Shown here: one piece after another, positions 1-57,746 of the stretch | How positions within the stretch are numbered: the first letter of the stretch is position 1 | Layout of the letters: each line of letters begins with the position of its first letter | Assembly: GCF_017982655.1 (NCBI RefSeq) | Contig: NZ_JABXYX010000042.1 | Coordinates: forward strand, 1 to 57,746 | Direction of reading: 5' to 3' | Source of the DNA: Brasilonema sp. CT11 | GTDB lineage: Bacteria > Cyanobacteriota > Cyanobacteriia > Cyanobacteriales > Nostocaceae | DNA length: 57,746 nucleotides | Program-made: the position numbers and the translations under genes | Notes under the pieces: model-generated | The model's input: only the letters and a program-made list of their open reading frames with translations | Database searches by the model: none | Told to the model about the DNA's origin: nothing

Positions 1-126
1 TTTTTGGAATCTCGAAAATAGTTGAGAAAATTCTCAGGTATTTAACGTAGTTTGGTCGTTTCAGGATTTAAGGGTCGGCTGAAATCGTCAAAAAATGACC
101 AAATCCAAAATACCTACCTTTGTAAG
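1..126 (+). repeat. MITE copy 1, truncated by the window edge
   Basis: Nearly identical to the segments at 51067-51209 (same orientation) and 53439-53581 (inverted). The right terminal repeat is present; the left end is cut by the start of the window, which suggests that the assembly broke in this repeat. It lies just downstream of vnfK. Confidence 0.85.
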
Positions 127-199
127 TTGCTAAGGGGAGGGTGCCCGATAGGGCGGGTGGGGTATTTCGGGATTTATAAGTGATTAAGCGAACTTGATA

Positions 200-1603
<1,404 letters not shown>

Positions 1604-1745
1604 CTAAATAGTGTAGAAATTTTGAGCAGAAATTTGACTAGAACTTAGAACACTCTGTAGATTTGTCGGTGGGGGTTGGACTCAACTTGCCACCCGATCG
1701 TACAGAATTGAATTTTGCCTGAATTCTTTGTTGGTGATTGTGTGA

Positions 1746-1792
1746 GTTTGGTGGAATTGGCACTTAGATAAATTGCTCATAATCCACCAAAC
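1746..1792 (-). promoter_or_regulatory. Hairpin 1 in the vnfDG-vnfK spacer
   Basis: Perfect 10-bp inverted repeat GTTTGGTGGA / TCCACCAAAC with a 27-nt loop, in the transcribed spacer between vnfDG and vnfK. It has no U-tract typical of a terminator. A role in mRNA processing or stability is an inference. Confidence 0.5.
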
Positions 1793-1804
1793 TAAATTTA
1801 CGAG

Positions 1805-1859
1805 GTTTGTAGTTAGCGATTTATCGCTTATTTAAACACGCATATTGCTAACTACAAAC
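1805..1859 (-). promoter_or_regulatory. Hairpin 2 in the vnfDG-vnfK spacer
   Basis: Perfect 13-bp inverted repeat GTTTGTAGTTAGC / GCTAACTACAAAC around a 29-nt AT-rich loop, 40 bp downstream of the vnfDG stop codon. Together with the hairpin at 1746-1792 it forms a tandem structured spacer that could set the vnfDG:vnfK transcript ratio by processing or partial termination (inference). A short tandem ATGCTAGGGA repeat follows at about 1870-1889. Confidence 0.55.
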
Positions 1860-1898
1860 TCACACCCCTTATGCTAGGGAATGCTAGGGAACTCCTCT

Positions 1899-3722
<1,824 letters not shown>

Positions 3723-3874
3723 TCAAGACTTGAACTAAGCTTTTTTTCTTCAGTTCTTTGAGAAGAAAGATTCTTTTCTCTTTTCTCTTTTTAAATACTA
3801 ACTACAATCAGACATGTTTAACGTCAATTTGATAACAAAATGTCAACAAAATTCAAATAAAAATCTCCTTAAAT

Positions 3875-3894
3875 AATAGACATATCTGTCTATT
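3875..3894. promoter_or_regulatory. Palindrome upstream of vnfDG
   Basis: AATAGACA-TATC-TGTCTATT, perfect 8-bp arms, 177 bp upstream of the vnfDG start in an AT-rich region. A candidate operator or the base of a leader structure; no regulator is assigned. Confidence 0.35.
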
Positions 3895-4017
3895 AAATAC
3901 TCTATTTTTTTAGATAAAAATGTTTGGATGATTAGACATAATATTCTACATAAATTCTTTAATGAGAAATATTCTTGACTTCTCATATAACGATTATAAA
4001 TCATTTTTGATAAACAA

Positions 4018-4048
4018 AACCCCCGACTTCTTATATAAGTCGGGGGTT
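4018..4048 (-). terminator. Strong hairpin between vnfX-like gene and vnfDG
   Basis: Perfect 12-bp stem AACCCCCGACTT / AAGTCGGGGGTT with a 7-nt loop. On the minus strand it is followed by TTTTGTTTATC, which fits a Rho-independent terminator for the vnfE-vnfX transcript. It is about 195 bp after the vnfX stop and 320 bp before vnfDG, so it could also be a processing or attenuation stem in a vnfDG leader. T-rich flanks on both sides suggest that it may work in both directions. Confidence 0.75.
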
Positions 4049-4242
4049 CTAGGTTTTTCAATTATTGTAAATCAGATAGAATTGCTATCAAAGTCGATAA
4101 TCTTGGTTAATCTTCTTCTTTACCAAAGATTGAGGACTGTCGTCAATCATTCCATTTCTAGTTTTTCTTAATTGCATCCAACTTTTTGAAGCGTTCAATG
4201 GGTACAAAAAAGATGCAAGACAACCCTAGATTCAAAATTCCA

Positions 4243-4644
4243 TTATTCTTCATCATGGGAATATGCTAACTCATTCTCTTCCAGTTGCAGGGCTTTACGT
4301 AACATTGGTGGGGCATCACCGTTTAAACTTTGTACTAGCATATATAGAATATTGGGGATTGTATCATATTCTTGTGCTCTAATAGGAGTTACACCCTCCT
4401 TCATCAACTTGTTTCCTGCTGGTTTGCCAATAGCTTTAACATATACAATTCTGCAGTCAAGAACTGCTTTCATTTTTGGTGTAATCTTATCCTCATGGGC
4501 AGCTTCTTCTAAGTCGCCTTCAAAGGTTAAAGTCTCAACGAATTTAAATCCATCTTTAGAGACTTCATACACATCAATATCTTTTGCCAAGCCAAAGTGA
4601 GTGTTAATAAGGGTTCCGTCGCTTGTCGTAAAGGCTACTTTCAT
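4243..4644 (-). CDS. vnfX: NifX/VnfX-like FeV-cofactor precursor carrier
   Basis: 133-residue protein of the NifX/NifY/NafY small-domain family, which binds the NifB-cofactor or an iron-vanadium cofactor precursor on its way to the apo-dinitrogenase. It begins MKVAFTTSDGTLINTHFGLAKDI, the family signature with a metal-cluster-binding His16 (N/D-x-HFG). The RATE-like segment VTPIRAQEYDTIPNIL and the PPMLRKAL tail are also typical. It lies between vnfE and vnfDG on the same strand, which favours vnfX over a nifX paralogue. The upstream spacer contains a long inverted-repeat element. Confidence 0.85.
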   Translation of the reverse strand: MKVAFTTSDGTLINTHFGLAKDIDVYEVSKDGFKFVETLTFEGDLEEAAHEDKITPKMKAVLDCRIVYVKAIGKPAGNKLMKEGVTPIRAQEYDTIPNILYMLVQSLNGDAPPMLRKALQLEENELAYSHDEE

Positions 4645-4740
4645 TTATTGACTCCAGAAATTTGGTAATTGTTGTTTGTACTTTGTCATTTGTCGCTAAC
4701 CAAGACTTATGACGAATTAATCATGGTCATAGGAACAAGG

Positions 4741-4915
4741 GTGTAGGGGTATAGGGGTGTAAGGGTGTAATACCGTTTCACTTTAAGGTTGATACAAATG
4801 GGGGGCAGGGAGTAGGGGGAAAGAATTAGAAACCAATCATTTGTATCAGGGATTTCGTGAAATGGTATAAGGGAAATTAACTCTTTCTTTCCCTTGTCCC
4901 TCTATACCCCTACAC
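4741..4915. repeat. Nested inverted-repeat element over the vnfE stop
   Basis: Three nested arm pairs: GTGTAGGGGTATAG (4741-4754) with CTATACCCCTACAC (4902-4915), ATACCGTTTCAC (4770-4781) with GTGAAATGGTAT (4857-4868), and TGATACAAATG (4790-4800) with CATTTGTATCA (4838-4848). The whole can fold into one long stem and looks like a small non-coding mobile repeat. The vnfE stop codon lies inside its outer arm, so the insertion may have set the present vnfE C-terminus. Confidence 0.7.
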
Positions 4916-6361
4916 CTGCCCTGTTGGCGCAGCCGCCCTGAAAGGGCTAGGGGCTTGGTCGATTTTTTCATTCCACCAAGGAGCAGGTTTTCTGACTTGT
5001 TCCCACACAGGACTATACAAGGCTTTATACAATTCCTGTGCCATTTTCAGCATCCCTGCATAACCAGCGTAGGCATGATGACGTTCATGGTTAAGATCCA
5101 AAAAAGGAATCTTTGCTTTTAGTGCTGTGTATTGATTGCTAGCCCCGCCAACTAACATATCAGCTTTTGTATCTTTCAGTACCTGTAGTAATACATTGGG
5201 GCTTCCCTTTGACAAAACCATGCCATCTTGACCGAGCAATTGCTTAATTTTGGCTTTCTCGTCTGGTGTACTCTTTCTATCACTGGTAGCAACAACTTCC
5301 ATTCCTAAATCTCTGGCTGCTAAAATAATCGACCAACTTTTTACGCCACCACTATAAAGAACAATGCGCTTACCTTTTAACTGGGAACGGTAAGGAGTCA
5401 GGGCAATATCTAGGGCTGCGGTTTCTTCTGCAATAAGCCATTCTGTGCGTTCTTGAAGATAGCGTGAAGTGAAGTTATCCCCAAGAGATTCGCTTAATGT
5501 TGCTGCAATATTCCGTAAGCAACGATTTATGTTTTCCACACCGTAGAAAGATTCTTCAATGAAAGGAATTCCATAACGTTCCTGCATTGTTTTTGCAATT
5601 CCTAGTGATACATTCGAGCAAATCACTACATTCAACTTGGCACGATGAGCATAGCAAATTTCTTGATAGCGAGCATCACCCGTCATTTTGGAGAGAACAC
5701 GAATACCCAATCTATTGAACAGTGGCAAAACATTCCACATTTCACCAGCAACGTTGTATTCACCAATGATATTGATATCGAATGGTGTAGTAACTTCTGG
5801 TTCTGCAGTTCCAACTACATGTTCCAATAAAGCTTTACCACCGACGCGGTTACCTACATTTTTACTACCAATAAATCCAGGTGCATTTATATAGACAACC
5901 GGAATACCAATTTTTTTTGCAGCTGCTTTACAGATACTATCCATATCATCACCAATCAAAGCGGTGACACAGGTAGCATAGACAAAAACAGCCGCAGGAT
6001 TGTAGCGTTGAGCGATATCGAGAATACCTTGATGAAGCTTCTTTTCACCACCAAAAATGACATCATTCTCACTCAAGTCAGTGCTGAAACCTATTTTGTA
6101 TAATTCAGATCCCGAAGAAAGGCTACCACGATTTCCCCAGGGGTTGCGAGTGCAGGCAGCTGGACCATGTATTAAATGAGCAACATCAGTTATTGGTACA
6201 AGAGCAACCGTCGCCCCCTCAAAAGCGCAATTTCCTTGGGCTGCACCCGGTTGTGGTGGTTTTTTGCAAGGTTTCTTTTTCTTGCCCTCCAATTTATTCT
6301 GGTTATCTTCGCAGGCTGTTTCGTTGAGTTGTTTGTTGATTTGTACTTGAGTGTTTTTCAT
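4910..6361 (-). CDS. vnfE: V-nitrogenase cofactor scaffold subunit, NifE-like
   Basis: NifE/VnfE-family scaffold subunit, one half of the E2N2 complex on which the FeV cofactor is completed. Cluster-ligand-type cysteines are at about 45, 70 and 131 (YATCVTALIGDD), and a NifE-like Cys248 stands in VVICSNVSLGIA where NifD has its cofactor Cys. The cofactor His region of NifD is replaced by LDLNHERHHAYAGYAGM. Residues 24-38 form a Lys/Pro-rich tail. First gene of the vnf block, 266 bp before vnfX. It is called vnfE rather than nifE from its position. Its partner VnfN is not in the window. The C-terminal residues may derive from the repeat at the stop. Confidence 0.88.
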   Translation of the reverse strand: MKNTQVQINKQLNETACEDNQNKLEGKKKKPCKKPPQPGAAQGNCAFEGATVALVPITDVAHLIHGPAACTRNPWGNRGSLSSGSELYKIGFSTDLSENDVIFGGEKKLHQGILDIAQRYNPAAVFVYATCVTALIGDDMDSICKAAAKKIGIPVVYINAPGFIGSKNVGNRVGGKALLEHVVGTAEPEVTTPFDINIIGEYNVAGEMWNVLPLFNRLGIRVLSKMTGDARYQEICYAHRAKLNVVICSNVSLGIAKTMQERYGIPFIEESFYGVENINRCLRNIAATLSESLGDNFTSRYLQERTEWLIAEETAALDIALTPYRSQLKGKRIVLYSGGVKSWSIILAARDLGMEVVATSDRKSTPDEKAKIKQLLGQDGMVLSKGSPNVLLQVLKDTKADMLVGGASNQYTALKAKIPFLDLNHERHHAYAGYAGMLKMAQELYKALYSPVWEQVRKPAPWWNEKIDQAPSPFRAAAPTGQV

Positions 6362-6677
6362 GTCTTTCCTTGCGTTGAATAGGATGAGGTGAACAAAGAA
6401 GGAATGAGGAATAAGTAAAATACTTACAGCAGAATAGAAGCGTCCTGCATTTTAGACCTCAGTGTTGTACTTCATTTACTTGTAATGTGCTATATTATTT
6501 CTTTAGATCTTGATTGACATCTTGTGCCAATTTAAAAAAAATTCCTCCTTAGTGACGGTAATTTCGTTTTAGTGCAAACTATAAATTTAATTACTTATAA
6601 CTACTCAGTTATTAAATGGAATAAAAGGCTTTTCAATACTTTTATATATAGTTCTTGTTTATTTCCGCCATCTTCAC
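6362..6677. promoter_or_regulatory. vnfE upstream region with a candidate operator
   Basis: A 316-bp AT-rich gap without a gene, presumably holding the vnfE promoter. A perfect palindrome TAAGTA-AAA-TACTTA lies at 6412-6426, 51 bp upstream of the start; its right part resembles the AAATACTTGC end of the 34-bp motif found near the regulators. The full 34-bp motif is not present here by eye. Confidence 0.35.
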
Positions 6678-7484
6678 TTAGTTCTCCAAAATTAAAGGTG
6701 AGTCAAACCCATATTTCGTCAAGATTTGTTGTCCATTTTGGGAAAGAATATACATAGCCAACATCACTGCATAACTGCGGGCATTCTTCATCAAAGTCAT
6801 ACCATAATTAGCATTTACTACCAGATGTTCTGGTAATTCCACTATTTGCATACTCGGGGAAGCTAAAACAGCTAACCTAGCATCGGTACGGTAGCTTAAA
6901 AAGATATCTACCTGTTGTGTTTCAGTAATGAAGTATGCAATTTCGTTCTTTCCCTTGGGAACAACAGGAGAATTACGCCCACCTATCAAGCGCAGTGCTT
7001 TCTGATTTAGCTCGTGAAAGCTACCTAGTTGTACTTTTTCAGCTTTACGAAATATCTCCTGTGCGTAGTCCCCAGAAGCATCTTCATTTGGTGTTGATGT
7101 TCCTAATCTGATTTCTGGATTTAACATCCAATCTAAAAGATTATTTGGCGTCACCTTGAAACTGGGTTTGACAATTGCACACATTTTATTCCTGATGAAA
7201 TTCACTACAGGACTGCTTTTATTAGCTTTGAGCAAAACAGTCGGAATTTCCATATTAACGCTAACAAATATATCGCTATGTTCCCCACTCAAAAGACGTT
7301 TTTGCAGCAAGGCAGAATGGTCAAATTCAATCTTTATAGAAATGTTGTGTTCTCTAGCAAAAGCTTGTGCAATTTCTGAGATAGCACCTTTTAAAGTACC
7401 AGACGTGTATAGGGTAACTGAAGTCTGATAATCTTGATTCCAAAGGATTTGTTGTTTCTCATTGAACTGTATCGATATCCCCAT
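6678..7484 (-). CDS. ModA-like oxyanion-binding protein, no signal peptide
   Basis: Bacterial solute-binding protein of the ModA/WtpA type (SBP_bac_11 fold). Family marks are TLYTSGTLKGAISEIAQAF near the N-terminus, DIFVSVN, MCAIVKP and GTSTPNEDASGDYA. Relatives bind molybdate, tungstate or vanadate in the periplasm, but this one has no hydrophobic signal sequence or lipobox, so it should be cytoplasmic. Start set at MGISIQF because AGAGGTG stands 6 nt upstream; a 12-residue longer reading exists without a good RBS. It is upstream of vnfE on the same strand (316-bp gap). No ModB or ModC permease genes are nearby. A metal buffer or sensor role is inferred. Confidence 0.75.
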   Translation of the reverse strand: MGISIQFNEKQQILWNQDYQTSVTLYTSGTLKGAISEIAQAFAREHNISIKIEFDHSALLQKRLLSGEHSDIFVSVNMEIPTVLLKANKSSPVVNFIRNKMCAIVKPSFKVTPNNLLDWMLNPEIRLGTSTPNEDASGDYAQEIFRKAEKVQLGSFHELNQKALRLIGGRNSPVVPKGKNEIAYFITETQQVDIFLSYRTDARLAVLASPSMQIVELPEHLVVNANYGMTLMKNARSYAVMLAMYILSQNGQQILTKYGFDSPLILEN

Positions 7485-7508
7485 AAATACACCTCTTTTT
7501 AAGATTAA

Positions 7509-7582
7509 ATGGCATCGCATTAGACTATTTACTACGATTAAATAAATGGATTTTTGTGTTGTAAATAAAAAGGCGATGCCAT
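7509..7582 (-). promoter_or_regulatory. Inverted repeat upstream of the ModA-like gene
   Basis: Perfect 10-bp arms ATGGCATCGC (7509-7518) and GCGATGCCAT (7573-7582) bracket 54 bp just upstream of the gene. This could be an operator pair or a 5'-leader stem; no U-tract is present. Confidence 0.4.
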
Positions 7583-7770
7583 CAAGAACTGTGTTGTAGC
7601 CACTGCCGTCCTTCTGCGTTTTTAATGTGAAGAGGAAAGATAGGGGAGTGGTAGTAAAAGGAGTAACCAGATGGGAGAGCCAGAAGGTATTCTATAGCGT
7701 ATTTACCCCACATCCCCCTATCGGCAGAAAACCTGTCAAATAGCAATTTTCAACTCTTGGGAAAACACAC

Positions 7771-8019
7771 TGTCGATCAGTTTTTTCTCTGAGTGTGAGA
7801 ATTAGAGGAAATGGGAAAGGGAAATTCCCTTCCCCCCAGTTGGATACACCTAACCCAACAGAGTTAGATGCGCCTCATCCAGCAAGCTTTTATATGTCGA
7901 TCAGTTTTTCTCTGAGTGTGAGAATTAGAGGAAATAGGAAAGGGAAAATTCCCTTCCCCCCAGTTGGATACACCTAACCCAACAGAGTTAGATGCACCTC
8001 ATCCAGCAAACTTTTATAT
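7771..8019 (+). repeat. Tandem duplication of a 124-bp unit
   Basis: Units 7771-7894 and 7895-8019 are almost identical, beginning TGTCGATCAGTTTTT and ending near CTTTTATAT. Each contains a GGGAAA/TTCCC hairpin and a TAACCCAACAGAGTTAG palindrome. No credible gene is encoded, and the rest of 7590-8300 shows nothing further recognisable. Confidence 0.85.
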
Positions 8020-8328
8020 TTAGTGAGAAGTCACAAAACTAATTGTTTCATCAAGCAAAACAAAACTTTTCAATGTCAGATGAAATAAATTGCAGTAGTT
8101 GAAGTTGCCTAAGATGTTGCGATTTTCCAAGATCACAGACGAGCTATAAAAAGGTAAAACTTTTCTCTTCATCAGGAACTATGATCTGTCGAATACGCCA
8201 AAAATAGATTTACACAAAATCGTAACTAAACTTAATAGCACCTTCCATAAAAGCAACAAAGCCTTCTAATTGTTCCTGTTTCCGTAGGAAGACCAGAAGA
8301 ATGCTTTCGCTTTTTTTATCCCCTTGCT

Positions 8329-8362
8329 GCAAGCATAGCATACATCTTGCAAAAGTATTTGC
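8329..8362 (+). promoter_or_regulatory. 34-bp iterated motif, site A
   Basis: Begins GCAAGCATAGCATACA and ends GCAAAAGTATTTGC. First of three same-orientation sites upstream of the RHH-Mop gene. Consensus from the copies: GCAAGyATAGyATACA, two variable bases, then TwGCwAAAATACTTGC. Confidence 0.65.
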
Positions 8363-8382
8363 TTTTTTTAAATTTTTTTGCG

Positions 8383-8416
8383 GCGACCATATTATCTATT
8401 TAGCAAAAATACTTAC
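8383..8416 (+). promoter_or_regulatory. 34-bp iterated motif, site B
   Basis: Begins GCGACCATATTATCTA and ends TAGCAAAAATACTTAC, starting 54 bp after site A, which puts it on nearly the same helix face. More degenerate in the left half than sites A and C. Confidence 0.55.
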
Positions 8417-8433
8417 TAAAGCTGGATTCTGTA

Positions 8434-8467
8434 GCAAGCATAGTACACAGAATGCTAAAATAATTGC
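8434..8467 (+). promoter_or_regulatory. 34-bp iterated motif, site C
   Basis: Begins GCAAGCATAGTACACA and ends TGCTAAAATAATTGC, starting 51 bp after site B. The following 285 bp up to the RHH-Mop gene are AT-rich with no other gene. Confidence 0.6.
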
Positions 8468-8751
8468 GTTAACACAGATACTTTGCCTGCACATGTCTTA
8501 TAATTACGCTCTAGCTTGTAGGATACGAGCTTCTTATCCTACAAACGCCTACTCTACTCTTCAAGAAGCCCCTATCCTAGAGAAGCGCCTGACAGCGTTA
8601 TCTCAATAAAGTATAGATTGTTACTTAAAAAAATAGTTACTCCAATTCCAAGAAAATTAAAAAATTGTTTTCTTTTGAACAGTCATTTGTGCTTAAATAA
8701 TTATTTTGCCGAAAATTAACAGTTAGTATAAGATTACCGAAGTAACAATAT

Positions 8752-9249
8752 ATGCCAAGAAAAAATCAAGGATGGATCACATTTCAAGTCTCAGATCAAG
8801 AGCGAAAAATTCTGGACGAATTATCTAAAAAGTTGCAATGCACTAAAACGGCAATTCTTCGGGAATTAATACGCGGACTTGAATTCAATTCTTGGCGATA
8901 CGCGAAGCGTCAAGCCTCCGGCTTATCGCCCTTTGGGCGGCTCCCTGCTGGAGCATCGCCACAATCAATACCAACCAAAAAGCAATCAGAAAAAAACGCT
9001 GATACTCACTATATAGATATCACTAGTTCCAAAAAACCTCTGAAAATTAGCTCCCATAATATTCTTCAAGGTGTAGTCACACAAGTTATTCGCACAGAAG
9101 TAAGTACTCAGGTAACTTTAAAGGTTGTTCAGGAAGTAGATTTAACTTCGATTATTGCCACTACCTCAGCAGATGAATTGGAGTTACACGAGGGAACAGA
9201 AGCTTATGCGCTGATTAATCCCTGTGTTATTTCTTTAGGTATCAAATAA
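8752..9249 (+). CDS. Ribbon-helix-helix protein with molybdate-binding Mop domain
   Basis: Two recognisable parts. Residues 8-45 look like a CopG/Arc-type ribbon-helix-helix DNA-binding domain (GWITFQVSDQERKILDELS, then a helix with TKTAILRELI). Residues 97-161 are a Mop/TOBE-type domain (KISSHNILQGVV, VTLKVVQEVDLTSII, HEGTEAYALINPCVI), the fold that binds molybdate or tungstate in molbindins and ModE. Residues 49-71 are encoded by a GC-rich palindromic repeat and look like an in-frame insertion forming a linker. A metal-responsive transcription factor is inferred. It is close to the vnfR-like gene on the same strand and is flanked by both clusters of the 34-bp motif. Confidence 0.8.
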   Translation: MPRKNQGWITFQVSDQERKILDELSKKLQCTKTAILRELIRGLEFNSWRYAKRQASGLSPFGRLPAGASPQSIPTKKQSEKNADTHYIDITSSKKPLKISSHNILQGVVTQVIRTEVSTQVTLKVVQEVDLTSIIATTSADELELHEGTEAYALINPCVISLGIK

Positions 9250-9337
9250 TAATCCAACCTCGTTTTTCCCTTCTTTTTCAACTTCAACATCAACTAACAA
9301 AATGTCCAATTGATTTACTGTAAAAAGCAAAAATTCG

Positions 9338-9371
9338 ACAAGTATTTTAGCAATTAGTATACTATTCTTGC
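9338..9371 (-). promoter_or_regulatory. 34-bp iterated motif, site D
   Basis: Reverse-strand copy reading GCAAGAATAGTATACTA at its start and TAGCTAAAATACTTG-like at its end. It lies between the RHH-Mop and vnfR-like genes. Confidence 0.6.
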
Positions 9372-9391
9372 TACAAGTGAATAAAAAAATG

Positions 9392-9425
9392 GCAAGTATT
9401 TCTGCTAAATGTATGCTATACTTGC
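9392..9425 (-). promoter_or_regulatory. 34-bp iterated motif, site E
   Basis: Reverse-strand copy beginning GCAAGTATAGCATACA and ending GCAGAAATACTTGC, one of the best consensus matches. It is 54 bp from site D, repeating the A-B spacing, and 136 bp upstream of the vnfR-like start. A half-site TAGCATACA also occurs at 9476-9484. Confidence 0.65.
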
Positions 9426-9560
9426 AGTAGGATAATTTAAATTGTAAAATCATTAGCAGGTCTTCCAACACAAAGTAGCATACACGCTTAAGACCTTGCT
9501 ATTGCCTCGGTAGATAAAGTTTGTCCACTGCGGCTTTTTGTAACGGAGAGATACAGCCTC

Positions 9561-10901
9561 ATGAAGCAGGACGGCAGTCTTTGCAACAATCTGAAGTCAA
9601 TTAGAACTCGCTTGGGCATGAGTCAGCAAGATCTGGCTAATATAGCTGGCGTGACTCGTCAGACTATTAGTGGTGTGGAATCGGGACAATATGCTCCTTC
9701 AGTTGCTGTGTCACTGCGTTTAGCTAAAGCGCTTGGCTGCCAAGTCGAGAACTTATTCTGGTTTGAGGAAGATTTGCCGGAAATTGAGGCAATTCTGACT
9801 AAACCAGTCAAGAGTGGACAGCAATTGCGAGTTAGTCTAGCACGGGTTGGGGGTCAATGGATAGCTTATCCCCTCGTTGGAAACGATGCTTTTCGTATCG
9901 AAATGATTCCAGCGGATGGTGAGGCAGTTGCGGTTCGCGATCCTGTTGCTCCTCCTCCGGGGACTGCGTTCGTCGAAGATGTGCCGAAGGACTCAAACGT
10001 GCCGAAGGGCGTTTGCGAAGCGCGCCCTATGCCTAACGACACGCTTCCGCTATCGGCGCTAGCTGTGCCGAAGGCTCAGGCATACCCGAAGGGGTCCCCC
10101 GTCAAAAGCAAACAGCCTCACCCTCCGGGTGAGGCACAAAGTAAGACAGGTATAAATAAAGTCCAAGTCAGGCTTTTAGATGACATGGACAAACTACACA
10201 ATACAGTCGTGATAGCTGGTTGTACACCTGTGATTTCCCTGTGGGCGAAAGCCACCGAACGTTGGCATCCCCAGTTGCGAGTCCATTACAACTTTGCTAA
10301 CAGCATGGCAGCATTGCGTAGTCTAGACCGAGGTGAAGTACATATTGCAGGGATGCATCTGTACGATCCACAAACCGGGGAATATAACATTCCCTTTGTC
10401 CGGAAAGCTTTAGGAGGTAAAAATGCTGTCTTGATTACCATTGGAATTTGGGAAGAGGGATTACTAGTTCCACAGGGAAACCCAATGGGAATTAAGACAG
10501 TTCCTGATTTGGTGGATTTAGGAGCAACTATTGTTAACCGTGAACCAGGTTCTGGCAGTCGGATGCTTTTAGAACAAAAACTCCAAGACAAACAAGTGCC
10601 ATTCCACACCCTCAAAGGATTTGACCATATCGTCCATAGCCATAAAGATGTTGCTTTATCCATAGTCTCAGGAATTGCTGATGCAGGTGTTAGTACAGCA
10701 TCTATAGCTACTGCCTTTGGGTTGGGATTTGTTCCCCTCCATCGTGCACGATACGACTTGGTAATTCTTAAAGAATACTTGGAAGAAGCACCAGTACAGC
10801 AGTTGCTTAGTACTTTGGGACATCGGCTAGTCCAATCCCAATTAGAGGTTCTCGGTGGCTATGACATCAGCAAGATAGGAGAAGTTGTAGCGAGTATTTA
10901 G
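9561..10901 (+). CDS. vnfR: XRE-HTH repressor with PBP-like metal-sensing domain
   Basis: Residues 8-64 form an XRE/HTH_3 domain (LKSIRTRLGMSQQDLANIAG, then TRQTISGVESGQYAPS). Residues 212-446 form a periplasmic-binding-protein-like domain of the kind fused to HTHs in molybdate-responsive regulators (VVIAGCTPVISLWA, NREPGSGSRMLLEQ, GIADAGVSTASIATAFGLGFVPL). This architecture and its position match the VnfR1/VnfR2 repressors known to shut off vnf genes under molybdenum in Anabaena variabilis; the symbol is given on that basis, from memory and without alignment. Residues 138-196 are translated from an inserted palindromic repeat (recurring VPK units). Site E and a half-site lie upstream, suggesting autoregulation. 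Confidence 0.8.
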   Translation: MKQDGSLCNNLKSIRTRLGMSQQDLANIAGVTRQTISGVESGQYAPSVAVSLRLAKALGCQVENLFWFEEDLPEIEAILTKPVKSGQQLRVSLARVGGQWIAYPLVGNDAFRIEMIPADGEAVAVRDPVAPPPGTAFVEDVPKDSNVPKGVCEARPMPNDTLPLSALAVPKAQAYPKGSPVKSKQPHPPGEAQSKTGINKVQVRLLDDMDKLHNTVVIAGCTPVISLWAKATERWHPQLRVHYNFANSMAALRSLDRGEVHIAGMHLYDPQTGEYNIPFVRKALGGKNAVLITIGIWEEGLLVPQGNPMGIKTVPDLVDLGATIVNREPGSGSRMLLEQKLQDKQVPFHTLKGFDHIVHSHKDVALSIVSGIADAGVSTASIATAFGLGFVPLHRARYDLVILKEYLEEAPVQQLLSTLGHRLVQSQLEVLGGYDISKIGEVVASI

Positions 10902-10926
10902 GAGTGAGCAAATAAATTTTCCATTA

Positions 10927-10960
10927 GCAAATAAATTAGCGATATCTATGCTAAGCTTAT
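10927..10960 (-). promoter_or_regulatory. 34-bp iterated motif, site G, upstream of the second vnfR-like gene
   Basis: Plus-strand reading GCAAATAAATTAGCGATA then TCTATGCTAAGCTTAT; 22 of 34 positions match site E in the same orientation. It lies 131 bp before the second HTH start, matching the 136-bp distance of site E from the first. Confidence 0.55.
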
Positions 10961-11090
10961 CTATAGGAATCTAAAAAACGCGCATCGCAAAAACCTTAAG
11001 GGGAAATTAAGATTATTTCAACCTTGGTCTATTACTCTGGTAAATCCGCTTCAACTTGCTACGCTTTTTGTCACCAAGAGATAGAGCCAA

Positions 11091-11200
11091 ATGAAGACTG
11101 ATAGCGACCTTCGTAACAACTTGAAGTCCATCAGAACCCGCTTAGGCATGAGTCAGCAAGAATTGGCTAGCTTAGCAGGTGTGACCCGTCAAGCAATTAG
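11091..11200 (+). pseudogene. 5' remnant of a second vnfR-like gene
   Basis: The first 36 codons encode an XRE helix-turn-helix start with 28 of 36 residues identical to the intact vnfR-like protein (shared core NNLKSIRTRLGMSQQ). The 5' leader is also similar (GCTTTTTGT and an AGAGATA box before the ATG). Homology stops at about 11199, where an ISAzo13-like end begins, and the reading frame runs out in IS sequence at 11261. The whole PBP-like domain is lost. This is the relic of a tandem duplication, comparable to the paired VnfR1/VnfR2 of Anabaena. Confidence 0.8.
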
Positions 11201-11659
11201 GAACTGCGCAGAAATAACTTACCCATTCTCTGAAGAGGAAGAGAGAGTAATACTATTTTGAGGTATAATCCGATAGTTCCAGTCTCCATGAAATTCAGAC
11301 CTTTCTAAGCAGACGCTTGAAAGTTCTTTGTCACTTACCTTAATGCCCTTTTGGTACTGGTTTTCGTCAAGAGTAGCTTGAATTTTCAGTCCTTTTTTGG
11401 TAGTAGTGTTACCAATGAGGTTAATCACTACTTCTTTACTTGTAAGCGGTCTGCCTCGCCAATTTTCAGTAATATGACAGAACATACGATGTTCTATCTT
11501 ATTCCACTTACTTGTACCAGGTGGGAAGTGTGCAACCTGAATTGTCAATCCAAATTCGTTGGCAAGTTCCTGAAGTTGGGTCTTCCATAACCGCAGTCGA
11601 TACCCGTTGCTACCACCACAGTCTGCTGTAATCAACAGTTGTGTTGCACCTTCATACAA
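11200..11659 (-). mobile_element. ISAzo13-like transposase, C-terminal fragment
   Basis: The 146-codon frame (11219-11659) reads like the C-terminal half of an ISAzo13-family DDE transposase: LLITADCGGSNGYRLRLWK, HFPPGTSKWNKIEHRMFCHI and NWRGRPLTSKEVVINLI. The N-terminal half and the other IS end are absent. The right edge next to the vnfR remnant (GGAACTGCGCAGAAATAA) is probably the IS terminal repeat, so the insertion disrupted the second regulator and a later deletion removed the rest of both. Confidence 0.8.
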
Positions 11660-11666
11660 ATGGGCA

Positions 11667-11716
11667 TTGAGTTAGGTCGAGGGGGAGTATTATCTCCCCC
11701 TCGACCTAACTCAATA
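11667..11716. repeat. Perfect 22-bp palindrome
   Basis: Arms 11667-11688 and 11695-11716, beginning ATTGAGTTAGGTCGAGGG, around TATTAT. It sits exactly at the break of the ISAzo13-like fragment. It may be a terminator-like structure or a palindrome-associated deletion endpoint. Confidence 0.75.
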
Positions 11717-11717
11717 C

Positions 11718-11978
11718 CTAAAGGCTGCCATTACTGTACTCACTCCAGTCTGGATGCTTAAGGTATGCTTGAGTAGCACTGACAATTGGTGCGCATGTTG
11801 CCGTCATCTCGTAGTTTTTGCTTGTAAACAGCGGTGGTTTTGTGAAAGGAAGGTTTTTCGGTTTCCTAAGACGCTTGTAAGTTTTTGCTGTTTGCGATAT
11901 TTCTAAGCCGGAAATTACCTGTTGATAGACTGGTGATTGCGGGTTAGCATACTCTATTCTATTCTGTTTGACCGACAT
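11718..11978 (-). CDS. Hypothetical protein, possibly truncated
   Basis: 86 residues, not recognised. It is translationally coupled to the preceding gene by a TGATG overlap, which supports it being real. The stop lies 2 bp from the palindrome at 11667-11716, so the C-terminus may have been cut by that rearrangement. Part of a minus-strand group below the ParB-like gene. Confidence 0.5.
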   Translation of the reverse strand: MSVKQNRIEYANPQSPVYQQVISGLEISQTAKTYKRLRKPKNLPFTKPPLFTSKNYEMTATCAPIVSATQAYLKHPDWSEYSNGSL

Positions 11979-12274
11979 CAGGGTTGCTCTCCTCCATGAC
12001 GCGGAATATGCGACTTAGTGTTGTGGTGAAGGGTGAATGTCGGGATAATTTTTAGGGCATTATCTGAAGCATTGAGCCAGACTGCTATTAATGCCAACGG
12101 TTGTAAATTGTTTGAGTTGTATTTAGGAATTCCTGGTTGTTTGCTCATAGACGAAGCCAAAATAATGTGATTTGTCAAAGAAAAAGCAGACACCGAAGTT
12201 TGTGCCGTCACATGGCGGTAATTACCAAGTTTGTGTAACACTAATCGAATACCTGATTCTTCTATAAGCTGCAC
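11978..12274 (-). CDS. Hypothetical protein
   Basis: 98-codon reading frame starting at GTG, not recognised. It shares a TGATG junction with the next gene. Its start overlaps another short frame and lies in GC-rich repeat sequence, so its N-terminus may have been replaced or frameshifted by a repeat insertion. Confidence 0.45.
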   Translation of the reverse strand: MQLIEESGIRLVLHKLGNYRHVTAQTSVSAFSLTNHIILASSMSKQPGIPKYNSNNLQPLALIAVWLNASDNALKIIPTFTLHHNTKSHIPRHGGEQP

Positions 12275-12477
12275 TCTGCACGTCTAGGGAAGCGCCTAAG
12301 CTTACCTACGGGTACCGAAACCGTTACTCTACGAGAAGCTAGCTTTCGGGTATTTAAGGATCTACGGCAACAATTTCTGGTTTGCACTACAGCAAGCGAA
12401 GACGTGCTTGTGATGCTCTTCTGGAGTCGCCATGCATGGCGATCGCCTTTCTCAAGCAATAGTTCTTTCGTCAGCAT
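12262..12477 (-). other. Possible 5' half of a repeat-disrupted gene
   Basis: 71-codon frame starting MLTKELLLEKG, 10 nt after the ParB-like gene. From about residue 40 the translation derives from GC-rich repeat DNA (Arg-rich, no fold signal). It may be the true N-terminus of the following gene, separated by an out-of-frame repeat insertion. Low certainty. Confidence 0.3.
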
Positions 12478-12487
12478 TTACCTCTTC

Positions 12488-13477
12488 TCAGGCAACTTCT
12501 GACACTGAAATATCGATAAAATCCTGATGAATCTGCGTATTTTTAGATGCATTCCTTTTGGAAACCGCCTCTTGCAAAAGCTTTGCCGCCCAGTCTACTG
12601 CAACCAAACCAGACTCTTTGGCAGCGTCTTGTATCAATGGTTGTAAGTATGCAGGCAGTTGTAGAGTTAAGGTAAAGGTTTCTTGTAATGGTGGCCGAGC
12701 CTTTTTGATTTCATCTGACTCTTCCCCTCGATAAGTCCAGAATTCGCAGCTTTGCCCCCGTTGATTACCGTCCTTTTCGATAAAGCTTAATTTCCCCAAC
12801 TGGTAGCAATAAAAGCTTTGGGGATCATCAACAAACTCTCGGCTGCAATGAGTGCAGTTCCAGCAGCTGCGGGCAACTGACTGTATAGAGTTGTTAGTTG
12901 ATTGTTGTTTGTCAGGAGTTTTCTTCTTCCTGAATTTGGTTGCTACACTCCCTTGCTGATACTCTTTAGCAACTTGGGTAATGTGAACAGCTGTGACTTT
13001 GCCACTTGGAGCTGTAGAAACCGCTTTCGCCCATGCTTCTCGTTGTTGTTCGGGAGGGAGTGCAACCAGAGGACGAGCTTGGCGCTCATTGGCCGGAAGA
13101 ATTTGTGCGCCATGGCGCACATTTTCATAAACCGAGGCTGCCGAAATCAACTGATAAGCCGAACGCCGAGACATCTCCCAGCGAGTCATACAATATTCCT
13201 CAAAAGTACTGTAGTATTCTCGATACAGACGTTTATCTCGAATCTCTCTTAGGGCTTGTCCTATCTGCCAAAAAGCTTTTAAACAACGTTCAACTGTGGC
13301 TTCCAACCTCCTTAGTTCTTGTGCCTCAGCCTCGCTGAGCGTATTTTCTATACTCGACAGGTTTTGACCATTAGCCTTGTTTTGCTTACAGTCTCTATTT
13401 AACTCTACTTGCTCAATATCGTGAGTGAGAGTAGGGTTAAGTGTATCTAAATCAACAGTAGAGTCAGAGAATGACAT
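12488..13477 (-). CDS. Plasmid DNA-binding protein, ParB-like
   Basis: 329-residue protein of a type common on cyanobacterial plasmids. Residues about 55-175 carry a predicted helix-turn-helix region (YSTFEEYCMTRWEMSRRSAYQLISAA) followed by a charged helix; this arrangement is seen in plasmid replication and partition adaptors. Residues 208-250 contain a Cys-rich segment with CWNCTHC and two further Cys (FYCYQL, SCEFW) that may bind zinc. The last 60 residues include a helix like that of RHH or VapB domains. First gene of the minus-strand group; near-palindromic repeats lie about 100 bp upstream. Partition or replication control is inferred. Confidence 0.6.
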   Translation of the reverse strand: MSFSDSTVDLDTLNPTLTHDIEQVELNRDCKQNKANGQNLSSIENTLSEAEAQELRRLEATVERCLKAFWQIGQALREIRDKRLYREYYSTFEEYCMTRWEMSRRSAYQLISAASVYENVRHGAQILPANERQARPLVALPPEQQREAWAKAVSTAPSGKVTAVHITQVAKEYQQGSVATKFRKKKTPDKQQSTNNSIQSVARSCWNCTHCSREFVDDPQSFYCYQLGKLSFIEKDGNQRGQSCEFWTYRGEESDEIKKARPPLQETFTLTLQLPAYLQPLIQDAAKESGLVAVDWAAKLLQEAVSKRNASKNTQIHQDFIDISVSEVA

Positions 13478-13578
13478 TGATATGTTTTCTCCCTAGACAA
13501 GGTTAAAAGTCTTTTGTCCTATGAAAGTTACCTAAATGTTCCATGCTTGACTGATGCTTTTGTACACACCAACAAGAT

Positions 13579-13614
13579 TTGCACCATGCAATATTAAGCC
13601 TTGCACAATGCAAT
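13579..13614. promoter_or_regulatory. Paired near-palindromic TTGCAC-ATGCAAT sites
   Basis: TTGCACCATGCAAT (13579-13592) and TTGCACAATGCAAT (13601-13614), spaced 22 bp start to start, upstream of the ParB-like gene. They could be operators or a small parS/iteron set. The rest of the 13478-13828 gap shows no gene. Confidence 0.45.
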
Positions 13615-13828
13615 GCCGATGACATCAATGCTTAAAATTTCTTAATTATTTAATTTCGTTACTTAAATAACATAAAATTATAGATATATATAGTAAAACA
13701 TCTTGTGAAAAGTTCCTAAAACCCTTGTAAATGTAAGAGTTTTGGTTATAAAGTAGTACCATATGGCCAATTATTAAACTCCACAACGTCAGACCCTAAC
13801 CGGATCTTTTGGCGAAGGTTAAGACACA

Positions 13829-14314
13829 ATGGAATTAAAGACTAAAGTAGTTCACCCAAATATGACCCGTAAAGTAACTTTGATGAATGATGATTCTGGG
13901 TCTTCTACCATCCAGAAACGCCAAGAGCGGCTGATTCATTTGATTGAGCAGCTACTAAAAGACGGTTGGACTCGAACTACTTTATCCGAAGTTATTGGTG
14001 TAGATTTCTCAACTGTGTATCGGTGGTTGAAGGGTAAAACTATTCCCGAAATTGACTCCAAAAACTTTCAGCAATTGGCACAGCTAAGTGGTGGCGACAG
14101 CAAAACGCTGCAACTTTATTTGGATGGGGAAATTTCTCTATCAGCATACCGTGAAGGTTTGGAGAGAACACTAGTGGAGAAAGTAAAAATCAGCAAAACC
14201 TTGACTTCTGAGATGATTAAAAAAGAGGTTTTGGCAAAGATTTATTCACTTGATCCGTTAGATATTGCGGAGGTAATTTCTGTAAGTGTAGCGTTTTTAG
14301 CTAAGCGAGCGTGA
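13829..14314 (+). CDS. Helix-turn-helix DNA-binding protein
   Basis: 161 residues. Residues about 35-65 form a clear HTH (LLKDGWTRTTLSEVIGVDFSTVYRWLKGKTIPE), a Cro/XRE-type reading helix with a YRW motif. Residues 70-160 are helical and unassigned (LAQLSGGDSKTLQLYLDGEIS). Start taken at MELKTK, although Met12 or Met19 are possible because no strong RBS is seen. It is divergent from the ParB-like gene across a 350-bp region with repeated operator-like sites. Likely a plasmid copy, partition or transfer regulator. Confidence 0.65.
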   Translation: MELKTKVVHPNMTRKVTLMNDDSGSSTIQKRQERLIHLIEQLLKDGWTRTTLSEVIGVDFSTVYRWLKGKTIPEIDSKNFQQLAQLSGGDSKTLQLYLDGEISLSAYREGLERTLVEKVKISKTLTSEMIKKEVLAKIYSLDPLDIAEVISVSVAFLAKRA

Positions 14315-14392
14315 GCTAATAATAGTTACATTTATTAGATAAATAAATTTTCAAAGCATATAAGAATTGTTTTGTTAAAAACTATTGTATAT

Positions 14393-14425
14393 TTTTAATC
14401 TCACTTAAATTTAGTGAGATTAAAA
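14393..14425. terminator. Bidirectional terminator-like palindrome
   Basis: 13-bp arms TTTTAATCTCACT / AGTGAGATTAAAA around TAAATTT, 79 bp after the HTH gene. T-runs stand on both sides, so it may end transcription in both directions. Confidence 0.6.
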
Positions 14426-14426
14426 T

Positions 14427-14634
14427 TTGGAATATAAATTTCATATCTTGATAAAAACTTAATGCAGGACAGCGTAAATGAAAGTTTCCTTGGTATTTCT
14501 GACAGCATTCCCAAATGTAAAAATTTGAAAGCTTCAAAATGTCTCATATCCTCAAATAATTGAGAATAGTGCTGGCAATAATTATCTATAAAAGTGACTA
14601 TGTTAACCGCCGTTCTGCGTGCCGTAACCATCAT
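14427..14634 (-). pseudogene. IS701-like transposase N-terminal remnant
   Basis: The minus-strand frame begins with the segment IDNYCQHYSQLFEDMRHFEAFKFLHLGMLSEIPRK, typical of the N-terminus of IS701/IS4-type transposases, after which similarity is lost. It is not a functional gene. Confidence 0.5.
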
Positions 14635-14796
14635 AATTACTTACTGTTTCCGGTTTCATTTCTGAATATACTCTCCCGGTAATAATAAAAGAGGGATCAA
14701 AAGTGGTATGCCGAATTATCTGATTTGCAATCTTCAGACATGAGGCGAGTAGAAACTTTTGCCGTTGTCAATTTATGACGTTTCGGCACTTAGTAG

Positions 14797-14904
14797 TTAA
14801 TTAACTAACTCTATTGCCTCAACTGTCATTTCCTCGAACATATTTGCTTTTACGCGGTTAAGGTTAACAAACTTTAGCTTGATCGTCTTGGCTACTTTCA
14901 TCAT
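14797..14904 (-). pseudogene. TnpB N-terminal remnant (IS200/IS605 type)
   Basis: 36 codons beginning MMKVAKTIKLKFVNLNRVKA, ending at a TAA. This resembles the start of IS605-family TnpB proteins. No further TnpB sequence or TnpA is present. The following 14905-15332 is AT-rich and shows no gene. Confidence 0.45.
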
Positions 14905-15332
14905 ACTTACTCACATACGAGTGCTAATTATTTCACTTAATTTTTGATGATCCAAACTATTTTGGCTTTTGGCGTAAACTATTGGTTTAGCTTCTTTATC
15001 TTACTTTAGTTTGATATCAGATTTATGTATGACATAACTTGTAAATAAATTTTTATATACATTATTTTTATAATATACACGTAAAAATTTAGAGTAATTT
15101 TCATATAAACAAAGCTTGCCAACTATATATTTTCAATTTTTGTTAGTTATTTTTATTACATTAATGATTGGAAGTCATAAAAATTCTCTTTTTGAAGTTA
15201 ATTAAATATTTATAATCATTCTTTAGTCAGAAACGAGTTTTTTTCTTGCTCTTGAGGGATAGTCGCTTTTTTAATATGTTTGCTATCAAGTAGTAATTGA
15301 GATGTAAATTTTGAAAAGTAGGTGATTGAGGC

Positions 15333-15794
15333 ATGAAAATCAGGAGCTTTTTACACAGAAAATTTGGAGTTTCTGATTTGCGGTATTTTCGTGATCAACT
15401 CCGTCAGCAAAAGCTTATAACTGGCATAGATCCCTTAATGATTGGAGCAACAGCCGCAATGTTGCTGGATATAAGATTAAATGGCAGTTTAGTGAATTTT
15501 GCAACTTTTGGTTTTAGTGTTTTAGGTTTTAGTGCGTTTCTATGGCGTTTTGAATTAGACCTGGTATTCAAGTGGATTTCAAGGTTTAATCGTCGCTATA
15601 AATTTGCGTTTATTTGCTTTAGTCGGAAGTTTTTTCATAATCGATGCCCTCTCACAACCTGCTTCTGCTCAGTTTTTCAAAAATGCGGAAACATGGATGA
15701 CTTCGCAATTTTCAGGTACTGGGGAGGCGATTACTTTAGTATTCAACGTGTTGCGGGGATTGTTTTTGCTTTACTTAGGGATTTCTTTGGTTAA
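15333..15794 (+). CDS. Small membrane protein at the head of the transfer operon
   Basis: N-terminal half reads as a plausible protein: a basic helix (FRDQLRQQKLITGIDP), two hydrophobic segments at about 35-50 and 58-75, then a basic stretch FNRRYKF. The C-terminal third overlaps the pilin-like gene in another frame and is unconvincing, so the true protein may end through a frameshift. Not recognised; its position before VirB2-like suggests a transfer-operon role. Confidence 0.45.
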   Translation: MKIRSFLHRKFGVSDLRYFRDQLRQQKLITGIDPLMIGATAAMLLDIRLNGSLVNFATFGFSVLGFSAFLWRFELDLVFKWISRFNRRYKFAFICFSRKFFHNRCPLTTCFCSVFQKCGNMDDFAIFRYWGGDYFSIQRVAGIVFALLRDFFG

Positions 15795-15921
15795 AGTCAT
15801 CCAAGCAGCTCGTCAGGATGAAGATTGGCAGAATTTAGCTCGGACACCAATGATTATTTTGATTGCAATGACGATGGGCGATGTTCTAGCAAACTTGATT
15901 ATTGGGGGAACTGGTGGTTAA
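15604..15921 (+). CDS. VirB2/TrbC-like pilin
   Basis: 105 residues with a signal peptide (FALVGSFFIIDALSQPASAQ, cleavage after ASAQ) and two hydrophobic helices (TLVFNVLRGLFLLYLGISLV and MIILIAMTMGDVLANLII), the layout of VirB2/TrbC conjugative pilins. A TTG start at 15604 is the best in-frame option. It overlaps the previous gene by 191 nt in a different frame. Position just before VirB3- and VirB4-like genes agrees with the role. Confidence 0.65.
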   Translation: MRLFALVGSFFIIDALSQPASAQFFKNAETWMTSQFSGTGEAITLVFNVLRGLFLLYLGISLVKVIQAARQDEDWQNLARTPMIILIAMTMGDVLANLIIGGTGG

Positions 15922-16007
15922 GGATTTTTCACGAACCACAGTGTCTTACTCCCTTTCTACTTAAAGATTACGCATTATGGTAGCAGTTCTTGAGCTTTGG
16001 AAGTAAG

Positions 16008-16112
16008 GGAGGCAGTGCGTTGCAGTCTTGTCTTCAACTTTCTTTGATCTCAGGATTAAACACCTTGACCTTTTGCCAGAGGAGGCAGTGCGTTGCAGTC
16101 TTGTCTTCAACT
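16008..16112 (+). repeat. 32-bp direct repeat in the transfer operon
   Basis: Identical copies at 16008-16039 and 16081-16112, each beginning GGAGGCAGTGCGTTGCAG. They lie in the 230-bp spacer between the VirB2- and VirB3-like genes and contain a GGAGG that could mimic an RBS. Confidence 0.8.
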
Positions 16113-16154
16113 CTCATCATCAACCACCATGACTGAACTTCAATCAAAATTACT

Positions 16155-16472
16155 ATGTCACGCTCACGCCCCGTCAATAGCACTCTAGGAAAGCAACCCA
16201 ATATTGGACCGTTTCCCGCCGATCAACTTGTACCGTGGGCAATCATTGCAGGGATTTCTTACTACTTGTGTCACGGCTTGTTCCGACTCAATTGGATTTG
16301 GACGGGTGCGATCGCTATCTGGTTAATTTCTACTTGGTGGGTACTAACCGCAAATGGACATTGGCGCATTTTATCCAAGTTTATTATTACCCCCAATTGG
16401 ACACGAGTACGAGTACCTTATCAACGAATTTATACTTCTCCATCTAAATCAAGGAGACGCAAATCCTCATGA
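16155..16472 (+). CDS. VirB3-like inner-membrane protein
   Basis: 105 residues with two adjacent hydrophobic helices (LVPWAIIAGISYYLCHGLF and IWTGAIAIWLISTWWVLTA) followed by a basic tail rich in Ser/Arg. Size and position directly before the VirB4-like ATPase, with a 4-nt overlap, fit VirB3/TraL. Assignment rests on topology and context. Confidence 0.6.
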   Translation: MSRSRPVNSTLGKQPNIGPFPADQLVPWAIIAGISYYLCHGLFRLNWIWTGAIAIWLISTWWVLTANGHWRILSKFIITPNWTRVRVPYQRIYTSPSKSRRRKSS

Positions 16473-19210
16473 GCGCGACTCGCCAACCCAACAAACAAGG
16501 TAAGCGAATAGTTGACAACGGAGAGCGCAAAGTACGGCTTACTCCTCTAGAAGATGCCTTTAGTTTGGTGTCGATGCTGCAAATTAAACTGCAAGGACGT
16601 TTGGTAGGTGCATATGTACTTCGCAAAGGCGTTAATAACTACCTAATTCACTTTGGGTTTGAGTGCCGAGGAATTCATTCAACCTTGCAGAGCGACCAGA
16701 TTGACCCCGTTTTTGATGCTATCGAGTCGGGGCTAAAAGATTTACCACAATTTGAGCGCCTCACCATTCATTTAAGTTCCTTCACTGACGACGCTGTACG
16801 CCAAAAACAGTTGAAAGAACTCATAAAACAATCACCTAACAAAGAATTGCAATATCTTCTGATGGGCGATCGCTTGCGCGTAAAACAATTAACGCTTCAA
16901 GGCATTCGCAAACCCAAACAATTGAGGCTTTACTGCTCCTACACGCTAGAGCCGGAAACTCAGGGTACAACCGACGCAATAGAAAAGCTCATCACCAAGC
17001 TCGAACGTACTTGGAAGTCTTTTATCGGCGAACTCGACGAAATTCAATTTACCCAGATTGAAAGCCTACTTTACACATCTTTTACTGATGGCTATCAGCT
17101 GTGGGAACAGTTACTCACGAACAAAATGGGCTTGGATATCCGCCCCTTAACGGCTGAGGAACTTTGGGCAATTCTCTGGCAGCGGTTCAATGACACGCCA
17201 CCACGCCCAGTCCCCCAACTGCTGGTTCTAGATGAAGATGGGTTGCGTGAGGAGGTGTACTCAGAAGTTCATCCTACCTCTTTGCTGATGGAGAGCGAGT
17301 CATCAATTCCCGTTGCTGACAGGCGTTGGGTACACATCAAAGGGAAGTACATTGGAGCGCTCACTTTTGCGGATAAGCCTGGTGGTTGGACAGACAAAGA
17401 ACGTCAGTTGCGTTACCTCTGGGAAGTTATCAGCAGAGAGCGGATTTATGACACCGAGATTTACGCACAGTTAACGCGGGCGAACGAGACACTCGTTAAA
17501 ACTAACATGCAGCGCCTTACCAAACAATCGCAAACGGCATCTCAGATTGCAGCGCAGGGGAACTCGATTGATGTCAAGGCAATGCTTAACATTAAGAAAA
17601 GTGTTGCCGCTCAGGAGGAATTGTACGAGGGAGCAGTTCCCATCCACACATCTGTTGTATTTTTGGTGTATCGCTCTACCAGGGAACAACTGGATGAAGC
17701 TTGTCGCTATCTGCAATCTTGTTTTTTGCGTCCTGCCTGGGTAGTGCGGGAGATTGAATACCAGTGGCGGGTGTGGTTACAGACTTTCCCAATTACCTGG
17801 GAACGCCTAATGGCAGTTCCCTATAATCGACGGCTGGTTTACCTCAGTCCTGAAGTACCCGGACTGATGCCCCTAGTACGCACCAAAAGCGGTGACAATA
17901 CGGGTTTTGAACTCATTGCCTCAGAAGGCGGGACACCTACATTTCTCAATCTCTACACCCAGCACAAGAATTTGGGATTATTCGGCACGACTCGGAGTGG
18001 AAAATCGGTAGCAGCAGCGGGGATTCTCACTTATGCACTAGCTCATGGAATGCCCGTTGTGGCAATGGATTATCCGAAACCTGATGGCAGTAGCACGTTT
18101 ACAGACTACACTCAATTTATGGGTAGTGATGGTGCTTACTTCGACATTGGAAAAGAAAGTTCAAATTTATTTGAGCTACCAAATCTTGCACGCTTAGATC
18201 CGAAATTACAGCAAGAACGCTTTGAAGATTACAAAGATTTCTTGCAGACTGCACTATTGGCAATGGTTGTCGGCTCCAAACGTGGGGAGTTGGGACTGCA
18301 AGAAAGGATGATGACCGATACAGTGCGGTCAATCCTGGCATTGGCAATTAAAGCATTTTTCGGTGACGACCAAATACGCGATCGCTACGCCGCAGCTTTC
18401 ACTTGTGGCTTCGGCTCACCAGAATGGCAGAATATGCCTACCCTCACAGACTTCTTGAGCTATTGCTCTTATGAACGACTCAGACTTGAACCACTTACCG
18501 CAGCTACTAAAGCTAGCTTAGAGCAAGTGAAGTTGCGCTTGCGCTTCTGGCTCTCTTCGCGAGTGGGCAAGGCAATTTCCCAACCTTCTACTTTTAACAG
18601 CGATGCCAGGTTACTTATTTTTGCACTGCGTAACCTATCCAATGATGAAGATGCCGCAATCTTGAGTTTGAGTGCGTACAGTGCAGCGCTCCGTCGGGCG
18701 CTAGCTGTCCCAGCAAGTGTATTTTTTATTGATGAAAGTCCAATCCTTTTTGAATACGATTCGATTGCAGCGCTTGTCGGCAGACTATGTGCCAACGGTG
18801 CTAAAGCTGGGATACGAGTCATTTTATCAGCACAAGACCCTGACACCATTGCAGCTTCTCCAAGTGGGGCAAAGATTTTTCAAAACTTAACGACTCGCCT
18901 CATCGGTCGCATTCAACCTTCGGCAGTTGATAGTTTCGTGCAAATTCTCAAGTACCCTAGAGAGATTATCGATTACAATGCGACTGAGAGTTTTTTTCCC
19001 AAAAAGTCAGGTTTCTACTCTCAGTGGCTTCTGGACGACAACGGCATATTCACCTTTTGTCGGTATTATCCCGCCTTTAATTTGTTGGCAGCTGTAGCGA
19101 ATAATCCGGACGAACAAGCACAGCGCACAGCAGCAATGCAGCAACACCGCGATAAGTTTGTTGGCTTAACTGAGTTTTCTAAACAACTTGTTGCCAACGC
19201 AACGAGGTAA
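16469..19210 (+). CDS. VirB4/TraC-like conjugation ATPase
   Basis: 913 residues. ATPase that powers pilus assembly and transfer at the inner membrane. The Walker A motif GTTRSGKS is at about 506-513 and a Walker B-like VFFIDESPILFEY is at about 750; ILSAQDPDTI follows as sensor segment. The N-terminal 450 residues form the family's membrane-proximal domain. The start overlaps the VirB3-like stop (ATGA). Length is normal for the family. Confidence 0.88.
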   Translation: MSATRQPNKQGKRIVDNGERKVRLTPLEDAFSLVSMLQIKLQGRLVGAYVLRKGVNNYLIHFGFECRGIHSTLQSDQIDPVFDAIESGLKDLPQFERLTIHLSSFTDDAVRQKQLKELIKQSPNKELQYLLMGDRLRVKQLTLQGIRKPKQLRLYCSYTLEPETQGTTDAIEKLITKLERTWKSFIGELDEIQFTQIESLLYTSFTDGYQLWEQLLTNKMGLDIRPLTAEELWAILWQRFNDTPPRPVPQLLVLDEDGLREEVYSEVHPTSLLMESESSIPVADRRWVHIKGKYIGALTFADKPGGWTDKERQLRYLWEVISRERIYDTEIYAQLTRANETLVKTNMQRLTKQSQTASQIAAQGNSIDVKAMLNIKKSVAAQEELYEGAVPIHTSVVFLVYRSTREQLDEACRYLQSCFLRPAWVVREIEYQWRVWLQTFPITWERLMAVPYNRRLVYLSPEVPGLMPLVRTKSGDNTGFELIASEGGTPTFLNLYTQHKNLGLFGTTRSGKSVAAAGILTYALAHGMPVVAMDYPKPDGSSTFTDYTQFMGSDGAYFDIGKESSNLFELPNLARLDPKLQQERFEDYKDFLQTALLAMVVGSKRGELGLQERMMTDTVRSILALAIKAFFGDDQIRDRYAAAFTCGFGSPEWQNMPTLTDFLSYCSYERLRLEPLTAATKASLEQVKLRLRFWLSSRVGKAISQPSTFNSDARLLIFALRNLSNDEDAAILSLSAYSAALRRALAVPASVFFIDESPILFEYDSIAALVGRLCANGAKAGIRVILSAQDPDTIAASPSGAKIFQNLTTRLIGRIQPSAVDSFVQILKYPREIIDYNATESFFPKKSGFYSQWLLDDNGIFTFCRYYPAFNLLAAVANNPDEQAQRTAAMQQHRDKFVGLTEFSKQLVANATR

Positions 19211-19237
19211 TTTTTGAACGATGAACAGGACTGATTT

Positions 19238-19960
19238 ATGAAGAAAGTTAAACAGATGATTGCTGGAGGTCTAGGTACGATTGCTATCTCTGTAATTGGA
19301 CTGGCAGCTGGTGCAGTGGAACTACCACTCATTGGGGATAGCCCTCTAGCAAAAGTTTTTGAGCCATTGCAACAGCAATTGAACTCTTGGAATGCTTATG
19401 TTTCCTCAATTCTTTCTGACAAACTTCAACCTCTTACTAAATCTTTGGGAGGAGATTTGCAAGCTGCGATTAATGAGGCGATGGGCGCATTGGGTTTACC
19501 CGACCCTACCCAGACGAGGAAAGAAGTGGAAAAGATTGCAGCAGGTTCCACTACGCCCATCAATGGTGCTGAACGAGCCACAAACGAGGTAGACCGCCAG
19601 ATTACTCGTGCTGTGGCTGATGCGACACTTGGCAAGCTAGGTCAGCAGCGTACCAAAGAGCAAGTGGAGAAAACACAAAGTTCAATTCAACAAGTCGTGG
19701 TACACGCTCAAGCTGCTCAAGGAGAAGTGGTGACGCAGAATGTCATGAAGCAAATTGCTGCTCAGAACGCCCAAACTGCTGCAATTTTAGGGGCGATGCG
19801 GGCGGATGGCTTGCGGCTGCAACAATCCCAAGATTTGGCAAACACCAACCTAACTAATATTTCTCGTGCTGTTGACGGTCAAAATCAAGCCAAAGTCCGC
19901 GAAACAGTGGGTCAAGGTTTTGAGAATTATCGCACTGCTGCTAGAGCGTGGTTGTTTTGA
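19238..19960 (+). CDS. VirB5/TrbJ-like secreted protein
   Basis: 240 residues with an N-terminal hydrophobic segment (MIAGGLGTIAISVIGLAAGAVE) as signal peptide. The remainder is alpha-helical, Gln/Ala-rich and likely coiled coil (about 100-230), like VirB5/TrbJ minor pilus components. Identified by context between VirB4- and VirB6-like genes; sequence alone is not decisive. Confidence 0.5.
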   Translation: MKKVKQMIAGGLGTIAISVIGLAAGAVELPLIGDSPLAKVFEPLQQQLNSWNAYVSSILSDKLQPLTKSLGGDLQAAINEAMGALGLPDPTQTRKEVEKIAAGSTTPINGAERATNEVDRQITRAVADATLGKLGQQRTKEQVEKTQSSIQQVVVHAQAAQGEVVTQNVMKQIAAQNAQTAAILGAMRADGLRLQQSQDLANTNLTNISRAVDGQNQAKVRETVGQGFENYRTAARAWLF

Positions 19961-19981
19961 GGAAAAGGGGAGTGCGCCGCC

Positions 19982-21001
19982 ATGATGTACTTTGCACTGC
20001 TGTCTACTAGATTAATTCTTGCCCAAACTCAAAAAGTTGGTGAAGCGGTTTCCAAGATTACGGAAGATGGCGCTGCTGCTAGCGTTGCTATTGCATCTGC
20101 AATGGATGGACTTTGGGATGACGTACTCAGTAGTGGTTTATATGCTGCGATCGCACGGCTAGGGATGTTTTTTGCCATTGGCACCTTGCTTGTATTCATC
20201 GTGCAGTGGACAAAAGACATGGTGGATGGTGACAATTCCAAACCTTTCACTGAACTTATCTGGCCCATCGTTGTGATTGTCCTCTTAGCCAACAACGCGA
20301 CTGTTCTAGCTGAATGTACCAGAGGACTTAGGGAAATGATTAACCAAACGAATCAAACCTTGCTAACTTCCACCTCCAGTTCAATTCGTTTGCAAGAAGC
20401 GTATCAACAGGTGATGCAGCAGAGTGGTGCTGAAAGTGCCGTGCGTGGCTTGATGACTCAGTGTAATGCGATCGCAGATCCCCAACAACAAACGGAATGT
20501 TTGAAAAATGCCGCAGATCAAGCGCAAGAAATTGCAGATCAAACCAATGGTGAGAAAAAAGGTGGGTGGTTTCCTGACTTTGGGCTGACTGAATTTTTCA
20601 GTACAAACCCTCTTCAGCTGGCGGTAAGAGGCTGGTTAATTGCTTTTAGCATCGCCTTTCAATGGGTGACTGAAATTTCATTATTGCTCACGGGTTTACT
20701 CGGTCCCTTAGCAGTAGGTGGATCATTGCTGCCCGTTGGTCAAAAAGCAATATTTGCGTGGCTAACGGGCTTTTTTAGTGTAGGTATGGTCAAGCTTTGT
20801 TTCAACATTATTTGCGGTTTAGTCGCAACACTTGTATTAAATGCCGAAGCAAATGACCCGCTCATTTTCGCCTTCGCCACTGGACTAATCGCCCCGATTT
20901 TATCCTTGGCTTTAGCTGCTGGTGGAGGAATGGCGGTTCTTAACAGCTTGTCTAGAGTTGCCACATTTGGATTGTCTAATCTCTTCATAAGCAAGAATTG
21001 A
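19982..21001 (+). CDS. VirB6/TrbL-like membrane channel protein
   Basis: 339 residues with an N-terminal hydrophobic start and at least five membrane helices (GMFFAIGTLLVFIVQW, LIWPIVVIVLLANNA, LAVRGWLIAFSIAFQWV, LLLTGLLGPLAVGGS, CFNIICGLVATLVLNA) around a periplasmic or cytoplasmic loop at about 110-200. This is the VirB6/TrbL layout. It follows the VirB5-like gene closely. Confidence 0.7.
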   Translation: MMYFALLSTRLILAQTQKVGEAVSKITEDGAAASVAIASAMDGLWDDVLSSGLYAAIARLGMFFAIGTLLVFIVQWTKDMVDGDNSKPFTELIWPIVVIVLLANNATVLAECTRGLREMINQTNQTLLTSTSSSIRLQEAYQQVMQQSGAESAVRGLMTQCNAIADPQQQTECLKNAADQAQEIADQTNGEKKGGWFPDFGLTEFFSTNPLQLAVRGWLIAFSIAFQWVTEISLLLTGLLGPLAVGGSLLPVGQKAIFAWLTGFFSVGMVKLCFNIICGLVATLVLNAEANDPLIFAFATGLIAPILSLALAAGGGMAVLNSLSRVATFGLSNLFISKN

Positions 21002-21032
21002 TGAATGTTAATCTCTTAATAAATAACAATGT

Positions 21033-21809
21033 ATGACAGACTCAGCTACTCAAAAACGCTTAAAATTTCTCAACAGACAGCAACTCAAATTTTCTACACC
21101 TGATGCTTTAGCTTTATTTGCATTAGGGACATTCGCTTTGCACCTTCTCACCTTTTTTCTGTTGGTGTTGTTGTATGGTGCGTACTCCACGCTGAGTAAA
21201 AAAGAACCTCCCTCATTAGTGCAATTACAAGACGGTAAATCAATCAAAGCAATTCCCTTGGGAAGTCGGGAGCGCACTCCTCAAGTCGTGACGCGCTTTA
21301 TAAATGACACTATGATCTTAATGATGAATGCGAGTGGAAGCTTGCCTGCAACTACACCAGAAGAAGCGCGTGAACCCAAGATAGATTCAGGTGTTGATAT
21401 CCGTGCCGTCGGAAATGGACGAAGTAAAGTTACGACTGCTGCGTGGCAAGCTTCTGCCGCTTTATCCGAAGACTTTAGGAAAGAATTCTTGAAACTGCTT
21501 GCTGATACGACTCCTCAAGGGGTGTTCAAAGGTACAACTCAAATGGTGTTAACGCCCCTTTCGATTCAACCCCCTGTAAAAATTGCTGAAGGTAAGTGGA
21601 AGGTCAAAATGGTTGCAAATTTAACTGTGTTTGACCGGAGAAATAATTTAGGTGAAATTATCCCATTCAATAAAGAAATTTTTGTCCAGGCAGTTGAAGC
21701 TCCCGATCCACCAGTGCAAATGACGGGATTGACAGCAGTAATTTATGGAGTGCGAAGTTCTGGGTTAGAAATTTATGCGATTCGGGATACAAGTGAGGAG
21801 AATTTGTAA
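21033..21809 (+). CDS. VirB8/TraE-like assembly protein
   Basis: 258 residues. One membrane helix near the N-terminus (ALFALGTFALHLLTFFLLVLLY) is followed by a globular periplasmic domain, as in VirB8/TraE core-complex proteins. The C-terminal TAVIYGVRSSGLEIYAIRD strand fits an NTF2-like fold. Coupled to the VirB10-like gene by an ATG that overlaps the stop codon. Confidence 0.65.
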   Translation: MTDSATQKRLKFLNRQQLKFSTPDALALFALGTFALHLLTFFLLVLLYGAYSTLSKKEPPSLVQLQDGKSIKAIPLGSRERTPQVVTRFINDTMILMMNASGSLPATTPEEAREPKIDSGVDIRAVGNGRSKVTTAAWQASAALSEDFRKEFLKLLADTTPQGVFKGTTQMVLTPLSIQPPVKIAEGKWKVKMVANLTVFDRRNNLGEIIPFNKEIFVQAVEAPDPPVQMTGLTAVIYGVRSSGLEIYAIRDTSEENL

Positions 21810-23755
21810 TGAGTGAACAACTCAATGGTGCAGTAAAAAAAATAATTGATGAATCTGAATTGGATGATGAGGTTTGGCGCAGATTCAGCGAAAGTGATGC
21901 TGAGTTCGAGATTGATTGGGATGAAGGGACACTTGCCAAGTTATTGGATTTTGACGACGATAGTAATCCTGGTTCGACAGTCGTTACTGCTGAAGTAGCG
22001 CAGTCCCTACAAACTCAAACAGCGAATGCGAACACTAACGTCATCACTCAATCTGAGTTATTTGATGATCCTCATGCAGGTAAAACACAGCCTACTTTGG
22101 CGGGTAATCCCTTTGCCAAGTTTGGCACAGTGGGTTTGGGTTTGGGGGTAGTGTTTGTCACGGCTGCGTTTTTTCTCAACACAGTGATGAAGGGAAAGCC
22201 GAAGGCTGCGCCAGAAATGGTGAAGACTACGCCGAAACCTGAAATTGTTGCACTAGAGAAAAAAGAAGACAAAGCAGAAACTGGGAAGCTGAAGGCACAA
22301 CTTGCTCTAGGCAAGCAAGCCGAACAAATTAAAGCGGTGGAGGCTGCAAAGTCACCGAAGTCTACAATAAACGAGTCTCCGAAGGAGACACTGCCCAAAC
22401 GCACTATCCCTATCAACAAACCCAGTCCAACTCCGCACCTCCAACGTCCAGATCCAGCAGTTCAATTCATACCCCCTCGTAACCCACCTTCACATGATGT
22501 ATCAGAGCGTAGTTTTCCAGTTCGCCGGTTGCTTCCTCCAGTGGAAAACGTTGCCTTGAAACCAGTTCGTTCTGCTTTTAACAATGAACTACCCATAACT
22601 TCAAGTAAAAAATCCCCAAATGTGCAACAAGCTGACCCGTTTGCGAAGCATATGCCCGAAAGGCTATTAGAACAGTGGGTGGCGATGAGCCGCTTAGGGA
22701 GTTACGGTAGTGGTAAGAAGCAGTTGCAGACAAGCCTTGCAACTGCAACACGACCGCAAAGTGAATTTCCCTCTGCATCAAATGTACAGTCGTTCCCCCA
22801 GGAACTTGTTGTCGTTGCGCCTAAAGCAACGCCTGTGGTGTTCGCTAGTGAGGGTGCTAGGGATGTAGTTGCTCCTCAAAGTCCCTCTGCTCCCCCATTG
22901 CTTCCAGATCCAAATCTAGAAAAAAACATTTTGACTGGTAACCCCGTGCAGCAGTTAAGAGTGGGAATGACCGCAATAAATGATTCGGAATCTCAAATAT
23001 TAGATGAAAGAACGACGGTGCAGCAGTTAAGAGTGGGAATGACCGCAATAAATGATTCGGAATCTCAAATATTAAATGAAAGAACGACGGTGCAGCAGTT
23101 AAGAGTGGGGATGACTGCAAGAGGTAAAATCGCTACCCCAATGGTATGGGTTAACCCTAGTACTACTCAAACTAAATCCGATGGACGCAGCCAAGGAGAA
23201 GAAAATTTCGTGGTGCGTTTAACTCAACCTATCGTTGACGATGAAGGGTACGAAATTTTCCCAGCTGGTAGCGAGATTGTTTGCACCGTGCAAGGTGTTC
23301 ATCAATCGGGTTATACAACTGTGCAAGCAACCCGCCTGGTGGTGGATGGTCGAGAGTATGTCCTGCCAAAGGGCGCGATCGCTATTACTGGAAAAGGTGG
23401 TAATCCCCTCATAGCATCTCGTTACGGCGATAAAGGCGCGGAGATTGCTTCTAGAGATGCTACGGCGTTTGTCTTTGGTTCCCTTGCCAAAGTCGGTAAA
23501 GTCCTAAATGAACCTGATGAAACGTCCTCTTTTGCGAGTGTGGGAATTGGCGGCTCTACCAGCACAACTTCAATTAAAGGTAACAAATCTAACTTGTTGG
23601 GTGCAGTGTTGGAAGGTGGGTTTACTCCACTGACACAGGAGATATTAGCTCGTAATCAGGCAGCGCTGGCAGAGATTACCAAGCGAGAAGATGTTTGGTT
23701 CGTCCGCGCAGGTACTGATGTTCAAATTGTGGTTAACCAATCATTTGAATTGTAA
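21809..23755 (+). CDS. VirB10/TrbI-like channel protein
   Basis: 648 residues. A cytoplasmic acidic region (1-95), one membrane helix (GTVGLGLGVVFVTAAFFLNTV, about 108-128), a long Pro/Lys-rich periplasmic linker, and a C-terminal TrbI domain from about 460 (FPAGSEIVCTVQGV, ATRLVVDGREYVLPKGAI, RAGTDVQIVVNQSFEL). It spans both membranes in the core complex. The linker holds a 24-residue tandem repeat (three units, the last partial). Larger than many VirB10 proteins because of the linker. Confidence 0.82.
   Translation: MSEQLNGAVKKIIDESELDDEVWRRFSESDAEFEIDWDEGTLAKLLDFDDDSNPGSTVVTAEVAQSLQTQTANANTNVITQSELFDDPHAGKTQPTLAGNPFAKFGTVGLGLGVVFVTAAFFLNTVMKGKPKAAPEMVKTTPKPEIVALEKKEDKAETGKLKAQLALGKQAEQIKAVEAAKSPKSTINESPKETLPKRTIPINKPSPTPHLQRPDPAVQFIPPRNPPSHDVSERSFPVRRLLPPVENVALKPVRSAFNNELPITSSKKSPNVQQADPFAKHMPERLLEQWVAMSRLGSYGSGKKQLQTSLATATRPQSEFPSASNVQSFPQELVVVAPKATPVVFASEGARDVVAPQSPSAPPLLPDPNLEKNILTGNPVQQLRVGMTAINDSESQILDERTTVQQLRVGMTAINDSESQILNERTTVQQLRVGMTARGKIATPMVWVNPSTTQTKSDGRSQGEENFVVRLTQPIVDDEGYEIFPAGSEIVCTVQGVHQSGYTTVQATRLVVDGREYVLPKGAIAITGKGGNPLIASRYGDKGAEIASRDATAFVFGSLAKVGKVLNEPDETSSFASVGIGGSTSTTSIKGNKSNLLGAVLEGGFTPLTQEILARNQAALAEITKREDVWFVRAGTDVQIVVNQSFEL
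22946..23119 (+). repeat. 72-bp in-frame tandem repeat in the VirB10-like gene
   Basis: Units begin at 22946, 23018 and 23090, each starting GTGCAGCAGTTAAGAGTGGG. The first two differ by a single base (D/N); the third is partial. They encode VQQLRVGMTA plus a 14-residue spacer. Confidence 0.9.
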
Positions 23756-23797
23756 ATAACCTCTGTGTATGTACGTACAAAAATGAGCTAGAGGCTT

Positions 23798-24622
23798 ATG
23801 AAAAATTCCTTTAGACGATTTACTTTTGGCGCTTTTATTTTCACTATTCTAATTGCTGGAGGCACTGCTGATCTGGTGTCTATGGCAGCTGACACTCAAG
23901 AACCGGGAATGGTGCGGCGGGTATCAGTATCGGTAGCAACGGATCAAACAGGTGAAAAGCTAACCACGATTGAATTATTGCCGGGGTATGGCGTTAACTT
24001 ATCTTTCATCCCCACTGGAGAAACAGTGCAGAAGGTGTGGTTTGATAACCCAGCCATCGCCTCACTTGATGTTGAAGGTTGTCTTGAGGGGTTAGGGCGT
24101 GAGTGCGAACAAGAAGGAGCAAGCGTGCTACACCTGCGCTCGATAAAACCTATGAATATTCCAGGTTTACGCAAGACAAATAGCTCACTGCTCACGGTAA
24201 TTACTAACGGTTCAGATGGGCGCAGGGTGTACTTGTTTCGAGTCGTCGTGGCTGACACCGCTTCTGCAAGAAATCACGTCCATACGGTCGAAGTTTTCCC
24301 AGACGCTGCATCCTCACCATCAACACCAACGCCATTACCTTCAGTGATTGGTGCCCAAGGAGATTTTCATCAGATCCGTCGTGGGCTAATGGTTGCTTTA
24401 AACCGACGTTTAATCAATGAGAACTCGGTGCTGTGGAATCGCATTGTTAGTTTTTTGGGAAAGGTACGTTTAGGTGAACCACTTTCACAAGCAGCACAAA
24501 CAAGTGGAATTTCTCTGCAGCTGGTAGCGAAGTTGCAAGAATTCGGTAATATCTCTAACTCTAACCTTAATTCAACTGTTAACAATACCTCAGTACAAAG
24601 AACAGATATTTTGTTAAGATGA
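23798..24622 (+). CDS. VirB9/TrbG-like outer-membrane complex protein
   Basis: 274 residues with a signal peptide (FGAFIFTILIAGGTADLVSMAA). The middle domain is beta-rich (RRVSVSVATDQTGEKLTTIELLP; VYLFRVVVAD) and resembles the N-terminal domain of VirB9/TraK-type secretion proteins. The C-terminal 80 residues are helical. The next gene overlaps by 4 nt. Assigned mainly from context after VirB10. Confidence 0.55.
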   Translation: MKNSFRRFTFGAFIFTILIAGGTADLVSMAADTQEPGMVRRVSVSVATDQTGEKLTTIELLPGYGVNLSFIPTGETVQKVWFDNPAIASLDVEGCLEGLGRECEQEGASVLHLRSIKPMNIPGLRKTNSSLLTVITNGSDGRRVYLFRVVVADTASARNHVHTVEVFPDAASSPSTPTPLPSVIGAQGDFHQIRRGLMVALNRRLINENSVLWNRIVSFLGKVRLGEPLSQAAQTSGISLQLVAKLQEFGNISNSNLNSTVNNTSVQRTDILLR

Positions 24623-26481
24623 AACTTTTCAAATTTCTTAATACAATTGGTCTTTGTCTACCGATTTCAATCCTTGTTTTGATTGGGATAATACCAGAAA
24701 ACGTCCTATCTCAACCAAATACTGTACCCATTCTCAACAGTAAAAGTCAACCAACTCTTTTAGATTCTATTCCCACCACTACTTGGAACGGCGCAAAATT
24801 ACCAAATTGGGTAAACATTACTTTTAATGAAATGCCAGGAATTAGTGATAGTGGCAGTTTCATTGCTCCAGAGGGAGTGCAAGACCAACTGGGCTACGAC
24901 CCCTCACGTACCTGGAGTGTTGGTCAAACACCAGACCAGTACATGATGTTAGGGGACTTCCAAGATAGTTTCAAACTTCAAAATTTTAGCTTGAGTGAGA
25001 TTTCCAGTCTGACTGGATTGGATTTAAGTAAAGTAAAGTTAGATGGTTTTGGAGTGATAAAATTGCAAACTTTAGGCAGTTTAGTTAAGGCAATTCCATC
25101 ACTTAATCAAGTCCTAATAGCCGATATTCAACCTGTATTCGACCTGCTAAAATCTCAATTAATAAGCCCTGTTGACCCTGCAATTAATATTGGTCAATTA
25201 CTAAAGCAATCTCCCCATTTACAAAACTTAGAGTTTAAGTCTCTACCAATGGATGGTTATGGACTTGATGCAATTCCAGGTTTAGAACAAACCTCCATTG
25301 CTGCCTTTAAAGATTGGCAAGGGGTAAAAATTTCAAATATCCCTGGATTGAATAAAGTGCCATTCAATGAATTTCCCAACCCCATTAATGCTGTTGGAGG
25401 AACAGTTGGCAAGGTGGATATTGCTTTTGGAACAGACGAACAGCAACGCGAATACACTATTTCAGGTAGCCATAAAGAAGGCTTTGCTGTCCCATGTCAT
25501 AAAGATTGCGCTCACGTTGAATTATCTGGTGGGACGAATGTTTTGGGTAAAGCATGGGTCAGTGGTAAGTATCAATTGGTGAATGGTGGTAAAGGGTTTA
25601 TCGGTTCAGTTAATAGCGGCAAAGAACCTACAGGTCGTCATCCTTTTGGTTCTGCTTTTAAGGTTGTGGTATGGGATGTTTCGGAAGTAGATGGCATCAT
25701 GAGCCAAGCTTTGTTTTTCAGGGTTTGTATGCGTAACAAGTTTGTTGATTTGGGCTGTACACCCTATTTTATAGGTCCCGTTCCCTTTATGACTTACAAA
25801 GAAAAAGAACCCATCTTTTTAGGGTTAATAACCGGAGGTGATGAAAGTTCAGTTTCCACGCCTACAGGGTTGAAGAGTAGTGGATTTCGGTTTAAAAACT
25901 CCACTAATGCATCGCTGAATAAGTTATCTAATTTACTGCCAGCAATTAAAGGAGATTGTAAGAAACTTCATTCATCGGGTACAAATATCAATGCTTTGAG
26001 TGCTGCTTTATCAAGCATTGAGGGAAACTATGATTCGGTGGGTAATTACGTGTGCGATTCTTTTGGTAATTGTGGTCGGGGACTCGGTACAATGCAATTT
26101 ATGTCCTACCGCCCAGATGTGCGAAGTATCATCACCTCCAAAAATGGTGGTGCAGAATTTTTAACTCGTGTGGAGAAGGGTGAACTGGTAACGGGTGAAG
26201 AAATGGTGCAGTATTTCTCTGCTAGTGACCAGGAGGAGTTGTTTGCAAAGGATGCTACTACTTTGCTTGATCTTGCTGCTTCTGAAATTGACCCAACGAC
26301 GGGACAACCCTTTACTGGAGAGCGATTAGTTCAACGAGCCGCACAGATGTACTTTGGAGGCGCTGCAATATCCATTGACGGCGGGATGAGCGACATTCAA
26401 GGCAAGCTCAGTGTTAAGGGTTACGGCGAAAAGGCGGCTGCATCCTATCAGGGTGCGATGCAACTTATGGGGTGCAGTTAG
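24619..26481 (+). CDS. Secreted protein with C-terminal lytic transglycosylase domain (VirB1-like)
   Basis: 620 residues with a signal peptide (LCLPISILVLIGIIPENVLSQ). The middle (about 60-330) is a cyanobacterial domain with repeated DGFG/DGYGLDAIPGL motifs. The C-terminal 170 residues contain ALSSIEGNYDSVG, with the likely catalytic Glu, and GLGTMQFMSYRP, the SLT-type lysozyme signature. It probably opens peptidoglycan for the mating channel. The fusion to the large N-terminal part is unusual; the overlap (ATGA) ties it to the VirB9-like gene. Confidence 0.7.
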   Translation: MKLFKFLNTIGLCLPISILVLIGIIPENVLSQPNTVPILNSKSQPTLLDSIPTTTWNGAKLPNWVNITFNEMPGISDSGSFIAPEGVQDQLGYDPSRTWSVGQTPDQYMMLGDFQDSFKLQNFSLSEISSLTGLDLSKVKLDGFGVIKLQTLGSLVKAIPSLNQVLIADIQPVFDLLKSQLISPVDPAINIGQLLKQSPHLQNLEFKSLPMDGYGLDAIPGLEQTSIAAFKDWQGVKISNIPGLNKVPFNEFPNPINAVGGTVGKVDIAFGTDEQQREYTISGSHKEGFAVPCHKDCAHVELSGGTNVLGKAWVSGKYQLVNGGKGFIGSVNSGKEPTGRHPFGSAFKVVVWDVSEVDGIMSQALFFRVCMRNKFVDLGCTPYFIGPVPFMTYKEKEPIFLGLITGGDESSVSTPTGLKSSGFRFKNSTNASLNKLSNLLPAIKGDCKKLHSSGTNINALSAALSSIEGNYDSVGNYVCDSFGNCGRGLGTMQFMSYRPDVRSIITSKNGGAEFLTRVEKGELVTGEEMVQYFSASDQEELFAKDATTLLDLAASEIDPTTGQPFTGERLVQRAAQMYFGGAAISIDGGMSDIQGKLSVKGYGEKAAASYQGAMQLMGCS

Positions 26482-26489
26482 GAGCAATT

Positions 26490-27053
26490 ATGCAGTCAAT
26501 AATCAATCGTTTTCCCCTTGTTAAGTCCCCATACCATCGAGTACTACTGGCGTTGGCGTGTGTGGGTTTGTTTGTGGTTCCTGCCTTGTTCGTTAGGGTG
26601 ACTTCATCAAGGAATCGTGACATAGCGCTTACTTGGAAAGCAGCTCAAGATATTGTACCCGCATCACTTATTCAAAAGACTATCACTCAGAACTCAACTG
26701 GTGGTGTCGATGCGAATAAGGTGAAAGTTTTGCAAGTTCCCAACCGAGGCAAAGGAGCATTATTCATCTTTGATTTTCAATCGCCGCAGTTGTGCGGCGC
26801 GGGTGGTTGCTTATATGCGGTTTACCACGAGTCGGGTAGCCTGTTGCTAAATGCGATCGCTAACCCCAAATTGCCTAAAGGAGAAGCATTGTTCAAAGTA
26901 GATGACGTGGTGCGCAATAGTTTCTCTTGTTTGGTTATCACGCAGACAACGACAACCCCTCTGATGGTATCGCGTACCCAATATTGCTATCAAGGCACAG
27001 GTTTTGTGCGTGTTTATGAGGAGCTAACTCCAATGAAACAGAGTTTAAATTAA
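26490..27053 (+). CDS. Hypothetical membrane-anchored transfer-operon protein
   Basis: 188 residues with one N-terminal membrane helix (VLLALACVGLFVVPALFV), then a predicted periplasmic domain with a CGAGGC pair and further Cys (FSCLVI, TQYCYQ), possibly disulfide-bonded. Start placed at ATG 26490 because TAGGAG lies 6 nt upstream; a GTG six codons earlier overlaps the previous gene. No family recognised. Confidence 0.6.
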   Translation: MQSIINRFPLVKSPYHRVLLALACVGLFVVPALFVRVTSSRNRDIALTWKAAQDIVPASLIQKTITQNSTGGVDANKVKVLQVPNRGKGALFIFDFQSPQLCGAGGCLYAVYHESGSLLLNAIANPKLPKGEALFKVDDVVRNSFSCLVITQTTTTPLMVSRTQYCYQGTGFVRVYEELTPMKQSLN

Positions 27054-27066
27054 AATTAATGACGTT

Positions 27067-28920
27067 ATGAATAGTACATTAAAATATCAATATGTTGCCA
27101 TCGCCCCAACATCTTCACAATCTTTATCTCGCATCACCGACCAGTTAAAAAGCGTGCTCAAAACCCAGTCTGGGTTAATGTTGCTAAGCTGTTTGGTAGT
27201 GGTAGGTGTTTTTTCTGCCATGAGCAGTGCCAGAAAGAAAGGCAAGATTGCCACGAGTTACTGGGGTGGTGCAAAAGAACGAACGGCTGCTTTAAAGAAA
27301 GCTAAAAAGCAGATGAAAAAGACGACTCGCAACAACGTAGCGCTGTATGTAGGTACGCCTCAACAAATGCGCTCAAAGTTGGAGTCAGAGTGGCGTTCTC
27401 AAGGGTTGCTTAAAACCTCTTTTCCTACCTGTAGGACTTACGCATTGCCCTCACTCAGTGCTTGCCCTACACTGTACGTCCCTGATGCCCAAAGAGGAAT
27501 TGCTGCTATCGGTGCAGCAGGTTCGGGTAAGACTTTCAGCGTCATTGACCCCTTAATCAGAAGTGCCTTTGACCAAGGTTTTCCTGTGTGTTTGTACGAC
27601 TTTAAATATCCTGCCCAAACAAAACGAGCCGTTGCCTATGCGATGAAGCGGGGCTATACGGTGCGCGTGTTTGCGCCGGGATTCCCAGAGTCAGAAGTAT
27701 GCAATCCCCTGGACTTAATCAAAGACGAAGAGGATGCAATTTCGGCTGCTCAATTAGCGCAAGTGGTATCTAAAAACTTTAACAAGGGTGGCGCAGACGG
27801 TGGTGGCGACAAGTTCTTTGAGGAAGCAGGCGATTCCCTTGTGGAGGGTATTTTGCTGGTGACGAAAGCGATCGCCACCCTCACCGGAGATGACAAATAC
27901 TGCGACTTGATGACAGCCCAAGCCATTCTCAGCTTACCGAAGTTGCCAGCTCGCTTAGAAGCTGCATCAAAGTCTAAGCTGAAGGTGTGGACTACTCGCC
28001 CGCTTTCTCAACTAATCAGTGTAAAAGATTCGGAAAAAACTGCTGCGTCCATTATCGGTACTGCCCAACGGATGTTTCAGCGCTTCCTCAAACGCGATTT
28101 TGTTGGAGCATTCTGCGGCAAGACAACCCTCCCTTTAGACTTGGATGGCAAGCAGCTGATTGTATTTGGGCTAGACCGGAATAACCGCGATATCGTAGGA
28201 CCACTCTTAGCAGCAATCTTGCACATGATAGTATCGCGCAATGTGTCGCGCACCGTGCCTCGTAAAGACCCTCTGGTGGTGTCACTGGATGAATTACCCA
28301 CCCTGTATTTGCCAGCGTTAGTAAATTGGCTCAACGAGAACCGAGAAGACGGATTTGTGGGGATTTTGGGCTACCAAAACATTTCACAGTTGGAGAAAGC
28401 CTACGGCAAAGAGTTAGCGCGGGCAATTTTGGGAGGTACGGCGACGAAGTTTATATTTAACCCGCAAGACCCGGAGAGTGCCAAATTATTCTCAGACTAC
28501 TTAGGTGAGATGGAGGTTAACTTTAAATCCAAGTCTCGGAGTACGGGTAAGGGTGGGGTGTCTACTTCACTTGCAGAGCAAAACCAAAAGCGGCATTTGT
28601 TCGAGGCGGCGGAGTTTGCGAAGTTGGGAACTGGTCGTGCTGTCATTATCAACCCAGCTTATACTCGTGGGAATGAAGCTTATGTGCCGTTGCTGCAAGC
28701 GGTGAAGGTTCCAAAAGCTGACATCAAGGAAATGAACTGGGCAGAGAGTAAGTGGGATGTGATTCGCTTACGACTCGTTGCTCAAAACTCTGGAGGTATT
28801 GTCACCGATGCAGAACGCTCTCGTCAATTCAGCGAGCGATTGGCATTGGCTGAAGAATTATTTCCGATACCAACCCAGCCTCTAGAGGTAACAGCGGAAG
28901 AATTAGCAGGTGTTTTTTAA
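27067..28920 (+). CDS. VirD4/TraG-like coupling protein
   Basis: 617 residues. Couples the relaxase-DNA complex to the mating channel. One N-terminal membrane helix (LMLLSCLVVVGVFSAM), Walker A GAAGSGKT at about 148-155, Walker B LVVSLDELPTL at about 403, and TrwB/TraD-type motifs (GILGYQNISQLEKAYG). The 3' end is partly duplicated in the spacer. Last clearly recognised member of the transfer operon. Confidence 0.88.
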   Translation: MNSTLKYQYVAIAPTSSQSLSRITDQLKSVLKTQSGLMLLSCLVVVGVFSAMSSARKKGKIATSYWGGAKERTAALKKAKKQMKKTTRNNVALYVGTPQQMRSKLESEWRSQGLLKTSFPTCRTYALPSLSACPTLYVPDAQRGIAAIGAAGSGKTFSVIDPLIRSAFDQGFPVCLYDFKYPAQTKRAVAYAMKRGYTVRVFAPGFPESEVCNPLDLIKDEEDAISAAQLAQVVSKNFNKGGADGGGDKFFEEAGDSLVEGILLVTKAIATLTGDDKYCDLMTAQAILSLPKLPARLEAASKSKLKVWTTRPLSQLISVKDSEKTAASIIGTAQRMFQRFLKRDFVGAFCGKTTLPLDLDGKQLIVFGLDRNNRDIVGPLLAAILHMIVSRNVSRTVPRKDPLVVSLDELPTLYLPALVNWLNENREDGFVGILGYQNISQLEKAYGKELARAILGGTATKFIFNPQDPESAKLFSDYLGEMEVNFKSKSRSTGKGGVSTSLAEQNQKRHLFEAAEFAKLGTGRAVIINPAYTRGNEAYVPLLQAVKVPKADIKEMNWAESKWDVIRLRLVAQNSGGIVTDAERSRQFSERLALAEELFPIPTQPLEVTAEELAGVF

Positions 28921-28991
28921 AACTTGATAACAGCAGCTTTAGTATTTGCATTAAAAGGTAACAGCGGAAGAACTAGCAGGTGTTTTTTAAA
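28886..28991 (+). repeat. Duplicated 3' end of the VirD4-like gene
   Basis: Copies 28886-28921 and 28956-28991, 36 bp with one mismatch, beginning AGGTAACAGCGGAAGAA. The first codes the last 11 residues and stop; the second is non-coding and immediately precedes the next gene, providing its AAAGGAAA ribosome-binding region. Confidence 0.85.
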
Positions 28992-28999
28992 GGAAATTT

Positions 29000-29311
29000 A
29001 TGCCTCTACAAGAATCGATGAGTGAACGTTGTCAGCAAGTGTTTCAAAAATACCCCAGATGGTTAGTTCAAGTGCATGAAGCGCTGCACAAACCCCCCGT
29101 GCGCTTGGACTTTGCTCCTTCATCAGTGGAAATTTTTGACCAATCGGGATTACTGCTTGGTGTTTTGTTGGGAGAAACGGTGTATTCAGCTGCTAGAAAG
29201 GCTGGGGTAAGAAGTGAGTTTATGGCGTGGTTATATGATGGTGAGTTGGTCGTATTTGCTATCGAAAGTGAAGTAATTGTCAATCGCATACCAATTTTTA
29301 ATCAAAATTAG
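29000..29311 (+). CDS. Hypothetical protein
   Basis: 103 residues, not recognised. It has a beta-rich core (PVRLDFAPSSVEIFDQSG, GELVVFAIESEVIVNR). An AAGGAAA RBS precedes the start, and it is 10 nt upstream of the next gene on the same strand, so it is likely part of the transfer operon's tail. Confidence 0.6.
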   Translation: MPLQESMSERCQQVFQKYPRWLVQVHEALHKPPVRLDFAPSSVEIFDQSGLLLGVLLGETVYSAARKAGVRSEFMAWLYDGELVVFAIESEVIVNRIPIFNQN

Positions 29312-29321
29312 GTGAATTACA

Positions 29322-30758
29322 ATGTCTATTTCCGGTGTGTCTCCTGGAGATTCATCTTCGTTTACCGAGCAGTATCTGCAAGTGATTGAAGCTTGGTTAA
29401 GGAAGTTTTTGGATAAACAAAGGGAGCAAAATAACGTTAACAAAGATAATAATTTGCAAGTTGAGATTAGAGTGGATAATAAGCTTGTTTATGGAAGGGT
29501 TGATAACCAACTTGTTGCTTCCTTAACCCCAGATATTGTCAAAAATTTAGGACAAATTCAAAATACGTCTGTTGGTGACAAAGTTGATGGAGTGCAAAGT
29601 TCAACATTAAAAGTGGATGGAAAAGTTGTTTTGCAATCTGAGGCTGATGGCAGTGTGGTAGTTAATGAATATTTGAAAAAAGATTTGGAATTGGCAGGAG
29701 AGCAAATTTTTACCAAAGAAGAAATTTTTGATAACTCCAAGCTAGAAAAGTTAGTTGAGCAACTAGAAGAACAAGCTGAATTACCGATTAAAGTTGTGCT
29801 TCCTCATCAACCTTCACAGCAGATTCAACAAGAGCAAGAGTCACATTTGACTCCTACGGATAAGAACACAAATTCGGGTATGAAACGTGTGAGTGAAGCC
29901 GTGGATGTATTGCCTGAAGGTGAATTGAAAGCGTACCTCATGGCACAAATTTATGAGATGCGACAGTTGCATCAACAACAGTTAGCTTTGCAACAGCGGC
30001 AATTTGAAGAGCTGATTCAACAAAGATTGCAAGAACCGAATAACCCAAGTTGGTGGCAATCATGCAGGAATACTGCCAGTCAGATTTGGAATGAATTTAG
30101 AGAGCGATCGCGTACCCGTGAAACAGCAGCAGCACTTAAACAAGTATTCACCAGTCATGCTGTTCCAGGCTCAAACGTTTATCATGCTGTGGGATATACT
30201 ATTACTCGTTCTGGTAGGTCTTATCAGTTGCAAGATGCTAGTGGTAAATCTATCTTGCAGTTTCAGGATACGCCCTTTGGTGTGAGGCTGCCAAAAGATA
30301 GTCCAGTGGTTGATGAGCGTCACAAAAAAGAATTAACTGCACTCTGTGAGCAAGTGTGTTCAGGAGAACGTTTAAGAGGAGCATTTAGCCCTGTGGGTGC
30401 TAGAGAAAGCGAGGAGTTTTCCAGAATTCAAAAAATCACACGAGCATTAAGTGATTATGCCAAAAGACAAGGTAAAACTGTTAGTATTGATGGTCAATTT
30501 TCTTATAAATGGAGAGCTGCCCCTGATGGTCGAGTCTTGATAGCAGCGAAAGACGGACGCGGGGCTTTGCTAGCGGTGGGTAATGGCTTGCAACAATGCC
30601 GAATGAGTGAGCGGGATTTAGCTTATTTCGAGCAGATATTACCCAAATTAGAAGCAGTTCAATCATCGATTAAATCATCTGTGGAAACCAAAAAAGCTAG
30701 TGCTAAATCTCAGCTGGGTGTTGTTCAAAGTCAAAACTCATCTGAATGGGAAAGATGA
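29322..30758 (+). CDS. Large hypothetical coiled-coil protein
   Basis: 478 residues, not recognised. N-terminal 190 residues are acidic and low-complexity; residues about 190-235 are a Gln-rich coiled coil (MRQLHQQQLALQQRQFEEL). The C-terminal part (about 260-460) has a beta domain (YHAVGYTITRSGRSYQLQD, IDGQFSYKWRAAPDGRVLIAA). The domain TISG-like segment with a Ser/Ile strand order recurs in the protein at 46135-47496 (VSGYSITQNEATGDLSI), suggesting two related plasmid proteins. Overlaps the next gene by 13 nt. Confidence 0.6.
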   Translation: MSISGVSPGDSSSFTEQYLQVIEAWLRKFLDKQREQNNVNKDNNLQVEIRVDNKLVYGRVDNQLVASLTPDIVKNLGQIQNTSVGDKVDGVQSSTLKVDGKVVLQSEADGSVVVNEYLKKDLELAGEQIFTKEEIFDNSKLEKLVEQLEEQAELPIKVVLPHQPSQQIQQEQESHLTPTDKNTNSGMKRVSEAVDVLPEGELKAYLMAQIYEMRQLHQQQLALQQRQFEELIQQRLQEPNNPSWWQSCRNTASQIWNEFRERSRTRETAAALKQVFTSHAVPGSNVYHAVGYTITRSGRSYQLQDASGKSILQFQDTPFGVRLPKDSPVVDERHKKELTALCEQVCSGERLRGAFSPVGARESEEFSRIQKITRALSDYAKRQGKTVSIDGQFSYKWRAAPDGRVLIAAKDGRGALLAVGNGLQQCRMSERDLAYFEQILPKLEAVQSSIKSSVETKKASAKSQLGVVQSQNSSEWER

Positions 30759-32374
30759 ATCATTTATCAAAATTGAACAAGCTGCTTGATTCTGGAGAAG
30801 CAGTGATTTCTATTGTTGCTCCTGTGCGAGAACGCCAAAATATTCTTAAGTTTTTATACAACACATTGACTTCTCATTTAAGATTGCCAGTATACTTGTG
30901 GAATTTGGGAAATCCTGAACATTTTAGAACGATTGAATGTGGAGCAAGTGACGAGGAACGAGTTGTTCTACTGGATGGCTTTGAAGTAGGAGCAGCAGCA
31001 GAGGTTACTCCTGGTAGTAATGCACTTGCAGCTTTAAAATCCATTAAAAACTCTGACACTAACGGTGTCTTCATTCTGGAGAATATACCCTCTTGTATCC
31101 AGGAACGAGAGGGGGCAATTCTGAGACAGTTATTAATTAATATTTATTCAGATATTACGGCACAAAAAACTTCTAAATTCTTGATTCTGCTTGTGACTGA
31201 TGAAGTAGAATTGCCTGCAAGCCTGAGTGGGTTAATTGAAAGTTTAGAATTACCTTACCCTGATGTCAGTGAGCTAGAGAATTTAATCTCAACATACCTG
31301 CCTACCCTAATTGGTACTGCTGTGAGTGTTGATTTGGTAGAAAGTCTTGCAACTACGGCAGCAGGGCTACATACTGAGGATATCAAAGCAGGGTTGCGGC
31401 AGGCGGTGCTAGACAGCGATGGTTTTCCTGGGAATGATGTCTCCTTAGTGCGTTCCCTTCTCGATTACAAAATCAATCGGTTTTGTTCCTTCAATCTCAA
31501 CTTTGTCCCAAAGCCGAACGTGTATGACTTCGGTGGACTGGATAACCTTAAGCGTTTTATTCAAGATGCAAAACGTGATTTCCAACTTGATGCACGCGCT
31601 GCAAATATTCCCCTACCGAAAGGGTGCTTGCTTGTGGGACCACCGGGGACGGGTAAAACCCTAGCAGCTAACGTCTCGGCGCGGGAATTGGGATTTCCCC
31701 TTGTTAGCATTGATACAGGTGTAGTTGTCGCGGGAGGAGTAACGTACCTCAAGCGCCTGTTGAATAGGGTAGAAGCTTGCGCTCCTGTGGTGCTTTACTT
31801 TGACGAATTGGATAAACTTTTTACCGCAGCAACTGTGTCAGGTGAAGATAGCGGTAGCAGACACATTCTGGGAATTCTGCTCACTTGGTTGCAAGACAAG
31901 CGCAGTGCTGTGTTTGTCGTCGCCACCCTCAACAGGTTAGATATCCTACCACCAGAACTGACGAGGGTGGGAAGATTTGATGAGATTTTTTATGTGGGTT
32001 TTCCCAATGCTTTTGAGCGCAAGCAGATTATTTCGCTTCATGCTGCACGATTTGACGAGCGTTACAGGGATGGTGGCGATAGCCTTACCCAACAAGAGTG
32101 GAAGATTCTTCTCAATAAGACGGTGAATTGCACTGGCGCAGAATTGGCGCGGATGGTGGAGAAAGCAGCGCGATCGCTTTTCCATTCAGGTAAACCGATG
32201 GTGATAAATTTACCCATATTGTTGCAACAGCGAGATGCAATAGTTCCTTTGTACATGCGAGATACTGACCGCATCTTAGCAATTGAAAATCGCGCACGGG
32301 GATTTGCACAGCCTGCTAGCTCTCCCGATTGTAGCGAGTATGCTCCGCCGATTAAGAGTTATTGGGGAGATTGA
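30746..32374 (+). CDS. AAA ATPase (Ycf46/FtsH-like module)
   Basis: 542 residues. N-terminal 240 residues are the ATPase-less half seen in Ycf46-type proteins. Residues about 290-430 form an AAA core: GPPGTGKT at about 298-305, VLYFDELDK at about 348, the second-region ATLNRLDILPPELTRVGRFDE with arginine-finger positions. A remodelling role in conjugation or plasmid maintenance is an inference from its place at the end of the transfer operon. It overlaps the preceding gene. Confidence 0.75.
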   Translation: MGKMNHLSKLNKLLDSGEAVISIVAPVRERQNILKFLYNTLTSHLRLPVYLWNLGNPEHFRTIECGASDEERVVLLDGFEVGAAAEVTPGSNALAALKSIKNSDTNGVFILENIPSCIQEREGAILRQLLINIYSDITAQKTSKFLILLVTDEVELPASLSGLIESLELPYPDVSELENLISTYLPTLIGTAVSVDLVESLATTAAGLHTEDIKAGLRQAVLDSDGFPGNDVSLVRSLLDYKINRFCSFNLNFVPKPNVYDFGGLDNLKRFIQDAKRDFQLDARAANIPLPKGCLLVGPPGTGKTLAANVSARELGFPLVSIDTGVVVAGGVTYLKRLLNRVEACAPVVLYFDELDKLFTAATVSGEDSGSRHILGILLTWLQDKRSAVFVVATLNRLDILPPELTRVGRFDEIFYVGFPNAFERKQIISLHAARFDERYRDGGDSLTQQEWKILLNKTVNCTGAELARMVEKAARSLFHSGKPMVINLPILLQQRDAIVPLYMRDTDRILAIENRARGFAQPASSPDCSEYAPPIKSYWGD

Positions 32375-32699
32375 ACACTATTATATCAAAAAATATGTCA
32401 TATAATTTTAATTTTCGTTTAAAATCTCTTTTATCTTAATTAGTACAAGTGTCGTCCCAGAAATTAGAGTGATTTTCTGTTTGTCTGGATAAGTTAAAGT
32501 AAAAACAGTAATATAGGAATCCGGTTTGATTTCTGAAATTGTTTGCGTAGGGAGGGAACAGGGAACGCTTAACAGGGAACGCTTAACAGGGAACAGGAAA
32601 AAAGGCTCTTGAAGTGTACCTAGCTTCGTCAAAAATCAAATAGTAGTCCTATATATGGAAATATATATTTATTAAAAAAGTGTTAAATCAACAAAAACA

Positions 32700-32999
32700 A
32701 TGACTATTAAAGAACAACTTTTTCGAGAAATTGAATCCGCTCCAGAATCGCTCTTAGCACAAACACTTGATTTCTTACAGTTTATCAAAACTAAACAGCG
32801 TGAATCGCAGCCAGTAGTGGATGTAACAGAAACCCCTGCAACTGAACAGCAAACAACAGTGCAGTCAACAGGTCGCTCGCTTTTGGAACATTTGAAGACT
32901 GTTGGTAGCTGGGAAGGAGATGACTTGGAAGAATGTCTCCAGGTAGTTTATGAAACTCGTGGCAAAGCCAAATTTAACTATGATAACCATTTTGAATAA
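32700..32999 (+). CDS. Antitoxin of a PIN toxin pair
   Basis: 99 residues, N-terminal helix MTIKEQLFREIESAPESLLAQTLDFLQFIK resembling DUF2281/VapB-type antitoxins that bind DNA and a PIN toxin. Overlaps the toxin by the last base of its stop codon, a typical toxin-antitoxin layout. The 325 bp upstream contains a small GGGAACGCTTAACAGGGAAC direct repeat and no gene. Confidence 0.65.
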   Translation: MTIKEQLFREIESAPESLLAQTLDFLQFIKTKQRESQPVVDVTETPATEQQTTVQSTGRSLLEHLKTVGSWEGDDLEECLQVVYETRGKAKFNYDNHFE

Positions 33000-33442
33000 T
33001 GTATTTATTGGACACAAATCATTGTAGTCGTGCAATCCAAACAGATGAGAACATTTTACGTCGCCTTGCTGAAACTGAAAATGCTTTAGTGACAACTTGT
33101 GTTGTTGTCCAAGGAGAATTGATTGACATGGCAGAGCGCTCACAACGTAGTTCAAGCAACTTAGCTTTGGTGAGGCGTTTTCTTCAAGGTTTATATGTTT
33201 ACAGAATTGATGAAGTTACAGCAGAAACATACGGAAAACTTAAAGCAGCTTTGTTTAATCAGTTTGGTCCACGAGAGAAAAGTAAGCGGAGAAAAACCAA
33301 AATTACTGATTTAGGATTCGATGAGAATGACCTCTGGATTGCTGCTATTGCTGTGCAACACAATCTAACGGTTGTCTCGGCTGATAGCGACTTTAACCGA
33401 ATTCAACAAGTTAGAGCATTGTCTGTTGAATCTTGGCTGTGA
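32999..33442 (+). CDS. PIN-domain toxin (VapC-like)
   Basis: 147 residues. PIN-type ribonuclease toxin: MYLLDTNHCSRAI holds the first acidic residue, LVTTCVVVQGELI the second, GFDENDLWIAAIAVQHNLTVVSADSDF the remaining Asp residues. All catalytic acidic residues are present, so it is likely active. Pairs with the preceding antitoxin. Confidence 0.85.
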   Translation: MYLLDTNHCSRAIQTDENILRRLAETENALVTTCVVVQGELIDMAERSQRSSSNLALVRRFLQGLYVYRIDEVTAETYGKLKAALFNQFGPREKSKRRKTKITDLGFDENDLWIAAIAVQHNLTVVSADSDFNRIQQVRALSVESWL

Positions 33443-33563
33443 ACTTACGGAGAGCAACGCTCAAAAGTTGGATGACGCTTATTCAATTTTTACTCTAAAA
33501 TACGCCTCACGCTTGACCCTTACTTGATTGGGGAGGATATTTTCCGGACATAGTTTGTACCCG

Positions 33564-33878
33564 TTATGACCAAGCGCCGGCAATTTGAGCAACATTCATT
33601 CTTGTGATAGTATCAGACCAGATATTATCCCAGTTAAATTTCCATCTAGATAAAGTGCGCCCTAAATCCACCAATTCTCCTGCGGTATTAATATCCATTT
33701 ATGGGACTGTCCATTCAAGAAAATACTGACTTTCTCTAATAACGTTGATGACTAAATTATCATGTGTTGAATCAATAGAAAATGACTGAATTCTGGCAAG
33801 GTGAGTTGCTAAACTCCTTAAGCGAGTAGGGATATCATCTTACACAAAGTGCGTTTGCTGTACACTCCAGTTTGTCAT
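33564..33878 (-). pseudogene. Broken hypothetical gene
   Basis: A 105-codon minus-strand reading frame begins MTNWSVQQTHFV and is interrupted by two in-frame stops (after residue 12 and after about residue 60), with otherwise protein-like sequence (RSLATHLARIQSF, FNWDNIWSDTITRMN). No relative recognised. The rest of the 33443-33891 gap shows no gene. Confidence 0.45.
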
Positions 33879-33891
33879 ACTCCTCTAATTG

Positions 33892-36117
33892 TTAGACGAA
33901 ATTACCTTTCACAATAGCAATTGTGTTGTTCCAATTGACAGTTTGATTAAGCAAGTAACGATGAAATAAATTTTTTACAGTTTCCACTTCCTCTTGTTTC
34001 AAATTCTTGGCTAACCAAGTAGCATAACTGGGGCGAGCAGTCGTCTCCGAAGTTGTAAACCAACGGTTCAATAAATTAGATGTGATGTACATTTGAGTTT
34101 GAGTTCGCTCTTGTGTTATCTCCACCACTAAACCTGCTTTCTCAAAAGCTGTCCTCAAATCCTCAACATCCCAATTAACCATAGAGTCGGAAGCAACAGA
34201 GTAAATTGCTTCCTCTGCTGCGACTAACTTTTCATATAGATTTGGTTTAACCCAAGCTCGATTAAGTAAATCATAAAGTCTTTGACTGTGGCGAGAGACA
34301 GTTTCTGCCAACACAATCATTCCATCCTGATTTAGCCATTTAACTAAGGCTTGAATAAGACTAGATTTATCTACTTCTTTCATCAAGACATTGCGTCCAA
34401 TCATCCGGTCAAACTTTACTTCTTCTGTCAGATTTGCTAAACAATTGGGTAATTCGCTTAAAGAAGTGTTTAGAATAATTGGACGTACCAGTTCAGGAAG
34501 CGCTACAGCTTGTTGTGCCAAAGCTTGGGCGTCAGCTTGGTTATGCACACAAGCATAAACACTTCCTTCGGGGACTCGACGCACTGCTTCCCAAGTGAAT
34601 AAGCCGCTTACTGCATTCAAATCTAGAATTATATGATGACGCGCTGGTGCAGCAATGTGAAATACTGTATCGCGTAATAAAGCAAGATGCTGCCCTACTT
34701 GTCCCAAGGTTCTTTGTAACCATCGGTCTGTACTTTGATTGGTTTCGCCGTAAGTTAGCATTTCTTGGGCAGCAACTTCTAGTCCTTCCACTACAGCTGC
34801 GAGTTGTGCTTCGCGGCGACGAGCCACTTGATTTTTAATTTCTGCTTCTTTGCCCATCTCTGAGGGCTGGTAAAATACCTGTCCCTGCAAACTTTTGGGT
34901 AGGTATTGCTGTTCTACCCAATGATCCCGGTAGGCGTGGGGATACAAGTAGCCTGCGCCGTGTCCAAAGCCTTGTTTATCTCGGTTAGCATCTTTAAGAT
35001 GATTGGGAATATCTGCTTGGAACTCCCGTTCCACTGTAGCTAAGGCATCAAAGAAACCCATAACACTATTAGATTTAGGAGCATTAGCTAAATAAAGAGT
35101 CGCTTGAGCAAGATGATACCGTCCCTCCGGCATTCCTACGCGGTCAAAGGCTTGAGCGCAGGCATTAATTACTACTACAGCCTGAGGGTCTGCTAGTCCA
35201 ATATCTTCACTCGCTTGAATCAACAGACGACGTAGAATAAAGCGTGGATCTTCTCCAGCATAAAGCATACGTGCCAGCCAGTAGAGAGCAGCATCAGGGT
35301 CAGAACCACGTATACTTTTGATATATGCACTGATGGTGTCAAAGTGAGCATCGCCTTCTTTGTCATAGAGAACTGCTCTTTGTTGGATGGATTCTTCAGC
35401 TACATTTAAACTAATGTGGATGACTCCAGCAGCATCTGGTGGTGTAGTTTCTACAGCTAACTCTAAGGCATTAAGTAGCGATCGCGCATCTCCATTCGCA
35501 ACATTAACCAGGTGTTCCACTGCGTCTGGTTCTATTTGCACAGCCAATTGACCATAACCGCGTTCGGTGTCTGTCAGTGTCTGGGTAACAATCTGGCGTA
35601 AGTCTTTTTCCTCAAGTGGTTTGAGTTGAAAAATCCGCGAACGACTCACTAAAGCTTTGTTGACCTCGAAGTAAGGATTTTCAGTGGTAGCACCAATCAA
35701 AATCACTGTACCATTTTCCACCCAAGGTAACAGAGCATCCTGTTGGGATTTGTTGAAGCGGTGTACTTCATCTACAAACAAAATCGTGCGCTGATTGTGG
35801 TATTTTCGTTTCTCAGTTGCTGTAGAGATGGCATCTCGAATATCTTTGACACCTGCAAGAACAGCATTGATAGCGATAAAATGTGCAACAGTCGTATTGG
35901 CAATAATGCGAGCTAAGGTTGTTTTACCTGTGCCAGGGGGACCAAAGAAGATTAATGAAGATAATTGGTCAGCAGCAATGGCACGACGGAGTAAGCGTCC
36001 TGGTGCAATGATGTGGTCTTGTCCTACAAATTCATCTAAGGTGCGGGGACGCATTCTCGCAGCCAGGGGGGCTTCTGTTAGTATTTGTTGTTGGTAGTGG
36101 TGGTCAAATAAGTCCAT
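33892..36117 (-). CDS. rarA: Replication-associated recombination ATPase RarA with C-terminal extension
   Basis: 741 residues. RarA/MgsA/WRNIP1 family ATPase that acts at stalled replication forks. Walker A GPPGTGKT at about 59-66, Walker [11 protein letters not shown] at about 110, [11 protein letters not shown] and SRSRIF as sensor segments. RarA from most bacteria is about 440 residues; here about 300 residues follow with a methyltransferase-like Rossmann pattern ([20 protein letters not shown]), a fused form common in cyanobacteria. The start at [11 protein letters not shown] is normal. A chromosome-type housekeeping gene on this element is noteworthy. Confidence 0.88.
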
Positions 36118-36274
36118 AATATGAATGCATTCTGAGCAGTTCGTGTGGCAACCAGATCGTTACCTTGTCATTGCATTGCTGCTTTTAGCTCCTATAGAAA
36201 TATTAATTGATGGTAAGGTGAACGAATAACAAAAACTAAAATAACTTTTGATAATCTTCGATGAGGTGAATCTC

Positions 36275-36691
36275 ATGGCCAAAAAAGCCAAAAAAATTTG
36301 GCTTCCTTCTACAACTAAAAAGCCAAAGCCCCAAGTTCCAGAAGATGAGAAGCAATTCGTTTTGCAAAAATGTAATGAGTTAATTGAAACTGAATTCAAG
36401 CCGAAATATATCGAATCTCCACCTACAGATAATGATTGGAATTATCGAGTAGATATCTTTGGCAAGTGGTATCGCAATTATTTTTACTTATGTTCTATTT
36501 TTAATTGTCCCAGTTCTAGAGCCATTTCTCCTTCATTTGAATCAAGATTCGCTCGATTGGAATATGTAGGAAGAGATTGTTTTAATGTTGCTTACATGAG
36601 GCATACAGAACAATGGTGGGAGATTTTACAAGGGTTGTCGCTTGAAGAGTGTTTGTTGGAATTAAAAATCAATCCTGTGCTACAGCCGTAA
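36275..36691 (+). CDS. Hypothetical protein
   Basis: 138 residues starting MAKKAKKIW after a GAGGTG RBS. Basic N-terminus, then an aromatic-rich region (DWNYRVDIFGKWYRNYFYL). Divergent from rarA. No family recognised. Confidence 0.6.
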   Translation: MAKKAKKIWLPSTTKKPKPQVPEDEKQFVLQKCNELIETEFKPKYIESPPTDNDWNYRVDIFGKWYRNYFYLCSIFNCPSSRAISPSFESRFARLEYVGRDCFNVAYMRHTEQWWEILQGLSLEECLLELKINPVLQP

Positions 36692-36713
36692 GAAATATGA
36701 TTTGTGGCAATAT

Positions 36714-36948
36714 CAGTAGATCACAAAGTTTTTTAGAACCCTTGTCACATGGACATTTCAACAAAACACCTACATAGCAGAAAAGAACGGATTCATTGGG
36801 GTTTCGGGCGATACCGTTAGTTACCAGTAAAGTGATTGCCTACGGCAGAGCTACGCTTAACGCCTGAAACGAACGCTGTTTTCCCTCTAATTCATAATGG
36901 CTCTTACCCTCACTACTACGTCAGTTTCCAAAAGTTTGTGATCTACTG
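36714..36948. mobile_element. Non-autonomous element (MITE) with 19-bp terminal repeats
   Basis: Terminal inverted repeats CAGTAGATCACAAAGTTTT (36714-36732) and AAAAGTTTGTGATCTACTG (36930-36948) differ at one position. Both ends are flanked by AATAT, a probable 5-bp target duplication. No transposase inside. Confidence 0.7.
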
Positions 36949-37224
36949 AATATGCTTTCTTATCATAGAGAATGGAAAGAGTGTCGTGAGCGAATATTAA
37001 TACTATGAATTTCAGGCATTATACCGACCATTAACCGCATCGGAACAAGACTATGTAAGTAGCCTTAAGTAGTTGATAGCTTTTCGACTTTAGTAAATCA
37101 CCAAATCATTTGGATTTTCTAGCCAGAATTGGCATACCTCCGTGTGTATTACTTTCATCCCATCCAAAACAATCTTATCTTTTAAAGGTAGCTAGAGCAT
37201 ACTGTTCTGAGGAGAAAATTGAAT

Positions 37225-37447
37225 TGCTTCTATAGAGAGACGCTGAGTCGCAAAGGGACACGCTGCGCGTATCTCCTACGGAGACGCTGCGCTAACGCCC
37301 TCTGGGCGTGCGCAAAGCGCATACGCCCAAGCCGCGTGCCCGTTCGGCGCAGCCGTGGCGTTAGCCATAGGGCTTACGCTAACGCCCAGAGGGCGGGCGT
37401 GCGCCTTGCGCATACGGCGCAGCCATAGGGCTTACGCCTAACGCCTA
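37225..37447. repeat. Cluster of short GC-rich palindromic repeats
   Basis: Tandem variants of GCGTTAGC, GCGCAGCC, CTAACGCC and CATAGGGCTTACGC units, of the kind found in Nostoc genomes. A plus-strand reading frame here is only a translation of the repeat. The flanking 36949-37224 shows no gene. Confidence 0.8.
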
Positions 37448-37481
37448 ATCTAGGATTCTACTTAAGGTTCAGAATTAGGGG

Positions 37482-37994
37482 TTATTTTATCGGCTCAGAA
37501 TATAATTTTTTATGAGTGTTGATAACAATATCCATCAATTTGGCTTTTGATTCGTTTCCTTGGCCTAAATAAAGATTTTTAGCTTTTTTTAGCTCCGAAA
37601 TCCCAGCTTGGTAATTCCCTTGACAAATCAAAGCACTACCACGTCCCTCATAAGCATCTGGTGTTTTTGGATCTAGGGTGAGCGCTTTGTCAAAGTACAA
37701 TATCGCGTTAGCACAATTGGCTTTTCTTTGCTGCTGCTCAGTTTGAGATAACTTGAATTTTTTGTTTGCAATTAATGTGTTCCCCCACTCCACGTAATCA
37801 GTGGCAGTTTTTAGTTCCTTTGGTTTATCAGGAATATTTGACACTGATTGTAGCCAAAGATATATACCGCCAAACATTCCAATTGCAAACACTCCAAATA
37901 TAAAGCCCAACGGATTTCGGGACGCTTGATGCGCTCCTATGAGCATTTGTAGCCGTTCAAAATCCCAGCGAGACATAGTGTTGGTTTCTTTCAA
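37482..37994 (-). CDS. TPR-repeat membrane protein
   Basis: 170 residues. One membrane helix at about 27-48 (GFIFGVFAIGMFGGIYLWLQ), then tetratricopeptide repeats (CANAILYFDKALTLDPKTPDAYEGRGSAL...GNYQAGISELKKA). It is 15 nt downstream of the relaxase on the same strand, so probably cotranscribed. A scaffolding role is inferred. Confidence 0.7.
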   Translation of the reverse strand: MKETNTMSRWDFERLQMLIGAHQASRNPLGFIFGVFAIGMFGGIYLWLQSVSNIPDKPKELKTATDYVEWGNTLIANKKFKLSQTEQQQRKANCANAILYFDKALTLDPKTPDAYEGRGSALICQGNYQAGISELKKAKNLYLGQGNESKAKLMDIVINTHKKLYSEPIK

Positions 37995-38009
37995 AAGAGA
38001 GTGTTTCTG

Positions 38010-39782
38010 TCAGGGTTCGGCTTGGTCGTGTTGCAATTTTCTATTATAAAACCCATGCTGAGTTAACTGTTCATTCCAATCTTTAGCTTTTGGTTTGAGT
38101 CTAGTTGTGTGGGGTAAAATTTCTTTGATTGCAACAGAAGTGTCGTTGCCAGCAGCGTCGTTATCGTAAGCAGCAATTACTCTTGGAATTTTACTCAAAA
38201 ATCCCACAGGTAGACAGCGGGGGCTATCCGCTGCTAGGTACAACGTTCTTTCTGATTTTGACTGGTCTAACACTGCTAAGGATAGTGCATCTATAGGAGA
38301 CTTAACCAACACTGCTTTTCCAATTGAGTCACTAATATTTCCACCTATAGTTAAGTGAAACCAACCTTTCGTACGCTTAGTACCTCTGGCAAATCCAATG
38401 AAGGAGTTATCCTGGTCATAAGTTCCACGTAGAAACGCACCTGTTACTTCACCCTTGAGAGAACGCATTATGAATGTGGCATTTTGTCTGTTGTCAGCAT
38501 AAATCAATCCTAATGAGTGCAGAGTATCAACCAAATTGAGTGGTAGTTTCCGTGTTACTGTTAGGTATTGCTGTACAGTAAGCCATCGACTTTCATCTGC
38601 TTGTGGTGGAACGAACCGGGGTGTCGGTTCTTTTTGTGCAATTTCTTGCGCTTGAGTGCGAGCATGATGAGTAACAGCTCTTTGCATTCCTGATTCCCCA
38701 AATTGCTCGTATAGCCAAGCTACAGCTTGTCGAAAGTTAGAGTCCAATACGTGCATTACCAAATCAATGGCACCACCACCTCCACGTTCTTCACCTGCAA
38801 AGTCGTAGAATTTAGAACCTTTGATGTTGATGATGTGACCATGACCTTTCCACCTGTGTTTGCCTTTATCATCTAGATAGAGTCCTAGATGGTAAGCCAC
38901 ATCTTCTAAAGGCAAGTCTCGCAGCAGGTTAACTTCTGTTTTCCACAACTGTTGTGACCATTCTAGATTTTGCACGCGCTGCTCTAGCTTCTGTCTTTCT
39001 TGTTCGGAAGCAAGAGCCTTTTGCTCCATCTGCTGATAAGCTCTAATTGCCCATTGGCGATCGCTTAACTGATGGTTGATGATGTCAAGCTGGGGTTGTA
39101 AAGTTTCTTTTACCCGTTCCCGATACAATTGCACTGGCTCTTGGCTTTTTGGTATGGGCAGAGTTTGTTCCAAGTTAAGATTGAGGGAGTCGCGGTTGAC
39201 ATCAGTGTAATAATCTTGAATATCTGTATGAGTAGCCTTACTGCCTTTGATACCTCGTTCTATCCCCAAATGTTGAACAGCAGCAGCAAAGCTAGTTTGG
39301 AGTTCTGATAATCTGGTTTTGCTGCCACCATACAGCGCCCGATAGTTAAGTTTACCCTTCTTGTCCAGTGGCACGATATAAGCGTGGATGTGTGGAGTAG
39401 CTTCATCTAAGTGCAACTCTGCTCTGACTACAAGGTTTTTATGCTGTGCTAGTAACCACTGCGTGGCGGCGGTTGTGAAGTCTTCCAACCGTTTCTGGTC
39501 ATATACTCCAGCAGCGGTTGGATCGTCTGGACGGAAGTATTCTGCACTAGCGCTCAATAGCATTTCTACTCCCAAAACTGCATTGGAGCGAATCTTTTGG
39601 TTACCAATTCTTTCTTTGAAAAGTGCCAAAAGGTCTTTTTCACCAGCACTGTCAATCAGTCGAATGTTATTTACTGAGGGATTGGCGTTGGGTGTTTCTC
39701 GCTCTCTGGTGCTGTGCAGAGCACTACTGCCTAGTTGTGCCCAACTCTTAATTTTTTCAATTCTACAAACTGCGTAAGCCAT
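38010..39782 (-). CDS. MobV-type relaxase fused to a DUF3991/Toprim region
   Basis: 590 residues. N-terminal Mob_Pre/MobV domain: H23-x-x-R motif with the downstream NAN segment, and HLDEATPHIHAY at 124-134, the family's metal-binding HxDExxPHxH motif. A coiled coil follows at about 230-280. Residues about 285-340 resemble the DUF3991-associated segment (GHGHIINIKGSKFYDFAGEERGGG AIDL), and about 485-570 a Toprim fold (VKSPIDALSLAVL, VIAAYDNDAAGND). It would nick oriT, and the second half may bind DNA or act with a primase. The start codon is inside a repeated leader. Confidence 0.85.
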   Translation of the reverse strand: MAYAVCRIEKIKSWAQLGSSALHSTRERETPNANPSVNNIRLIDSAGEKDLLALFKERIGNQKIRSNAVLGVEMLLSASAEYFRPDDPTAAGVYDQKRLEDFTTAATQWLLAQHKNLVVRAELHLDEATPHIHAYIVPLDKKGKLNYRALYGGSKTRLSELQTSFAAAVQHLGIERGIKGSKATHTDIQDYYTDVNRDSLNLNLEQTLPIPKSQEPVQLYRERVKETLQPQLDIINHQLSDRQWAIRAYQQMEQKALASEQERQKLEQRVQNLEWSQQLWKTEVNLLRDLPLEDVAYHLGLYLDDKGKHRWKGHGHIINIKGSKFYDFAGEERGGGGAIDLVMHVLDSNFRQAVAWLYEQFGESGMQRAVTHHARTQAQEIAQKEPTPRFVPPQADESRWLTVQQYLTVTRKLPLNLVDTLHSLGLIYADNRQNATFIMRSLKGEVTGAFLRGTYDQDNSFIGFARGTKRTKGWFHLTIGGNISDSIGKAVLVKSPIDALSLAVLDQSKSERTLYLAADSPRCLPVGFLSKIPRVIAAYDNDAAGNDTSVAIKEILPHTTRLKPKAKDWNEQLTQHGFYNRKLQHDQAEP

Positions 39783-40016
39783 TTATACCTCTGCAAGGAG
39801 ACTCCCGCCAGAGACGTTTTGCTGTCTTGGTTAGTGTAAGAACCATAAGTTCATTTATACCTCCGCAAGGGGACTCCCGCCAGAGATTTGCTTGGCGGTA
39901 GTGGTATTGGGACGATTGAAGGGATTCGATGTCCCTTTTTGAAAACCTGAACATTAGAAGCTTGCGTGACATACCCCCTCACCAAATCAAAAATGATGGT
40001 GTGGAGACTCCCGCCT
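39780..40016. other. oriT: Candidate origin of transfer
   Basis: A 35-bp sequence occurs at 39780-39814 and 39852-39886 with two mismatches (core TTTATACCTC and GACTCCCGCCAGAGA); GGAGACTCCCGCC recurs at 40004-40016. The second copy leads into a CCGCCA-N10-TGGCGG hairpin (39877-39898). Location at the start of the relaxase gene fits an oriT; no nick site is proven. The first copy contains the relaxase RBS and start. The next 40017-40637 shows no gene. Confidence 0.45.
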
Positions 40017-40637
40017 GCCTAGCTATAACTCATACTAAGTTCTTATTCTGTGGTTGATGAGTTCTTTCTTGGTCACATTTGCATCTTCGCACGACAGTGA
40101 GTGTATAAAGGATCTACTATTGGTCGTACATACAATTTCTTCAACCTAGCGACTGGTAGCGCTCGTCTGGTTTGATAATTGCTACTTTTAAATAAGTTTT
40201 ATTAATAATACAAGTGTTGTTGTTTCTTGGCGTTTCCCAAGCCAGTTCCCTGTGGGCGAACGCAGCAATTTTTAGGCATCAGCCGACCCGTCAGGGAAAA
40301 AATTGCGGAGTGAGTTCCTCATTAAACCAACGAACTACACGAAAAAATATTTGCAGTAGAAGTTACAGGTAATGACAATTATTCAACTAATCTACCAAAA
40401 GTTTGAGTTAGAAGTAATTCTGACTAAGAGTATGAGACAAGGGTAGTGGGGACAAAGATAAAGTGAAAAAGGCTGTAGATGGATTTTACAAGGACTGAAG
40501 GCATTTTTTTATTGAGTCAATGTTCTGTAAGCCATCACAAGCCAAAAGTAAGCAAGGAAACCACTAAAGTCAACTTATCAATAGGCTTAGGTTAGCTTGT
40601 TAAATCTTGATCTGACGTATATTGTCTTGAAAAAGTC

Positions 40638-41807
40638 ATGAGTAAAGTTACTCAAAAAGCTCAGAAAATTAAAAGACCATTAATTACAGCAGCACTAGAT
40701 TTTGGGGGAAGTGCGACAAAAGTCATTTATGAAAATACTGATGGAGAGGTGAAATTACTGGTTATGGAGCCGGAGGTAGCTACTGTACCAGTAGAGTCGA
40801 TAAAGAATTACGGAAAAAATTCACTGGGTTCGACAGAGCCAGAAAATCGGGCATGGATATACCTACCTAAAACTCCAACTGTGCAAGTGGTCGGGTATTT
40901 AGCAAAAGATAGCTATTATGCAAACGCAGGGTTAGAAGAACTAAAGTACGAGCGAGGAGTGTACAAAACGTTAGCGGCAGTATGGGCAATTAAAGAAAAG
41001 TTACAATTGCCACCAAGATTGCAAGTCGCACTCGCAGTTTTACTGCCACCAGGAGAGTTTGAGGACAAAGAGCAGTTTGAAGCAGTATTGCAGAACACAC
41101 TGTTGAACTATTTAACTCCAACAGGACAGATGAACGTGGAGTTAGCAATGTTTAAGTGCTTGCCAGAAGGAGCAGGAATTTACCTGATGCATGAAAAGAA
41201 AGTAGGAGCCGCGCTCAAACAAAGGGTGTGTGCGTTGACTATGATTGGATACCGGAATGCCTCCGTCTTAATTTCCAATCGAGGGATAGTCAAAGAAGGA
41301 AAGACCTCAGATTTAGGCATGGTGCGGATGGTGGAGAAGGTGGTAGCTGCTACGTCAGGTCAGACGTTGGAACGGTTAACTCCTGCGATCGCAGCGGCGG
41401 GAGTAGACATAGAGCAAAGGATATTGCGACAATTGACGCGCTCGAAAACTCAGGAAGGACAAGCTTTAGAGATACAGAAGCTAGGGAATGCGATCGCATC
41501 TGCAAAAGCAGAATACACAGCAATGCTAACTTCATGGCTAGACAATGTTCTTCCCAACTTTGTAGATGAAATCGTGTTCTGTGGAGGAACAGCAGATTAC
41601 TTGATGAAAGAATTGAACGAGCATTATCCAAGAACCCCTTTATCGTGGAATGCTTCAATAGAAATTCCTGCCAGTGTGGATATTTCAGGTTTAGGAAGCA
41701 GGCTTTGTGATGTGTACAGTTTGTTTTTGTACTTTCACGGGGTTGTAGAGGCACAGTTAAGAACGCTGCCAAAGTCTGGTAAGGAGGGAATTAGGTATGC
41801 CGTCTAA
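40638..41807 (+). CDS. ParM/StbA-like actin family partition protein
   Basis: 389 residues. Actin-type ATPase fold: phosphate-1 motif ALDFGGSATKVIY at about 18-30, phosphate-2 region with ALTMIGYRNASV, adenosine motif FCGGTADYL at about 316. Polymerises to push plasmid copies apart. First gene of a five-gene run, overlapping the next by 11 nt. Preceded by a long gene-free region that may hold the centromere. Confidence 0.8.
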   Translation: MSKVTQKAQKIKRPLITAALDFGGSATKVIYENTDGEVKLLVMEPEVATVPVESIKNYGKNSLGSTEPENRAWIYLPKTPTVQVVGYLAKDSYYANAGLEELKYERGVYKTLAAVWAIKEKLQLPPRLQVALAVLLPPGEFEDKEQFEAVLQNTLLNYLTPTGQMNVELAMFKCLPEGAGIYLMHEKKVGAALKQRVCALTMIGYRNASVLISNRGIVKEGKTSDLGMVRMVEKVVAATSGQTLERLTPAIAAAGVDIEQRILRQLTRSKTQEGQALEIQKLGNAIASAKAEYTAMLTSWLDNVLPNFVDEIVFCGGTADYLMKELNEHYPRTPLSWNASIEIPASVDISGLGSRLCDVYSLFLYFHGVVEAQLRTLPKSGKEGIRYAV

Positions 41808-42219
41808 GACTCAGGCAAATTTCCGTTGGCGGTATCAGCCAAATAATGAGTTAGATAAAGCGTTGCTGAAGTACATCAAGCAGCATCCTGCTTTATCGGT
41901 GACAGAAGTGATGCTAACGGCACTGCGTTCGTTTTGGTTGCCAATGGCGATCGCACATTCTCCCAATCACGAGGAAGCGGACAAACAACGGATAGCGCGA
42001 GGTTGTGTAGATGCGCTGCTGCGACAGGCAGACAGTTTGTGTGTAGCAGTGGGTTTAGAGTTACCTCCAAGAGCTTACCACTGTTCATCATCGTTAGCGC
42101 TTCTAAAGCAGCCGACTCCGTTGAAGGAAATTCAGTCAAACGTTCCAATAACTGCATCGCAACTATCTGCAGCTGCAGGTGATGGCGATTTTGATGATTC
42201 AGGGCTAGCTGGGTGGTAA
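41797..42219 (+). CDS. Small partner of the actin-like protein
   Basis: 140 residues, overlapping the actin-like gene by 11 nt. The ParR-adaptor position of a type II partition locus suggests a DNA-binding partner; the N-terminal FRWRYQPNNELDKALLKYIKQHP has a ribbon-like start and a helix, but the fold is not certain. No family confirmed. Confidence 0.55.
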   Translation: MPSKTQANFRWRYQPNNELDKALLKYIKQHPALSVTEVMLTALRSFWLPMAIAHSPNHEEADKQRIARGCVDALLRQADSLCVAVGLELPPRAYHCSSSLALLKQPTPLKEIQSNVPITASQLSAAAGDGDFDDSGLAGW

Positions 42220-42275
42220 GAAAAAACTTTTGAGCTATATAAGTTCATGGTTTCCAAACTTTCCGGAGGATTTTT

Positions 42276-43424
42276 ATGACAACAACAAACATGCAAAACT
42301 TGAAGACAGAAGCTCCAACTGAACCAACAAAGCGTGGACCTGGACGACCCCGCAAAACACCCAAACCACCATCTTCAGTTGGAAGCGAATCAAAGGAAGT
42401 TGACTGTTCAGAAGGCGAATTGGAATCAGAATTGCAAGCAGCAGAAAACAACGATGCTCAAATCGTAACAGTTCATGTTGATAGTGATTTGGCGCTGGAA
42501 GAATCAAATGTTGCAAATGCCTCAAACACGGATGCTTCAAATACAGCAGGACAAAATTCTGAGTTTGAGGAAGATAGAAAAAGTAGTCCTGATAAAACTC
42601 TTACCCTGTCAGTTGTTCTAAAAGAGAATCCTCCGTCCCCTAAAAGTGATGCAACTGCCGATAATAGTGATGAAATCATCAATCAAGAAGCTAGTAAGTT
42701 ATCACCCATAAATACCACATCGAAAACGATAGAAACGCACACAATTCACTTAGTAGATGGTGAAAAAGGTGGGGCAGGAAAGAGTTTTGTTTCAAGAGCA
42801 TTTATTGAGTATTGTCAGTACAAAGGATTGGATTTTGCTCTTGTGGATGCTGACCCTTCCAATAAGGATATCTCAAAGATTTATCCAGGATGCATTGAAG
42901 CATTTTTCAGTGATGATGAGAAGAAATACAAAGAAGCAGATCAGATTTTTGAGTTGGCATTAAAGAAGTCAGTCTTAGTAAATTTACCTGCTCAAGTGTA
43001 TGACAAAGTAACAAATTGGATTGACGATAATGGATTGATTGATTTGGGTAAACAAAACGCAATTAGATTTGTGAAGTGGTTCGTGTGTACGGGAGGACAT
43101 GACTCAGTGCAGTTTTTCTTACAATCTGTGGAACACTTTGAGAATCGTCTGACTCATGTTTTCGTGAGAAATAAGGGTTTGTGTGATGAATGGAGCTATA
43201 TAGAGAATTTGGATCAATACAAAGATAACAAAAACAAGTATGACTTTGTGGTGATGGACTTTCCCAAGCTGGCTCATTGGGAAAAGAATATGGTAGATAG
43301 GCTGCAAATCAAGTTTGAATCAGCTTGCAGTCACTCGGATTTTGGCGTTGTTTCTAAACAGAAAGTCAAAAACTTTTTGAAGGAGGCGTATAAGACATTT
43401 GAAGGTACAGGGTTGGTACAATGA
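42276..43424 (+). CDS. AT-hook ParA/MinD-like ATPase
   Basis: 382 residues. Residues about 1-150 are acidic and low-complexity, with a KRGPGRPRKTPKPP AT-hook at about 19-32. Residues 162-170 form a deviant Walker A (GEKGGAGKS) of the ParA/SIMIBI type, followed by FALVDADPSNKD with the DxD signature. It may be a MobD/ParA relative that handles plasmid DNA or the cell pole. ATGA-type overlap with the next gene. Confidence 0.65.
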   Translation: MTTTNMQNLKTEAPTEPTKRGPGRPRKTPKPPSSVGSESKEVDCSEGELESELQAAENNDAQIVTVHVDSDLALEESNVANASNTDASNTAGQNSEFEEDRKSSPDKTLTLSVVLKENPPSPKSDATADNSDEIINQEASKLSPINTTSKTIETHTIHLVDGEKGGAGKSFVSRAFIEYCQYKGLDFALVDADPSNKDISKIYPGCIEAFFSDDEKKYKEADQIFELALKKSVLVNLPAQVYDKVTNWIDDNGLIDLGKQNAIRFVKWFVCTGGHDSVQFFLQSVEHFENRLTHVFVRNKGLCDEWSYIENLDQYKDNKNKYDFVVMDFPKLAHWEKNMVDRLQIKFESACSHSDFGVVSKQKVKNFLKEAYKTFEGTGLVQ

Positions 43425-44104
43425 ATGGTACAAGTGAAAAAAAAATAACTGCAATAGATGAGTTATTAGCCGCAGCCTTGGTGGGGAAGAGCGAGGAGTT
43501 TAAAAAACGAGTTTGGGATTATGTGGATAAATCTGGGTTAACGCCTGATGATCCGTTGTTTTTGGTTCTGGTAGCAACGGGCAGGTTGGAGGTTCTGCTA
43601 GAAGATGCGCCAGATACTCTAGAGCAATTGTTTAAGAACTGGAGTAAAGAGATATCGCGGAATTTGGAGTTGGTTGAATCTGCAACAATTGAACGTCAGA
43701 AGTTAGCGATCGCTCGTGCTGTTGCTGACTTAATAAAAAAAGCAGAACAACAAGAAGCACAACGCTTGTTCACCTCCATTGTCCCCGCTACAGGACTTGT
43801 CATAGCAATATTGGGTTTGGGGATTATTCTTGGTATGAGCATTCCTCCTTGGTTAGAGGGTGGACTTTCCGAACCGCAGCGTCTCACCATAAATCAACTG
43901 GAGGCGTTGCGTTGGGCAGAGTCAAATGAAGGTGAGTTTGCCCGTAACCTGATGAAATTGAATGCTGGATATTTGGACAACTTTGAGTGTCAGAAGGACG
44001 CTCAAAGTTTAAAGGTGACACTGACTCAAGGGAATAGGAAAGCGTCTTCAGGGTTTTGCATTTTATGGACAGTTCCTCCCAATGAGCGCAAGTTTGTGAA
44101 TTGA
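43421..44104 (+). CDS. Membrane protein of the partition operon
   Basis: 227 residues with one clear membrane segment at about 122-145 (IVPATGLVIAILGLGIILGMSI). The first 110 residues are helical and likely cytoplasmic; the C-terminal part (about 150-227) is outside or cytosolic. Four-base overlap with the ATPase gene and with the nuclease-like gene indicates joint expression. No family recognised. Confidence 0.55.
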   Translation: MNGTSEKKITAIDELLAAALVGKSEEFKKRVWDYVDKSGLTPDDPLFLVLVATGRLEVLLEDAPDTLEQLFKNWSKEISRNLELVESATIERQKLAIARAVADLIKKAEQQEAQRLFTSIVPATGLVIAILGLGIILGMSIPPWLEGGLSEPQRLTINQLEALRWAESNEGEFARNLMKLNAGYLDNFECQKDAQSLKVTLTQGNRKASSGFCILWTVPPNERKFVN

Positions 44105-44109
44105 CGTAT

Positions 44110-45168
44110 ATGAGCAGTTATCCCTATGTTTTACTATTGCTTAATTTTATGTCGGAGCAAGGGGAAACGTGTGACTTCAACGTAGGGGATAGGCTTCAAA
44201 TAAAAGAGCAATCCCTAAAAGTTGCTGACAAACCCAATTCACAACATTTGTGGAAGCAATTGTATAAATTTATTTATGGATTTGTGACGATCCCAACATG
44301 GACAAAGGTGCGTCACGCCCTGGTATTGCTTCCTGGCATCATTTTGTTATTGGCTGTCATTAAAGGATTTGTAATTTTAGGAATTTTTGGTGATTACGGA
44401 TGGCTCGTGCTAATTATTTTTGGGTTGGGAGGAGCGATACTACTGTGGTTAGTTTTTCATTCTCAAGTCGGTCAAGTCCCTAACAGTCATTTGACTCAAA
44501 AGGGACAGAAATTCATTCAATCAACATTACCTGAAAGCTTCAGTCATCTTCAAAAAAAAGAGAGTTTACCGCTGAATGATAAGAATAAAAAACTGCATCG
44601 ACTCAAGCAACTTAAACTCAAACTTTACCAAAAAGTAAGACAACCTGTGGGGGTAAGCGATGCTCCGGTTGGTGCGAGTGAGCGGAAATTCCAGGCGGTT
44701 TTAGAGCAGCACTTTTGCTGTCTACGCGTACAAACTCAACTTAAATTCCCTGTCACAATTAATGGTAAAGAATACGCCTACAGCACTGACTTTGCAATCA
44801 TTTTTGAAGAGATTGGATTATCGATTGATGTTGAAATTGATGAGCCTTATGATTATAAATCTAAAAAACCCACTCATTGTGTTAACCAGCCCAACGATAT
44901 GATTCGGAATCAGTATTTTATCGAGGGAAATTGGATAGTTATTCGGTTTAGTGAAGCACAAATTGTTCTGTATCCTGATTCTTGCTGCAAAACCATTGCT
45001 AAGGTCATTCGCTCTATCACAGGATTAAAGCGGTTTGACAAACAGTTTGCTAATATTCCCAACCTCAAACCAACACCGATGTGGACTTATCGGCAAGCAT
45101 TACGAATGAGGAAGGCTCGTGTCCGCGAAGGTTATTTGTCAGGGCGAACGCATCTAAATTACTCTTGA
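44110..45168 (+). CDS. Membrane protein with C-terminal PD-(D/E)XK-like nuclease domain
   Basis: About 352 residues. Two membrane helices (LVLLPGIILLLAVIKGFVILG at about 75-95, LVLIIFGLGGAILLWLVF at about 103-120). The C-terminal region (about 195-330) has a nuclease-like pattern: SERKFQAVLEQHF, YSTDFAIIFEEIGLSIDVEIDEPYD with the D-x-n-E-x-E core, and a tail resembling DUF559/Vsr endonucleases. The start is uncertain: ATG 44110 or 44149; a TTG at 44101 overlaps the previous stop. A membrane-tethered nuclease in a partition operon is unusual. Confidence 0.55.
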   Translation: MSSYPYVLLLLNFMSEQGETCDFNVGDRLQIKEQSLKVADKPNSQHLWKQLYKFIYGFVTIPTWTKVRHALVLLPGIILLLAVIKGFVILGIFGDYGWLVLIIFGLGGAILLWLVFHSQVGQVPNSHLTQKGQKFIQSTLPESFSHLQKKESLPLNDKNKKLHRLKQLKLKLYQKVRQPVGVSDAPVGASERKFQAVLEQHFCCLRVQTQLKFPVTINGKEYAYSTDFAIIFEEIGLSIDVEIDEPYDYKSKKPTHCVNQPNDMIRNQYFIEGNWIVIRFSEAQIVLYPDSCCKTIAKVIRSITGLKRFDKQFANIPNLKPTPMWTYRQALRMRKARVREGYLSGRTHLNYS

Positions 45169-45180
45169 CAAAAACCTGGG

Positions 45181-45287
45181 TTTATGAATTTCTGCAAGAA
45201 GAAGAACTGGTCGTCAGAAAACGGCTAAAAGCTAGCACCTAGTTAGCAAACAGTTTATGAATTTCTGCAAGAAGAAGAACTGGTCGT
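45181..45287 (+). repeat. 34-bp direct repeat
   Basis: Identical 34-bp units at 45181-45214 and 45254-45287 (starting TTTATGAATTTCTGCAAG). The plus frame reads YEFLQEEELVV, as if a gene end had been copied. No gene in 45169-45712. Confidence 0.75.
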
Positions 45288-45413
45288 TTAATTTATTTTC
45301 GCCCGTGTCAAAGCGAACGCCGAAAAGCTTCTCAATAAGCAGGTCTTAATGCAATTATTTTACAACTTATTGAGATTTATTTCTTCTTATTGACAAGATG
45401 CGTTTGCCCTATG

Positions 45414-45524
45414 TTATTTGTCGTGTCTAAATTTTTGAATGTCTAATAATTAGAGGTTCAGATCACATTCCCCAGCGAAATCCTCAACTTTATTTGTCGT
45501 GTCTAAATTTTTGAATGTTTAATA
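45414..45524 (+). repeat. 35-bp direct repeat of unknown origin
   Basis: Units 45414-45448 and 45490-45524, one mismatch, beginning TTATTTGTCGTGTC. The TTTGTCGTG core is reminiscent of transposase-binding repeats at ends of Tn7-like elements, but nothing confirms such an element here. Confidence 0.7.
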
Positions 45525-45712
45525 CGTCAAAAGGTAGATGTTAATTTGGTGCTGACTTGTGACAGACCTGTATGTTCTCTGTAGTCCATTATTTTGATAA
45601 TTATAACATTTCGGGCTAGCTAATTCTTTGATAGAAGTAGTCTGGATGTAAATAATTTGTAACTGAATAACAGTTCATAAGTTGGAAACTATTAGTTACT
45701 GGAAGTTAAATA

Positions 45713-46084
45713 ATGAATAAAAATCTACTCATGACCGCAGATAACTTGTTTTCCGAAGTTGTGCAGGAAATTTTAAAAGATTATCCCTCAATAAGAGAAT
45801 CTGTTGACACTTATCGGGACTTTTCTAATTTTGAAACTTCGTACCATCCTCAACAAGTCAATGTTTACTTTGATGATTGCTGGGTTGCTGGTTGGAAATC
45901 CAACGGTCAAGTTGATGCAATACCCAATTTATTATTGACAGCTACTGCACGTCCTGAAGTAGTGGAAATTGAGGTAGATGGTGAACCAGGGCTAATTTTA
46001 GTTCAAGGTGTTGAAGTTCTCAATCGTATTGAAAAGATTTCTGGTCACGAATTATGGCTGGTTGATTTTGAAGCGACTGCGTAA
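45713..46084 (+). CDS. Hypothetical protein
   Basis: 123 residues, acidic, not recognised. Beta-rich core (QQVNVYFDDCWVAGWKSNG, GLILVQGVEVLNRI). It precedes the larger gene on the same strand by 50 bp, with a GGAAGT RBS region. Confidence 0.5.
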   Translation: MNKNLLMTADNLFSEVVQEILKDYPSIRESVDTYRDFSNFETSYHPQQVNVYFDDCWVAGWKSNGQVDAIPNLLLTATARPEVVEIEVDGEPGLILVQGVEVLNRIEKISGHELWLVDFEATA

Positions 46085-46134
46085 GCACCAATAGAATTTA
46101 CAGTTCCTAAAAATATTTCATGTAGGAGTGACAT

Positions 46135-47496
46135 ATGGCTGCAACAAGAGCACTTTTATCGATAGAACAAACCCAGAATTTTATTAAAGAGTTGGCAAGC
46201 CGAATGGATGCTAAATCTGGAGAAAAGATTAATATCCAGATGGGTAAAAACTCAGTTTATGAGGGTATTGTTGGACAGGAACCAGAGATGAGTAAGCTCA
46301 CAGATACTCGTGTAGGAGTGCTGCGCTCAGCAATTGATATGGATACTCCTGCACTTGGACAAAAGGGTGAACCGTCCAATATTAAACAGGCGATTGTAAT
46401 TGAAAAGAACGACCAAGAAATGTTTCGGTTTGAGAAAGGTCAAGTCCTTTCGAGTAAATTAATTGAACCAGAAATCACAAATTTACAGCCAGCACAAATA
46501 GAGGAAGTGGAGGTTGTTTCCCAAGAGAAAAGTGCAGTCGTGGCGTTCGAGTCCATAACTCCTTTTGAGGTAATAAAAAAGGAAGTAGAAGCATCTCAAT
46601 TAAGAGAAGAAAGTCACGTTCGTGCTTCCACCAAACAATTTATCGAACACAAGGAGCAGCAAGCTCAACTTCAACGAGAGGAGAACTCGAAAAATTGGCA
46701 GTGGTTCCAGATGTCCAAAATTGAGGAGAAGCAAGGTGTCTACTCTGGTTCAGTCTCTGTTGAGGCAATTCAGGATTTGGCGGTAAGTAAAGCTCCAGTA
46801 CCAGAAAATCTGCGTTCAGAACGGGATGGTGCAGTTCAAAAAGCGGAGCAGTTTGTCATCCAGGTTGCTCATAAGGCACTCCAACAAGAAGGTAAAGAAC
46901 TTGTCCCTGGTGTTAGGACAGCGACAGTAAGTGGCTATAGCATTACTCAGAATGAGGCGACGGGTGATTTATCAATCGACAAATCGAATCAAACGTTTCT
47001 GCGACACGATACAGGAAAGATTGAGCAGAGTTACCGCCCTGATGGAGTTTTCAAGGCAAAAGGAAACGAAGTGACTCATAACCGTCTGTTGACCAAAGAC
47101 TTGGACAACTTTGATTACATTGAGCGCAAGCAACTGACGCGGGACAGTCTTGCTCCTTTACGTGACATGGTAAATGTGTACGGTAAAGAAGGGAAGGTGC
47201 CAATTGAGACGTGGGTGGGTGGCACTAAAGAGAATGCAAAGATTGAGAAAATGCAAGGCCGCGCTTTTATTTCTGAGAAGGCAGGTATACAAATTATTGA
47301 ATCTGGCAAACATTTGCAAGTTCGAGATATCGAAGGCAACCTCCAGATGAAGGCTTACGGTGATAAGGTGGAAAAGCCATTCACAAGGGAGCAGGTTAAG
47401 GATTTTCAGGCACGTTATGCGGTTGTGCAGCAGCTAAGAGCAGAGCGCTCTGGGCAATTGCAGAAACAATCAGTGGGCATGGAAATGGGGGGATAA
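46135..47496 (+). CDS. Hypothetical plasmid protein, related to the protein at 29322-30758
   Basis: 453 residues. Predominantly charged and helical up to about 190, then a beta domain (TATVSGYSITQNEATGDLSIDK) similar in pattern to that of the protein in the transfer region (HAVGYTITRSGRSYQLQD). C-terminal charged tail. RBS AGGAGTG before MAATRA. No known family. A plasmid-specific protein is likely. Confidence 0.55.
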   Translation: MAATRALLSIEQTQNFIKELASRMDAKSGEKINIQMGKNSVYEGIVGQEPEMSKLTDTRVGVLRSAIDMDTPALGQKGEPSNIKQAIVIEKNDQEMFRFEKGQVLSSKLIEPEITNLQPAQIEEVEVVSQEKSAVVAFESITPFEVIKKEVEASQLREESHVRASTKQFIEHKEQQAQLQREENSKNWQWFQMSKIEEKQGVYSGSVSVEAIQDLAVSKAPVPENLRSERDGAVQKAEQFVIQVAHKALQQEGKELVPGVRTATVSGYSITQNEATGDLSIDKSNQTFLRHDTGKIEQSYRPDGVFKAKGNEVTHNRLLTKDLDNFDYIERKQLTRDSLAPLRDMVNVYGKEGKVPIETWVGGTKENAKIEKMQGRAFISEKAGIQIIESGKHLQVRDIEGNLQMKAYGDKVEKPFTREQVKDFQARYAVVQQLRAERSGQLQKQSVGMEMGG

Positions 47497-47681
47497 AGGT
47501 GATAGACTTCAATCCCATTTTGCATAGAAGCGCCGTAAATAATTTGCCAGAGTTTCAACAGCATTAGCTTTTGCAGCAGTTCTGTCCTATCTTGTTTGGC
47601 TACTTCAGAGTATAGTGCCGCATAGCATTTTTGGATCTAGCGTCGTAAGGGTCAATTTTTTCCAGTATGATCACTCAAGAT

Positions 47682-47701
47682 GTTGTCACCCGTGCATCAT
47701 T
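47682..47701 (+). promoter_or_regulatory. Candidate operator half-site
   Basis: GTTGTCACCCGTGCATCATT, which matches GTTGTCACTGGTGCATTATT in the palindrome at 48151-48189 in 17 of 20 positions. Confidence 0.45.
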
Positions 47702-47713
47702 GGAGTGGTTGAG

Positions 47714-48031
47714 ATGATTGCAGCTAAAACGCCTACTAGAAGACACTGGGAACTGTTTGAGGTTTATAAGGCTAAGGTTGCTGAAAAAATGGAACCCGAA
47801 GAGTTCCTGAAACACTGGGCGGTGAGTTATGAAGAACTTGCCGAATTGTGCGGACGCTCTAAAAGCACGGTAGCTCATTGGTTTTCAAGCGGCTTACATC
47901 GCAGAGAACCAACTGAGGCTGACAAACGCCGCTTGGCAGAAATTCACGCACTCTGGACTCAATTTGAAAACGAACCTGCTCACCTCAGAGAAATCTGGGC
48001 AAGAAAACGCAATCGCAAACACGGAGCCTAA
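47714..48031 (+). CDS. Small helix-turn-helix protein
   Basis: 105 residues. Start set at MIAAKTPTRRH; the upstream in-frame stretch is a non-coding extension. HTH at about 42-65 (YEELAELCGRSKSTVAHWFSSG) resembles plasmid and phage repressors. Basic C-terminus (ARKRNRKHG). A GTTGTCAC-half-site lies 13 bp upstream of the start and a full palindrome of the same sequence downstream, suggesting autoregulation. Confidence 0.7.
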   Translation: MIAAKTPTRRHWELFEVYKAKVAEKMEPEEFLKHWAVSYEELAELCGRSKSTVAHWFSSGLHRREPTEADKRRLAEIHALWTQFENEPAHLREIWARKRNRKHGA

Positions 48032-48036
48032 TCCTG

Positions 48037-48113
48037 AAAAATTGGGCAGGCTTTTTTGGTTGATCGTGTCGCCCCCTAATTAATTCGTAGGGTATGAAGC
48101 CTGCCCAATTTTT
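48037..48113. terminator. Long stem following the HTH gene
   Basis: 17-bp perfect arms AAAAATTGGGCAGGCTT (48037-48053) and AAGCCTGCCCAATTTTT (48097-48113). Likely terminator after the HTH gene; a similar but different stem occurs at 55770-55818. Confidence 0.6.
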
Positions 48114-48150
48114 TGTGGCAAATTCGACACGATACAAAATGTAACGATTA

Positions 48151-48189
48151 GTTGTCACTGGTGCATTATTTAGTTGCACCAGTGACAAC
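48151..48189. promoter_or_regulatory. 15-bp palindrome matching the upstream half-site
   Basis: Arms GTTGTCACTGGTGCA and TGCACCAGTGACAAC with a TTATTTAGT loop, between the HTH gene and the next one. A candidate binding site for the HTH protein. Confidence 0.5.
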
Positions 48190-48237
48190 AGTGGCTTTAT
48201 TTTGTTTACAGTTATTCCCGCTCAACACAGGTGAGCT

Positions 48238-48489
48238 ATGATGATCCAAAGCTTTCTATCCAGTGCCTCTGATCCAAATACACCCGAAGCAAGTCTTGGT
48301 GACTCCCAAACACCAGACAGAGAACCCATCAAACATATGCTGATTGGTTCGCCCAAAGCTGTGAAAAGTACAATTCACTACTTGCAACTCATTGGTTATG
48401 CTGATGCTGTGGCGTGGAGTCCCTTAGTACCAACCCCTAATCCGGGAGAGGTCATGAGCATTATGAGCCGCTCCCTGAAGGTACAGTAG
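48238..48489 (+). CDS. Small hypothetical protein
   Basis: 83 residues after AGGTGAG. Contains a helix-loop (KHMLIGSPKAVKSTIHYLQLIGYADAVAWSPL) seen in short conserved cyanobacterial proteins of unknown function. No other function seen. Confidence 0.55.
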   Translation: MMIQSFLSSASDPNTPEASLGDSQTPDREPIKHMLIGSPKAVKSTIHYLQLIGYADAVAWSPLVPTPNPGEVMSIMSRSLKVQ

Positions 48490-48950
48490 ACACCATGTTT
48501 TCACAAACAAAGGCAGAGGGCGATCGCTTGTCGCCAGTTCCTTATACCCATTGGAAAAATGATTTAACAGATGGAACGCATTAAGCGATTACCAGTAAGT
48601 CTTTCACAATCACGCCAGTTCGCTCTCCTTTCGGAGACGCTGCGCTAACAAGTCGGGAGACCCGGACTGTGCGACTGGCTCCAAAATCTAAAATCCAAAA
48701 TGGTATTACGGAGGGAAACCTTCTGGCTCAACGGACAGTTGCGCGATTGTCGGGAAACCCTACTAGCGCGTCCACACTAAAATGTTGGGTTGAGGCTGCA
48801 GTTCTTGGCAGCTTTGTACCGGGCGCAAGGGATAAGGAAAACAGACTAATCAACCGATTAATTTTTACCCAACAAATTAGACTAGACGCGCTACTACCAA
48901 AAGCGCTGCCTCACCGTAACCCAGTGGCTTCTCTGCCTTGTACATAACTG
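48490..48950. other. Repeat-rich gap without a clear gene
   Basis: Contains ATG frames of fewer than 100 codons that derive from HIP1-type and GGAGACGCTGCGCTAAC-type repeats. A short 29-codon frame at 48495-48584 could be real but has no support. No function is seen. Confidence 0.4.
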
Positions 48951-49007
48951 CCGCCTTTGGCGGCGTGACTCTGAGTCACGCCCTCGTTATAGCCAAGGGC
49001 TATAACG
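48951..49007. repeat. Three adjacent small hairpins
   Basis: CCGCC/GGCGG stem (48951-48963), GGCGTGACTC with GAGTCACGCC (48962-48982), and CGTTATAGCC-AAG-GGCTATAACG (48985-49007) in a row, just below the next gene's end. Confidence 0.75.
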
Positions 49008-49017
49008 GGGGAGAACG

Positions 49018-49659
49018 TCACTCCTGTTGTTGCCATTCTTCGGACCACTCTGCTTCCCAGGATTGCTCATTATATATTTTGGTTGCTTGGGACATCTTTA
49101 AGGAATGTGCTTTACCAACATATTTTCTTGGTTGCCAACCAATATTTGAGTATTCTCCGTACAGATGTCTCACCGCATTTAAAGAGTCGTTGATAACTGG
49201 AATATCTAAGTCTAAATGTTTTCGCATTTGAACTCCCAGTCTTATTGCTTCCATTTCATAATTTTGAAAGCAATATTCCTCAAGTTCAGGCGTAGAAATT
49301 ATTAAAACTCTTGCCCAAGCATGATTTTTATAAACGGCTTTAGCAACTACTACATTTATTTCTTTAGGTGTCCAGTCATAGGTCTCTAAAAACTTTTCGA
49401 CAGCTCCTTCATCATCTAAATCCACATCTACATCAAATTCAGCAAATAAGTCAGAAATATCAGCCCCTTCCCAATAGGATGCATACCAATCTCGAATTTC
49501 TTCAGGACTAAAAAATTTACAAGTTTCCTCAAAAGAAATTTTCTCCCACCCAGCATCTGTTATGATTGCATCACCAGTTGGGGTGATGAACAAATCTTTT
49601 GACTTCATTACCCAAGGGAAGCTTGTTTTCTTAGATTTCTTCTTCTTCTTAGCTATCAT
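49018..49659 (-). CDS. Hypothetical acidic protein
   Basis: 213 residues, with a Lys-rich N-terminus (MIAKKKKKSKK) followed by an acidic body (DVDVDLDDEGAVEKF, EWSEEWQQQE). No family recognised. Flanked by the hairpin cluster at its 3' end. The following 49660-50062 region has no gene. Confidence 0.5.
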   Translation of the reverse strand: MIAKKKKKSKKTSFPWVMKSKDLFITPTGDAIITDAGWEKISFEETCKFFSPEEIRDWYASYWEGADISDLFAEFDVDVDLDDEGAVEKFLETYDWTPKEINVVVAKAVYKNHAWARVLIISTPELEEYCFQNYEMEAIRLGVQMRKHLDLDIPVINDSLNAVRHLYGEYSNIGWQPRKYVGKAHSLKMSQATKIYNEQSWEAEWSEEWQQQE

Positions 49660-50062
49660 GAAAGCATTTATTTATCTTCATCTCAGTCTAAATCTTAGTT
49701 CCCGCAACTAGTGTGGAATTCTTCGGGATTAAAACGTTGAAACTTAGGAAGGACAAAACAAATGACGAGTAATGTAAAGCGTGAAACTCAGGTGTAATGG
49801 CGCAACAAAGCGCACTGGTTGTAGATTAGAACATGGGTGTATGGAAGTGGACTGTATAAGCTGGAGCCAAAGGAATTAGGTGACGCCATTGCCAAAATAC
49901 CGCTATCGTTTTAGAACCGTTCATTCAAAACAGGACAAATAGGGACAGTGCCTAATGAACCTTTAGTTAAGGTTAACAAACCAGGTCAACAGGTGTGCGC
50001 CCTATACCGAAATGTCGGGCGCGAGAAGCACTTTTAGAACTTTGATTTTCTAGAGATCAAGT

Positions 50063-50368
50063 TTAATTTTTAATTGACAATTCAATTTCCAACTGACCTG
50101 GGGAGATATTTCCCCGTCCAAATCGATGATAGTAGAGGTGACAGCTGCTGCACAAAGGCGCAAGATTCTCTATTCGATTATCGGCTGGATTTAAGTTCCA
50201 ATGATGAACTTGAAGAGTATAAGCTCTGCGTTGAGATAAAGTCCAATCAGGAGTTTTTTCTCCTGGTTTTAAGCAAAGTCTACCGCATTTTTGACAACAC
50301 CACCCGACTGATTCCTTCAGTTGGGTGGCTATTTCTTTCCAATTAGATGGATACCGACTCCTGCTCAT
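50063..50368 (-). CDS. HNH endonuclease-like protein
   Basis: 101 residues. CxxC pair (CCQKCGRLC), LQVHHWNLNPADNRIENLAPLCSSCHLYYHRF with the HH...N...H pattern and a second CxxC (CSSC), typical of the HNH domain with structural zinc. Could be a homing, restriction or phage-packaging type nuclease; the family is not resolved. Confidence 0.85.
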   Translation of the reverse strand: MSRSRYPSNWKEIATQLKESVGWCCQKCGRLCLKPGEKTPDWTLSQRRAYTLQVHHWNLNPADNRIENLAPLCSSCHLYYHRFGRGNISPGQLEIELSIKN

Positions 50369-50499
50369 TGTTGTGTCAAATTATATACAAATCATGTTGT
50401 GGAAACTTGATTAATTTTATCTTATTGAATATATTGTGTAGAATCTCCGCAAGTTTGGCATATCTCAGCCAGCGTGTACCATGTTACAATCAGCTTGTC

Positions 50500-50517
50500 G
50501 ATATCAAAATTGATATC
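50500..50517. promoter_or_regulatory. GATATC palindrome at the gene start
   Basis: GATATCAA-AA-TTGATATC, perfect 8-bp arms, 2 bp before the start codon of the next gene. A second GATATC-type palindrome lies inside the gene at 50663-50682 (CGATATCA-ATAA-TGATATCG). Possible autoregulatory operators. Confidence 0.5.
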
Positions 50518-50519
50518 AA

Positions 50520-51080
50520 ATGCCAGACCAAAAATCCCCACCAAGCGAGATGATTCGTGTGCCCGTTCCACTCATTGGGGTGGTTCGGCGACTCTCAAAA
50601 CTACACAGGCAGGGTCATACAATTGCCTTGCTGCAAGCCTTAGAGGAACTAATGTCAAATTTCGATATCAATAATGATATCGATGTGACAGCAGGCGAGA
50701 AATCAGTCAAACAGCTAGAGGAGAAGCTCTTGAAACTGGAATCCCATCTTGCAGCTCTTGGCTCTTCGGTAGAAACAAAACTAGAAGTTATCACGTTGAA
50801 ACTAGAGTTAATCGAACGGTCTATCGCCTCTGGAAAATTAGGTCACAACACTAAACCGCGAAGATTTGCGTATCCCTACCAACAAACACAAGTTGAACTA
50901 CAGCCCAGGACAAACGAAAGTCTCGCTCAAAGACTTGGTGTCACCCCTCAAGGTCTTGTTGCTGAAAGAGAAAACAAGAGCGTCAAAGAATTTTTGAGTT
51001 GGTCCCGTAACCGCGACCCAATGAGTGTTGCTTGGGAATGGAAGGCAAGAGACGGACTATACCACCCCTTTCAAGGGTAG
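50520..51080 (+). CDS. Hypothetical coiled-coil protein
   Basis: 186 residues. N-terminal basic segment (RVPVPLIGVVRRLSKLHRQGHTIALLQALEELM), a coiled coil at about 60-110 (LEEKLLKLESHLAALGSSVETKLEVITLKLELIERSI), and a C-terminal segment with NRDPMSVAWEWKARDGLY. Its final codons, FQG, fall in the first bases of MITE copy 2, so the C-terminus may have changed with the insertion. Flanked by GATATC palindromes upstream and inside. Not recognised. Confidence 0.55.
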   Translation: MPDQKSPPSEMIRVPVPLIGVVRRLSKLHRQGHTIALLQALEELMSNFDINNDIDVTAGEKSVKQLEEKLLKLESHLAALGSSVETKLEVITLKLELIERSIASGKLGHNTKPRRFAYPYQQTQVELQPRTNESLAQRLGVTPQGLVAERENKSVKEFLSWSRNRDPMSVAWEWKARDGLYHPFQG

Positions 51081-51209
51081 GTTTTTTGGAATCTCGAAAA
51101 TAGTTGAGAAAATTCTCAGGTATTTAACGTAGTTTGGTCGTTTCAGGATTTAAGGGTCGGCTGAAATCGTCAAAAAATGACCAAATCCAAAATACCTACC
51201 TTTGTAAGG
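51067..51209 (+). mobile_element. MITE copy 2
   Basis: 143 bp. Ends CCTTTCAAGGGTAGGTTTTT and, read inward from the other side, CCTTACAAAGGTAGGTATTT. Same orientation as the copy at 1-126. No clear target duplication. Left boundary of the RT-Cas1 segment. Confidence 0.85.
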
Positions 51210-51396
51210 GGCTTCCTACAGGGTAGCAATCTCCAGCCCTTGCGATTGCTTCACTACACTTCGTTGCGCTCGCTGCGGACATATCACAAGTAATTTGCCG
51301 GACATGATATGAGGCAACTCCGTTAGACAACGTCAACCAAGATTCCCACGCCTTCAAGCCGTGGGAATGTCAACTAAAATCTAAAATCCAGAATCT

Positions 51397-52524
51397 TTAA
51401 CCTGCCCTCAGAAAAGATTCATAGGGAACCCCAGATAATAAACAACGTTTATATCTTCTCACTTGCAACTGAATTGCATGTCTGTATGTAACAGGAGAAA
51501 TTAAATCTGGATGAGAAATTTCTTCATTCATCCGATTTTCAAACTTTTTCAAAAAAACTTTCCGTGCAGATTGACTTAAATACATCCCTCCCGTACTTGC
51601 AACTACATCAAAATCTTTAGGTTTAAATTCACCATTATTAATAATTTTTAAAATCAAACTATCAACAATAGGGGAACGAAATTCCTCCATTAAATCGAAG
51701 GCTAAATATGGCTTTTGCCTCTCTCCATAGTGAAAATTACCAATATATGGAGAAAGTCCCTCTGCAATAATAAAACTTAACATATTATTAAATAGAAGCG
51801 TATAACCAAAACTCAATAATGAATTTATCTCATCAATGGGAGGTTGACGAAATCTCTGGGAAAAACTAAAAGCAGAATTAGTAATCAACTTCCCAAAAGC
51901 TGGGAAATATCTAGCTGCGGTCATCCCTTCATAACCACGCAATGAATCCAAATTATCTACATATTCTAAGGCATCAATATCTTGATTAATGCCATATATA
52001 GCCTTTTCTACATCTTCTAGTTTGCGTTTACGATTAAATCGCATTAGTAGCTGCTTAGAATTCATTAACTTCCCTAAAACAATAGCTTTTGAGACGCTTA
52101 ATTGAAAATAATTATCATTGCGTTTCTCAATTTGGATTAATTGATTATCTAAATTAGTTGATTCTTCACTCCATAAATGACCGTGATATTGACCACTTTG
52201 ACTGAGAAATAAGACAGGTATTTGTTCTTGTAAACAAACTTGAATCACGGGAGTTGATAGTTGAATGTTGCCAAAAACGAGAATTTGCTGCACTTCTCTA
52301 ATGGGAACTTCTAGCTTAGGCTTTTCTGAGACGTGAATGATAAAGCGTTGATAGTCTTTATAGATATTTGTCCCTTGTTCAATCAGATAAATAGCTGCCA
52401 TTTCTCGATGCCAAATATTTTTTTGAAAAGGACTGTTCTCCTCTTCGGTTTGAGGAGGTGATTCTGTTTCTATTTCTGCAAGAAAAGGTTGATGTAGAGT
52501 CGCAATACTTCTCAAAGATGCCAT
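51397..52524 (-). CDS. cas1: CRISPR-associated integrase Cas1 (orphan, RT-associated type)
   Basis: The Cas1 integrase that inserts spacers. Catalytic Glu in LRGYEGMTAARYFPAFG, His in GNFHYGERQ and Asp in LAFDLMEEFRSP are all present, so the domain is intact. The N-terminal 60 residues (after MASLRS) are an atypical extension with a Pro/Glu-rich stretch. The same reading frame stays open upstream for 59 further codons to the A9 run at 52701-52709, where it would join the reverse-transcriptase remnant. This is the architecture of RT-Cas1 fusions of type III systems in cyanobacteria. No cas2, no effector and no CRISPR array is in the window. Confidence 0.93.
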   Translation of the reverse strand: MASLRSIATLHQPFLAEIETESPPQTEEENSPFQKNIWHREMAAIYLIEQGTNIYKDYQRFIIHVSEKPKLEVPIREVQQILVFGNIQLSTPVIQVCLQEQIPVLFLSQSGQYHGHLWSEESTNLDNQLIQIEKRNDNYFQLSVSKAIVLGKLMNSKQLLMRFNRKRKLEDVEKAIYGINQDIDALEYVDNLDSLRGYEGMTAARYFPAFGKLITNSAFSFSQRFRQPPIDEINSLLSFGYTLLFNNMLSFIIAEGLSPYIGNFHYGERQKPYLAFDLMEEFRSPIVDSLILKIINNGEFKPKDFDVVASTGGMYLSQSARKVFLKKFENRMNEEISHPDLISPVTYRHAIQLQVRRYKRCLLSGVPYESFLRAG

Positions 52525-52679
52525 ATCCTCGTTCCCAGACTCTAGCTTAGGAACAACTTCAGAGACGTTCTGCTTCTCGTCACTTGGAGGTGAAACCTCC
52601 CAAACTGCGTTCTCATACTCTGCGTGAGAAGAAGGTGAAACAGCATTTAATACTACGATATCTTCCTTAATTTCCTGGC

Positions 52680-53072
52680 TTACTTCCGTAGGTTTTGGAC
52701 TTTTTTTTTACCGCTCTTTTGAGCTTTCTTTTGTTTTTCGATAGCAGATTTCAGCTTTCCCTCGTCAACATTCACAGGAAAAATCGCATTTTCTAAAAAA
52801 CCATGACCTAAAAACCGAAAACCATGCTCAAAATTAGTAATTTGGGTTTTCTCAGTATTTTTTTTAGGAATAATCACTTGCTTACAAGGATGAGGTTGAT
52901 AAGTGCCATGAGCAACAGTATCTCGCAATTTATAAATATTGAGCGTTTGATTTCTAGCAAAATTATCAATAGTTTCCCCATCCACACCTGCACAACCTCG
53001 ATTTTCTGCCACCTTTTCCCAAGCACGTTGAAAATTACTCAAATCGAGAAATTCGTTAACGATTCTAGTCAT
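52680..53072 (-). pseudogene. Reverse transcriptase remnant, RT part of RT-Cas1
   Basis: 130 codons. Begins MTRIVNEFLDLSNFQRAWEK, then GCAGVDGETIDNF (motif 0/1 of retron/group II-like RTs) and YQPHPCKQVIIPKKN. The frame then jumps to EKTQITNFEHGFRFLGHGF, which belongs to the end of the RT thumb region. About 200 residues with the YADD catalytic site are deleted in frame. This is a non-functional RT, or a remnant structural segment. Upstream 53073-53438 shows no further gene. Confidence 0.85.
52701..52709 (-). promoter_or_regulatory. A9 slippery run at the RT-Cas1 junction
   Basis: The minus-strand GGT-AAA-AAA-AAA-GTC reads into a stop after LRK in the RT frame. One extra A (or a -1 slip) would continue into the cas1 frame as ...GKKKSPKPTEVSQEIK. 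The run could be a transcriptional slippage site or simply a recent indel. Confidence 0.6.
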
Positions 53073-53429
53073 ATAAACTTTGAATCACATTTATTTTTGA
53101 ATATAGTTCCTACTTGGAAAAGGTACTTTCCGATAAATAGTGCAGGAAGGCTGAAAGGGCGACAAAATAGCCTGATAAGCTTATGAAATAAAGCGTGTAG
53201 CAATCTATAGTTAAAAAAATATACCTATCTTTGTCAATTAAGAGAACCCTTCGGGTTCGCCACTTTCTTCAAGCTGGGGAACTCGTCCAACGCAGTGACT
53301 CACCAGTTCATAAATAGCTTAAGCTCAAGCATTGGTGACAGATTAAAGTCATAATGCATTTGTCAATATAAGTAGCCATCATGAACTGCGTACACCCTAT
53401 GGCTAACGCCACGCCTTACGGCTATCGGG

Positions 53430-53590
53430 GAAGACCTCCCTTACAAAGGTAGGTATTTTGGATTTGGTCATTTTTTGACGATTTCAGCCGACCCTTAAAT
53501 CCTGAAACGACCAAACTACGTTAAATACCTGAGAATTTTCTCAACTATTTTCGAGATTCCAAAAAACCTACCCTTGAAAGGGAAGACCTC
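53430..53590 (-). mobile_element. MITE copy 3 with 9-bp target duplication
   Basis: Element at 53439-53581, inverted relative to copies 1 and 2, with terminal repeats CCTTACAAAGG and CCTTGAAAGG (complement). The 9 bp GAAGACCTC directly flank it on both sides (53430-53438 and 53582-53590), showing that it moved by transposition and identifying its true ends. No coding capacity; needs a transposase in trans. Confidence 0.9.
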
Positions 53591-53800
53591 CGGTCTCGCT
53601 GCGCTAACGGCAGTTGCTAACTCCTGCGGAGACGTTCTTGCAACAAGTCGGGAAACCCGGACGCCAGATACCAAGTGAGGGAAACCCTCATCAAGTACTG
53701 GCTCCCCAACGCACTGCCTCACCAGAACACATGAAAAGACCTCTTAGCCTGTTCCCTGTTCCTTATTTTCAAATCAGGTAGGCACGATTAAACCGAACTA
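53591..53800. other. Repeat-rich gap without a gene
   Basis: Short repeats of the CGCTGCGCTAAC and CGGGAAACCCGGACG kinds, as at 48640-48660. A 68-codon minus-strand frame here is a translation of the repeats and MITE. Confidence 0.5.
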
Positions 53801-53807
53801 TATTAAC

Positions 53808-53847
53808 CCTTCGGCTTCGCTCAGCTTTAGCCCTGAGCGAAGCCGAA
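53808..53847. repeat. 16-bp palindromic hairpin
   Basis: CTTCGGCTTCGCTCAG and CTGAGCGAAGCCGAAG around CTTTAGCC, perfect arms; a typical cyanobacterial palindromic repeat. Confidence 0.75.
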
Positions 53848-53942
53848 GCTTTAACTTATGTAAAGCGCCATAAACGCTTTAAAATAGGCTTTTAAGCAAT
53901 TTACATTTCTTAATCTAGTTGTATTTTTTAGCGCTCACCTAC

Positions 53943-54008
53943 TTACCTATTGATGGAAGTGTCTACGACAAACTCAAGTGCTTCCGTCGCTGCTGTTTGT
54001 AATTGTAA
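53943..54008 (-). pseudogene. VapC N-terminal relic
   Basis: After the VapB stop, the minus-strand frame reads LEFVVDTSINR and then stops. FVVDTS is the first acidic motif of PIN toxins. The rest of the toxin is absent. Confidence 0.4.
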
Positions 54009-54176
54009 TCAGAGTCGTAGTCTATTGTCCCAAACAAATCCAGCACCTTTAATTGCTTGCAACGTTGCACATATTCGCGCTGCGGCTTCTTCGACCACAT
54101 CATGTTCAGTTTGTTGATTACCAAGAGCTAGAGCTTCTTGGATTAAAGCTTCGTCGATTTGGAGATTAATTGCCAT
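54009..54176 (-). CDS. VapB-like antitoxin
   Basis: 55 residues, MAINLQIDEALIQEALALGNQQTEHDVVEEAAARI, similar to the DNA-binding start of VapB antitoxins. The C-terminus lacks the usual toxin-neutralising tail. Its cognate toxin is only a short relic. Probably an inactive or solitary antitoxin. Confidence 0.6.
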   Translation of the reverse strand: MAINLQIDEALIQEALALGNQQTEHDVVEEAAARICATLQAIKGAGFVWDNRLRL

Positions 54177-54354
54177 GCATTTTTATTGGACAAAGTGTTC
54201 CCAAATTAAAATTTTACCAGCTACATTTGTGTAGTGACTGTCTTCGACTGGTGTAATGGTCAAGCGTTGTTGTCAGCGTTTCATAGTAATCAAAAAAAAC
54301 TAGAGTCGGGTGTGCTTCCCAACTCTAGTGCTACATTTTTGGTTGTCTTTAGTA

Positions 54355-55338
54355 TTAGAAGGGATTTTGTGCTATTGAATTCAATTCAGTTACCTCTTGG
54401 GACTTTTTAGTGATATTTACAACTTTTACTCCTTCAATTTCACCTTCTGGGTCGAGACCATATTCCTTAAAAAAAGCTTCTCTTGAAGTCTCTTTTGCAA
54501 AGCGGGACTGCTTGTGGCGCTTTTGAGAACTACCAGTTGTGGGATGTGAACTCACTTTTACTTCTTTTGATACTGAGTTCGATTCAGTCAATTTTTCAGT
54601 CTGCTTGTGGATAATTTTAACGATTTCTGAGTTGCCTGTAGGAGTTTTAACTTTAATATCTAAGTTAGTTAATTCATTCTCTTCATCGTCACAAGAGTCT
54701 TCATCTGTGTCCTTTACATATTGTTTGGATATAAGCGTTTCTGCGTGTTCAAGACTAACTCTTTCCTCAATGGCATCTGCAACATCTTCCTTCTCCTTAC
54801 GGTTCCAGTTTCGCAATGCTTCCTTGACCTGTTCAGTTGCTTTCATTCGAGAGGATTTGTTCACTAATAAGTCAGCAAATTGTTCAGCAAAGAATTCCAA
54901 GATTTCTTGTGTCCGTTCCAGCAATAAGTCTATTTCTCCCTTTCCACGGACGTTGATTTCAGTGTCTAATTCAATTTCTACTTCCGGAATGGAGATAATC
55001 CCATTTCCAAAGCTCTCCCAGTACATTTTGATAAATTCTTCCCATTCGGGCTTCCAGACTTCAGCAAAGCGGCGTTCCTCATCGTAGGTAGCTCTCATCC
55101 ATTCCCCAGTGGCATTAAATTTACCTTTGCAGATTTGATAATCTTGATAAGCTCCTGATTCGTAATGGTCTGCTTTGATTTCCATCTTTCGTAAGCCCCA
55201 CCACAGTTTCAATCCACCGTAATAGTAAGCATTGAATTCATAACGAAGCTTTTTGATAGTAGCTTCAATTTCTCTTGATTTCTTAGCGACTAGTAAACAT
55301 TTAGGATCGTATTTGCGGGTAAGGTTTGGTTTAGGCAT
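54355..55338 (-). CDS. Hypothetical protein
   Basis: 327 residues after start adjustment: MPKPNLTRK is preceded by AAGGAG at 7 nt; an 8-residue longer version lacks this. Charged and mostly helical with aromatic-rich parts (YYYGGLKLWWGLRK, WKPEWEEFIKMYW) and an acidic C-terminal half. No family recognised; leads the last minus-strand group. Confidence 0.5.
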   Translation of the reverse strand: MPKPNLTRKYDPKCLLVAKKSREIEATIKKLRYEFNAYYYGGLKLWWGLRKMEIKADHYESGAYQDYQICKGKFNATGEWMRATYDEERRFAEVWKPEWEEFIKMYWESFGNGIISIPEVEIELDTEINVRGKGEIDLLLERTQEILEFFAEQFADLLVNKSSRMKATEQVKEALRNWNRKEKEDVADAIEERVSLEHAETLISKQYVKDTDEDSCDDEENELTNLDIKVKTPTGNSEIVKIIHKQTEKLTESNSVSKEVKVSSHPTTGSSQKRHKQSRFAKETSREAFFKEYGLDPEGEIEGVKVVNITKKSQEVTELNSIAQNPF

Positions 55339-55640
55339 TTCAGTTCTCCTTGATATTTTCAACCGAATTAAACAATTGATTTTTCACCCCCATTTATTAC
55401 TTTTTATTTTTTTTACTTTTTCTTCTAATGGGATGAAAAAGCCCCCAGAAATCAAATGCTTCCAAGGGCAGTAAGTTATGTAAAATGGGTTACTCCAGAG
55501 AGCAGTGCATTCCAAGCCAAAGCAGTAAGGAGATTGCACTTGTTTCTTCTTGAACAGTTGTGCCACAGCAGCAACTTTTAGCCACAGCTTCTTACTGCTG
55601 CTGACGCTGGGGGTTTACGGGGAGAAGCCTTGACGCAAGC

Positions 55641-55818
55641 GTGCGGTCGAAATCGCTACAGAGATTTCGAGTACCGCACTTTGCGCGGCAAGCGAGTGGG
55701 GCGAACGTGGAATAAATGCCCTACAGGGTGTTTATGCCGCGAAAGTCGCCCTACGACTCTTGCCGTCTGAAAAATTGGGTGAGGTGTTTTTGTTCAAGAC
55801 GACACCTACCCAATTTTT
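55641..55818. repeat. Hairpin-rich gap between minus-strand genes
   Basis: Stem GTGCGGT...ACCGCAC (55641-55679) and a long stem AAAAATTGGGT(g)AGGTGT with its complement (55770-55818, one bulge). The rest of 55339-55933 shows no gene. Confidence 0.55.
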
Positions 55819-55933
55819 CATGACCAAGGCTTCGCCCCGTATAATGAAGAACCCAGCAGCACGCCTGGGAGTGTGAGGGGTGGCGCGAACGCCCTCACAT
55901 ATTGTTTAAGTGCGTGTCAGCGCAACCATTTCT

Positions 55934-56278
55934 TTACAAGTTGGACAAGATTTTTTCTTCTGGTTCTTCTTTGTAGCTAGGGCAAGCAAGTATCATTTTC
56001 AGTTGTCCATTCTTGATGTAGAAGTTCCCTTTACCTAATAAATTTTCGAGTAGGTCTTGCATTTCAAAGCTGAGATTAGTATCTTCAATTGAAGTTTGTA
56101 CAAAAACTTTATCAGTTCCATCAGGAGACTTGAGAAAGAACCGAATACTGATGAGTTCTGCATCTTCAATGACTGAATCAACAAGGACTTTGTAAGTTCC
56201 TTGGGACTTGACGATTATTCTAATACCTGTAGGGTTTTCCATTGTTTGAAACGTGTCAAGGGACTTACTGAAGTACAT
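55934..56278 (-). CDS. Hypothetical protein
   Basis: 114 residues, beta-rich (GIRIIVKSQGTYKVLVDSVIEDAELISIRFFL, QTSIEDTNLSFEMQDLLENLL). It resembles short cyanobacterial DUF1257-type proteins in pattern only. Located 13 bp downstream of the next gene. Confidence 0.5.
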   Translation of the reverse strand: MYFSKSLDTFQTMENPTGIRIIVKSQGTYKVLVDSVIEDAELISIRFFLKSPDGTDKVFVQTSIEDTNLSFEMQDLLENLLGKGNFYIKNGQLKMILACPSYKEEPEEKILSNL

Positions 56279-56291
56279 TGAGCGTTGTGTT

Positions 56292-56714
56292 TTAGTTTAA
56301 TTCCAACAAAGCTACACCGATTTTGTTAGGAACAGTCCAAAATACAACGGCGCTAATTTCGGAATGATAGGTTTGCGCTCTTGTTAGTAGAAGTTTTTTA
56401 ATGATGCCTCCATATTGAAAATTATCTTCACCGAAGAAGAAATGGTTTTCAGACAAGGCAGCAATAGTTTCGAGGTTTAGGAATTCACAAGGTGCAATCT
56501 TATCTATCTTTTGAGGTTCTTGGAACAGAAACACACCACGTTGATTTTTATCTCTATCTTTTGTATAAACAGAAAGAAAGGGTGTTACTGTATTTAGTAA
56601 TATTTCAAATTCGTCTGCGACTGCCTCAATGTGTTCTGGCGCACAGGCAAAGATATTTATTCTCCATGTCAACATTTCTGTGAGAAGATTGTCATTGTCT
56701 TGATTAGAAGGCAT
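56292..56714 (-). CDS. Hypothetical protein
   Basis: 140 residues (LLTEMLTWRINIFACAPEHIEAVADEFEILLNTVTPFL), not recognised. Close spacing to the following gene suggests one transcript. Confidence 0.5.
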   Translation of the reverse strand: MPSNQDNDNLLTEMLTWRINIFACAPEHIEAVADEFEILLNTVTPFLSVYTKDRDKNQRGVFLFQEPQKIDKIAPCEFLNLETIAALSENHFFFGEDNFQYGGIIKKLLLTRAQTYHSEISAVVFWTVPNKIGVALLELN

Positions 56715-56804
56715 GGCTGTTCATTGTGGTAAATACGCCTAGAGTAATAGCATACGTACTTACTCCAGGCATAAAGTGAATTGATTTAACGGAGAAATTT
56801 AGAT

Positions 56805-57596
56805 TTAAAATGTAGCAAGAACTTCTTTGAGGGCACGACAACGCTGTAAATCATCAGCAAACAGTGATTTCGTTTCAGAAATCAGTTTTTGTAAGTTAGT
56901 TTGAAACTTTTCTTCATCTGCAACAGCTTGTTCTGCTTGTGGGTTCAGTTGGATGGCTTGTGGTATTAGAATTTCAAATTCGTAAGGGATAATCAGTTCT
57001 ACTTCATCCTTATCATTTTGAAATCGTTCAAACCAGCGGTGACATTTTGCAATTGCTTCGTTAATCTGGTCTAATCGGTAGAAGTCGCTGAATTTAAACC
57101 TGGGTACATCGTAGTCAAAATGCCGCTCTAATGACACATAGAATTTTTGATTGAAGTAGTCGCGGTTGACTAATAATCGGGGTTCTCCTCTTAGAGGTTG
57201 ATGAACAATGCCATCAACTAAAATTTTTGATTTAGCCCATAGACACGCCTGTTCTTGATGTTGAGATAAAGATTGGTAGTCACTACCGTAACCTTTAGTA
57301 ACTGGCTGAATTGGCTCAAATTCAGTATCTTTGAAACGGTCAATTTTATGATCAAACCACAATTGGTTGTTATACCAACGGTACTGACGGATGCGAGTAC
57401 GACGTTCATCTCCTAAGATTTCAGGAGCAGCATTATTGTCAGTTTCAATAATAGCCACAGGTGCTTCTTTGTCGCTTAATGCTGGTATTTCAACTGTGTA
57501 CTCACCCTCAAATTTTTCTGGTCTTGGCTTGCGACAACGAGGTGGAACGATGTTTTCAGTGTAGGTGAATTTCCAGGTGACTTGAAAATTTGTCAT
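56805..57596 (-). CDS. Hypothetical protein
   Basis: 263 residues, first gene of the minus-strand group, not recognised. Contains a basic N-terminal segment with PPRCRKPRPEKF, a WYNNQLWFDHKIDRFKD aromatic stretch and a helical C-terminus. The final 150 bp of the window (57597-57746) are AT-rich, with no gene. Confidence 0.5.
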   Translation of the reverse strand: MTNFQVTWKFTYTENIVPPRCRKPRPEKFEGEYTVEIPALSDKEAPVAIIETDNNAAPEILGDERRTRIRQYRWYNNQLWFDHKIDRFKDTEFEPIQPVTKGYGSDYQSLSQHQEQACLWAKSKILVDGIVHQPLRGEPRLLVNRDYFNQKFYVSLERHFDYDVPRFKFSDFYRLDQINEAIAKCHRWFERFQNDKDEVELIIPYEFEILIPQAIQLNPQAEQAVADEEKFQTNLQKLISETKSLFADDLQRCRALKEVLATF

Positions 57597-57746
57597 TTTT
57601 CTTCTCTATATGTGAAACATTGGACTTTGGACAAAAAAATGTGTTCGCGAATAAGGTACGCGAATAATAAAAGAATATAAACTTTTCTACCTCAGCCTTG
57701 CTCGTATGCTGAGTCAAACAACTGTATAACCAGAAAAATTACGCAG

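Follow-up and report, generated by a model that had tools for sequence, protein, structure and literature searches.

What is a 34-bp element that recurs around two metal-regulator genes beside vanadium-nitrogenase genes, and which protein would bind it? Vanadium nitrogenase is the back-up nitrogen-fixing enzyme used when molybdenum is scarce. The element lies in a 57,746-nucleotide stretch of the filamentous cyanobacterium Brasilonema sp. CT11 (Nostocaceae; assembly GCF_017982655.1, contig NZ_JABXYX010000042.1, positions 1–57,746, forward strand), hereafter the window. On the basis of sequence comparisons, we consider it probable (roughly 80%) that the element is the operator of a VnfR-family, molybdenum-dependent repressor, fused with its core promoter. 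VnfR repressors are already known; a defined site would make their regulon readable from genomes, give start-site predictions and a promoter–operator part for metal control, and make it possible to test how a single site is shared among paralogous repressors.

Table 1. Features of the window that bear on the repeated element (SBP, molybdate-type solute-binding protein)
Feature	Position	Strand	Remarks
vnfK	200–1591	−	component 1 domain; name assigned from its place following vnfDG
vnfDG	1899–3698	−	component 1 domain and AnfG_VnfG
Dinitrogenase cofactor-domain (Nitro_FeMo-Co) gene	4243–4644	−	
vnfE-like nitrogenase component 1 gene	4910–6361	−	
SBP gene	6678–7520	−	first gene of leftward run
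Site A	8329–8362	+	gene-proximal for leftward SBP–vnf run
Extended −10 of site A	~8340–8332	−	
Site B	8383–8416	+	candidate auxiliary operator; extended −10 lost
Site C	8434–8467	+	candidate auxiliary operator
TATAAT	8499–8504	+	block conserved in six aligned loci
RHH-Mop gene	8752–9249	+	C-terminal TOBE/Mop domain; weak N-terminal RHH
Site D	9338–9371	−	candidate auxiliary operator; extended −10 lost
Site E	9392–9425	−	gene-proximal site of vnfR
Extended −10 of site E, TGCTATACT	9414–9422	+	
vnfR paralogue	9561–10901	+	Pfam HTH_3 N-terminus and PBP_like domain
Site G	10927–10960	−	
vnfR remnant	11091–11207	+	first 39 residues
Transposase fragment	11219–11659	−	after vnfR remnant

The original prediction described at least six mutually matching sites, and all six are borne out. 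A pattern search allowing up to three mismatches recovers A, C, D and E (matches in 0 of 100 shuffles), while B and G, which deviate from the consensus first proposed at six and eight positions, are found with a refined matrix (scores of 24.5 and 36.0; best control score in the window, 1.6) and have counterparts in relatives (for B, at loci L031, L032, L033, L072 and L073). Sites A to E are strong or fair copies and G is degenerate; it matches in type the one site that precedes the VnfR gene on contig C248, and is placed like E, 131 bp before a vnfR remnant as compared with 136 bp before vnfR itself. The spacings were also given correctly, at 54 bp (A to B), 51 bp (B to C) and 54 bp (from D down to E). 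Two short open reading frames that overlap the sites have no Pfam hits and had been dismissed as translations of the repeat, a view supported by their interruption in most relatives: orf8301 contains stops in four of the five compared (L031, L032, L033, L072 and L073) and is open only in L031, and orf9235 is interrupted by stops or breaks in L031, L032 and L073, its frame being open in L033; for L072, the comparison yields only a cross-match with the other array.

This genome has many small dispersed repeats, even inside the RHH-Mop gene, and a 62-bp imperfect inverted repeat is common to the A region and the D–E region, so that the copies might be duplicated repeats with no regulatory meaning. 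We regard this as very improbable. A strict pattern occurs at five places in the 8.79-Mb genome (control, 0), four of them in the window and the fifth ahead of the vnfR gene on contig C75; a relaxed pattern adds up to only six places in the 8.8 Mb, all at vnf/vnfR or cox–nifH loci and each before vnf-related genes. Orientation and distance are fixed in 67 loci, and conservation across many genera contradicts a meaningless repeat.

These 67 loci come from a survey of VnfR genes, in which 76 of 79 loci were counted and three partial matches (L105–L107) left out. A matrix built from the six own-genome copies, which saw none of the 76 loci, finds 116 sites in 83 loci at scores of at least 18 (two control matrices, 0). 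At this score, it places a site before 43 of the 76 VnfR genes, in one orientation in 43/43, and at a score of 12 before 59, with 57/59 in that orientation; controls gave 0 at both scores. With the refined matrix, which was trained on loci that it scores, here and in the −10 counts below, 67/76 show a site in the 700 bp upstream (reversed-matrix control, 0/76), all 67 in one orientation and at a median of 135 bp before the start (IQR 133–139). No site was found at the remaining nine, two of which have less than 500 bp of upstream DNA.

The association also holds between genomes. Among 217 genomes of the family, 86 have both VnfR and the motif, 30 VnfR only, 4 the motif only and 97 neither (Fisher p = 5.6e-29), a co-occurrence that is partly linkage, because many sites adjoin vnfR. 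VnfR is thus present in 86 of the 90 motif-bearing genomes, and two of the four others (G110 and G130) retain C-terminal VnfR fragments of 80–83% identity, with no VnfR match in G113 and only a weak one (33%) in G147. The pattern, which catches 75% of known cores, is missing from 30 of the 116 VnfR-bearing genomes, and outside the family it was found in 0 of 364 genomes. Within the presumed recognition helix of VnfR, T32, R33 and Q34 are invariant in 29/29 sequences. An AlphaFold2 model built from 29 VnfR sequences was too poor to use (mean pLDDT 51, pTM 0.40).

The original prediction had left the binder undecided between the VnfR-like and the RHH-Mop protein, and of these two the co-occurrence and the upstream sites favor VnfR. 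RHH-Mop, a molybdenum-binding ribbon-helix-helix regulator, has its claims: three sites precede its gene in the window and at L031, L033, L072 and L073, and its Mop/TOBE domain would suit a molybdate sensor. It is nonetheless a poor candidate, since RHH-Mop-like genes occur in 184 of the 217 genomes and the motif, absent from 96 of those 184, is found in 90 and tracks VnfR. Conversely, G108 (72% complete) and G212 carry the motif with no RHH-Mop match, and L032 keeps A- and B-type sites, with C decayed, at a locus in which nothing matches RHH-Mop at the annotation threshold. The RHH-Mop paralogue of Brasilonema sp. CT11 (locus L030) has one weak upstream match with the six-site matrix (9.4, like two stray matches in the window) and no site at a score of at least 6 with the refined matrix, and the N-terminal RHH match of RHH-Mop lies below the Pfam cut-off. 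We therefore consider binding by RHH-Mop unlikely.

Which genes would VnfR control from these sites? The motif had been described as surrounding regulator genes, which holds for vnfR and proves too narrow elsewhere, as sites in relatives also precede ava4025-like and vnfH-type genes, vnfV–vupABC, a modABC–vnfR operon, a nifB-like gene and a cytochrome-oxidase cluster. The other VnfR paralogues of Brasilonema sp. CT11 stand before vnfV–vupA (C75) and a vnfH-type gene (C248), both named by similarity. In genome G211, sites lie before the ava4025 orthologue, vnfR1–vnfV–vupABC, vnfR2–vnfH and a vnfE-like gene. The full motif was said not to precede vnfE or vnfDG in the window, which is right in terms of adjacency only: A to C lie upstream of the leftward run SBP–vnfE-like–vnfDG–vnfK and are its only upstream matrix sites. 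The SBP gene is probably the ava4025 orthologue, and vnfK is 90% identical to the gene that follows vnfDG in G211. Some sites fit less readily: in Nostoc (C052 and C057), a site about 440 bp before vnfD reads away from it, toward a TetR gene, and neither 6 of 20 hand-picked stretches (L155, L156, L157, L158, L162 and L164) nor one further site at L168 read toward an obvious target.

Read toward its target, the element has the consensus GCAAGTAwwTTnGCAAnATGTATGmTATnCTTnC, an imperfect 14-bp palindrome (GCAA-N5-TTnGC), placed in the putative −35 region, followed by an extended −10 (TGnTATnCT). The extended −10 is found in 111 of 161 gene-proximal or single sites and in 1 of 24 auxiliary ones; in the looser form TGnTAnnnT, the counts are 155/161 and 6/24. 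The auxiliary sites are drawn from 11 loci in a few lineages and are thus not independent; in them the left-block positions A3, A4, A7, T10, T11, G13 and C14 are each kept in at least 21 of 24. This division, with the extended −10 in gene-proximal copies and largely lost from auxiliary ones, is new here. Part of the motif thus looks like a core promoter, with A and E resembling combined promoters and operators, and B, C and D helper operators. Transcription is predicted to start near 8326–8324 (leftward) from A and near 9428–9430 from E; VnfR1 of Anabaena variabilis is reported to bind upstream of the ava4025 promoter, so the true start may lie downstream of the predicted extended −10.

An extended −10 in fixed orientation would also fit a promoter or activator element for vnf expression in heterocysts or under nitrogen stress, with VnfR binding elsewhere, and the ava4025 promoter is, according to the available text of PMC4284476, activated in heterocysts by other factors. 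Such a general element would be expected before nif genes genome-wide, whereas the relaxed pattern is confined to its six places, and 97 of 101 VnfR-less relatives lack the motif. In auxiliary copies, the left block survives and the −10 does not, and the NtcA box (GTAN8TAC in the same text) is present in 0/6 window sites and 2/108 cores. We judge this alternative improbable, if somewhat less so than binding by RHH-Mop.

For the VnfR operator itself, the 14-bp left palindrome is favored over the outer GCAAG/CTTGC inverted repeat, which was rejected as the main palindrome although it ranks first among the dyads of the matrix, because the right-end TTGC is poorly kept in proximal sites (52/161, versus 18/24 auxiliary sites). 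The right half may provide a second, weaker contact. The spacing of about five helical turns, proposed earlier for the window, is retained in relatives, where auxiliary-site distances are 50–56 bp in 17/24 and 97–111 bp in 7/24. A hidden middle site in the seven longer gaps was considered and discarded: five scored below zero, the exceptions being L072 (4.1) and L073 (9.0). Separately, hairpins with stems of at least 8 bp occur in 36/143 leaders, as compared with about 9/143 in mononucleotide shuffles.

In the mechanism that we propose for Brasilonema sp. CT11, VnfR would bind the element when molybdate is present and keep RNA polymerase off; without molybdate, the promoter would open and other factors would give heterocyst expression. 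Site A would drive the leftward SBP–vnfE-like–vnfDG–vnfK run and site E would drive vnfR, resulting in autoregulation. Sites B, C and D, which lie upstream at steps of about five helical turns, would be auxiliary operators that recruit additional VnfR dimers by cooperative binding to the same DNA face. About 30 bp from site C, a TATAAT reads toward RHH-Mop and is possibly the −10 of its promoter; with C just behind it, the A–C array may serve both directions. Arrays could have grown through duplication of entire promoter units; in these the −10 would later have decayed, with the repressor palindrome and five-turn phase preserved. That every unit is a promoter with an operator, that arrays arose in this way, and that the molybdenum switch extends across heterocystous cyanobacteria is a tentative generalization, to which we give slightly less than even odds. 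If true, the VnfR switch would govern V-nitrogenase, vanadate/molybdate transport, extra nifH/nifB and a dedicated cytochrome oxidase.

How does this system compare with known ones? ModE also exerts molybdate-dependent repression on metal-related genes. Its TOBE/Mop sensor domain is shared by RHH-Mop only, VnfR being an HTH_3 plus PBP_like protein with no TOBE match, and the Pfam hits of VnfR and RHH-Mop include no ModE-type DNA-binding domain. The N-terminus of VnfR matches Cro/CI-type (HTH_3) repressors of solved structure, CylR2 best (E = 3.6e-12) and the phage 434 repressor as well (E = 1.9e-4). The phage 434 operator is a 14-bp palindrome with four-base arms. VnfR differs from both in its C-terminal PBP_like domain, and its putative operator in being joined to a −10 and repeated in steps of about 52 bp. 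The closest precedent is Anabaena variabilis ATCC 29413, whose VnfR1 and VnfR2, likewise HTH repressors beside vnfV–vupABC and vnfH, repress ava4025–vnfDG with molybdenum, with in vitro binding upstream of the ava4025 promoter by VnfR1 only (PMC4284476, available text). That text gives no VnfR operator sequence, array or regulon (the primary paper, Pratte et al. 2013, lies outside our scope), and no published VnfR motif was found in the literature searched, in which the name VnfR1 appears, within the available texts, only in PMC4284476 and PMC6645180. G211 shares the A. variabilis vnf neighborhood and has a site upstream of its ava4025 orthologue and SBP–vnfDGKEN run, a comparison made by layout rather than by bound-fragment coordinates. 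Unlike A. variabilis, the window contains an additional VnfR paralogue that has two phased sites, as well as an array of three sites separating SBP–vnf from RHH-Mop.

The 34-bp repeat predicted around the two regulator genes exists: its consensus, allowing up to three mismatches (the strict pattern), matches A, C, D and E in the window and has no match in 100 shuffles, and the spacings of 54, 51 and 54 bp are correct. B and G are copies as well, with matrix scores far exceeding controls and counterparts in relatives. The two short ORFs covering these sites, which the original prediction regarded as mere translations of the repeat, match no Pfam family and contain stops or breaks in most of five compared relatives.

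Copies of the 34-bp motif in the window
Site	Position	Strand	Match to the predicted consensus
A	8329-8362	+	strict-pattern match
B	8383-8416	+	6 mismatches
C	8434-8467	+	strict-pattern match
D	9338-9371	-	strict-pattern match
E	9392-9425	-	strict-pattern match
G	10927-10960	-	8 mismatches

Contig C306, which makes up the window, belongs to a genome of 8.79 Mb; among named VnfR proteins, the closest comes from Brasilonema angustatum. The - strand left of A carries the gene of a molybdate-type solute-binding protein (SBP), followed by a vnfE-like gene, a Nitro_FeMo-Co gene, vnfDG and vnfK, and right of A are RHH-Mop, vnfR and the vnfR remnant. Two further vnfR genes precede vnfV-vupA on contig C75 and a vnfH-type gene on C248 (names by similarity). 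The contig also carries conjugation genes (TrbI-like, T4SS coupling protein, MobV relaxase and a weak TraL-like; 21809-28920 and 38010-43424) and a cas1 gene (51397-52524); in Nostoc, vnf genes are likewise found on conjugative plasmids (C052 and C057). The RHH-Mop gene contains an interspersed repeat (8895-8960) with ~40 other matching places in the genome, and one GTAN8TAC sequence (NtcA-box form) lies between C and RHH-Mop at 8611-8624, outside the motif copies.

Scanning the full genome, as had been proposed, yielded five strict matches (control 0), four of them in the window (A, C, D and E) and the fifth ~225 bp upstream of the vnfR gene on C75. With a relaxed pattern there were six: A, D, E and G in the window and two on C75, one at its vnfR gene and the other ~480 bp upstream of a DUF2231-cox-nifH run.

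The element reads GCAAGTAwwTTnGCAAnATGTATGmTATnCTTnC in the direction of its target gene, and the TGnTATnCT within it resembles an extended -10. The full TGnTATnCT occurs in 111 of 161 proximal or single sites versus 1 of 24 auxiliary sites (those with another site in the same orientation 30-200 bp downstream), and TGnTAnnnT in 155/161 versus 6/24 (Fisher p 7e-10 for the -10 difference). The sole auxiliary site with a full -10, in L041, may be misassigned. Despite this loss, auxiliary sites conserve the left block, and they lie 50-56 bp (17/24) or 97-111 bp (7/24) from the next site. Because the extended -10 is typical of proximal sites and mostly lost in auxiliary ones, A and E appear to combine a promoter with an operator, and B, C and D appear to be auxiliary operators. 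The TATAAT found at 8499-8504, inside a block conserved in six aligned loci, may belong to RHH-Mop, in which case the A-C array would be shared. Leaders past proximal sites (e.g. 9426-9535) contain stem-loops soon after the predicted start, some with AGGTCTT/AAGACCT-type arms; long stems are ~fourfold above shuffles.

Using VnfR as query, 79 loci were fetched, with the best 80 of 88 relatives retained. A matrix built from the six own-genome sites gave 116 matches at a score of at least 18 in 83 loci (1.37 Mb; two control matrices 0), and 143 came from a refined matrix based on 108 distinct cores (control 0). The refined matrix, some of whose training loci were among those scored, places a site within 700 bp upstream of VnfR in 67 of the 76 loci whose VnfR is complete or almost so (the partial L105-L107 being excluded), in identical orientation in 67/67 and at a median of 135 bp from the VnfR start; the other 9 have no such site in that interval. 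The six-site matrix, trained without these 76 loci, recovers 43 at score 18 (43/43 in the common orientation) and 59 at score 12 (57/59), with 0 for the reversed-matrix control at both scores.

Of 217 family genomes, 116 encode VnfR (E <= 1e-60) and 90 carry the relaxed motif (against 3 for a backward-pattern control): 86 have both, 30 VnfR only, 4 the motif only and 97 neither (Fisher p 5.6e-29), an association that is partly linkage, since sites and vnfR frequently adjoin. Some of the 30 may arise because the relaxed pattern catches 75% of known cores. Of the motif-only genomes, G110 and G130 contain C-terminal VnfR fragments, G147 a weak match (33%) and G113 none. RHH-Mop-like proteins (E <= 1e-12) occur in 184 of the 217, 96 of which lack the motif; at the own-genome RHH-Mop paralogue (L030), no refined-matrix site scores 6 or more, and the single weak six-site-matrix match (9.4) equals the level of two stray window matches. 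Among 388 genomes sampled from the class, the motif was found in 5/24 family members and 0/364 others, and the control pattern in one genome (G125).

Of 20 stretches hand-picked among the relaxed-pattern matches listed (gene names by similarity and order), 14 have sites pointing to nitrogenase, metal-transport or vnfR genes: nifB-like (2), nifH-type (6), modABC-vnfR, vnfV-vup, vnfR or a relic (2), SBP, and vnfR plus vnfE-like. L155, L156, L157, L158, L162, L164 and the third site in L168 do not. In Nostoc, the annotated plasmids C052 and C057 have sites ahead of nifH (vnfH-type) and vnfR genes; others lie ~1.1 kb upstream of a DUF2231-cox cluster, from which a transposase gene separates them, and ~440 bp before vnfD, the last pointing away from vnfD. 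On C057, one lies ~450 bp before modD. No site was found in L142 (vnfK and the following component-1 stretch). In L161 (3965-7902), a modABC-vnfR run (names by similarity) has a site 91 bp before modA, and VnfR may thus also control molybdate uptake. Sites lie ~0.9 kb before nifB-like genes in L150 (4011-4044) and L151 (4140-4173), the latter followed by ferredoxin- and NifS-like genes. L028 (1487-4177) encodes a VnfD-like protein of 896 residues that has weak VnfG stretches and, at its C-terminus, a CAAD domain; the gene adjoins a nifH and a cox cluster.

A published review (PMC4284476) describes VnfR1 and VnfR2 as repressors that act on ava4025-vnfDG in a Mo-dependent manner. It states that VnfR1 binds DNA upstream of the ava4025 promoter in vitro, that this promoter drives vnfDGKEN, and that ava4025 encodes a product similar to a periplasmic molybdate-transport protein. 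G211, which we infer to be A. variabilis, shows the layout given for that region (SBP-vnfDG-K-E-N, vnfR1-vnfV-vupABC and vnfR2-vnfH, with vnfH >20 kb from vnfN), and its sites precede the SBP gene, vnfR1, vnfR2 and a vnfE-like gene, the last with two sites 100 bp apart. By synteny with G211, the window SBP gene is the predicted ava4025 orthologue. A lies ~810 bp upstream of it; in a six-locus alignment, the A-adjoining part of this leader is conserved and the far part variable, partly via repeats.

The VnfR repressor system is already known. Our search of the accessible literature found no printed operator, though the motif could already have been published; as far as we have seen, the putative promoter-embedded operator, phased arrays, putative shared divergent array in the window and wider target set are new. 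The predicted VnfR structure model was too poor for use. An inter-domain linker insert in VnfR (~9935-10150) is missing from short relatives. The VnfR N-terminus matches the HTH_3 proteins CylR2 (E 3.6e-12) and phage 434 repressor (E 1.9e-4). T32, R33 and Q34, taken to lie within the recognition helix, are invariant in 29/29 VnfR proteins, as would be expected if VnfR paralogues recognise a single shared site. The left block of the element is an imperfect 14-bp palindrome, and in this size it resembles 434-type operators, which are 14-bp palindromes.
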